Source of the DNA: an uncultured Lachnospiraceae bacterium
GTDB lineage: Bacteria; Bacillota; Clostridia; Lachnospirales; Lachnospiraceae
Length of the DNA: 35,436 nt
NCBI GenBank assembly: GCA_946623875.1
Contig: CAMORO010000020.1
Span: 1 to 35,436, forward strand
Direction of reading: 5' to 3'
Made by a program: the position numbers and the translations under genes. The notes beneath the pieces were generated by a model that saw only the letters and a program-made list of their open reading frames with translations, had not been told where the DNA came from and made no database searches. Position 1 is the stretch's first letter. Every line of letters begins with the position of its first letter. Below, one piece after another: positions 1 through 35,436 of this stretch.

Positions 1-42
1 AACGAACTACAGGGGAGTCGCAAGCCCATTACCTTTAGGTGA
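1..42 (+). CDS. tnpB: 3' end of a TnpB/OrfB gene (partial, enters from left edge)
   Basis: Reading plus-strand frame 1 gives the 13 residues NELQGSRKPITFR followed by TGA at 40-42. TnpB proteins of IS200/IS605 elements often end in a variable tail reading G-S-R-K-P because their coding sequence runs into the right-end hairpin; this fits that pattern. No catalytic part of the protein is inside the window, so the call rests on the tail and the terminal hairpin only. Confidence 0.5.
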   Translation, partial: NELQGSRKPITFR

Positions 43-57
43 TGGGTAGTTGACAAT
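1..57 (+). mobile_element. Right end of an IS200/IS605-family (TnpB-carrying) element
   Basis: The first ~57 bases look like the right end of an IS200/IS605-type insertion sequence. A hairpin with arms CCCAT (26-30) and ATGGG (43-47) and an inner ACCT/AGGT pair is flanked by AAG on the left and by TAGTTGAC on the right. From family knowledge, TnpB-type elements commonly end in an AAGCCC-hairpin-GGGTAGTTGAC arrangement, which also forms the 3' end of the omega-RNA guide. The exact boundary is not certain. The rest of the element lies left of the window. Confidence 0.62.
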
Positions 58-1717
58 CATGATAACGGCCGCCATCATAAAGCGAGACCGAATACTCTTC
101 CACTGCATCCTCGATACACATCCGGTTTGTAGGCATTACAAACTCATCGGCCAGAGTTACCCAGTTGGGACCTCCGTCATACGGATTCTCTTCTTCGATA
201 TCCTCAGCTGTATCTGCACTGCCATCCGTCTTATCACTTTTATCAGCCGTATCGGATGAAACCTCAATATTTCCTTTTGTATCCACGTTTATTACTGCCG
301 GACTCCAGTCCTGCGCATAGTCCCCATTACCTGTAAGAACCCTTATTCCGGAAGGATCCGAGGGAACATACACAGGGGTATATCCTTCTCCGTCAATATC
401 ATAATCTTTCTCGCTTGCCCACTCGAGACACCCTCTTATGGAATCAGCCTCATCCACCTCATGCCTTGCCAGTTTACAGGTATTTATGAATGATGTATCA
501 TATTCATCGTGACTCTCGAGAACAATCGTGCTGCCGTCCTTATGAATCAGAAAAATGTTATAATAATCAGTCCCGCCGGGCATGGTCATCGGAATATTCT
601 TCCAGTCACCGGCACAGCTTAAGTGCATCCCGGAAAGTTTCATATCATCATATGTTTCGCTGTAATCATAGAACTCGGACGCATCCACATACACCGGCAC
701 GCCGCTGTCGTTTACATCTATATAAGATCCTACATACCCCGGCACCTGTATGACATACTCATCCTTTGCGCTGCCCCGGAATTCATCCTTGAAAATCGTA
801 TGCTTCGTATCTTCCGAAAACTGTATTACCGCAGACTCGGCAAACGGAGACTTGATATATGCCTGAAGGTAACAGGTCACACCGAACGGATCAAGAGTCC
901 ATGCAAGTTCCCCGGACTTCATATAATCCTTCAGATCATTCTTAAATGTCTCTTTATCGTCAGCAATATCGGTTGAGTAATACTGCTGCAGTTTACTATT
1001 TATGCTTTCATACATTTTCTCTGATAAAAGATCGTAGAATGCATCTTCATCGGCAATAACCTCGGACAAAGCGATCTCTTTTCCGCTGTCAACACGGTAG
1101 GTGTGTGCCGTATATTCCGTATATGCACCGTCATCAAAAAGTCCTTCGCCGCAGTATTCGGTAACAAAGCTTAAATACTCCTCATCCGCCCTTCGAAGAT
1201 ATACCTTCCAACTCTCGTCGAATGTTATAAGCTCATTTTCTTCAATGCTCTTTAAGTCTTTTTCCCAGGCCTCTGACTGTTTCGATAACATCTCATCCCT
1301 GGCGTCTTCAAGGGATGCGGCAAGAGCCCTGTTTGACTTCGCGCTCTCTCCGTCAAGCATCAGATAGGTGTAATGATGTTCTATTGCGGCAGTATTATCC
1401 TCACCCCATTCGTATGCATTTTGGCGGAACAAAAGGAGCTCCGGAACACCTTTTATTTCCTCTTCTTCAGGTTCTTTCTCTTGGGCAGCTTCTTTATCTT
1501 TAGAAGCTCCGTTCTTCGAAGGATCCGTTGTCTTTTCTTCCTTATCCTTTTCGGATGCAGCAGCGGACTTTTCCTTCAATTTGTCAGAAATGTCACTGTT
1601 GTCCTTGTCTTTGCCACAGCCTGCAAGCAGCACCATGCCCGCAAGCAGCACCATTCCCGCAAGCAGCACCATGCGCATCTGCCGAAACATAATTGTTGTC
1701 AGTGATTTTTTCTCCAT
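35..1717 (-). CDS. Lipoprotein with RsiV/DUF3298-like domain; C-terminus replaced by IS end
   Basis: A 560-aa predicted secreted lipoprotein. The N-terminus has a basic start, then the hydrophobic unit MVLLAG three times in tandem, ending in the lipobox LLAGC (lipidated Cys at residue 34). A charged Lys/Glu-rich linker spans about 35-90. Residues ~100-310 resemble the extracytoplasmic DUF3298/RsiV-type fold (for example the EEYLSFVTEYCGEG stretch followed by TAHTYRVDSGKEIALSEV), which is a moderate-confidence family match. The remainder is unrecognised. GGAGGAG lies upstream of ATG at 1717. It follows the SPOR-like lipoprotein by 43 bp, so both are probably one transcript. The last six residues (CQLPIT) and the stop at 35-37 lie inside the IS200/IS605-type end, so the native C-terminus has apparently been cut off. 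Function unknown; cell-envelope sensing or binding is plausible. Confidence 0.8.
   Translation of the reverse strand: MEKKSLTTIMFRQMRMVLLAGMVLLAGMVLLAGCGKDKDNSDISDKLKEKSAAASEKDKEEKTTDPSKNGASKDKEAAQEKEPEEEEIKGVPELLLFRQNAYEWGEDNTAAIEHHYTYLMLDGESAKSNRALAASLEDARDEMLSKQSEAWEKDLKSIEENELITFDESWKVYLRRADEEYLSFVTEYCGEGLFDDGAYTEYTAHTYRVDSGKEIALSEVIADEDAFYDLLSEKMYESINSKLQQYYSTDIADDKETFKNDLKDYMKSGELAWTLDPFGVTCYLQAYIKSPFAESAVIQFSEDTKHTIFKDEFRGSAKDEYVIQVPGYVGSYIDVNDSGVPVYVDASEFYDYSETYDDMKLSGMHLSCAGDWKNIPMTMPGGTDYYNIFLIHKDGSTIVLESHDEYDTSFINTCKLARHEVDEADSIRGCLEWASEKDYDIDGEGYTPVYVPSDPSGIRVLTGNGDYAQDWSPAVINVDTKGNIEVSSDTADKSDKTDGSADTAEDIEEENPYDGGPNWVTLADEFVMPTNRMCIEDAVEEYSVSLYDGGRYHDCQLPIT
1623..1676 (-). repeat. 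Three tandem 18-bp repeats inside a signal peptide
   Basis: Three in-phase 18-bp units (1623-1640, 1641-1658, 1659-1676) differ from each other at only one or two positions. On the minus strand each encodes MVLLAG within the lipoprotein signal peptide. Gain or loss of a unit would keep the frame and change the hydrophobic length by six residues. Confidence 0.9.
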
Positions 1718-1760
1718 AACGAATCGTCTCCTCCGTAACGTACTTAATTTTTCTGGAGCC

Positions 1761-3506
1761 TCAGTCCCACCAGTAGCTGCCGTAATATGTTGTTATCTTA
1801 TTATCGCGGATGCCGACTTCAAATACTCCGGACAGGGCGGGGCCGTTCATCATATACTGATCAACATCCTCATTCATAAGTTTATAGTTCCTCACGATCC
1901 AATCGTAAGGAGTATCACCCTTTTCGTAGTTTCCGAAGCTGTCCGTATCGGCAGTTTTGTCAAAAACGGCATCTTTTGAAACGAACAGGTCGACTGTTAT
2001 CTCGTCTTCCTCTGTACGGTACGGTATTTCGAGCGATACGCCGCGAAGCATTACTCCATCCTTTAATATTTCAATATTATCACCGTCATACATGGTATAC
2101 CAGTATTTATCCCCGATATAAGTCCCCGCATATTTCACATAAGCATCCTTAAATCCGGCGGCCTTTGCACCCGAAAGAGCCTCTTTGGCATCACTTTCCG
2201 ATGTATACATCCCTGTGATCGCAACATAGTATGGTTCCGGATTAAGACCGCTGAAATCAGGTGTATACACGGTACAGCTTCCCGTAAAACCTGCCTTCTC
2301 AAGCTTGTCCATAACAGACTCAAGCTTCTCAGGTTCCTTTGCCGAGGATACAAATACACCATAGTAATCCTGTGATACAAGCTCCTCTATATCTGTACTT
2401 CTTCCGTACATCCCCAAAGCTTCCGAATCAAGCTCCACCTCGTCCATTGTCACAACATGAACATCATCATCGCCGATCCTTAAGTATTTGGCCTTTTCCG
2501 GAATCCCTTCAGGCAGATCTGAGTCTGAGAACTTAAGTGTCAGGGTATCGCCCGTAACCTCATAATCACATGACAGTTCAGCCGGAACGCCACCGTATCC
2601 CAACCTGCTTGCGGTACACTCAAACGATCCGTTCGAAAACTCACATCCGCCTGCGGCATAGTACACTTCTGTGTTCGGATCCTTCTTATACATATAAAGA
2701 TCGGATCCCTTAAACTCAAGGTACAGATCCGCTTCTTTACCATCAAGGATCCATAGTCCCTGCAGCTCTTTATCTCCTCCATCCGGTTTATGGTTCAGAT
2801 ATCCGAAAGCATCCTCTACACGTTCATCCTTCAGGAACAGCCTGCTGTCATCATATTCCGGCGTAAGAAAACCTTCATTCTCAAATCCCTCAAACACAAG
2901 TCCGTCATCCGTAAGAGTAATGGTTCCATTATGCCCGGTATCAGAGTACAGGCCTGCATTTGCCATCACGGAAAAGCAGAGGTCATTTACGGAGACCGTA
3001 TCACCGTCCGAGCTTGTCATCTCATCCGCGTCTACCGGAATAAACTCAGCTGCCCAGAAGGAGTACGCTTCAAGGCTTTCATAGTCTTCGGGCATTGCCT
3101 GTCCGCAGAATGCATAAAGATTGTTGCCAAACGGAATTACGTCCATAATAAAGAATTCATCGTTGCCTTCCTCATCACTGTAATGATAACTGTACTTACC
3201 AGCCATTCGCTGTGCCAGTGACTTTTTCCAGGAAGCTTTCTCATCAGACGTCTTCCTTATTCTCTTTTTGGTCTTCACCGGAGACTTCTCTTTGTTATTT
3301 CCCTCAGCCTCTTCGACAGCTTCCTCCCCGACAGCCTCTTTCCCTTTAACTTCTTCTCCGTCGGCTTTCTCCCCGTCAGTTACCTTGCTGACGCTTTCCG
3401 GTTTCCCTTTAAGACCGGCTTCGGAAGACTTTGAACTGCCACAGCCCGTAATAAGCACAGAACCTATAAGACAGATTAAGATTACAGCAAGTGATTTACT
3501 CTTCAT
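1761..3506 (-). CDS. Lipoprotein with SPOR-like repeat region
   Basis: A 581-aa predicted lipoprotein. ATG at 3506 is chosen over an upstream in-frame ATG at 3581 because it is preceded by AGAGGA and starts a textbook signal peptide (MKSKSLAVILICLIGSVL, then lipobox ITGC). A low-complexity Glu/Lys linker follows, then a long extracytoplasmic part of no recognised family. Around residues 380-460 the pattern YYGVFVSSAKEPEKLESVMDKL then YYVAITGMYTSESDAKEAL looks like a SPOR (peptidoglycan-binding) fold: aromatic-start strand, helix with paired residues, second YVAITG strand. The SPOR call is a motif reading, not a profile hit. It follows a terminated VOC-family gene and precedes a second lipoprotein by 43 bp, so the two lipoproteins probably form a unit acting at the cell surface. 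Confidence 0.8.
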   Translation of the reverse strand: MKSKSLAVILICLIGSVLITGCGSSKSSEAGLKGKPESVSKVTDGEKADGEEVKGKEAVGEEAVEEAEGNNKEKSPVKTKKRIRKTSDEKASWKKSLAQRMAGKYSYHYSDEEGNDEFFIMDVIPFGNNLYAFCGQAMPEDYESLEAYSFWAAEFIPVDADEMTSSDGDTVSVNDLCFSVMANAGLYSDTGHNGTITLTDDGLVFEGFENEGFLTPEYDDSRLFLKDERVEDAFGYLNHKPDGGDKELQGLWILDGKEADLYLEFKGSDLYMYKKDPNTEVYYAAGGCEFSNGSFECTASRLGYGGVPAELSCDYEVTGDTLTLKFSDSDLPEGIPEKAKYLRIGDDDVHVVTMDEVELDSEALGMYGRSTDIEELVSQDYYGVFVSSAKEPEKLESVMDKLEKAGFTGSCTVYTPDFSGLNPEPYYVAITGMYTSESDAKEALSGAKAAGFKDAYVKYAGTYIGDKYWYTMYDGDNIEILKDGVMLRGVSLEIPYRTEEDEITVDLFVSKDAVFDKTADTDSFGNYEKGDTPYDWIVRNYKLMNEDVDQYMMNGPALSGVFEVGIRDNKITTYYGSYWWD

Positions 3507-3626
3507 AATAATATCCTCTTTACCAATACTTTTTCCAACTTCATCCCGCCCGATAAAAACATGATGATGTCCGTCACCCATGTTTGATCATCATACACTT
3601 TTGCTCCTGATCGCTTATTTCATTAC

Positions 3627-3644
3627 CTGTTCTGAATAGTTACA
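3627..3644 (-). repeat. Dispersed 18-nt intergenic element, copy 1
   Basis: On the minus strand this reads TGTAACTATTCAGAACAG. The identical 18 bases occur on the plus strand at 32124-32141, and a near copy with one extra base lies at 34074-34091 across the end of araR. It sits between the VOC-gene terminator and the lipoprotein start. Role unknown. Confidence 0.6.
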
Positions 3645-3651
3645 TCATAAA

Positions 3652-3679
3652 TAAAAATTGGGGGTATCACTACCCCCAA
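3652..3679 (-). terminator. Rho-independent terminator of the VOC gene
   Basis: A perfect 9-bp stem (3658-3666 pairs with 3671-3679; GGGGG/CCCCC core, 4-nt loop) is followed on the minus strand by TTTTTA. It lies about 40 bases past the stop of the VOC-family gene. The two lipoprotein genes beyond it therefore need their own promoter, somewhere in 3507-3650; no convincing one was seen. Confidence 0.88.
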
Positions 3680-3716
3680 AAGTCTAAAACTAAAGTTTTT
3701 TCAAATCATTTCCTTT

Positions 3717-4085
3717 TTATTTGGTTATATGCTCTACCAGATTGATCGCAAATCCGGAGGGAGAGACCATCAGTGTAGCCTTTGAACTGCCGGTATCGGT
3801 CACCTTATCTCCCTGTGCATTTTTAAAGCCGCGCGCAGTAAGGAACTCGTAAGCTTCATCGAAATCCCTTACGTTGATCCTTATTGCCGTCATATCCTGA
3901 GGCAGCGCCTCAGTCTGAGCCACATCCACTCGAAATCCGTTGGCATCCTTCAGATCATAACTGGTGACGTGTCCGTTGATGCCGGACTTGGTATGCTGTC
4001 TCTCAAAACCGAGCTCTTCCATAAGCTTAACGGTCGCTTCCGCATCCTTTGTTAAGATCAGTGGATTAAATGCTGTAATCTTCAT
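3717..4085 (-). CDS. VOC-family (glyoxalase/dioxygenase-fold) protein
   Basis: A 122-aa single-domain protein of the vicinal oxygen chelate superfamily. The usual paired beta-alpha-beta-beta-beta layout is visible: an N-terminal strand (MKITAFNPLIL) with a helix ending in ELGFERQHT, then AIRINVRDFDEAYEFLTARGF, and a final SPSGFAINLVEH strand. Metal-ligand positions are not obvious beyond the near-terminal Glu-His, so enzyme activity cannot be assumed. Many such small proteins are annotated as glyoxalase or bleomycin-resistance-like without known substrate. AAGGAGGTAGGG lies just upstream of ATG, and a strong terminator follows. It stands alone, 117 bp downstream of the NRPS gene. Confidence 0.85.
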   Translation of the reverse strand: MKITAFNPLILTKDAEATVKLMEELGFERQHTKSGINGHVTSYDLKDANGFRVDVAQTEALPQDMTAIRINVRDFDEAYEFLTARGFKNAQGDKVTDTGSSKATLMVSPSGFAINLVEHITK

Positions 4086-4202
4086 TTCCCTACCTCCTTA
4101 AATGTGCCCCAACTGCTTAAAAAAGAAGTTGGTAAATAAATAGTTGATATTTACACGCTGAACACAGCGGATAAACCTTATGAACCCGGTATACCCGGCT
4201 TC

Positions 4203-7200
4203 CTATTCCGTGATGATCTCCGGAACCATTGCCTTCCCAAGCTTCTCTCCAACATACTTCTGAATCTCCTCATGGTTTATTTCCTTTGAGGTTTTCAGCT
4301 TACATGTAACATAGAACAGATTGTTCTCACCGTACTGAAGTGAAGCCCGCGCGTCATCAATTCCCGGATAGGACATAAGTGTTTTTTCCAGTTCGAAAAG
4401 ATTTATAAATGATCTTCCAGCCAGAGTTTCCCTCATAACGGTCCTGCCGGCCTGATACAGGGCTTCAACCTTTTTATCCGGTGTGATTCTTGCTTCGATT
4501 CCCGTATCATACATGGTTCCCGGTGAATACAGGCTTTCTATCTTCTCGCCCCCGCCGTTAACCTTCTGATCCAATATATACAGCCTGCCCCAAGCACCGA
4601 ATGGCTTCTTGATACCGTATTCGTCCAGTATGTAGGGCTTAACCATAAGCTCTTCACTTCCGCCGGGGATAACTTCCTTGCCAAGGTATGCATTAAGCCT
4701 TGCCGCCGATATCTGAAAATGCTTCGGATAAAGCCTTACGGGAAGATGATCCTTAAGCTTTCTCACGGAGGTTTCCTCTTTCATTGCGATCAGGATATTT
4801 TCCATTACCTGAAGGAATACCTCGAGCATATCCTTGTCAAATCGGTTCTCCCAGTATCTCAGTTCATAGGTATAGCCTCTCTTTGCCTCATAGATCATCA
4901 GATGGAAAGGCAGGGAATCAAGCTGGATCTTTATTCCCGTTGCGGGTTCGCCTCCGATCTGAGGAATATCCAAAAGAGTACCCTGATACTGGATAAACAT
5001 TTCATCCGCATGCTGGCTTGACATATGCGTCTCCATTGTATGAAGGATCTGATCCGCATTTCTGTGAAGCATCTCCTCAACAGTCTCATGCGGAACCTTT
5101 TTGTAGCGGAAAACATATGTTGCGAAGAAGGAACCTGCGATCTGTACCCATCTTCCGTCTGTCCTTCCGTTGTGGATACTGGTGATCACTACATCATCAA
5201 GAGAACCAAACAGGCTGACTGTATAACTGAAAGCACTTAAAAACAGGGCATTTTCCGAAATACCATACATGCGGCAGAATCCCTGTACGTCCCCTTTGTT
5301 AAGCTCCGTAAACATTCCCTTGATCGAAGCATTGTGCGCCGTACCCAGATCATAGCTGTCCATCTTGGCGAGTATACTGCGCTTAACTTCGCTTCCCTTG
5401 AGAAGGTCAGTGAAGAAGGCGATGTCCTTATCCCTGAGTCCGGCCTCATCTCTTGCCATCTCGTCAAGAAGATACTCATAGAAGGTGTAATCCGACTTCT
5501 TTACCTCCTCCTTCATATACAGACGGTTGAGATCCTGCAGAAGGATATTCATGGTCATACCGTCACCGATTATATGTGCCACATCAAAGAAGAGGTATTT
5601 ATCCTCACCCACTTCATACAGTCCGATGTGATACAGGTTTTCACCCGGCATATATGTAAACGGTACCACCAGTTTCTTACGCTTATCCTCCCATTCGGTA
5701 TCCGACAGGGTAAGACGCTCGATCGTAACCTCTCTGTTATCGTCACGGAAATTATACAGCCTCTTGTCTTCTCCCGGCTCTATCCTGTCTCTTAAGATGG
5801 GATGTATATCAAACAGAGCACGGATGGCTTCCTCCATCCGGTCCATATCTATCTTGTTCCCGAGCCTGAAGAAAAACGGAAGGTTAGCCGTCGTATTCCC
5901 GCGCATTACATAGGCAAAATACATCTGAAGCCTCGTAAGAGGATATTTGTCACGCACTGTATGATCGACACTGCCGTTCTTTTGCTTCTCCTCCCATATA
6001 AGAGCCAGCTTCTCCACGGTGGAGTTCTCCATAAGTTCGGTCAATGTCACCGAGAAGCCCTGTGTTTCCTGGAAACCCGTAAGAAGCATGATGCTTCCGA
6101 AGGAATCAAGACCCGCCGTGTACAGATCCGTATCGATACCGAACTTCCTGTGTCCGAGAACCTGGGCGCACACTTCATATATCTTCTTCTGATCATCATT
6201 TTCGGGAAGGCGGAGACTCTTCTCCATTTCCTTTGAAGCTGCCTTCTCCTTAAAGAATGCATCCCTGATGATCTTCTTGGAAGTCGTTTTCATAAAAGGC
6301 TGTCTGCGGATACCCGTATACATGATACGCTTATAGGTCGGGAGCGACTTGTTGTGCTGTTTAACTATTTCCTCAACCTCCAGACCCACGTTTGATATAC
6401 CGTTTGCTTCCGCATATTTGAAATCAGGATAAACCTCACATTTTATCATGTCATCCTCACCGTAAACAAGGATATCGGCGATCAGCGGCTCCGTTTCAAA
6501 ACCTTCCTCTATCTCCTCCGGTGCCACATTCTCCCCGTTGCTTAAGATGATCAGGTTCTTAAGACGTCCCGTAAGATACAGGAAATTCTCTTCATCAAGA
6601 TATCCGATATCTCCGGTCTTAAGCCATCCGTCTTCCGTAAAGGTCTCGGCTGTGATCTCGGGATCGCCGTAGTATCCCTTCATGACAAAGGGCGAACGTA
6701 CCTGAACCTCATTGCCCTCCGAAATGCGTACTTCAACATGCTTTAAGACCTTTCCGGCAGATGCGATCTTGTCAAGACGGTCATATACAGGCTCAGATAT
6801 GATGGGTGCACACTCGCTCATACCGTAACCCTGTCCTATACGGACTCCGAGATCGGCATATTTTCTCGCAAGATCTGCCGACAATCCGCCGCCTCCGCAG
6901 ACTATACGTGAAATATTGCGTCCGTATACCATACGCAGAGCATCCGCCTCAGTAAGTCCGGGATCCGAAGCTGCCATAGCCGATATCTTATTGTACAGAG
7001 CCTTCGCGATCATTGGTACCATATGCATGACCACAGGCTCAAACATACGAAGATGCTTGCCAAGATATGTAAGCGGTCCGTTAATACAAAGTGTGGCTCC
7101 CTTGAGCATCATCTGGAAAACATCTGTATTTATACAGAAGGAATGATGTATGGGCAGAACGTTCAGACAGACAAGATGTATACCTTCATCGTCGATCTCA

Positions 7201-7826
7201 TCTGTCGAAAGAACATTTCCTACCAGATTGGCATTGGTCATCATAACGCCCTTACCTCGTCCGGTCGTTCCCGAAGTAAACAGGATCATACACAGATCGT
7301 CCGGATCTGCCGCTGTGTCTTCACCATCCACAGACCATTCCTTACCTGTATAACGGACATTCATCAATATATCATTAAGAGAAGGAACCTTACGGACCGT
7401 CTGCAGCGAATAGTATTCCTTAACCTTTTTACACTTATCCTTAATGTCCTCAACCATCGGCCCGAGTGCCCAATCGTAGAACAGGATATCAACATCCGAA
7501 CGGTCAAGACAATCCGCAAGATGTTCGATATCAAGCTGATTGTCAAGCGGAACCGCAATATTTCCCGAAGCCATGACCCCGACCATCACGCTTATGTAAT
7601 GAACACTGGATGAACCAAAGAGTCCGACTTTTATCTGCCTTCCCTCTTTTTTTCTGTATTCATTTACATATGCTCCCACTATACGGCAGAGCTCTCCGAA
7701 TCTTTCATAACTGATGTCATATACGACATCATCGCGCTCATAACGAAAATATGGCATCTGTGCGTACTTTTCCACGCTTTTTTCCAGTAATTCCCGTATG
7801 GTTTTCGTGTTCTCGTAAGTGATCAT
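4203..7826 (-). CDS. Single-module NRPS: adenylation - carrier - condensation - partial adenylation tail
   Basis: A 1207-aa nonribosomal peptide synthetase-like enzyme. Residues 1-~525 are an adenylate-forming domain (phosphate loop FTSGTTGRGKG at 183-193, YGMSECAP near 334, TGD at 404, catalytic-Lys region TTSKKIIR at 514-521); the sequence style is close to acyl-CoA ligases. A carrier domain follows, with GLDSFGS and the phosphopantetheine Ser at ~575. Residues ~625-1060 form a condensation domain whose HHxxxDG motif reads AHIIGDG (750-756), keeping the catalytic second His. The last ~145 residues resemble only the C-terminal part of an adenylation domain (GRLYIL..., ITPDKKVEALYQAG..., GKAMVPE). 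No thioesterase or reductase is present. It starts 27 bp after the leader-peptide gene with AAGGAGA before ATG, so the two are probably co-transcribed. Product unknown; acyl-amino-acid formation is one possibility. Confidence 0.88.
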   Translation of the reverse strand: MITYENTKTIRELLEKSVEKYAQMPYFRYERDDVVYDISYERFGELCRIVGAYVNEYRKKEGRQIKVGLFGSSSVHYISVMVGVMASGNIAVPLDNQLDIEHLADCLDRSDVDILFYDWALGPMVEDIKDKCKKVKEYYSLQTVRKVPSLNDILMNVRYTGKEWSVDGEDTAADPDDLCMILFTSGTTGRGKGVMMTNANLVGNVLSTDEIDDEGIHLVCLNVLPIHHSFCINTDVFQMMLKGATLCINGPLTYLGKHLRMFEPVVMHMVPMIAKALYNKISAMAASDPGLTEADALRMVYGRNISRIVCGGGGLSADLARKYADLGVRIGQGYGMSECAPIISEPVYDRLDKIASAGKVLKHVEVRISEGNEVQVRSPFVMKGYYGDPEITAETFTEDGWLKTGDIGYLDEENFLYLTGRLKNLIILSNGENVAPEEIEEGFETEPLIADILVYGEDDMIKCEVYPDFKYAEANGISNVGLEVEEIVKQHNKSLPTYKRIMYTGIRRQPFMKTTSKKIIRDAFFKEKAASKEMEKSLRLPENDDQKKIYEVCAQVLGHRKFGIDTDLYTAGLDSFGSIMLLTGFQETQGFSVTLTELMENSTVEKLALIWEEKQKNGSVDHTVRDKYPLTRLQMYFAYVMRGNTTANLPFFFRLGNKIDMDRMEEAIRALFDIHPILRDRIEPGEDKRLYNFRDDNREVTIERLTLSDTEWEDKRKKLVVPFTYMPGENLYHIGLYEVGEDKYLFFDVAHIIGDGMTMNILLQDLNRLYMKEEVKKSDYTFYEYLLDEMARDEAGLRDKDIAFFTDLLKGSEVKRSILAKMDSYDLGTAHNASIKGMFTELNKGDVQGFCRMYGISENALFLSAFSYTVSLFGSLDDVVITSIHNGRTDGRWVQIAGSFFATYVFRYKKVPHETVEEMLHRNADQILHTMETHMSSQHADEMFIQYQGTLLDIPQIGGEPATGIKIQLDSLPFHLMIYEAKRGYTYELRYWENRFDKDMLEVFLQVMENILIAMKEETSVRKLKDHLPVRLYPKHFQISAARLNAYLGKEVIPGGSEELMVKPYILDEYGIKKPFGAWGRLYILDQKVNGGGEKIESLYSPGTMYDTGIEARITPDKKVEALYQAGRTVMRETLAGRSFINLFELEKTLMSYPGIDDARASLQYGENNLFYVTCKLKTSKEINHEEIQKYVGEKLGKAMVPEIITE

Positions 7827-7853
7827 TTACTTCTCCTTTCAGATATAATATCT

Positions 7854-8129
7854 TTACCTTCCGAATTTGTCATCTCCCAATCCGGTATAGTTCACGCTTA
7901 AGTTCTCTTCTCCCTTTATCTGAGTAAATGAATATTCCCTGCTGCATGCATTGCATTTGTACAAAGTCAGATTTCCGCCTTCAAGTCTGGTATTCCTTGA
8001 ATAAAATACCTTCCCGCTGCATACAGGACACTTCTTCTGGGTTGATGTTCCCGCTTCGGCTATTCCTCCCGATACCTTTTCCAGAACCGAATCATCCAAC
8101 CTGTGCTGCATAAGCCTTGTATCATCCAT
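7854..8129 (-). CDS. Small zinc-ribbon protein with GG-type leader motif
   Basis: A 91-aa protein. ATG at 8129 is preferred because AAGGAGATAGGG lies just upstream; a longer in-frame version from 8180 lacks this. The N-terminus carries LDDSVLEKVSGG, the typical end of double-glycine/Nif11/NHLP-type leader peptides, with the predicted cut after residue 22. The following ~69 residues contain CPVC and CNAC pairs spaced like a zinc ribbon. This makes it either a secreted peptide or a leader-tagged scaffold protein. It directly precedes the NRPS gene. NHLM-type exporters that could handle such a leader are encoded at 26.4-30.8 kb in this same window, but a link is inference. The Zn-ribbon could also be purely intracellular. 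Confidence 0.82.
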   Translation of the reverse strand: MDDTRLMQHRLDDSVLEKVSGGIAEAGTSTQKKCPVCSGKVFYSRNTRLEGGNLTLYKCNACSREYSFTQIKGEENLSVNYTGLGDDKFGR

Positions 8130-8228
8130 GACCCTATCTCCTTTCATGCTAATTTGATAACTGTTCAGTACGGGCTTCAAATGCCTTACTATGGTTTATA
8201 CGTATCATCTGTACAAAATGGCTGTATT

Positions 8229-10241
8229 TTACATTTCATTCTTGAGTTTCTGCTTGTCCTCATACATTGCCTTGTCTGCACGGTCAAATATTTCAGATAC
8301 AAGACTGTCCGTCTTCGGATCATATTCCGCCATTCCGGCAGCAAGGATCGGACCCATGCCGGTCTTCTGATTCTCCCTTACCGTCGCCCTCAGCTTATCT
8401 ATCAGTTCCTGCCTTATTGCATGATCGCTGCCTCTTAAGAACACAACGAACTCATCTCCGCCCACCCTGAAAACGGGACTGTGAACAAATGTATCGCACA
8501 GTAGCTTCGCTGAGGCTCTGATATACTCATCGCCTGCCACATGACCTTCATTATCATTTATCATTTTCAGGTTATTGGCATCACATACTACGATCGCAAA
8601 AGTCAGGTAATCCATACCGTTGTCGATATTGGACTGTACCGACCGTTCAAGTTCCCTGTATGCGGTCTTGTTCTTCGTTCCTGTCATTTCGTCGCGTCGT
8701 GCCAGTTCCTTCTCATTATTGAGCTCTTTTAAAACCTGCTTCTCCTTCTTTACCTCATTATCTATATTCTCCACACCTATAATGAAATGGTTCCCATCGC
8801 TGGTCTTACGAACGGTCATCCTCACATAATGTGTCTTACCGTTGATCGCAAGACGATAATCCAGACTGTATCTTTTCCGATGCGAAAGTGCTCTGATCAG
8901 ATGATCCCTGTCAAGGAAATCAGCCACTATATCATGATCGTTTTTATGAACAACAATGCAGATATCCCGGAGTGCTTCATCATAGAAGTCCGTGCCTGCC
9001 TGTCTTACCTCCAACTGACCGTAGATATCGTTGGAACCGTAGCCGACGTATTCTCCGCTGGTCACATTTACATAGTAGATCACGTCGTAATTGGAAGCGA
9101 GACTTTCAGCGATCCTGCCAAAAGTGATGTTCTTCTTCTGATTCTCCATACGCATGGTTTCTTCAGTGATCTCATCATCGATATCCTTTTCATACAGGAC
9201 AAAATGCTTCCCGTCACCGGACAGCATCACCGTGAAACGGAAATATCTGGGTTCTCCCCCTACCATGATCCTGTATTTATATGAATATGACTTCCTTCCT
9301 TCCAGATGCTTAAGCATTGTATCCTTGTAGTAAAGACTCTTCGCGAACTCTCTGTCATCAGGATGAGCATATTTTTCGGCATTCTTACGGGTCTCGGCAT
9401 AGAAATCCTTCCCGAGTGCCGGCACGTTCATGGACTCATATTCGGGGCTTTTTGAGAATTCACGGTACTCTCCGGTCTCTATAACAATGTAATACATTGC
9501 TTCGTAGTCCTCTGCAAGACTGGTCGCTATATTGTCGTATACCTCTTTTTCCTTCTTCTCCCCTTCTTCCACAAAGGAATGGATCACACATATTCCTATT
9601 ATGAGTCCCATCGCATAGGATGGGAAAGACGGATCGATGATCTGAAATATAAGAAAGATTTCCATCACCAGACTTGTAAGACCTACGGCTGAATACCGGA
9701 TCCTCTCCTGTCCGGTGGTTTTACTCGCTATATACAGCATATATGCGGAAACTGTCATATACAGAACGATCTGAAGCAGGAAAACAATATATCTGCCCTG
9801 CCCTGGCACATATTCCTGCCTGTCATTAAACGAAAAAACAAAAGCATGGAAACGGTTGAACATAAGACATATAAGTCCGAATACGAACAACGCCCACACC
9901 GAAAACAGAAGTACCCTGCTGCGGCGGCGTCTTTTGTCCAGATACGCAACCACGTAACGCGCCCAGGTCAGCATTGTAAGAAACATGAAAATGAAATAAA
10001 AGACCGTATCAGAATAAAGGATGGGGAAAAGCTTACTTATATCATGATGTTCATACAGGAGCCCCCATGCGATATCCGTTATATAATACAGGATTGCCGC
10101 AATGAGAAAATACCTGTAGCGGACAGCAACCTTACGGCCAGCTTCCTCCTGTTCTTCCAAGCCGGCGTTCTTAAAGACCGCATCCCTGTTTATTATTAAA
10201 TGAAGTATAAGAGCAAGTATGCTTATGCACGAATAATACAT
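8229..10241 (-). CDS. Membrane PAS-PAS-GGDEF diguanylate cyclase
   Basis: A 670-aa signalling protein. The first ~220 residues hold about seven hydrophobic segments (membrane sensor). Two similar PAS-like units follow (each with a YVNVTSGEY / YIVIETGEY start and a KRYSLDYRL / KSYSYKYRI strand). The C-terminal ~150 residues are a GGDEF domain with the intact signature RVGGDEFVVF (GGDEF at 594-598) and the DEMTGTKNK entry motif, so c-di-GMP synthesis is expected. The upstream product-inhibition site RxxD is absent (VHSP at that place), suggesting no classic feedback. GGAGG lies 13 bases before ATG. It has its own promoter at 10268-10296 and stands outside the large signalling operon, though next to it. 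Confidence 0.9.
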   Translation of the reverse strand: MYYSCISILALILHLIINRDAVFKNAGLEEQEEAGRKVAVRYRYFLIAAILYYITDIAWGLLYEHHDISKLFPILYSDTVFYFIFMFLTMLTWARYVVAYLDKRRRRSRVLLFSVWALFVFGLICLMFNRFHAFVFSFNDRQEYVPGQGRYIVFLLQIVLYMTVSAYMLYIASKTTGQERIRYSAVGLTSLVMEIFLIFQIIDPSFPSYAMGLIIGICVIHSFVEEGEKKEKEVYDNIATSLAEDYEAMYYIVIETGEYREFSKSPEYESMNVPALGKDFYAETRKNAEKYAHPDDREFAKSLYYKDTMLKHLEGRKSYSYKYRIMVGGEPRYFRFTVMLSGDGKHFVLYEKDIDDEITEETMRMENQKKNITFGRIAESLASNYDVIYYVNVTSGEYVGYGSNDIYGQLEVRQAGTDFYDEALRDICIVVHKNDHDIVADFLDRDHLIRALSHRKRYSLDYRLAINGKTHYVRMTVRKTSDGNHFIIGVENIDNEVKKEKQVLKELNNEKELARRDEMTGTKNKTAYRELERSVQSNIDNGMDYLTFAIVVCDANNLKMINDNEGHVAGDEYIRASAKLLCDTFVHSPVFRVGGDEFVVFLRGSDHAIRQELIDKLRATVRENQKTGMGPILAAGMAEYDPKTDSLVSEIFDRADKAMYEDKQKLKNEM

Positions 10242-10267
10242 TTCCGACTATGATCCTCCCCGATCAT

Positions 10268-10296
10268 ATTTTATCATTAAGTATGTTATATGACAA
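10268..10296 (-). promoter_or_regulatory. Sigma-70-type promoter of the diguanylate cyclase gene
   Basis: On the minus strand TTGTCA (10291-10296) is separated by 17 bases from TAAAAT (10268-10273), which also has the TGn extension. The expected start site is ~10261, some 20 bases before the ATG at 10241. Confidence 0.7.
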
Positions 10297-10387
10297 TTTA
10301 TTTTGTATCACCCGGAAAAACAAGAATTGCAGCTATTGTTTGAAAACTATGATATGCTTACAGAAATATAATCAACAAATAATTTCA

Positions 10388-10434
10388 GTTATAACCGATT
10401 ATAACTTTCTATCTCAGTTATAATTGGTTATAAC
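10388..10434. promoter_or_regulatory. Two tandem 18-bp palindromes (operator-like) upstream of the diguanylate cyclase
   Basis: GTTATAACCGATTATAAC at 10388-10405 and GTTATAATTGGTTATAAC at 10417-10434 share perfect 7-bp arms (GTTATAA/TTATAAC) around a variable 4-base centre. Both are followed by the same TTT. Their centres are 29 bp apart. They lie ~95-140 bp upstream of the cyclase promoter, in the 347-bp space after the symporter stop. They look like binding sites for a dimeric regulator; the regulator is unknown. Confidence 0.55.
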
Positions 10435-10468
10435 TTTGAATCCATGATATATTTTTTCTGCCGAAAAA

Positions 10469-10582
10469 TCAAGCCATTTTACAGACAGGAAACGTCCATA
10501 AGTGCAGGAGCTTACTGAAAGTTCCGGCCCGGATACTCTTCCACTCCGTGACGACAAAGAATACACCGACCAGCCAGAACAT
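10469..10582 (-). pseudogene. Short membrane-helix ORF, possible glycosyltransferase C-terminal remnant
   Basis: A 37-codon reading frame starts nine bases after the symporter stop, in the same frame. It begins MFWLVGVFFVVTEWKSIRAG and ends LLHLWTFPVCKMA. The helix, then E-W-K, then an aromatic F-P, is reminiscent of the last membrane segments of processive family-2 glycosyltransferases (PgaC/HasA-like), after which the similarity stops. There is no ribosome-binding site of its own. It may be a decayed remnant, or a natural readthrough tail of the symporter gene. The family resemblance is from memory and weak. Confidence 0.3.
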
Positions 10583-10588
10583 GATAAT

Positions 10589-12190
10589 TCAGGTATGCCC
10601 TTGTTCAGGCATATTAACACAATCCGATTTCCATGCGCTCATAAGCAGTTCAAGCTGCAGACAGTATCCGTTCATGGCAGGAAGAAGATATCCCACTGTC
10701 GAACCTACGATAACCGCAAGAGGCATCATTGAAAGATCCGTTCCGCAGGCCGAGAAAAGTATCGGCAGTACCGCAAACGCAGATCCCGGAATGGGCGGCG
10801 CCGCAATGGCAACGACCACCGCCACGAATACAAGCTTGGCAAGCGTTATCGGATCTACAGCTCCCGAGCTCATGTCTGCCAGCACCCATACAATGGATCC
10901 GAGCATTATGGCACCGTTCGGCATATAGAAGACAATACCGAAGGGAAGGCTGAAATCCGTAAGCTTTTCATCAATACCCCATTTTTCCTTACAGCACTTC
11001 ATGCTTTCCGGCAGGGCAGATACCTGTGAACTGGTTGTCAGATTGATGAGCAACGAGGGAAGCTGTGCCTCATACAACCGCTTAAACGGCAGTTTTGTCA
11101 CCTTCAGTGTCCTGATCACGGTAATGCTTATCGTAATGGCTGCACCGGCAAGTGATATGACAATGATCTTGGATACATCGGCAAGATGAGAAATCCTGCC
11201 ACCGATCAGCAGATTTGCCAGGCCAAAATATACCAGCAGCGGAAGCAGCTTACATACAGCAACCATCATCCCGTTGATAAGAAGCGAAAACTCATTAAGT
11301 ATCTGTCTGAGCTTAGCCACCCTGTCTCCGAGTCCGAGCATTACGCCCCCGATAAACATGGCCAGAACGATAACCTGCATATCGTTGTCGATCCGAAACG
11401 GCTCGATCAGATTCCCGGGAATGATATCAAGCACCAGAGTAAGAAGGTCTGAAAATACGTTTCTGCCGCCCGCAGACTTCATTCCGGTCACCAGCCCCAT
11501 CGGAATGCCTATCACAAGCATTGCGGCCATGGCAATTCCGTATGTAAGCATCATACGTTTCACAAGCTTTCCCCCCAGCTTTCCAAAGGAGGACAGATTT
11601 TCCATTCCCACAATTCCGATGATAACAGCACAGAACACAAGTGGAGTCGCAAGCTCGGAAAAAACGGATGTCATCTTGGAGAATACTCCCGAGACAAAGG
11701 GCAGAAGATATCCGTCACGTACAGGAGCCGGAAGCCATCCCGACAAAAGCCGGGTGAACAGTGCCAGTACAGCCGCACACAAAATGCCTGTTAGCATAAC
11801 GTTTTTTCTCGGCAAAAGATTTGCACGCACTATAACAACGTTCCGATTTTGTCTTTCCCTGAAAACATAGCGGGGGTAAACACCCATCAATGCAAGCAGA
11901 TCATAACTGGTTCCCATGTCGGGCGCGATATCAAGCGGATTGAATTGGGTACCGGTCTGCGAAATCTCAAAATATATATGGTCAAACGCCCTGATACCCC
12001 GGATCGTACAGGGCGTCTTGGTACCGTAGGCTTCACGGAAACGAAGCAGCACTTCCTCAAGTGACAACTGAAGCTTTTTTAAATCGGTTGCCCTTTTTCC
12101 CGCAACCTTAATATATTCTTCCTGTGTACGTTTGGACCATTTGTCAATAACATTATCAGTCAAATAGTCAGAATCCTGAAAGAAAACCAT
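10589..12190 (-). CDS. Dicarboxylate/amino-acid:cation symporter (DAACS) with kinase-ATPase-like N-terminus
   Basis: A 533-aa membrane protein. Residues ~132-520 match the GltP/DctA sodium:dicarboxylate symporter fold: eight or so membrane spans, a serine-rich hairpin TTSSQVSALP matching the family TSSSAATLP, and MPNGAIM in the place of the family NMDGT. The first ~130 residues are soluble and unusual for this family; LQLSLEEVLLRFREAY looks like the N-box helix of a GHKL (histidine-kinase/anti-sigma) ATPase, though the glycine-rich boxes are not clear. GGGAGG precedes ATG. It is the last gene of the signalling operon, 16 bp after the response regulator. It may act as a transporting sensor. 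The altered substrate motif means the substrate cannot be named. Confidence 0.85.
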   Translation of the reverse strand: MVFFQDSDYLTDNVIDKWSKRTQEEYIKVAGKRATDLKKLQLSLEEVLLRFREAYGTKTPCTIRGIRAFDHIYFEISQTGTQFNPLDIAPDMGTSYDLLALMGVYPRYVFRERQNRNVVIVRANLLPRKNVMLTGILCAAVLALFTRLLSGWLPAPVRDGYLLPFVSGVFSKMTSVFSELATPLVFCAVIIGIVGMENLSSFGKLGGKLVKRMMLTYGIAMAAMLVIGIPMGLVTGMKSAGGRNVFSDLLTLVLDIIPGNLIEPFRIDNDMQVIVLAMFIGGVMLGLGDRVAKLRQILNEFSLLINGMMVAVCKLLPLLVYFGLANLLIGGRISHLADVSKIIVISLAGAAITISITVIRTLKVTKLPFKRLYEAQLPSLLINLTTSSQVSALPESMKCCKEKWGIDEKLTDFSLPFGIVFYMPNGAIMLGSIVWVLADMSSGAVDPITLAKLVFVAVVVAIAAPPIPGSAFAVLPILFSACGTDLSMMPLAVIVGSTVGYLLPAMNGYCLQLELLMSAWKSDCVNMPEQGHT

Positions 12191-12206
12191 AATTGCCTCC
12201 CAATCA

Positions 12207-12971
12207 TCATCTTATCTTAATATCAAGGTATTCCAGCAGGTCGTCACGTGTGGTGGATTTAAGGACATAGCCGGCAGGTTTGAGCGACATCACTCTCCGT
12301 ACACTTTCCTTGGTACCGATACCTGTTAAGAATATCACGGGTATATCCATTGTTTCTTCCTCCTGCCTTAACATCTGCAATACCTGGGGGCCGTCAACAA
12401 CAGGCATTTCGTAATCCAGCAGGATAAGGTCGACCTTATTCTTTAACAGGAAGGTAATGGCCTGCATACCGGCTGTAACGATATCTACCCTGTATTTATA
12501 TTTTATCCATTCTTTGACCATTTTGGCATAGGAAGGATCATCATCAACGATCAGTATCCTTTTCTTATCCATTGCCGCTTCCGGTCCCATAATGGCATTG
12601 TCTATCGCATGGCGCAGCAGATCCATCTCAATGGGTCTGTTGATCCAGGCGTAGTCACCGATAACCGGCATTAAGCGGAACAGGCTGTCATGATCGGTTT
12701 CTTCACCTATAATGATCATGCTTCTTCCACTGTCGTTGACTTTCCCGCAGATATATCCCATCTCGTCCAGTTTATCCCTGTTATCGGTTATATTGCTTGG
12801 AAGATACAGAAGGAAGAGATCGGTACTGCCGGCAAGATCCCTTATCCTGGCGAAATTATCTGACAGGATCGATGCATTGTAGCCGGCATCATTCAGCTTT
12901 CTCTCGATTCCCTTCACAACAACACTGTACTGTAACACTACCAGTACAAGGCTTTTCCGTTCTGCGCTCAT
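12207..12971 (-). CDS. Response regulator with tandem receiver domains, no output domain
   Basis: A 254-aa protein. Residues 137-254 form an intact receiver: acidic pocket IVDDDP (141-146), phospho-acceptor Asp in LILLDYEMP (D186), Thr in FLTGIG, conserved Lys in YVLKST (K238). Residues 6-127 have the same fold pattern (LVLVVLQYSVV, then LFLLYLP, then MIIIGEE, then NRPI) but lack the Asp acceptor, so it is a degenerate receiver. There is no DNA-binding or enzymatic output, so it likely acts as a phosphate shuttle or by protein contact. ATGA overlap with the gene upstream shows translational coupling. Confidence 0.88.
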   Translation of the reverse strand: MSAERKSLVLVVLQYSVVVKGIERKLNDAGYNASILSDNFARIRDLAGSTDLFLLYLPSNITDNRDKLDEMGYICGKVNDSGRSMIIIGEETDHDSLFRLMPVIGDYAWINRPIEMDLLRHAIDNAIMGPEAAMDKKRILIVDDDPSYAKMVKEWIKYKYRVDIVTAGMQAITFLLKNKVDLILLDYEMPVVDGPQVLQMLRQEEETMDIPVIFLTGIGTKESVRRVMSLKPAGYVLKSTTRDDLLEYLDIKIR

Positions 12972-13945
12972 TTAGGCTCCTCCTCCAGGATCTCACAGTA
13001 CACCAGCGTCTGATTAATAAGCTGATATGCCACCTCGCCAAATGTAACCGGACCTGTGTATGGCGGAATCTTCTGTCCGCTCAGATTTCCAAACTGATAA
13101 TTCAGTATGCAGTTGCATGACAGGACAGGATTACGCGCACCGGCTTCATTGATCTTTTCCCTGAATCTTGCAGCGTAATCATCCACGTTCACGGCAAATC
13201 TGTATTCTATATTCCGAAAAACGGGCGCATAGAAGCTTACCTCGCCGTCAGCCACATCTTTAATGGAAGTATTGATATATGAACCGTTGTAATCAGCCAC
13301 AAGCGGCATCTTGGTGTCTATACCTGTCTTTTTTATGTATTCGGAGAAAGTCACTTCCTGTCCGTTTACCGTGCATTTCGTAACACTCAGATCATTATCG
13401 TAGAACCGGATGACCGGATCTGTCTTATCATCAGAAAAGATGTTAATCATATTTATCATGGCGCTCTTACCTTCCGGGAGCTTAATATACATCGCAACTG
13501 CCTTATCGGTATACGATACACCTCTCGTACCGTCATAGACTGAAGCTGTTCCGTTGGTGGTCAGATCAAAGCCTGATATCCATCCAACGGTCGGATGCAT
13601 CAGCAGTTCCTCCACTTCCGGGGCTTCCTTTGCGTACTTGGTCGCAACCAAAGAACCGTAAGGCATTATCAGCATGGTAAGTCCGTTGTCATAGCATTCT
13701 TCAACGATCTGAAAGATATTGTATTTCCCGTAAGATTCAACCCTTATCTCTTCGGCATAGTCTATTTCATTTACAAACAGCCGCTCTTTCGTCATAAGTC
13801 CGCCTTCTTCACTGATAAAATAGGGCGTGGTCCCGCCTATCCATTTCCCCTTCGGAAGCTGACGCAAAAGTGAGTCATCGGCTGCAATATGCAAAATTTT
13901 TCCTTCATTTATCAAACGTACTGCCTCATCTAATTTAACAAGCAT
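12968..13945 (-). CDS. FIST-like protein of unknown function
   Basis: A 325-aa soluble protein with no signal peptide or membrane span. No catalytic motif is evident. The C-terminal stretch NCILNYQFGNLSG, then TGPVTFGEVAYQLINQTLVY, is reminiscent of the end of FIST-type sensory domains (GEIAP...NQT), which bind small ligands next to signalling modules. The N-terminal residues include KGKWIGGTTPYFI, also seen in FIST-type proteins as a surface loop. The family call is tentative. TAAGGAGGT precedes ATG. It overlaps the response regulator start by ATGA and follows a 72-aa protein by 34 bp, so it belongs to the phosphorelay operon, perhaps as its ligand-sensing input. Confidence 0.7.
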   Translation of the reverse strand: MLVKLDEAVRLINEGKILHIAADDSLLRQLPKGKWIGGTTPYFISEEGGLMTKERLFVNEIDYAEEIRVESYGKYNIFQIVEECYDNGLTMLIMPYGSLVATKYAKEAPEVEELLMHPTVGWISGFDLTTNGTASVYDGTRGVSYTDKAVAMYIKLPEGKSAMINMINIFSDDKTDPVIRFYDNDLSVTKCTVNGQEVTFSEYIKKTGIDTKMPLVADYNGSYINTSIKDVADGEVSFYAPVFRNIEYRFAVNVDDYAARFREKINEAGARNPVLSCNCILNYQFGNLSGQKIPPYTGPVTFGEVAYQLINQTLVYCEILEEEPK

Positions 13946-13979
13946 TTAAGATTTACCTCCTTATATTTGTCACAACTGT

Positions 13980-14198
13980 TCACAGTGCTGCTATATTGGC
14001 AAGATCGACCTTTGCAACTATAGGATACTTTGCCAGAAATTCATCCATTTCCTTCATGCATGTATCCATATCCACCGAACCGGCCCTGAGCCTTTTCTGC
14101 ATTTTTGAGATCAGCATATTGAAAGCCAGATTCGCCGATGTGTATCTGAGCTCTCCACGCAGGATCTTCTCAACCTTTTCCTTAACTGCCACTTCCAT
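13980..14198 (-). CDS. Small 72-aa protein of the signalling operon
   Basis: A short, helix-rich, soluble protein (MEVAVKEKVEKILRGEL start, KYPIVAKVDLANIAAL end). AAAAGGAGGAG lies at good distance from ATG, and the gene is spaced 15 bp from the hybrid kinase and 34 bp from the FIST-like gene, so it is a real operon member. No family is recognised. It may be an adaptor for the kinase or FIST-like protein; that is inference from position. Confidence 0.72.
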   Translation of the reverse strand: MEVAVKEKVEKILRGELRYTSANLAFNMLISKMQKRLRAGSVDMDTCMKEMDEFLAKYPIVAKVDLANIAAL

Positions 14199-14213
14199 AA
14201 TACTCCTCCTTTT

Positions 14214-17200
14214 CTAACCCAGTACCTCTATCATACCATCATAGTCAAACCTGTCGGCTTTCTCAAGGACAAGATCGAATCTTTCCTTTTGAGATTCAGG
14301 TATGGCATAGTCTTCTATCTCCTTCAGTATGTCCTCAATCATGTCGCTGTCCATGTCTTCCGCCGCTGCCTTAAGCCCTTCATAGATACTCTCCATCAGG
14401 AATTCATCCGCAACCGGCTTTGAAGGGGCATCGTCCTTTGACTTATCATTATCGAATATCGGGGAAAGAGCCTCAAGATAACTCATATACTCATCCATCA
14501 CGAAAGCATGATTTTCCTTTATATACTGAATGTTATCACCCTTACCCGCCATTTCCAGCTTCTCCGCACTGTCTCCCAGTTCCATGGCTCCCACAAGCCT
14601 CGCCGAACTCTTAAGTGCATGTATCTTTATCGTATAATTCTCCCAGTCCCCTGATAAATAGCAGTTTTCAAGCTCCGTGTGCTTATCCTTTATGGAATCA
14701 TGGAATATCCGAAGGACTGCCCTGAAAGCCTGCTCTGATCCCGAATTCCTGATAGCGGTCTCTGTATCGATTCCCGCGATTTCGTTTAACGGAATTTCCT
14801 CTGAGACGCTTTCGCTGATGCCCGGTTCATCATACGATAACAACTGAGCGACATCTTCCATGCCGGCATCGGCAAGCTCCTCATCCGTGACATTCCCCTC
14901 AGCCTCTTCAACCGCTGTATCCTCATCCGCAGCCACATCTTCCAGATTCACATCGTCTATAAATGATGCTATGTTATATGACTTATTTGACTTAAGCAAA
15001 TACAGTATACCGAAGGCTCCCGGACCGCAGTTGGAAGTAATTGCGGCTGAAGCCTGCTGAAAGATCACATGCTTAAAATCGGCTGTCTTCCTGACCTCTT
15101 CCTCGATCCATCTGAGCACATCAGTACTCACACCGGCATATGTAATGAACAGAATATCCGTATCGGGTATTGTATCGGGCGGAAGCGCACTGTTTATGTA
15201 CTTGCGGTAGGCTCTTTTGGTCCTTCCGATCCATGTGCCGCCGATCCTCATCCTGTCATTCCTTATCCTTATGACCGGATGAATACTTAATGCTTCGGCT
15301 AATTTATGCAGTCTCATGCCCACAAGTCCCTTTTTTGCCATATACTCTGTGGTATTGATGATAAAGCTGCATCTGAGCCGTTTCTTAACCGTTTCAAGTT
15401 CGGCTGTTATTTCTTCAACCTGCTTCCCCTGCTGCACCAGCTTGTAAGCTATCAGCACCAGAATACCCGTAGCACTTGAGACACATTCCGAATTTATGAC
15501 CGTAACATTATCAAAAGATTTCGCCGCCTCGTATGCATTCCTGTAATCATTGCTCATACCTGAGGTGATGGCTATATGAATGAGATGATGTGTATTCTTT
15601 AAATTATCGGCGAAGAATTCAGTGTATTCCGCTTCATCGGGAGGCGAAGATACTGCTTCTTTGCCCGCGCTTATATGTTTGATCAGTTCGTTTGCATCCA
15701 TATGGATCCCGTCCCTGAATACACCACTTTCCGTCTTTACGGTACAAGGCATAATGGGGATATGAAGCTTTCTGATCACCGTATCGGGAAGATCGCACAT
15801 ACTCGAGGATGTAATGATGACAGAAAACTTGTGAGCGTATTTATCCGTTGTATGTATCTCTTCACCATCACCTGTCATGACGGATCTCAATATGATCTTC
15901 TCATCCGAAATATAACGTATGAGCATTTCCTCCATGGCTTCACCGGAAACGGGCTTTACAAGATATCCGTCGAAGCCTGCCTGATTGTACAATTCCCTGT
16001 TCCTGCTTCCCGCATTTGCGGTAAGAATAATAACGGGTGTATTTCTGTTCAGACCGCCGGTTTGATTTCTCAGAGCTTCAAGACATTCTATTCCATCCAT
16101 GCCGGGCATCAGATGATCCATGAAAATGGCATCATAATGGGCTCTGATACACATTTCCAGAGCTTCGTTCCCGCTCTTTGCCACATCGATCGCCATATCC
16201 GTATCTTCAAGCAGCCTCCGCTCCACCTCTAAATTCATTTCGTTATCATCTACGATAAGTATCCTGACTTCAGGGGCAAAGAAGCGGCTCTCGTACGCAT
16301 TTCTCTTCACCATCTGCTGATTGTGGATGTTGAGCTCACCCACCATTGTGCGGTCGGATACTTCCTGCTCTATCGTAAAAGTAAAGGTGGATCCTTCTCC
16401 GTATACACTGTTGACGGTAACGGTTCCGTTCATCAGTTCAATAAGCTGTTTAACTATACTGAGTCCGAGACCAGTCCCTTCGATATGACGGTTTTTGCCT
16501 TCGTCCACCCGTTTGAAAGCATCAAACAGATAAGGTATATCCTCCTTCTTTATTCCCATTCCGGTATCCGATACGGACACTATAAGCTCTATCTTATTAT
16601 CGCCGGTTTCCCTGCTCTCGACACGGAGGCCGACACGCCCCCTTACCGTATATTTAACGGCATTGTTAAGCAGATTTATGATGATCTGCTTAATACGTAC
16701 TTCATCTCCGTACAAAACGGTGGGAACCTCCGGATCAACGATCACCTCAAATCCCAGCCCCTTATCATTGGCCCGAAGCCACATCATATTTACGATCTCG
16801 GACAGCATATCGCCTATACGGTAATCAACGGGGACTATATCCATACTCCCGGCTTCTATCTTCGAGAAATCGAGTATGTCGTTGATAAGTGCAAGGAGCA
16901 TTTTCCCGGAACCCTGTATACCTGCGGCGTCCCTGATCACATCATCCGAAGCATACTGATCCCTCAGTATCAGTTCATTAAGCCCGAGAATTGAATTGAT
17001 CGGAGTCCTTATCTCATGGCTCATGCTTGAGAAGAACCTGTTCTGCGCGCGGTTAAGCTCTTCCACTCTTTCGGCTTCCGCCAGAGCCCGTTTATTTTCT
17101 TCCGCGAAGATCATCTTCTGATACATCAGCATTATAAAAATACAGATACCTACCAGAATGACCGATACCAGCGAATCCATAAAGCCCATTTTCATTGTGT

Positions 17201-17654
17201 GAGGGTATATCCATTCGGTATGCCTGTATGCTGACCAGTATTCCAGGGCAGCGATACCGGTAAGTATTGGCATCATGGCAATCCTTAATTTCCCGGTAAG
17301 GGACATGCCGACGAACATATATGCAAATAAGATCCAGTATATCCCGCCGCCCCTGATACCACCGCCGTAATAAAAGGTTATCGGCAGGATGATAAATACA
17401 AGAGCACACACTGTTATAAGTGACCCCAGAAAAATCCTCTTAAAATGGACGCTTAAGCAGACAATGACAGGTATACATATGGCAGAAACAATGAGAGTTA
17501 TTATCTCAACCATGCTTTCCCCGCCGATTATATCAAATATAAGAGCTATCAGCATCGAGGAGACACCTATGATCGAAAGCATGATATAGGAGCGTTCTTC
17601 GTAACTGCGTGTAAAGTCCGTAAGTCTTTCAAAAACCTTTTTTATCAGCTTCAT
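14214..17654 (-). CDS. Hybrid histidine kinase with internal DegV domain: TM-HisKA-HATPase-REC-DegV-Hpt
   Basis: A 1146-aa membrane kinase. Six or so membrane spans lie in 20-185. HisKA has MSHEIRTP with phospho-His H213. HATPase shows N-box NLLNNAVKYT (~328), DTGMGI (363-368) and GTGLGLSI (393-400). The receiver has D513 (FMDHLMP) and K567. Residues ~609-890 are a whole DegV (fatty-acid-binding) domain: TSSSMCDLP, ITSGMSNDY, VINSECVSS, KKGLVGM and GPGAFGI correspond to its conserved blocks. An acidic linker leads to an Hpt domain with H1012 (IHALKSSARLVG) and a helical tail. DegV/FakB proteins bind fatty acids, so the relay may respond to lipid. ATGA overlap with the kinase gene upstream; GGAGGG precedes ATG. 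Confidence 0.93.
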   Translation of the reverse strand: MKLIKKVFERLTDFTRSYEERSYIMLSIIGVSSMLIALIFDIIGGESMVEIITLIVSAICIPVIVCLSVHFKRIFLGSLITVCALVFIILPITFYYGGGIRGGGIYWILFAYMFVGMSLTGKLRIAMMPILTGIAALEYWSAYRHTEWIYPHTMKMGFMDSLVSVILVGICIFIMLMYQKMIFAEENKRALAEAERVEELNRAQNRFFSSMSHEIRTPINSILGLNELILRDQYASDDVIRDAAGIQGSGKMLLALINDILDFSKIEAGSMDIVPVDYRIGDMLSEIVNMMWLRANDKGLGFEVIVDPEVPTVLYGDEVRIKQIIINLLNNAVKYTVRGRVGLRVESRETGDNKIELIVSVSDTGMGIKKEDIPYLFDAFKRVDEGKNRHIEGTGLGLSIVKQLIELMNGTVTVNSVYGEGSTFTFTIEQEVSDRTMVGELNIHNQQMVKRNAYESRFFAPEVRILIVDDNEMNLEVERRLLEDTDMAIDVAKSGNEALEMCIRAHYDAIFMDHLMPGMDGIECLEALRNQTGGLNRNTPVIILTANAGSRNRELYNQAGFDGYLVKPVSGEAMEEMLIRYISDEKIILRSVMTGDGEEIHTTDKYAHKFSVIITSSSMCDLPDTVIRKLHIPIMPCTVKTESGVFRDGIHMDANELIKHISAGKEAVSSPPDEAEYTEFFADNLKNTHHLIHIAITSGMSNDYRNAYEAAKSFDNVTVINSECVSSATGILVLIAYKLVQQGKQVEEITAELETVKKRLRCSFIINTTEYMAKKGLVGMRLHKLAEALSIHPVIRIRNDRMRIGGTWIGRTKRAYRKYINSALPPDTIPDTDILFITYAGVSTDVLRWIEEEVRKTADFKHVIFQQASAAITSNCGPGAFGILYLLKSNKSYNIASFIDDVNLEDVAADEDTAVEEAEGNVTDEELADAGMEDVAQLLSYDEPGISESVSEEIPLNEIAGIDTETAIRNSGSEQAFRAVLRIFHDSIKDKHTELENCYLSGDWENYTIKIHALKSSARLVGAMELGDSAEKLEMAGKGDNIQYIKENHAFVMDEYMSYLEALSPIFDNDKSKDDAPSKPVADEFLMESIYEGLKAAAEDMDSDMIEDILKEIEDYAIPESQKERFDLVLEKADRFDYDGMIEVLG

Positions 17655-19705
17655 TTCACGTCCCTCCGCTTATAAGATACACTGTCTGCCGGAAGTACAT
17701 GCAGCATAACCCTCTCAAAGTCCGATGTATTGATCGGTTTGGCAATAAACCCGTCGAATCCCTCCTTTATGAACATCTCTCTTGCGCCCGATACCGCATT
17801 GGCCGTAAGTGCAACAACCGGGGTATTCCTTCCCAGATCCGCCGCGGCCGCCTTTATCTGTTTCATCGCCTCCACACCGTCCATCTCCGGCATCATGTGA
17901 TCCATAAAGATCAGATCGTAATCATTGTCACGGTATTTACGTATGGATTCCTTTCCGCTTCCCGCAGTTTCGACAACCATTTCGTAATCCCGAAACAGTG
18001 AGGTGGCAACAACAAGATTCATGGGTTCGTCATCGACCACAAGAGCCTTTATATTCGCAAAAACCGGCTTCATGGTACTTTCGGTACAGTTCAGTTCCTT
18101 AACGTTACGTCCCTCATTCAGCACCTTTATAAGCGGGTAGGCATACAGAGGTTTGGGTATCAGTACTACCCTGCTGTTCTCGGGAAGTCTGAAATCCGGT
18201 TCCGCAGATACGGCAACCACGATATCTTCCCTGGCAAGTTCCTCGAAATAACCTCTGTTTTCCTCGTACTCCTCCTGCCCCATAAACACATGGCTTGCAT
18301 TAAGCTTTTCTTTAAGACGCTCAACTTCATATACTGTCTCCGCAGGATAGAGGGGGACATGTATGCCGGAAGCCAGATTTGCCGCCATACTGCGATAGAA
18401 ATCGCGAAGCCTTGGCACCTTGTATTTATCGGGTCTTACATGGAACAGAACCGCTCCTTCAAACGAATCCTCCAGCTTAAGACAGGGGGAGCTGTCCGTT
18501 ACCTTCTGAGGGACAGTGACTCTTACCGTGGTACCGCTTCGTTTATCACTCTCTATCTTAACGAAACCTCCCATACTGTGAGCAAATCCGTATACTATGA
18601 AAAGACCAAGACCAATGCCTCCGGAACTCCGGTTTCTCTTTCTGTTGGCCTGATACATTCCTTCACTGACGGATCTTATCGCTTCCCTGTCCATACCGAT
18701 ACCGGTGTCGGTCATCTCAATTGTGAGATTCACGCCGTATCCCATTTCCTCGGTAAACATCTTTACATAAATACCGCCTTTTCTTGTGAACTTGACGGCA
18801 TTTTCCAAAAGGTGCCTGAATATCTTGTGCAGCTTTTTGATATCCCCTCTCATCATTGCGGGCGTCAGGGGATTTAAATCAACAACAAGTTCCAGATCCT
18901 TTGGATTGTCGCTCATACGAAAGCTCGTGACCACATCATTTATGAGTGATGTGCTCATATAATTGTCTTCTTCGATAAATACTTTGTTTCTTTTACACTC
19001 GGTATAATCCTGTATATCCTCGATCTGGTATGAAAGCCGTACACCAGCCGTCTTGATCGAATCGGCCTCATAACCCGCGCCCCGCTTAATAAGAAGATCC
19101 GACATCCCGTTTACCACATTTACAGGTGTTCTGAGTTCATGGGAGATATTTGACAGGAAATCCTCCATGCTCTCATCATTTGCAAGGATACGCTCATCTC
19201 TTACCCTTTTCTCTTCTTCCGCATACAGCCTCTCGTTGATCGCTCTTATACAGATATAATGTACAAACAATACGATAAAGATATGGAGCAGGATCCTTAA
19301 TACATTGAGCTTGTCGAATACAAACGGATCCCCGCCCGGCAGACCGGCAAAGTGGATGAACAACAGAATAAAGTATTCGATCAAAAACGCATTGATCATA
19401 TAAATACTGTTCAGCATTGAAAAAGCCGACATTACCAGAACCGCTACCAAAGCCGTATCGAACAGGCTCGTCCCATGCACTCCGTGATAAAATACCATCA
19501 GTAACGCAAAACCGAAATAGAAAAACTTACGTAATCTGTCATCCATGCCCTCGGACAGACTTATTGCCCATAATCCGGCCACTGCGAATACAATAACTGG
19601 CGTTACCCAGAATTCCCACCCCATAAGGATATTCTCTATGATCATACCCACAGATGCCAGTGTTACAAGAAAAACGATTACTTTCCCGTTATTTAGCTGT
19701 CCCAT
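17651..19705 (-). CDS. Hybrid histidine kinase: TM-HisKA-HATPase-degenerate REC-REC
   Basis: A 684-aa kinase. About six hydrophobic spans cover 8-155 (no large outside domain). HisKA has ISHELRTPVN with H189. HATPase shows ENAVKFT (301-307), DTGIGM (333-338) and GGIGLGLFIV (~362), so it should bind ATP. Residues ~415-535 have receiver-like spacing without the acceptor Asp. A full receiver follows (VVDDEP 556-561, acceptor D602 in FMDHMMP, K657 in AKPI). There is no Hpt domain, so phosphate must pass to the Hpt domains of neighbouring proteins. The 5' end overlaps the REC-GGDEF gene by 17 bp with AAAGGA inside it, and the 3' end overlaps the next kinase by ATGA. Confidence 0.92.
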   Translation of the reverse strand: MGQLNNGKVIVFLVTLASVGMIIENILMGWEFWVTPVIVFAVAGLWAISLSEGMDDRLRKFFYFGFALLMVFYHGVHGTSLFDTALVAVLVMSAFSMLNSIYMINAFLIEYFILLFIHFAGLPGGDPFVFDKLNVLRILLHIFIVLFVHYICIRAINERLYAEEEKRVRDERILANDESMEDFLSNISHELRTPVNVVNGMSDLLIKRGAGYEADSIKTAGVRLSYQIEDIQDYTECKRNKVFIEEDNYMSTSLINDVVTSFRMSDNPKDLELVVDLNPLTPAMMRGDIKKLHKIFRHLLENAVKFTRKGGIYVKMFTEEMGYGVNLTIEMTDTGIGMDREAIRSVSEGMYQANRKRNRSSGGIGLGLFIVYGFAHSMGGFVKIESDKRSGTTVRVTVPQKVTDSSPCLKLEDSFEGAVLFHVRPDKYKVPRLRDFYRSMAANLASGIHVPLYPAETVYEVERLKEKLNASHVFMGQEEYEENRGYFEELAREDIVVAVSAEPDFRLPENSRVVLIPKPLYAYPLIKVLNEGRNVKELNCTESTMKPVFANIKALVVDDEPMNLVVATSLFRDYEMVVETAGSGKESIRKYRDNDYDLIFMDHMMPEMDGVEAMKQIKAAAADLGRNTPVVALTANAVSGAREMFIKEGFDGFIAKPINTSDFERVMLHVLPADSVSYKRRDVK

Positions 19706-21038
19706 ATCGATCCTTTCTTAATACGGATGCTGCATAATCTATTTTTACCCTGTCCTTATACCCAAGAGCCGTCCATGCCTTCATGATCCTGTTTATGACT
19801 CCGGCTTCGTTGTCCGGCGAAAGCATCGGCAGTACGACAAAATACATATTCTGCTGCCATTGGATAATGATATCGGATTTCCTGAGAGTATTTACGAGAA
19901 CACTCCCAAACTCAGATACCATTTCCGAAAATATGATCCCCGTTTCATCGGACGATAAAGAAAACAGGATCCTGTCGGCCACCCCGCCGTAACGCGAGAA
20001 AAACCGTTCAATGAAACGGTAATTCCACGAAAAGGCATCCTGCCCGAGGAGCAATGCTCCTTTTCCTCCCGTACGCTCACTCATTATCTGCGTTATGCGT
20101 GTCAGTTCATCCCCGATATCCTCTTCATTTTTTTCGGTTGAAACACCGGACTCGTATATGCAATACCCGTGCCTGCCGCTGCGTTTCGCCTCATACAGCG
20201 CACTGTCTGCATAACGGAACAGTATCTGATGATCCCGCATATGCTCATCCGAGAAAGCGGCTCCTACCGATATTCCAAGAGGTATACCGTAATCTTCTCC
20301 CATCAGGATCTCAGCTTCCTTCATAAGCTGCCCGTTAAGCCTCCCGGTAAGTGAAGCTACGGAATCCTCATCATAAAGACCCGGAAAGAAAGCCATAAAT
20401 TCATCGCCGCCTATCCTGCATACCACATCATCAGCCCTTACATTAAGCCTGACTATCCCGGAAAATGCAACAAGTACACGGTCGCCCATATCATGACCGT
20501 AGAGATCGTTTACAAGCTTGAAATTATCAAGATCCATGATCACCAGCGCACCCGTTGTTTCCCTGCAAAGTTCAGAAACCTTCTCCGTACCGCTTGCCTT
20601 ATTTAAAAATCCCGTCAGCCTGTCAATGGTGACCTCCTCCGTCAGGCTTTCTATCATCTTGCTGTTATCTATCGTATTTCTGATACGTTTGATAAGTATG
20701 TCTTTATCAAAAGGTTTATGTATGAAATCCGAAGCACCCGCCTTGAGGCCTCTTCGTTCCGTTTCACTGTTGTTTTCTCCTGTCAGAAAGATCACCGGTA
20801 TGGGGGACATTCCGTTGTCTTCTTCATATTGACGCAATGCCCGGTATGTTTCGAAGCCATCCATATCCGGCATCAGTATATCAAGCAGGATAAGATCCGG
20901 AGTGTGGTTTATGATGAACTCAAGCAGATCATTCCCTGAGCGAAGGCAGCTTACACGCATATTCTCTTCACGTAATAAATTCTTTGCATTGGTCAGACTG
21001 AAAGGTTCATCGTCCACTACCGCTATCCAGTAACCCAT
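19689..21038 (-). CDS. REC-GGDEF response regulator with a second, degenerate GGDEF-like domain
   Basis: A 449-aa soluble protein. Residues 1-120 are a receiver (VVDDEP, acceptor D53 in LLDILMP, Thr in FLTGEN, K108 in IHKPFD). Residues ~135-295 are a GGDEF domain with intact GGDEF at 210-214 and inhibitory RxxD (RADD, 201-204), so phosphorylation-controlled c-di-GMP synthesis with feedback is expected. Residues ~330-449 keep the GGDEF-like pattern (LRKSDIIIQWQQNMYFVVLP) but lack the signature, so this part is probably a regulatory or dimer domain. GGGAG precedes ATG. It is the likely output of the flanking kinases. Confidence 0.93.
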   Translation of the reverse strand: MGYWIAVVDDEPFSLTNAKNLLREENMRVSCLRSGNDLLEFIINHTPDLILLDILMPDMDGFETYRALRQYEEDNGMSPIPVIFLTGENNSETERRGLKAGASDFIHKPFDKDILIKRIRNTIDNSKMIESLTEEVTIDRLTGFLNKASGTEKVSELCRETTGALVIMDLDNFKLVNDLYGHDMGDRVLVAFSGIVRLNVRADDVVCRIGGDEFMAFFPGLYDEDSVASLTGRLNGQLMKEAEILMGEDYGIPLGISVGAAFSDEHMRDHQILFRYADSALYEAKRSGRHGYCIYESGVSTEKNEEDIGDELTRITQIMSERTGGKGALLLGQDAFSWNYRFIERFFSRYGGVADRILFSLSSDETGIIFSEMVSEFGSVLVNTLRKSDIIIQWQQNMYFVVLPMLSPDNEAGVINRIMKAWTALGYKDRVKIDYAASVLRKDRYGTAK

Positions 21039-21081
21039 ATCTTTCTCCCATTTTATATCATAAAGAACGGCTCATTCATCA

Positions 21082-23382
21082 TCACGGATGCCATTCCTCA
21101 CCGATCAGCTTAAGGATCGTTTTGTATTCGTATTTTTCCGAAGCATCCTTTAGCTTCTCATATAAATCCCTGCTCTTTTCCGGAATACGGTAATCCCCCA
21201 TTTCCTCAAAGATACTGTCTAGTTTTTCACAATCCATATCTTCGGCTGCCGCCATTATCTCTTCCATCACACCTTCCATCAGATCTGCATCTGCTTCAGG
21301 CTTGTCGTGATCACTGTCAGGAGCCGGGAACACGGAAGACAACGGCTCTTTGAAACTGTTGTATCTGTTTATAAACGTTTCATGATGGCTCTTTATGTAC
21401 TCGATATCACCGGCCTTTCCGGCATTCTCGAGCCTCTGTGCCTCCTCACCGAGATCACCTGCTCCTATGATCCTTGCCGAGCTCTTAAGGGCATGAACTT
21501 TTATCGTATAATTTCTGTAATCCTCTTCTTCATAAAAGCGGTTCAGTTCCCCGGTCTTTCCGTCTATGTCCTCATAAAACACCTTAAGCAGAGCCAGATA
21601 TGACTCAACCGTTCCGCTGTTTCTCAGTCCCCTGTCCGTATCTATAAGCTCTGAACTTATAGCTTTCACTGCTTCCGGAAGCTCTGTATCGTCTCCTTCT
21701 TCAGCATCTTCATCGAAGGAGCATTTAATTACCATATCCTCCGGAAGATATTCGAGTATCATCTCATCTAGTGCATCAGGATCTACAGGCTTGGTCAGAT
21801 AGTCATCAAAACCCTCGGAAATATATTTTTCCTTTGCGCCCGGTATGGCATTTGCAGTAAGACATATGGCAGGTGTTGTTTTGTTGGGATTGGCGGGATT
21901 GCCTTTTATCTCGTGAAGAGTTTCGATCCCGTCTTTTTCCGGCATCATATGATCAAGGAAGATGATATCATACCTGTTGCCGGCCGTAAGCCTGATACCC
22001 TCATCACCGCTGTTTGCGGTGTCTATGATCGCCTTGGTCTGTTTGACCAGACTCTTAAATACCATAATATTCATGGGATTATCATCCACTACAAGGATAC
22101 GGGCATCGGGAGCTATGAACTTCTCATGATATATCTCCTTGATCGCAATATTCTCCCAGTAGGACGTATCATAATCCTCCCGCCGGTTCCCTGCTTCGTC
22201 CTCTTTCTTATCCTTATCCATTCCGGAATAATCAAGTATCTCATCAACAAGTCCCAGAAGGTGCCTTCCCGCTGTCTTTACGTTTTCCGAATATGTACGG
22301 ATCGAGGCATCATTACTCTCTCTTAAGATCATCTCATTCATGCCCATCATTGCATTTATGGGCGTCCTTATCTCATGGGACATTTGGGATAGGAATTCCG
22401 ATTTGGCTTCACTGGCGGCTATCGCTCTCGAAGACATACGAAGATATCTGTTGGAACGTGTCATGAGAAGGCTTATCACAAGCACAATGGCTATGACCAC
22501 GGTTATCGTCCATATCATTATGGATCTTAGCGAACCGAATACCCCGGTAGCATCATAAACAGATATACATGACCACCCGTTCTGCATATCCTCAACATAA
22601 ACTATGTAATTCGCCCCATTGTATATAAACTCGAAATATGAGTTGCCCTTATTAAGCCTGTCTGCTATTTCCGATCCAAGCGAGCCTTTATCATCCGGAT
22701 AATTCTTACCCACCTCGTTTTTGTCCGAGTGAGCCACTACGGTTCCCTTATCATTAAGGATCATTTCCATATCCGAGTCCCCGTTTTTTACGGCTTCCTC
22801 GGTAAGGTTTTGTATCTGATCGAGGGAAACATCGACCGATATTACGCTGACACCGTCGCACAGCGTCTTACCAAGGGCAAGCATGACATTGCCGGACTGG
22901 ACATCAAAATACGGATCCAGGATGGTTATCTCACCCGGATGCTCCATCGGCCTTAAATACCATGGGCGTTTCGTGGCATCGTAATCTCCGGGAGGCTCCC
23001 AGTTGGTACCGGAAAAGAACCTGCCGTTTATATAACCGTATAATCCCGTTGAATTCTCAATAATGGCAGCCCTTACCGCTGTCGACTGACCCACAAGGTA
23101 ATCCTGTATCTCTTCATCCGTCCGTCCTTCACGTATCATTTCATCCAAAGTATAAGCCGCAAGCTTGACAGACGCGGTATTTGTAGTTAAATAACGGTCG
23201 ATAAGTTCAGCGGCTTCCCGGGCTGTCATCTCGCCGTTCTTTATAATATTATTCCGTTTCTCATTATAGAGCATACGGTAATACATCGTTATTATTCCCG
23301 TAAAAAATATAATGACAAGAACAGCGGTCACTATATTTCTTACTTTAAGTCTCTTTTCATCCCGTTCCGCATCTGAACTCAT
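21082..23382 (-). CDS. dCache-HisKA-REC-Hpt protein lacking the kinase ATPase domain
   Basis: A 766-aa membrane signalling protein. Membrane spans at ~17-36 and ~287-307 enclose an outside dCache-type sensor (RPWYLRPM, LDPYFDVQSGNVMLALGKT, ISVDVSLDQI). A HisKA helix pair follows with H336 in MSHEIRTP. Where an HATPase of ~150 residues would be, there is only a ~35-residue acidic linker; no N, G1 or G2 box is present. Then come a receiver (VVDDNP, D477, K531) and an Hpt domain (H630 in VHALKSSARIIG) plus a helical tail like that of the DegV-containing kinase. It cannot phosphorylate itself alone; it may be phosphorylated by a neighbour or form a mixed dimer. AAAGG lies upstream of ATG. Confidence 0.9.
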   Translation of the reverse strand: MSSDAERDEKRLKVRNIVTAVLVIIFFTGIITMYYRMLYNEKRNNIIKNGEMTAREAAELIDRYLTTNTASVKLAAYTLDEMIREGRTDEEIQDYLVGQSTAVRAAIIENSTGLYGYINGRFFSGTNWEPPGDYDATKRPWYLRPMEHPGEITILDPYFDVQSGNVMLALGKTLCDGVSVISVDVSLDQIQNLTEEAVKNGDSDMEMILNDKGTVVAHSDKNEVGKNYPDDKGSLGSEIADRLNKGNSYFEFIYNGANYIVYVEDMQNGWSCISVYDATGVFGSLRSIMIWTITVVIAIVLVISLLMTRSNRYLRMSSRAIAASEAKSEFLSQMSHEIRTPINAMMGMNEMILRESNDASIRTYSENVKTAGRHLLGLVDEILDYSGMDKDKKEDEAGNRREDYDTSYWENIAIKEIYHEKFIAPDARILVVDDNPMNIMVFKSLVKQTKAIIDTANSGDEGIRLTAGNRYDIIFLDHMMPEKDGIETLHEIKGNPANPNKTTPAICLTANAIPGAKEKYISEGFDDYLTKPVDPDALDEMILEYLPEDMVIKCSFDEDAEEGDDTELPEAVKAISSELIDTDRGLRNSGTVESYLALLKVFYEDIDGKTGELNRFYEEEDYRNYTIKVHALKSSARIIGAGDLGEEAQRLENAGKAGDIEYIKSHHETFINRYNSFKEPLSSVFPAPDSDHDKPEADADLMEGVMEEIMAAAEDMDCEKLDSIFEEMGDYRIPEKSRDLYEKLKDASEKYEYKTILKLIGEEWHP

Positions 23383-23476
23383 AAATACATTTCACCTTTA
23401 GTTGAATACACACCTTTTGCGATAACTAAGCATTCCCCGAAGCAACAGACCACAGCTCACTTCTCCCTGAGAGAGA

Positions 23477-25579
23477 TCATTTGGCCATGGATATAAGTGT
23501 TTCACGATCCACTGCGGGACTGTACAGATATCCCTGATACAGCAGACATCCGATCTTTTCCAGAGTATCCTTCTGCTCTATAGTTTCGACATATTCCGCA
23601 AGTACCTTAAAGTCAAGGGATTGGGAAAGATATACAATGGAGTTGATGATCTCCTTGGTACGGTCATTGCCAAGCAGTGACTTGGTAAGATTTCCGTCAA
23701 GCTTCACTATATCGAACTGGTTATGCTGCAGATATTGAAGGGATGTATGTCCCATACTGAAATCATCAAGCGCAAAGGAGTAACCATAGGATCTTATTTC
23801 CTTGATAAGATTTCCGGTCTCCTCCGATGTTACCAGTTCTGTTTCTTCCGTGATCTCGATACATATATTTCCGGGCTTTAAGCTGTAACGCCCGGCGAGT
23901 GACCTGATAAAGTCGATAAATCTCTTATCATACAGCGTTGTAACGGTTACGTTCACACTCAGCTTAAAGGAATCTCCGAAAACCTCCCTGAAGATGGCGG
24001 AATCCCTTACGGATTTCTCTATGATATAAGTCTCCAGGCTGTACAGGCTTCCGCTTTCCTTTGCAAGACGTACTACCAGCGGCGGATATATGATACCGTA
24101 CCGTTCATGATTCCACCGAAGAAGAGCTTCCGCTCCTATACAGTGACCCTTATTGTCAAACTGAGGCTGATACCTGATAAGCAACGGACTAAGGATACTG
24201 CCATCCTTCATATCATCCATATCCGGCTTCGATGCGGAAAGGGACACATCAAGATCGGCCGCAAGAAGCTTCGCCAGACGTCCTGCATTTCCTTCGCATT
24301 CCGTAAGCATTACCTCTTCGGCGTTTTTCTCTGCTTTTTTCATTATTCCGACAAGCTCATTCATCGCATCGGAAGATGCATCCAGCGATTTCTTTTCATA
24401 CAGGATTACAAAGGGCGAATAACAGGCAACCGATATCAGTATATTCAAAAGCTGCACGAGCACCACACCAACGGAGCCCGTAGCAATATAACCGCTCATA
24501 AGAGCCGGCGTAGTCCATGTGACTGTGGATGTAACCTGACCGATAACCCCCATCCTCGTCAGAAGATATGCATTAGAATAGCACAGTATGGGTGACAGTA
24601 TGAACGGGATCATAAGCAGCGGATTTAAGATAACGGGATATCCAAGAACCATCAGTTCACTTATATTAAACAATCCCGGCAACACAGCCATGTTCAAAAG
24701 CTTCCTGGATGAGCTGCGCTTTCCGAAGATCATAAGCGATATAAGCAGTCCGATGACACAGCCGGTACCGCCCATATTGACAAATATATCAATAAAACTC
24801 TTGGAAACGATCTGGCCGGGAATGATATCCATAAACATCTCCTCCACAACCCGGTCAAGAACCTTGTTCCCGTGGATGCCGAAGCACCACATAAAACTGG
24901 TCAGAAATACCAGCAGCAGCCCGCTCAGATATGAACGCTGCATCTTCATGAAAATACCGTCCATCACCTTAGTGAACAGATGCTGAAAGCTTTTGACATT
25001 AAAACAGATGGAGATCAGATAACTGGCAACGGTAAAACACAGAACAACGGCAAGAAACGGTACCATCACATGAATTGCCGTATTGAACACCGAATCCGCC
25101 CCGTCCGCAAATACCTTCTTTCTTGTCTTGAACAGTGTCTCGAATTTGAGAAACAGTGCCGAACCTGCGATGCCTGCAATAAGCGCACTGAAGATGCCCT
25201 GACCTCCCAGGAGTGAAATGTCAATTCTTACGGAAAAGAAGAAACCGACAAGGATAAAATAAGCTGTCAGACTGCCCATAAGACTTCCGAAGCGGAACAT
25301 AAGACGCTGCCCTTCCTCCCTGATACTCAAATAACACTGGTTGAGTGCAATGGTTAAATAGACAGCCAGTAATCCCGTCGTCGTGGACTGGATCGTATTA
25401 AAAAGGCTTCTGATTGCTCCGCCCATAAATGAACCCAGAAAGTTCTGGTATTCCTTTACCGGAAATTCATTCAAAAGAACCGCTATACTTCCTATGAAAA
25501 GAATCGGGATCACCATCTCAAGACCGGTCTTTATAATATGTGCTATATTATGTATCCGTCTAAAACTGAATTTCCTCAT
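23477..25579 (-). CDS. PTS EIIC-like membrane domain fused to an EAL phosphodiesterase
   Basis: A 700-aa protein. Residues ~1-390 are a ten-span membrane domain in the style of the sugar PTS EIIC permease (IIGAL-like hydrophobic repeats, WCFGIHGNKV, NMGGTGCVIGL, NISELMVLGYPVILNP). Residues ~455-700 are an EAL domain with EALLRW (484), N in SVNVT, E in IEITE, DDF at 605-607, K in VKLD, E in AEYVET and Q in YQGYLY, so all metal and catalytic positions are kept and c-di-GMP breakdown is expected. EIIA and EIIB domains are absent, so the EIIC part may sense rather than transport sugar. It is the first gene of the signalling operon, with its promoter in the shared palindrome. Confidence 0.92.
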   Translation of the reverse strand: MRKFSFRRIHNIAHIIKTGLEMVIPILFIGSIAVLLNEFPVKEYQNFLGSFMGGAIRSLFNTIQSTTTGLLAVYLTIALNQCYLSIREEGQRLMFRFGSLMGSLTAYFILVGFFFSVRIDISLLGGQGIFSALIAGIAGSALFLKFETLFKTRKKVFADGADSVFNTAIHVMVPFLAVVLCFTVASYLISICFNVKSFQHLFTKVMDGIFMKMQRSYLSGLLLVFLTSFMWCFGIHGNKVLDRVVEEMFMDIIPGQIVSKSFIDIFVNMGGTGCVIGLLISLMIFGKRSSSRKLLNMAVLPGLFNISELMVLGYPVILNPLLMIPFILSPILCYSNAYLLTRMGVIGQVTSTVTWTTPALMSGYIATGSVGVVLVQLLNILISVACYSPFVILYEKKSLDASSDAMNELVGIMKKAEKNAEEVMLTECEGNAGRLAKLLAADLDVSLSASKPDMDDMKDGSILSPLLIRYQPQFDNKGHCIGAEALLRWNHERYGIIYPPLVVRLAKESGSLYSLETYIIEKSVRDSAIFREVFGDSFKLSVNVTVTTLYDKRFIDFIRSLAGRYSLKPGNICIEITEETELVTSEETGNLIKEIRSYGYSFALDDFSMGHTSLQYLQHNQFDIVKLDGNLTKSLLGNDRTKEIINSIVYLSQSLDFKVLAEYVETIEQKDTLEKIGCLLYQGYLYSPAVDRETLISMAK

Positions 25580-25615
25580 TTCCGTTACCTTTGGAGTGAT
25601 GTTATAAAAACTCTG

Positions 25616-25659
25616 TAAATATTATATCACACGTTTATATGCTTGTGATATAATATTTA
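25616..25659. promoter_or_regulatory. Divergent promoter region built on a perfect 16-bp inverted repeat
   Basis: Arms 25616-25631 (TAAATATTATATCACA) and 25644-25659 (its exact reverse complement) are separated by 12 bases. Each arm contains TGATATAAT, an extended -10 sequence, pointing outward: plus strand TATAAT at 25649-25654 toward acetolactate decarboxylase, and minus strand at 25621-25626 toward the EIIC-EAL gene. Each gives a leader of roughly 35 bases. There is no good -35 on either side. The symmetry suggests one bound regulator could control both directions. Confidence 0.68.
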
Positions 25660-25695
25660 TAATGTGTGGAACTTATACAAAGGAGAAACAGTTAT

Positions 25696-26424
25696 ATGGC
25701 AAACGAGCGGACAAAGATGTATCAGGTATCAACCCTTCAGGCACTGGCCTTAGGTTATACAAGAGGCGTAATAACGGTCAGGGAGCTGATGGAACACGGA
25801 GAGACGGGTCTCGGAACGTTTGAAGACGTTAACGGTGAAATGATAGCAATAGACGGTAAATGCTACCGTGCCACCGAGAACGGTGCTGTTGAAGAAGCCG
25901 GAGACGACAGGGGCGTCCCCTTTTCGGCGGTCGGTTATATGGATAAATGCCGGGAATTCGAAATATCCGGAGACTACGATATGGCAAGCCTTAAGGATGA
26001 ATTAAACAACCGGATAGAGGAAGATTTCGGTCTTAACAGCATGCATATCATTCAGATAAACGGTATGTTTGAAAAGGTATATGCACGCTCGGAAGCACCG
26101 TACAGATCGCATCATGTCACGCTTAAGTCAATGCTCGAGAAAACCCAGACCTCCTTTGAATTCGATCAGGTATGCGGAAGCATCGTCGGAGTATATTTCC
26201 CTGATTACATGGACGGGATCAATGCATCCGGCTGGCACCTTCATTTCGTAAATGAAGACCGCACAATGGGCGGACACGTGTATGATCTTAACATGAAGAA
26301 AGGGCTTGTGCGTCTTGCCAAGAGAAGCAGTATTGAGATACAGCTTCCAAAAGACGCGGCATTTGACACCTATGCACTTAAAGATGCATCTAAAGATGAG
26401 ATCAAGCAGGTGGAGCAGGGCTGA
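25696..26424 (+). CDS. budA: Alpha-acetolactate decarboxylase
   Basis: A 242-aa cytosolic enzyme converting alpha-acetolactate to acetoin, a step of the butanediol/acetoin route. Family features are visible: STLQALALG, GLGTFEDVNGEMI with the AIDG loop, VTGSI-like GSIVGVYFPDYM, and zinc ligands H181 and H183 (GWHLHF) and H194 (GGHV). ATG at 25696 is chosen because AGGAGA lies 9 bases upstream; an in-frame ATG at 25666 has none. It is the only complete plus-strand gene here. It faces the c-di-GMP phosphodiesterase across a shared palindromic promoter and ends 31 bp from the converging exporter gene. No terminator is visible between them. Confidence 0.95.
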   Translation: MANERTKMYQVSTLQALALGYTRGVITVRELMEHGETGLGTFEDVNGEMIAIDGKCYRATENGAVEEAGDDRGVPFSAVGYMDKCREFEISGDYDMASLKDELNNRIEEDFGLNSMHIIQINGMFEKVYARSEAPYRSHHVTLKSMLEKTQTSFEFDQVCGSIVGVYFPDYMDGINASGWHLHFVNEDRTMGGHVYDLNMKKGLVRLAKRSSIEIQLPKDAAFDTYALKDASKDEIKQVEQG

Positions 26425-26455
26425 CTGTAATACATTTGGACGCTTCATTTGAGTT

Positions 26456-28627
26456 TCATTTAAGCTGCTGTTTCCTTACCAGTTCGGCGAATTTACCCTC
26501 TTTCCTCATAAGCTCTTCATAACTGCCTTCTTCCGCTATCACACCATCCTCAAGCATGATTATCCTGTCAAAGTTCTCTACCGTTGACAGCCGGTGCGCC
26601 ACCATTACCACGGTCACCTTCATCTTCCGGATGTTTTCCATTACCGCTGTCTGAGTCATATTGTCAAGAGCCGATGTTGCCTCATCAAGTATAATCACCC
26701 TGGGATTATCCATGAATGCTCTTGCCAGAAGTATACGCTGTCTCTGCCCTCCCGAAAGCCCGCTGCTGACCGACTCGGATATCTCCGTATCAAGCTTCAG
26801 CGGAAGTCCCCTGACATAATCTCCGATAGCGGCATTGTCAAGTGCCTCCCATATCCTATCCTCATCATAGCTTCCTACGGAACCGAACATCACATTGTCC
26901 GCAATGGTTCCCGGAAACACCCTGCTGAACTGAAATACCGAACCGACACGTCTTCTTAAGGATCGTAAATTGAGTGAATTAAGAGGTTTTCCATCATAAC
27001 TGACCTCTCCCTCCTCAGGCCTCTCAATACCTAGCAGTATCTTTAGCAGTGTGGTCTTACCGCATCCGCTCTCTCCAACGATCGCCACTCTCTCCCCGCG
27101 CCTTATATCAAGTGTAACACCTTTCAGACATCCCCTCGGATCATCATTATAGGAAAACCGGATATTTTCTGCCCTTATATCCCCGTTCAGTCTTTTTACA
27201 TATTCCAGCGCTTCACTCTCTTCATTATCCGCTTCAAAGACCGGCCTTACATTCTCAATGAGCATATTCATAAGAAATATATTCTGCATTATATCTGTAA
27301 GAGAAGACACCACAACAATGATAAGGCTGTAGGATTCCATAAAAGTCATATATCTGGCATTGTCGACACCACTGTTGTACATGGAGAAGCCCAGCAGTCC
27401 TATAGTCGTTGCAATGCTGATGGAAGAAAGGATCTCTGTGTTGTACTTAAGGAAAAAGGGCTGCTGATAAGTCAGTGCCAGCTTTCTACGGTACAGATCC
27501 GCCCACTTTGAATAAACAGCCTTTTCGGAACCCATGCCTTTGATCTTCTGTATTCCGCGTATCACAGAGTACATAAATCCACTGTTTTCCATATCGATCC
27601 GAAGTATGCCCGCCTCGTTGTATGCATAGCTTAACGCCCCCAGTATTGCGGCAATTATCTTCAAAAGGAGAAACACAACAGCAGGAACAAAGAGTTCCGG
27701 GGCGATACCGTTCATCTGATACAGGTATACGATCGAAAAACTCAGATCGAGAAGAACATCCATGACTATCTGCACAATAATATCCGACAGTCTTCCGCAG
27801 TTGGTGATCCTTTTGGACAGCTTTCCAGATGAAGTAGAGTGGAAAAATTCCTGCGGAAGATGCAGTATCTTGGCCATTACAGCCTCCTGTATTCTAGCCG
27901 ATACCCTTATCTTTGTCCGGGCGAGCATCACACTCTTTACAAGTGACAGCACTCTCCTTATAAGGCTTACAGTCAGGAATATGATCAACGCAAGCCTGAA
28001 TCCTGCGGCAGACCCATGTCCCTTAATGTACACGTTATAGATCCATTTACTGACAACAGGAAGTATGTATCCGAAGCCGGTAACAAGCCCTGTAGCGATA
28101 ACAAGGTTCAAAACATCATAAAGAGTCAGTGTATGAAGAACATTGTAAATAAATGTGTGCAGCAGAGTACTGCGTTCTTCAAGAGGTCTGCTCAGTGTAT
28201 AGCAGACGGGCTGAAGTGAATCTATATAATGTTTCGTTGCCATTCCTTCGCTCGAATCGAAAGGACAGTAGAAACGGTAGCCCCGGATGGAGGGCATAAG
28301 AACAACTGCTTTCCCGTCTTCCCTGAACGCAAGCAGGTTTTCCGAGCCGGAACGGCTCATTTCTGCCACCGATATCCTTTCCTCATACATCATTCCGAGA
28401 GGATCGAGCATTGTCTCAAACAGTGATTCCAGAGTGTCCTGTCTTGGTATCCTCGAAACTGAAACACCGAATCTCTCAAGCATATAGATCAGCGCAGTCT
28501 GAACATCTTCAATATCCTCTTCCACCCGTAGCATCTTACGATTAAAAACAAGAGCATCATCCGCATAGCGCTCAAGCTTTATATTATTTTCTTCTCTTTC
28601 CCTTATGTTATTTGTATACAGACCCAT
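26456..28627 (-). CDS. NHLM-type bacteriocin export ABC transporter, second subunit
   Basis: A 723-aa ABC transporter with membrane and ATPase parts in one chain. Residues 1-150 form a soluble N-terminal domain lacking a peptidase signature but matching the layout of the NHLM system partner protein (EDDxxTALxYMLERFG..., then AVVLMPSIRGYRFYCP). Five or six spans lie at ~160-455. The ATPase has Walker A GESGCGKTT (518), signature LSGGQ (624), Walker B VIILDEATS (D648 end) and H-loop H678, all intact. GGAGA precedes ATG. It sits 11 bp after its partner and probably forms a heterodimer with it to export leader-bearing peptides. Confidence 0.9.
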   Translation of the reverse strand: MGLYTNNIREREENNIKLERYADDALVFNRKMLRVEEDIEDVQTALIYMLERFGVSVSRIPRQDTLESLFETMLDPLGMMYEERISVAEMSRSGSENLLAFREDGKAVVLMPSIRGYRFYCPFDSSEGMATKHYIDSLQPVCYTLSRPLEERSTLLHTFIYNVLHTLTLYDVLNLVIATGLVTGFGYILPVVSKWIYNVYIKGHGSAAGFRLALIIFLTVSLIRRVLSLVKSVMLARTKIRVSARIQEAVMAKILHLPQEFFHSTSSGKLSKRITNCGRLSDIIVQIVMDVLLDLSFSIVYLYQMNGIAPELFVPAVVFLLLKIIAAILGALSYAYNEAGILRIDMENSGFMYSVIRGIQKIKGMGSEKAVYSKWADLYRRKLALTYQQPFFLKYNTEILSSISIATTIGLLGFSMYNSGVDNARYMTFMESYSLIIVVVSSLTDIMQNIFLMNMLIENVRPVFEADNEESEALEYVKRLNGDIRAENIRFSYNDDPRGCLKGVTLDIRRGERVAIVGESGCGKTTLLKILLGIERPEEGEVSYDGKPLNSLNLRSLRRRVGSVFQFSRVFPGTIADNVMFGSVGSYDEDRIWEALDNAAIGDYVRGLPLKLDTEISESVSSGLSGGQRQRILLARAFMDNPRVIILDEATSALDNMTQTAVMENIRKMKVTVVMVAHRLSTVENFDRIIMLEDGVIAEEGSYEELMRKEGKFAELVRKQQLK

Positions 28628-28638
28628 GGTATTCTCCG

Positions 28639-30777
28639 CTATGATTCTATCAGCTCGCGGTACAGCCCGCCCTGAGCATACAGTTCCTTATGTGTCCCCT
28701 CCTGCACTATCTTTCCCTTGTCCATGACATATATCCGGTCGCAGTCTACTATCGTCGACAGTCTGTGGGCTACAATGATACATGTGGTTCCCTTGTCGCG
28801 GATCGATCTGATCACCCTGTCTTCGGTCAGGGCATCAAGGGCAGATGTGAATTCATCAAGGAAAAGTAATGTCGGCTCGTGTGCCAGCGCTCTTGCAAGT
28901 TCAAGCCTCTGCAGCTCACCGCCCGAATAATTACGTCCGTTCTCCTCTATCATCGCACCGTAATCCTTCCTGTTACGCACTATTCTCTCATGGATCTGTG
29001 CATCCCGTGCGGCCAGTATTACTTCATAATTCTCGATGGTTGTATCCCACATACGTATGTTATTATATACCGAATCCTCGAACATCATTGTGTCCTGATC
29101 CACAGTCATGACGGATGAGCGAAAGATAACATCCGGTATTTCATCCCGATGTCTTCCGGAATACAGTATCTCTCCCGACTCAGCCGAATAGAGATCCGCA
29201 AGTATTTTGAGCATTGTGCTCTTGCCGCTTCCCGTCTTCCCGACTATGGCTACCATCTGTCCGGGCTTCACTTCCATACTTACATCATCCACCGCAAGAC
29301 GGTCTGCCCGGTTGTAACGATAACTGACATGACTTGCCACAAGATGTCCTTCAAGTTTATCCGCAGTCTCATACTCGCTTTCCGGCAGAGGAATGGGCTG
29401 TCTGCCATCCCTGTTCATGATATCATTGACTCTCTCTATATTTGTCCGCATGGTCTGCATGGTATTCAAAGATGTCATGCAGTTGTTCATGGACGAGAGC
29501 ATGTTATTCAGAATACCCTGAAACAGTGCCATTGAACCCAGCGTGAAATTACCCTTCACGACAAAATAAGCTCCGATGAACAGCTGTATACCCTGCAGTA
29601 CGGATCCCTGCATCCCCGAAACGAAATTGAGTACCGCGTTTATCGACTGAGTCCTCAGTTTGCCTTCATTTGCCTGTACCATAGACTCCCGCCACAGATT
29701 GTAGAAGGATCTTTCCGCTCCTGACGATTTAATGGTATCTATCATGCTCATTCCGTTCAGTATCGTCGTATTCAGCATATTTCCGGAGGTAGTCATGCTT
29801 CTCGATGCTATAGCGTTCTTATCCTGGATATACAGAGTCGCAGCCAGGCTTATAAATATTGCGGCAAAACAGGCGAGGGCTATCGGCAGGTTGTATTTCA
29901 TCAGTGTCAACAGATATACTACCGTCATGAATGCATCAATGGTACGCGGAACAAGGGATCGCATGATGGAATTATCAAGACTTATGTTATTTTCTATTCT
30001 GGCTATCAGCTCTCCCGCACTGTACTGCTCAAAGAACTTAAGAGGCTGGTCAAATATCTTCTTAAACAGGCGGCTGCCGGATACTGCCGAAATATTCCGG
30101 CTGGATCTGTTGATCAGTCCCGTCTTTGCCAGACTGAAAAGAAAATACGCAGCAAGAGCCAATATATATATCAGAATAACCAGATACCCTGCGCTCATGT
30201 CCTGAATACTATTCGACTTCAAATATGTATCCAATATATCCTTCTGGATATTTACCATACCGATGTTTAAGATAATACATACCAGCGTAAGTACTACCAG
30301 CACTGTCATCGGCCTGCGCAGATGCTCCATTCTCTCTCTGATAAGGGAATAGAGGGATTCTCTTTTGCCATCTGCCACGAAATTCTGTCCTTTTTTAAGA
30401 GTGATAACGGTACCGTTGTAGAGCTGTGTGAACTTCTCCATCGTCATTCTGATCTCGCCTCTGGCGGGATCTGCAATGGAAATAATGTCCTTATGTATCG
30501 AAGTGACCACACACCAGTAATGCTTTTTCCAGGATACGAGAAGCGGAAGCTTTCTGCTCTTCAGTTCTTCAACGGAAATGGTTTCTGTCTCTGCTTCCAA
30601 TCCGTACCTCCCGGCTGCATCCGACATCTGCTCAGGGTCGGAACCGTTGCGGGATGACACGCATACTTCACGTAATTCTTCAATAGGGACGAATTTTTTG
30701 TAATATCCGAGCATCATACCAAGAGCAGCCGCGCCATTCTCGCCCGGTCTCATCTGGATCACTATCGGAATCCTCAT
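28639..30777 (-). CDS. NHLM-type bacteriocin export ABC transporter with C39-like domain lacking catalytic Cys
   Basis: A 712-aa exporter. Residues 1-~135 are a peptidase C39-like domain: Q8 (VIQM), then GENGAAALGMMLGYY where the family has ECGAA, so the nucleophile Cys is Asn at 14; His (H86 in KKHYWCVV) and Asp (D103 in ADPARG) are kept. Without Cys it should bind the leader but not cut it. Six membrane spans follow (~150-440). The ATPase has Walker A GKTGSGKST (513), signature YSGGE (617), Walker B LLFLDEFTS and H-loop His (671). Its ATG overlaps the RT stop (ATGA at 30774-30777), so the two are translationally coupled. Confidence 0.9.
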   Translation of the reverse strand: MRIPIVIQMRPGENGAAALGMMLGYYKKFVPIEELREVCVSSRNGSDPEQMSDAAGRYGLEAETETISVEELKSRKLPLLVSWKKHYWCVVTSIHKDIISIADPARGEIRMTMEKFTQLYNGTVITLKKGQNFVADGKRESLYSLIRERMEHLRRPMTVLVVLTLVCIILNIGMVNIQKDILDTYLKSNSIQDMSAGYLVILIYILALAAYFLFSLAKTGLINRSSRNISAVSGSRLFKKIFDQPLKFFEQYSAGELIARIENNISLDNSIMRSLVPRTIDAFMTVVYLLTLMKYNLPIALACFAAIFISLAATLYIQDKNAIASRSMTTSGNMLNTTILNGMSMIDTIKSSGAERSFYNLWRESMVQANEGKLRTQSINAVLNFVSGMQGSVLQGIQLFIGAYFVVKGNFTLGSMALFQGILNNMLSSMNNCMTSLNTMQTMRTNIERVNDIMNRDGRQPIPLPESEYETADKLEGHLVASHVSYRYNRADRLAVDDVSMEVKPGQMVAIVGKTGSGKSTMLKILADLYSAESGEILYSGRHRDEIPDVIFRSSVMTVDQDTMMFEDSVYNNIRMWDTTIENYEVILAARDAQIHERIVRNRKDYGAMIEENGRNYSGGELQRLELARALAHEPTLLFLDEFTSALDALTEDRVIRSIRDKGTTCIIVAHRLSTIVDCDRIYVMDKGKIVQEGTHKELYAQGGLYRELIES

Positions 30778-32075
30778 TGCACCGCATCTCCTCCGTTTTC
30801 TTCATCTGTTGTTTCTTTACATATATCATCCTGCTGTTTCAACGTTAATTCTCTCGGTATTTCTTCTATCCTGTCCTGATGATGGTAGTAATAGACAAGG
30901 GTCTTGTATCCCAGCTCAGACAGCTTTTCATATGAAATCGAATTTTTACGCCTCTTCATTGAGCCATAGAGCACATATCTGATACTGTCCCGGATATAGT
31001 TATCTATTTCCTTCAGGCAGTCCTCCTCCGTAATTATGGGAAATACCCATTTGGACCATGTTAACCGGTTGCTGTTTATTTCGGTTCCAAAAAAATAACG
31101 GTTGAATCTTATAATAAGACCGTGAGCTGCCTCATCCTTTGTAAGCCAGCCTCTGTTACAACCGATCAGCGCTTTGTCAGCATACCCGCGTATCCTTCGC
31201 TTTATCTTCTTAATACTGTGCCCGGACAGCCTTATATTGCCTTCACTAAGCTCCATTCCCAACAGATCAAAGGACTCTCCGGGCATCAGCACAGAGGTTT
31301 TCTCCTTATTCACGGTAAGCTTCAGATGGTCAAGGATTTCGTAGAACTTCTCCTCATATTTCCTGATCTCTTCATGGCTGTAAGAGCATATCAGAATATC
31401 ATCCGAGTATCTTGCATATAATGATGCACGTGGGGCAAAATATTCATCCATTTCATGCAGGTAAAGATTATTGAGGAAATTCCCTATAGGAACACCCCCC
31501 ATGCCTCCGGGACAGCGATCTATGATCTGTCCGTTAAAGTCTATGACTTTATTACGTGTAAGAAGCCATTTAAGAAAAGAGAAAAATTCGGGATCATCCG
31601 GCATAAACACATCTTCAAGCATCGGAATAACCAGTTCGGGAACGATAGACTCACCATATTTTGATACATCTGTCTTAAGAACATACATATTCTGTACGTT
31701 TCTCTCCCGGCTGATCTCCTTCAGCAGATCCCCTCCCGTCTTATCAGACCTGAACGAAAACAGACGATCCGAATAAATACTTTCCATACCCCGCATTGCA
31801 AAAGCAATAAGTTTCATCAGATAACCTTCTGTGCCCGGAAAAAAGTAAACAGCCCTTTTCTTTTTATTAAAATTTTTCGGGATAAGACGATATTGAGGAT
31901 AGTCAAGAAAGTAGTCACCCATCTTAAGCCGTTCTATATCTTTCGCACATTCATCGCTCATTATATATTCATTTATTTCGGTCATCTGTTCTTCAGTATA
32001 TTTTCTTCTGTTTTTACTGTAAGCAACAAACTCTTCCCTGACCTTCATTAGTCCGGCCTTTTCCAATACTTTCAC
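30774..32075 (-). CDS. Reverse transcriptase of an unassigned (DGR-like) type, coupled to exporter genes
   Basis: A 433-aa reverse transcriptase. RT blocks in order: NKKKRAVYFFP (~70-80, fingers), MESIYSDRLFSFR (97-109), motif A YVLKTDVSKYGES with D136, GVPIGNFLNNLYLHEMD (194-210), and active site YSDD (223-226), then LKLTVNKEKT and LLGMELSEGN (motifs D, E). All three catalytic Asp are present. The PIGN block is like that of diversity-generating-retroelement RTs, but the usual TSQ is FLN. No group II maturase X/HNH domain is present. The C-terminal ~150 residues are basic and helical. The start is GTG with GGGAG 7 bases upstream. It follows a structured RNA and overlaps the exporter by ATGA. 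Role in peptide export, diversification or defence is unknown. Confidence 0.9.
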   Translation of the reverse strand: MKVLEKAGLMKVREEFVAYSKNRRKYTEEQMTEINEYIMSDECAKDIERLKMGDYFLDYPQYRLIPKNFNKKKRAVYFFPGTEGYLMKLIAFAMRGMESIYSDRLFSFRSDKTGGDLLKEISRERNVQNMYVLKTDVSKYGESIVPELVIPMLEDVFMPDDPEFFSFLKWLLTRNKVIDFNGQIIDRCPGGMGGVPIGNFLNNLYLHEMDEYFAPRASLYARYSDDILICSYSHEEIRKYEEKFYEILDHLKLTVNKEKTSVLMPGESFDLLGMELSEGNIRLSGHSIKKIKRRIRGYADKALIGCNRGWLTKDEAAHGLIIRFNRYFFGTEINSNRLTWSKWVFPIITEEDCLKEIDNYIRDSIRYVLYGSMKRRKNSISYEKLSELGYKTLVYYYHHQDRIEEIPRELTLKQQDDICKETTDEENGGDAVQ

Positions 32076-32123
32076 TGTAATTCTCCCGTTTTACTTATCT
32101 GTCATCCAGATTATTGCACATTT

Positions 32124-32141
32124 TGTAACTATTCAGAACAG
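32124..32141 (+). repeat. Dispersed 18-nt intergenic element, copy 2
   Basis: TGTAACTATTCAGAACAG, identical to the minus-strand sequence at 3627-3644. It lies between the structured RNA and the RT start, about 50 bases upstream of the GTG. Confidence 0.6.
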
Positions 32142-32198
32142 CACATATATTTATATAAAAACATAGCTTTTGTCCTTTGTATGATGTAAAATATACTC

Positions 32199-32326
32199 AA
32201 TAAGGAAGGTACACTTAAATGTGTGTTTCAGAAAGATCGGACAATCTGCTTTATCACGCGTCTGAAACCGCTGCAGGCTAAGCCGGTCTCGTGCTACGCT
32301 ACAAAATACCCTTCCTTATCCTGAAT
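32199..32326 (-). ncRNA. Structured RNA upstream of the reverse transcriptase
   Basis: On the minus strand a closed, branched fold is visible. Stem P1: 32310-32319 pairs with 32200-32209 (ten contiguous pairs, ATAAGGAAGG/CCTTCCTTAT), continued after a bulged base. An inner 8-bp stem: 32261-32268 with 32225-32232 (GTTTCAGA/TCTGAAAC), with a small AGAT/ATCT hairpin in its loop. A 4-bp hairpin: 32221-32224 with 32211-32214. The last three elements touch without unpaired bases, as in coaxially stacked RNAs. The 5' part, 32269-32307, contains GGCTTAGCC and is less structured. An extended -10 promoter lies just upstream. It could be the RT template or primer, a leader-type control element, or a retron-like RNA; it matches no RNA family I can name. 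Confidence 0.65.
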
Positions 32327-32332
32327 AATTAA

Positions 32333-32341
32333 ATTGTATCA
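32333..32341 (-). promoter_or_regulatory. Extended -10 promoter for the structured RNA / RT operon
   Basis: On the minus strand TGATACAAT (TGn plus TACAAT at 32333-32338) lies so that transcription would start near 32326, right at the 5' base of the P1 stem. The -35 region is poor, as is usual for extended -10 promoters. Confidence 0.5.
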
Positions 32342-32357
32342 CTTCTGAACAATTTAG

Positions 32358-32414
32358 AACAGGGGACGGTTCATCGTTTCGGTAAAATCCGAAGGCGATA
32401 AACCGTCCCCTGTT
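32358..32414. repeat. Long REP-like hairpin between araA and the RT operon
   Basis: Perfect 14-bp arms AACAGGGGACGGTT (32358-32371) and its complement (32401-32414), extended inward by ATCG/CGAT and TTCGG/CCGAA, form a 57-nt hairpin. No T-run follows on either strand, so it is not a standard terminator, although it could still stop or protect araA mRNA. The GGGGACGGTT core is familiar from palindromic elements spread through Clostridia genomes, sometimes linked to REP-associated transposases. Confidence 0.7.
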
Positions 32415-32438
32415 ACATTAAATATCTAAAAACTATTA

Positions 32439-33935
32439 TTATCCGTAGAATACCTCGCCGAGCTTAAGATCCTTCTTAAATGCGGGGATTGTTGTGTTCT
32501 TATCTATTATCACTGCCTCTATTCCGGACATCTCAGCCCAGTCGGCCATCTGATCCACGGTAAGATCATATGAGAATGCGGTATGATGAGCACCTCCGGC
32601 AAGTATCCATGCTTCCGCACCCGTATACAGATCGGGATAAGGTGTCCAGAAATTGGTCGCTACCGGAAGCTCGGGCATGGGCTTCTCTGTCTTCTTGCAT
32701 TCAACCTCATTAAGAATGAGACGGAACCTGTTACCAAGATCGATAAGTGATGCCGCAACACCCCTTCCTTCCTTGGAAGTAAATACAAGCCTTGCGGGAT
32801 CTTCCCTGTCGCCCATAGAGAGCGGCTTAACCCTGATACTTATGGGACCGTCGGCTATTGAAGGGCAGATCTCAAGCATGTGAGCTTCCAATATTCCTTC
32901 CTTGCCCCTTACAAGGTTGTAGGTGTAATCTTCCATCATTGAAGTACCCTTGGCATCCTTCATTCCCTCGGTCATTATCTTCATAAGACGGACCATGGCT
33001 GCAACCTTCCAGTCACCCTCGGCGCCAAAGCCGTAACCCTTCTCCATAAGCCTCTGGATGGCAAGTCCCGGAAGCTGCTTAAGTGCACCCAGATCACCAA
33101 AGTGAGTTACTATCGCCTGATAATTCTTCTCCTCAAGGAATTTCTCAAATCCGAGCTCAATCCTTGCCTGTACTGCAACATGCTTCTTAAACTCCCCGGG
33201 ATCCCTTCCGTCAAGAATGATGTTGTATTTCTCATAATATTCATCGAGCAGTTCATTAACCTCAGCATCCGATACATCATTAACGCTCTGTGCTATCTCA
33301 TTGACCGGATATGCATCCACTTCCCAGCCGAACTTGATCTGTGCCTCTACCTTGTCGCCCTCGGTAACTGCAACGTTCCTCATGTTATCAGCCACTCTCA
33401 TGACCCTGATATGGCTTGATTCCATGATACCTACAGCTGTTCTCATCCATGAAGCGATCCTCTGTCTTACCTCATCATCCTTCCAGTATCCGACCACAAC
33501 CTTTCGTTCTATCCTCATCCTGCTCACTATATGTCCGTACTCCCTGTCACCGTGAGCCGCCTGATTCTCGTTCATGAAATCCATATCGATCGAATCATAG
33601 GGAATTTCCTCATTGTACTGGGTATGAAGGTGCATAAGAGGCTTCCTGTATTCCTGAAGCCCAAGTATCCATGACTTTGCCGGCGAAAAAGTGTGCATCC
33701 ATGTGATAACACCGGCACATGACTCGTCAGCGTTTGCTTCATTAAATGTCTGTCTGATAAGCTGATTGGTGATAAGAACGGGCTTCCACACTACCTCGTA
33801 GGGAAGTATCCCCGATCTGTTGAGCTCGTCCACAATCTCCTTCGAATGAGCCGCAACATGCCTTAATACCTCTTCTCCGTACAGATCCTGAGAACCTGTG
33901 CAGAACCAAAACTTGTACTCTTTTTTCTTGATCAT
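32439..33935 (-). CDS. araA: L-arabinose isomerase
   Basis: A 498-aa cytosolic enzyme converting L-arabinose to L-ribulose, the usual length for the family. Characteristic stretches are WFCTGSQDLYG at the start, GVITWMHTFSPAKSWI, the metal/catalytic residues in FGAEGDWK and MMEDYTY, EAHMLEICPS, and GGAHHTAFS. ATG at 33935 is chosen because GGAGGG precedes it; an in-frame upstream start at 33974 would put extra residues before the conserved KKKEYKFWF and would lie next to the promoter. araB and araD are not in the window. Regulated by the AraR-type operator in its promoter. Confidence 0.97.
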   Translation of the reverse strand: MIKKKEYKFWFCTGSQDLYGEEVLRHVAAHSKEIVDELNRSGILPYEVVWKPVLITNQLIRQTFNEANADESCAGVITWMHTFSPAKSWILGLQEYRKPLMHLHTQYNEEIPYDSIDMDFMNENQAAHGDREYGHIVSRMRIERKVVVGYWKDDEVRQRIASWMRTAVGIMESSHIRVMRVADNMRNVAVTEGDKVEAQIKFGWEVDAYPVNEIAQSVNDVSDAEVNELLDEYYEKYNIILDGRDPGEFKKHVAVQARIELGFEKFLEEKNYQAIVTHFGDLGALKQLPGLAIQRLMEKGYGFGAEGDWKVAAMVRLMKIMTEGMKDAKGTSMMEDYTYNLVRGKEGILEAHMLEICPSIADGPISIRVKPLSMGDREDPARLVFTSKEGRGVAASLIDLGNRFRLILNEVECKKTEKPMPELPVATNFWTPYPDLYTGAEAWILAGGAHHTAFSYDLTVDQMADWAEMSGIEAVIIDKNTTIPAFKKDLKLGEVFYG

Positions 33936-33985
33936 CTGTAAACCCTCCGCTTGAAAATAAAAGATATAGATCACGCTACACCTTT

Positions 33986-34015
33986 ATTCTCAAACTTGTA
34001 TGTACAAGTAGTCAA
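33986..34015 (-). promoter_or_regulatory. araA promoter with AraR operator between -35 and -10
   Basis: On the minus strand, TTGACT (34010-34015) and GAGAAT (33986-33991) are 18 bases apart. The spacer is filled by ACTTGTACATACAAGT (33994-34009 in plus orientation reads ACTTGTATGTACAAGT), a near-perfect palindrome that fits the known Bacillus AraR operator style (TTGTAnGTACAA). A bound repressor would block RNA polymerase. A further half-like TTGTAT follows at ~34016-34022. Confidence 0.72.
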
Positions 34016-34069
34016 GTTGTATATTCCGGCATGATTCTTTTTTTCATAAGTTCATTACCCGTGCTTTAT

Positions 34070-35146
34070 TTACGTAACTTTTTCAGAACAGGAATTCCCC
34101 CAAATTATTTCAGGTTCAATGATCACTCTTTTCTCCACCTTTTCACCGCGTATCATCTTAAGAAGGATCTGCGCCGCGATCCTTCCAAGCTCCTCCTGAG
34201 GATGTGCTACTGTGGTAAGTGATATTCCCGTACCGGTTACCGTCTGCGAATTGTCATATCCCGTTATCGAGATATCCCCCGGAACATCAAGTCCCATTTC
34301 CCTTATGGCCTTTATCAGATGATAAGCCACCTGATCATTATATGCAACTATTGCATCTATGGGTTTTCCGCTTCTTATCATATCCTGAAGGAGCACATAC
34401 GGATGTACAGCCCTGTCCTCCGTATAGAACCAGATAACATTCTCCGGATCATAGGCAATTCCACCCTCGGCCAGAGCCTTCGCATAACCCTTGTGCCTGT
34501 TCTGTCCCTGCGAATCATCACTTTTAAACACACCTATTATGTTCTTATGACCAAGACCGATCAGATATTCCGTCAGCAGGTAGGCACCCTTTTCATCATC
34601 CATAAGCACATGAGTCTTATCCTCCATCACCGAATAAACACCCTGGATGAAAACATACGGGATTCCGTATTTGTCCAATCTGTTGTACAGATCCTTATGC
34701 TTACAGAAGACATTGCTCTTGCTCGGCTCTATGATTATTCCGTCGATATTTTTCTCAATAAGCTCCTCAAGGCACTTTATCTCGCGGCTGCGTGAATTGT
34801 TGGTATTCTTGAGGATAATGCTGTATCCGTTCTCAGTAAGCACCGAATCTATTCCGCTTATAACCTTCGGGAAGATATAATCGGACAGATAGGTCATAAC
34901 AACGGCTATATCCTTTGAATCTTTTTTAAATCTTGATGCTATCGAACAGAAGGTACCGCTTCCGTGAACCGCATAAACATAGCCTTCGTTTTCAAGATCT
35001 GACAGGGCTTTCCTCACTGTCTGCCTGCTTACCGAGTACCGCCCGGAAAGGACATTTTCTGACGGAAGCCTGTCTCCCGGTCTGATCTCCTCAGACAGGA
35101 TCATATTTTTCAAATCTTCTTCTATCTGTAAATATTTAAGCGCCAT
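34070..35146 (-). CDS. araR: AraR-type transcriptional repressor (GntR head, LacI-type sensor)
   Basis: A 358-aa regulator. Residues 1-70 are a GntR winged helix (PGDRLPSENVLSGRYSVSRQTVRKAL, then GYVYAVHGSGTF). Residues ~80-358 are a LacI/periplasmic-binding-type sugar sensor (DGIIIEPSK, GLGHKNIIGVF, DAIVAYNDQVAYHLI, ISITGYDNS, TTVAHPQEELG), the combination typical of Firmicutes AraR. ATG at 35146 gives the usual MALKYLQIEEDL start with a weak GGGA upstream; a TTG at 35179 in frame would add 11 residues and has no better site. The next gene downstream is araA with the matching operator, so it likely represses araA and is released by L-arabinose. The last codons overlap a near copy of the dispersed 18-nt element. 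Confidence 0.93.
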   Translation of the reverse strand: MALKYLQIEEDLKNMILSEEIRPGDRLPSENVLSGRYSVSRQTVRKALSDLENEGYVYAVHGSGTFCSIASRFKKDSKDIAVVMTYLSDYIFPKVISGIDSVLTENGYSIILKNTNNSRSREIKCLEELIEKNIDGIIIEPSKSNVFCKHKDLYNRLDKYGIPYVFIQGVYSVMEDKTHVLMDDEKGAYLLTEYLIGLGHKNIIGVFKSDDSQGQNRHKGYAKALAEGGIAYDPENVIWFYTEDRAVHPYVLLQDMIRSGKPIDAIVAYNDQVAYHLIKAIREMGLDVPGDISITGYDNSQTVTGTGISLTTVAHPQEELGRIAAQILLKMIRGEKVEKRVIIEPEIIWGNSCSEKVT

Positions 35147-35363
35147 ATCATTCCCGGCAGGTTTGTCTATTGCTGCCAATTAGTTTCAAGTAATATATCA
35201 GTCGTTCTCCTGCCTCACATGCCGGCCTGACTGCCTTTGAGCCGGTACTGCCCATATTGAAGCATTGTCTGCATATTTTAAGTTTAACACATTTATCCAA
35301 ACCTTGACAGTATACCTGCGCGTGATTTTTATTTTCGGCAACGGTATGGTTTTACCTAAATTA

Positions 35364-35391
35364 TTGAATTTCCCCATAAAAATGCTGTAAT
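35364..35391 (+). promoter_or_regulatory. Possible plus-strand promoter leading out of the window
   Basis: TTGAAT (35364-35369), a 16-base spacer and TGTAAT (35386-35391) could start a gene beyond the right edge. The 290-bp space from the araR start to the window end otherwise shows no gene: a 76-codon minus-strand frame there has no ribosome site. Confidence 0.28.
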
Positions 35392-35436
35392 ATATTGAAA
35401 GAAAGTAATTTCTTGTTTGTTCATTCATACTTGTTT

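Follow-up and report, generated by a model that had tools for sequence, protein, structure and literature searches.

Why should a reverse transcriptase sit in one gene cluster with a pair of peptide exporters, next to a short structured RNA? The question is raised by a 35,436-nucleotide stretch of DNA from an uncultured Lachnospiraceae bacterium (the window, below), in which an initial annotation read a promoter, a structured RNA, a reverse transcriptase (RT) and two NHLM-type export ABC transporters as a single operon. The close spacing it described is there: the stop of the RT gene and the start of ABC1 overlap in the letters ATGA, and 11 bp separate ABC1 from ABC2. The features are as follows.

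26456-28627, minus strand: ABC2, second exporter half, NBD motifs intact (TIGR03797; motif reading)
28639-30777, minus strand: ABC1, NHLM-like C39-TMD-NBD exporter half with an inactive-looking peptidase domain (TIGR03796; Peptidase_C39, ABC_membrane, ABC_tran; alignment)
30736-30738, minus strand: codon of ABC1 Asn14, which replaces the catalytic Cys of C39
30774-32075, minus strand: UG26-like reverse transcriptase, 433 aa, GTG start (PADLOC RT_UG26; RVT_1; AlphaFold2; Foldseek)
31398-31403, minus strand: codons of the catalytic Asp225-Asp226 (RYSDD)
31653-31655, minus strand: codon of Gly141, at the steric-gate position of motif A (Asp136+5), where classic UG26 has Phe
32170-32197, plus strand: sigma-70-like promoter TTGTCC-16-TATACT, directly before the ncRNA
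32201-32318, plus strand: pseudoknotted ncRNA, predicted to be a separate transcript divergent from the RT (topology; covariation in 6 relatives)
32225-32232 with 32261-32268, plus strand: ncRNA helix P2
32235-32240 with 32283-32288 and 32246-32249 with 32273-32276, plus strand: ncRNA helix P3, which crosses P2

The survey of neighbours that had been proposed as a check came out in favour of the grouping. The RT adjoins the exporter pair in all 11 loci found of the window's exporter subfamily, which span at least three genera, and where a locus was located via ABC1 alone (G1072, G1092, G1099 and G1097) an RT was then present in 4 of 4; canonical NHLM loci have none (0/6). The RNA is present in each of the 10 RT-exporter loci not truncated by a contig end. 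Gene order varies among the 11 loci, and in G193 ∼2.9 kb separate ABC1 from the RT domain, which forms the last part of a longer frame. Because L036 and L159 are near copies, as are the window and L002, the independent examples number fewer than 11. In the window's genus 5 of 37 genomes have the exporter, all five with the RT, and two more have a classic UG26 RT only. The RT-exporter system is rare, being found in 4 of 397 genomes of the family and in 4 of 392 genomes of the order, all in family f1. A plasmid search gave no RT matches at 1e-20, and viral contigs gave no confirmed relative, with a query that detects close relatives only. On these comparisons we are nearly certain that a three-part system of RT, ncRNA and exporter exists and that its linkage is conserved. 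Among the literature matches listed, none described a UG system with a linked ABC exporter.

To which family does the RT belong? Its best PADLOC profile is RT_UG26 (E 1.9e-100, 334.4 bits, residues 4-400 of 433), followed by RT_UG27 (E 6.1e-27) and, third, RT_UG17, and the profile matches favour UG26 over a retron or DGR. Complete classic members score 463-579 bits on the same profile, against 334 for the window RT. A domain search matched RVT_1. Foldseek with the AlphaFold2 model (pLDDT 86.4) returned a group II RT (E 1e-14), DRT9 (9vma, 5e-14) and DRT2 (2e-10), and sequence-profile matches included 9ioa, a DRT9 by title (E 4.4e-22), and Drt2 (5e-14). In the RT tree, 42 classic UG26 rows separate at 100/100 and the exporter RTs fall outside, as does L116 (branch 2.47). 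This tree leaves out the partial L005 and L115, together with L050, L054, L064, L070 and L109, whose RTs were missed by the ORF picker and read separately. By its sequence, the window RT is a divergent UG26-type enzyme, in a clade beside classic UG26.

The claim of intact catalytic residues holds for Asp136 of motif A and Asp225/226 of motif C, but not for the aromatic steric gate of motif A: all 48 readable classic RTs have Phe there, and all 11 exporter-clade RTs have Gly, Val or Ala. With the aromatic lost, weak discrimination against ribonucleotides is predicted, though the loss could have other causes, for example altered priming. Two C-terminal tyrosines are common: Tyr390 in 11 of 11 and Tyr397 in 10 of 11 exporter RTs (35/42 and 34/42 in classic RTs).

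The exporters and the RTs differ greatly in how well they are conserved. Between the window and L048 or L158 the exporters are 67-71% identical and the RTs 27-28%; between L003 and L160 the corresponding values are 50%/48% and 28%. Judged by these sequences, RT type and RNA type are co-inherited, and the pair is exchanged against the exporter. A conserved exporter with an exchanged RT and RNA looks like a pattern more usual in conflict systems.

The compact structured RNA next to the RT was also borne out. On the minus strand the folding z is -3.1 for a 266-nt stretch and -2.7 for the 125-nt element. Folding of the latter type in relatives gave -3.4 for L035, -2.4 for L036, 0.1 for L003 and -0.1 for L004, where the L003 and L004 stretches ended inside the closing stem and the fold energies take no pseudoknots. 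The P1/P2/P3 topology is common to the exporter-type RNAs, and six relatives show covariation; among five covariation measures taken on the window-type RNAs (six sequences), one did no better than shuffles (149/500). An RNAalifold consensus on the RT strand, from an alignment that misplaced L035 and L036, reached a covariation term of only 0.12, with double changes in 14 of 29 pairs. The window's own genome holds no further copies of the ncRNA, and the window has no Rfam match at gathering. At a relaxed threshold mir-299 appeared on a separate inverted repeat (32361-32411); we discarded it as chance-looking, along with snoRNA, CRISPR-repeat and AfaR traces in the window (E 1.8 or worse).

Classic UG26 loci carry a related RNA. 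Our model R1 finds it in 45 of 49 loci, 18 of the 45 having served to train the model, and it lies upstream on the RT strand in 45/45. In 18 classic sequences 94.8% of cells are paired, 20 of 28 pairs show double changes, and P2, the helix that crosses, is paired throughout (100%); for each of the five measures none of 500 shuffles came as high. This RNA is Rfam RT-5 (RF03026), reaching gathering in 5/5 classic loci tested. The window RNA is too divergent for the RT-5 model, which at E up to 10 finds nothing in the window, and the best full-length R1 match there is 0.3 bits, on the minus strand. The L158 RNA matches R1 at E 0.03 and RT-5 at E 0.002 in the plus sense (26.6 bits, under the gathering value of 45.7); RT-5 has no match in L160 or L036. 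We therefore base the kinship of the window RNA with the classic RNA on the shared topology and the intermediate matches of L158, and not on model score. In sum, the window clade resembles UG26 with RT-5 in its best family match, its P1/P2/P3 RNA and a C-terminal LV..YY motif, and differs in its separate branch, the missing steric-gate Phe, the added exporters and the varying place and strand of the RNA. Among the matches listed we found no paper on RT-5, and no function for UG26 in the three listed papers naming it.

The name NHLM fits the exporters only in part. Their best NCBIfam matches and two-gene layout are those of NHLM/NHLP bacteriocin export, but both score below the curated cut-offs (ABC1 605.7 bits against 853.3 for TIGR03796, ABC2 479.1 against 709.4 for TIGR03797), and the RT-linked clade stands apart from NHLM with support of 100/100. 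In the C39 domain of ABC1, Cys has become Asn in 10 of 10 readable sequences and His has become Tyr in 7 of 7 aligned ones, positions that we take to be the catalytic residues; in the window and L003 a His stands one residue ahead of the C39 His. Going by these replacements, the domain should no longer cleave leaders. The ATPase motifs of both ABC1 and ABC2 are intact. A comparison of the 18-110 aa ORFs that lie no more than 2.5 kb away in nine loci revealed no small ORF common to the loci at large; L048 matched L158, the window matched L036 in a single antisense pair, and nothing else matched. The absence of a precursor peptide is probably explained by the missing catalytic residues of C39, not by a hidden peptide gene. 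The idea that RNA-templated DNA controls or diversifies an exported peptide is unsupported; a defence-type module of RT and RNA with a membrane effector attached would fit better. The initial annotation is partly confirmed as an observation and partly supported in its overall interpretation.

What could such a system do? The reading that we prefer, at a probability of roughly 0.4 for the mechanism as a whole, is a particle of RT and RNA that works, probably in defence, with an ABC membrane effector of its own. The ncRNA (∼118 nt) would be expressed by itself and form a particle with the RT, serving as scaffold and template, as in DRT2 (PMC12039810), DRT9 (PMC12483538) and DRT10 (PMC12632851), going by the parts of these papers available to us. 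Priming would perhaps start from the conserved C-terminal tyrosines. A polymerase with no steric gate would take NTPs as well, and its product may then consist of RNA or of an RNA/DNA mixture. Sensing or product-making would fall to the fast-changing pair of RT and RNA, while the conserved exporter, a heterodimeric ABC transporter, would act at the membrane as effector or outlet. The whole would most likely serve phage defence, with a parallel in the SLATT protein of DRT10. That system (UG17 RT, ncRNA and SLATT protein) shares with ours an RT, a structured ncRNA and a membrane protein; here the membrane partner is an ABC exporter pair, and the defence role and the template are putative. The main text of PMC12632851 contains neither UG26 nor an ABC transporter. 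DRT9 (UG28) and DRT2 resemble the window system in pairing an RT with a structured ncRNA and in their profile and fold matches, but they have no exporters. Class 2 DRTs (DRT2, DRT9, DRT10) are characterised by phage defence and by a repetitive DNA product templated by the ncRNA, and DRT9 and DRT10 by a priming Tyr or Ser at the C-terminus; for the window RT the lost steric gate makes a product of DNA alone uncertain. In a bolder version, which we hold only tentatively, the RT without its sugar gate would be an RNA-templated RNA or mixed polymerase acting on its own pseudoknotted RNA and linked to the exporter physically or by function, and a repetitive or protein-linked product would gate the transporter or be moved by it, making a new immune or signalling class.

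The strongest competing explanation, itself doubtful, involves no phages: the RT-RNA module would regulate or signal to the exporter of an unlinked, leaderless peptide used in competition or communication. The intact ATPase motifs and the lack of a small ORF common to the loci at large are as it would have them, and type I export of a substrate that stays uncleaved can proceed with a dead C39-like domain, as in HlyB. The genome also holds a second, canonical NHLM exporter (L162). However, a substrate was not found, and this explanation sits poorly with the conservation of the exporter across exchanges of RT and RNA.

It is distinctly less likely that, as in DRT2, the RNA is copied into peptide-encoding repeats, with the peptide secreted or membrane-inserted by the exporter. 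A stop-free sense frame does cross the element in 9 of 11 RNAs, the window's included, but chance readily yields stop-free frames of ∼40 codons, and only 3 of 11 RNAs have a length divisible by three. The whole RNAs measure 116-124 nt, whereas the template of DRT2 alone is ∼120 nt in the available parts of PMC12039810 and PMC12483538. We rejected a Neo-like open frame, to which the frame and length counts give no support.

Much less probable still is that the RNA serves the RT operon as a leader or riboswitch on the minus strand, which is how it was first annotated and how we also initially read it. In the window the element does lie upstream of the RT and folds on the minus strand too, where the sole full-length R1 trace is found, and T residues after the closing stem are not richer on the plus side (3/8 against 4/8 on the minus side, in the window and L002). 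We dropped the RT strand after L158, L160 and L161 matched R1 in the other sense, as L158 does RT-5. Relatives carry the RNA downstream of the RT or ABC2, or on the opposite strand. Related loci put it on the plus strand, divergent from the RT, which argues against an operon leader. Hand-read helices contain nine G-U and no A-C pairs in the plus orientation (2/5 G-U within helix for the window-type RNAs); the helix table omits one L048 helix and the P3 of L161, whose strings do pair when read by eye, and misplaces one L158 string. In the plus orientation 10 of 11 RNAs have a box resembling a -10 element 6-8 nt ahead of P1, against 4 of 11 in the minus; the window's box is TAAAAT, beside TATACT. 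A promoter scan of 32040-32450 gave three matches on the plus strand, one of them the promoter listed above, which is weak alone since shuffles expect 1.4 (sd 1.2), and none on the minus strand. We predict from these sequence features a real, pseudoknotted RNA that is its own unit on the plus strand, divergent from the RT.

Finally, that exporter and RT are neighbours by local accident, the outcome envisaged should RT homologues lack exporter and RNA, is hardly credible unless the sampling misleads: window-type exporters do stand beside none of the classic UG26 RTs (0/49 loci), but those are distant and still have an RNA, the exporter clade is unaffected, and the RT keeps to 11 of 11 exporters despite altered gene order and to none of the canonical loci.

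UG RTs have lately yielded unexpected chemistries, namely homopolymer DNA, tandem repeats and de novo genes. The window lineage has three oddities of its own: its RT has lost the steric gate, the peptidase of its exporter partner looks dead, and RT and RNA form a cassette that can be exchanged. Should the RT of the preferred particle make RNA, nature would offer a counterpart to the MMLV F155V laboratory enzyme, a steric-gate precedent according to the part of PMC8857657 available to us. The RT-5 RNA of Rfam is now linked to UG26 RTs, which gives a concrete RNA-template hypothesis for both.

The association of a UG26-like reverse transcriptase (RT) with two NHLM-like exporter halves (ABC1 and ABC2) is rare but tight. 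The initial annotation had read the three genes of the window, together with a structured RNA, as one coupled operon, and their layout is as described: all are on the minus strand, RT and ABC1 overlap by 4 bp (ATGA), and ABC1 and ABC2 are 11 bp apart. The genes and further features of the window are:

30774-32075, minus: RT
28639-30777, minus: ABC1
26456-28627, minus: ABC2
25666-26424, plus: acetolactate decarboxylase gene, convergent with ABC2
23477-25579, minus: EAL c-di-GMP phosphodiesterase domain fused to a PTS EIIC domain
14214-17654, minus: hybrid histidine kinase (HisKA, HATPase, receiver, Hpt) with a DegV domain in between
32361-32411: strong inverted repeat AACAGGGGACGGTTTATCG...CGATGAACCGTCCCCTGTT, between the ncRNA and araA; a weak Rfam match to mir-299 looks like chance

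A relative of the acetolactate decarboxylase is also found near the RT in two comparison loci, L036 and L159 (63% identity between window and L159). The RT has RT_UG26 as its top PADLOC match (E 1.9e-100), followed by RT_UG27 (6e-27) and RT_UG17 (7e-25), and a goat-rumen Lachnospiraceae bin (L002) carries an RT 94% identical to it. For the exporters, the closest models are indeed those of NHLM ABC1 and ABC2, but the scores fall far below the model cut-offs.

A search for the RT in 397 Lachnospiraceae genomes gave 36 with a match of at least 140 bits, at 38 places in all. We fetched the surroundings of 37 of these (the 38th is the window), of one 93-bit place and of 14 further loci that the UG26 model matched across the order; setting aside three with an RT-linked exporter leaves 49 classic loci. 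No RT-linked exporter is present in these 49, several of which are truncated at a contig end. Nine of them encode an ABC protein resembling the exporter, with at most 179 bits (27% identity, L047); that of L108 has 159 bits and 37% identity. Approached from the exporter side, an ABC1 search at 1e-150 finds 4 of the 397 family genomes (G000, G193, G293 and G307), and the RT adjoins in all four. An order-wide ABC1 search of 392 genomes, with two candidates scored per listed genome, also found four, all Lachnospiraceae. In genus-level searches of three genera (37, 6 and 4 genomes), the RT-linked ABC1 proteins share 46-100% identity and score 688 bits or more, clearly separated from canonical NHLM paralogues at 32-39% identity and at most 520 bits; there is one broken ABC1 fragment besides (52% identity, G1097).

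The proposed grouping is thus conserved: the RT is a neighbour of the exporter in 11/11 loci, counting L003 and including G1060, where contig ends truncate both RT and ABC2. The RT domain of G193 lies ∼2.9 kb from ABC1, as the end of a 1271-aa frame. In locus L035 (6656-10471, plus) the RT continues the reading frame of a radical SAM protein (a single 1271-aa frame with Radical_SAM_N2, Radical_SAM and RVT_1), which may be a real fusion or an assembly artefact. Within the window's genus the exporter is present in 5/37 genomes, each with an exporter-clade RT, and two further genomes (G1073 and G1083) have an RT without exporter that is classic by RNA and motif. No RT was found in six canonical NHLM loci (L162-L167; 9-20 kb fetched), one of them from the window's own genome. 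That locus (L162:8323-12714, contig C3) encodes a further NHLM exporter pair, of canonical type, with the C39 Cys intact.

Gene order varies among the exporter loci:

RT-ABC1-ABC2: window, L002, L048, L158
RT-RNA-ABC1-ABC2: L003, L160
ABC1-ABC2-two RNAs-RT: L161
exporters divergent from RT, RNA between: L035, L036, L159

The L003 contig also carries a second exporter-clade RT with its own RNA (L004), ∼6 kb from the exporters. Because the linkage outlasts rearrangement, we infer function rather than frozen synteny. The exporters of the window and of L048/L158 are sisters (67-71% identity), while their RTs share 27-28% identity and their RNA types differ; those of L003 and L160 are likewise sisters (50% and 48% identity) with RTs at 28%, though these exporters are long branches that may attract in the tree. 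Since RNA type matches RT type in the loci read, sister exporters with divergent RTs argue for one or more exchanges of the RT-RNA pair, as a cassette, beside a conserved exporter.

A 54-RT tree sets the 42 classic rows apart at 100/100 and leaves the 11 exporter-clade RTs on the other side, along with a long-branch outlier, L116. With L116 counted in, the exporter label needs two changes on this tree; the exporter-linked RTs may nevertheless have a single origin. The catalytic residues are intact, as initially stated, with the three Asp kept in 11/11 exporter-clade RTs. Five residues after the catalytic Asp of motif A, Phe is found in 41/41 readable classic rows (L072 masked, L116 omitted) and in 7/7 further classic RTs; the exporter clade has Gly (5), Val (4) or Ala (2), with no aromatic residue among the 11. 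In PDB alignments the equivalent position is Phe in a group II RT, Cas6-RT-Cas1 and 8bgj. F155 of MMLV RT is reported to exclude ribonucleotides as the gate residue, and the F155V change increases both binding and incorporation of NTPs (PMC8857657); DinB2, from another family, is described as a natural polymerase with Leu at the gate position (PMC4176160). Given these precedents and the missing gate Phe, the exporter-clade RT is specifically predicted to discriminate weakly between sugars. Both clades keep a C-terminal LV..YY motif, and since priming from C-terminal tyrosines is reported for DRT9 (PMC12483538), one might guess at the same here. AlphaFold2 gives the window RT a confident RT fold (pLDDT 86.4, pTM 0.81), for which the top Foldseek hit is a thermostable group II RT (6ar1, E 1.3e-14); among UG enzymes DRT9 comes next (9vma 5e-14, 9nlv 8e-14), then DRT2 (2e-10).

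The ATPase motifs of ABC1 and ABC2 are intact. The C39 catalytic Cys is replaced by Asn in all readable RT-linked ABC1 proteins (nine and L003) and kept in 29/29 readable canonical ones (leaving out one broken piece); Tyr takes the place of the catalytic His in 7/7 aligned, the window and L003 carrying His one place earlier, and the Asp is retained in those aligned. Because such an exporter would be unable to trim a leader, no NHLP precursor would be needed nearby.

In classic UG26 loci an RNA lies directly before the RT, and all five tested (L106, L047, L043, L044 and L057) reach the gathering score of Rfam RT-5 (RF03026), a family reportedly named in a candidate-RNA survey for its position beside RT genes. 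A covariance model built from 18 classic loci (R1) matches 45/49 at E ≤ 1.5e-4 (18 of the 45 are training sequences; L059 is weak), with no match in L046, L115 and L116; all 45 lie upstream on the RT strand, at a median distance of 42 nt from the called start of the RT (range −259 to 593). The RNA folds as a pseudoknot in which P1 is the closing stem and helices P2 and P3 interleave. Over the 18 sequences 94.8% of cells pair and 20/28 pairs are changed on both sides (P2: 100% paired, 4/6 doubly changed), and none of 500 shuffles is as high on any of five measures. Many classic loci also have a 129-212 aa protein directly before RNA and RT (two clusters, 14 and 8 loci; for example L106:8672-9205 and L043:11839-12360), without Pfam match in three tested, a candidate partner gene of classic UG26.

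The exporter-locus RNAs resemble the classic RNA in size and topology, with P1 and P2 tabulated in 11/11 and P3 in most (that of L161 was read by eye and its strings checked to pair).

P2 pairings in exporter-locus RNAs
window: GUUUCAGA/UCUGAAAC
L036: GUUCUCA/UGAGAAC
L035: GUUUUCAA/UUGAAAAC
L158: GCCCGUA/UACGGGC
L161: CGCCUGCA/UGCAGGCG

The window RNA aligns well with those of L003 and L004; over six sequences, columns average 74% identity. Six window-type sequences show pairing in 96.9% of cells and double changes in 12/27 pairs; four of the five measures exceed all 500 shuffles, the number of further pair types being the exception (149/500). Two copies are found in L161 (tandem, 4790-4912 and 4961-5082) and in L048 (3631-3777 and 5083-5205, ∼1.4 kb apart), the latter flanking a 390-aa gene without Pfam match. 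A stop-free sense frame in the window RNA (32201-32318, plus), seen in 9/11 such RNAs overall, is perhaps chance.

The initial annotation placed this RNA as the leader of the operon. Its strand has to be argued from other features, since an inverted-repeat RNA appears structured whichever strand is folded. R1 matches in the window-plus sense in L158 (32.6 bits, E 0.03), both L161 copies (24 and 21 bits, E 0.8 and 3) and L160 (22 bits), and favours that sense in L003 (7.7 vs 1.8 bits) and L036 (9.1 vs 0.3). RT-5, which finds neither L160, L036 nor the window, agrees on the sense in L158, where its plus-sense match is weak (26.6 bits vs gathering 45.7, E 0.002). R1 does not decide the strand for the window, where its sole full-length trace has 0.3 bits and lies on the minus strand. 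The hand-read plus-sense helices hold nine G-U and no A-C pairs, partly through selection, as just 2 of the 5 G-U pairs in window-type RNAs are inside a helix. A −10-like box (at least 4 of 6) stands 6-8 nt before P1 in 10/11 RNAs in the plus sense, as against any such box within 18 nt in 4/11 in the opposite sense. The T-rich tail after P1 favours plus in L003, L004, L036, L048, L158, L160 and both L161 copies, is a tie in L035, and leans the opposite way in the window and L002 (3 vs 4 of 8). Together these features place the window ncRNA on the plus strand, 32201-32318, with a probability of roughly 0.9. With that assignment the ncRNA would be divergent from the RT, and the leader reading falls.

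In line with the initial remark that no system coupling an RT to NHLM-type exporters was known, none is described among the papers listed by our searches, which covered open main texts in PMC. UG26 is mentioned for cold-seep viruses in passages that give no function (PMC10504277), and the term ABC transporter is absent from an RT neighbourhood survey (PMC8934634). This suggests that the association of RT, ncRNA and ABC exporter is new, UG26-type RTs and RT-5 RNA being already known. The nearest functional picture is DRT10, described as an RT, an ncRNA and a SLATT membrane protein acting in phage defence (PMC12632851). By analogy, the ABC pair would take the membrane role beside RT and ncRNA that the SLATT protein holds in DRT10.
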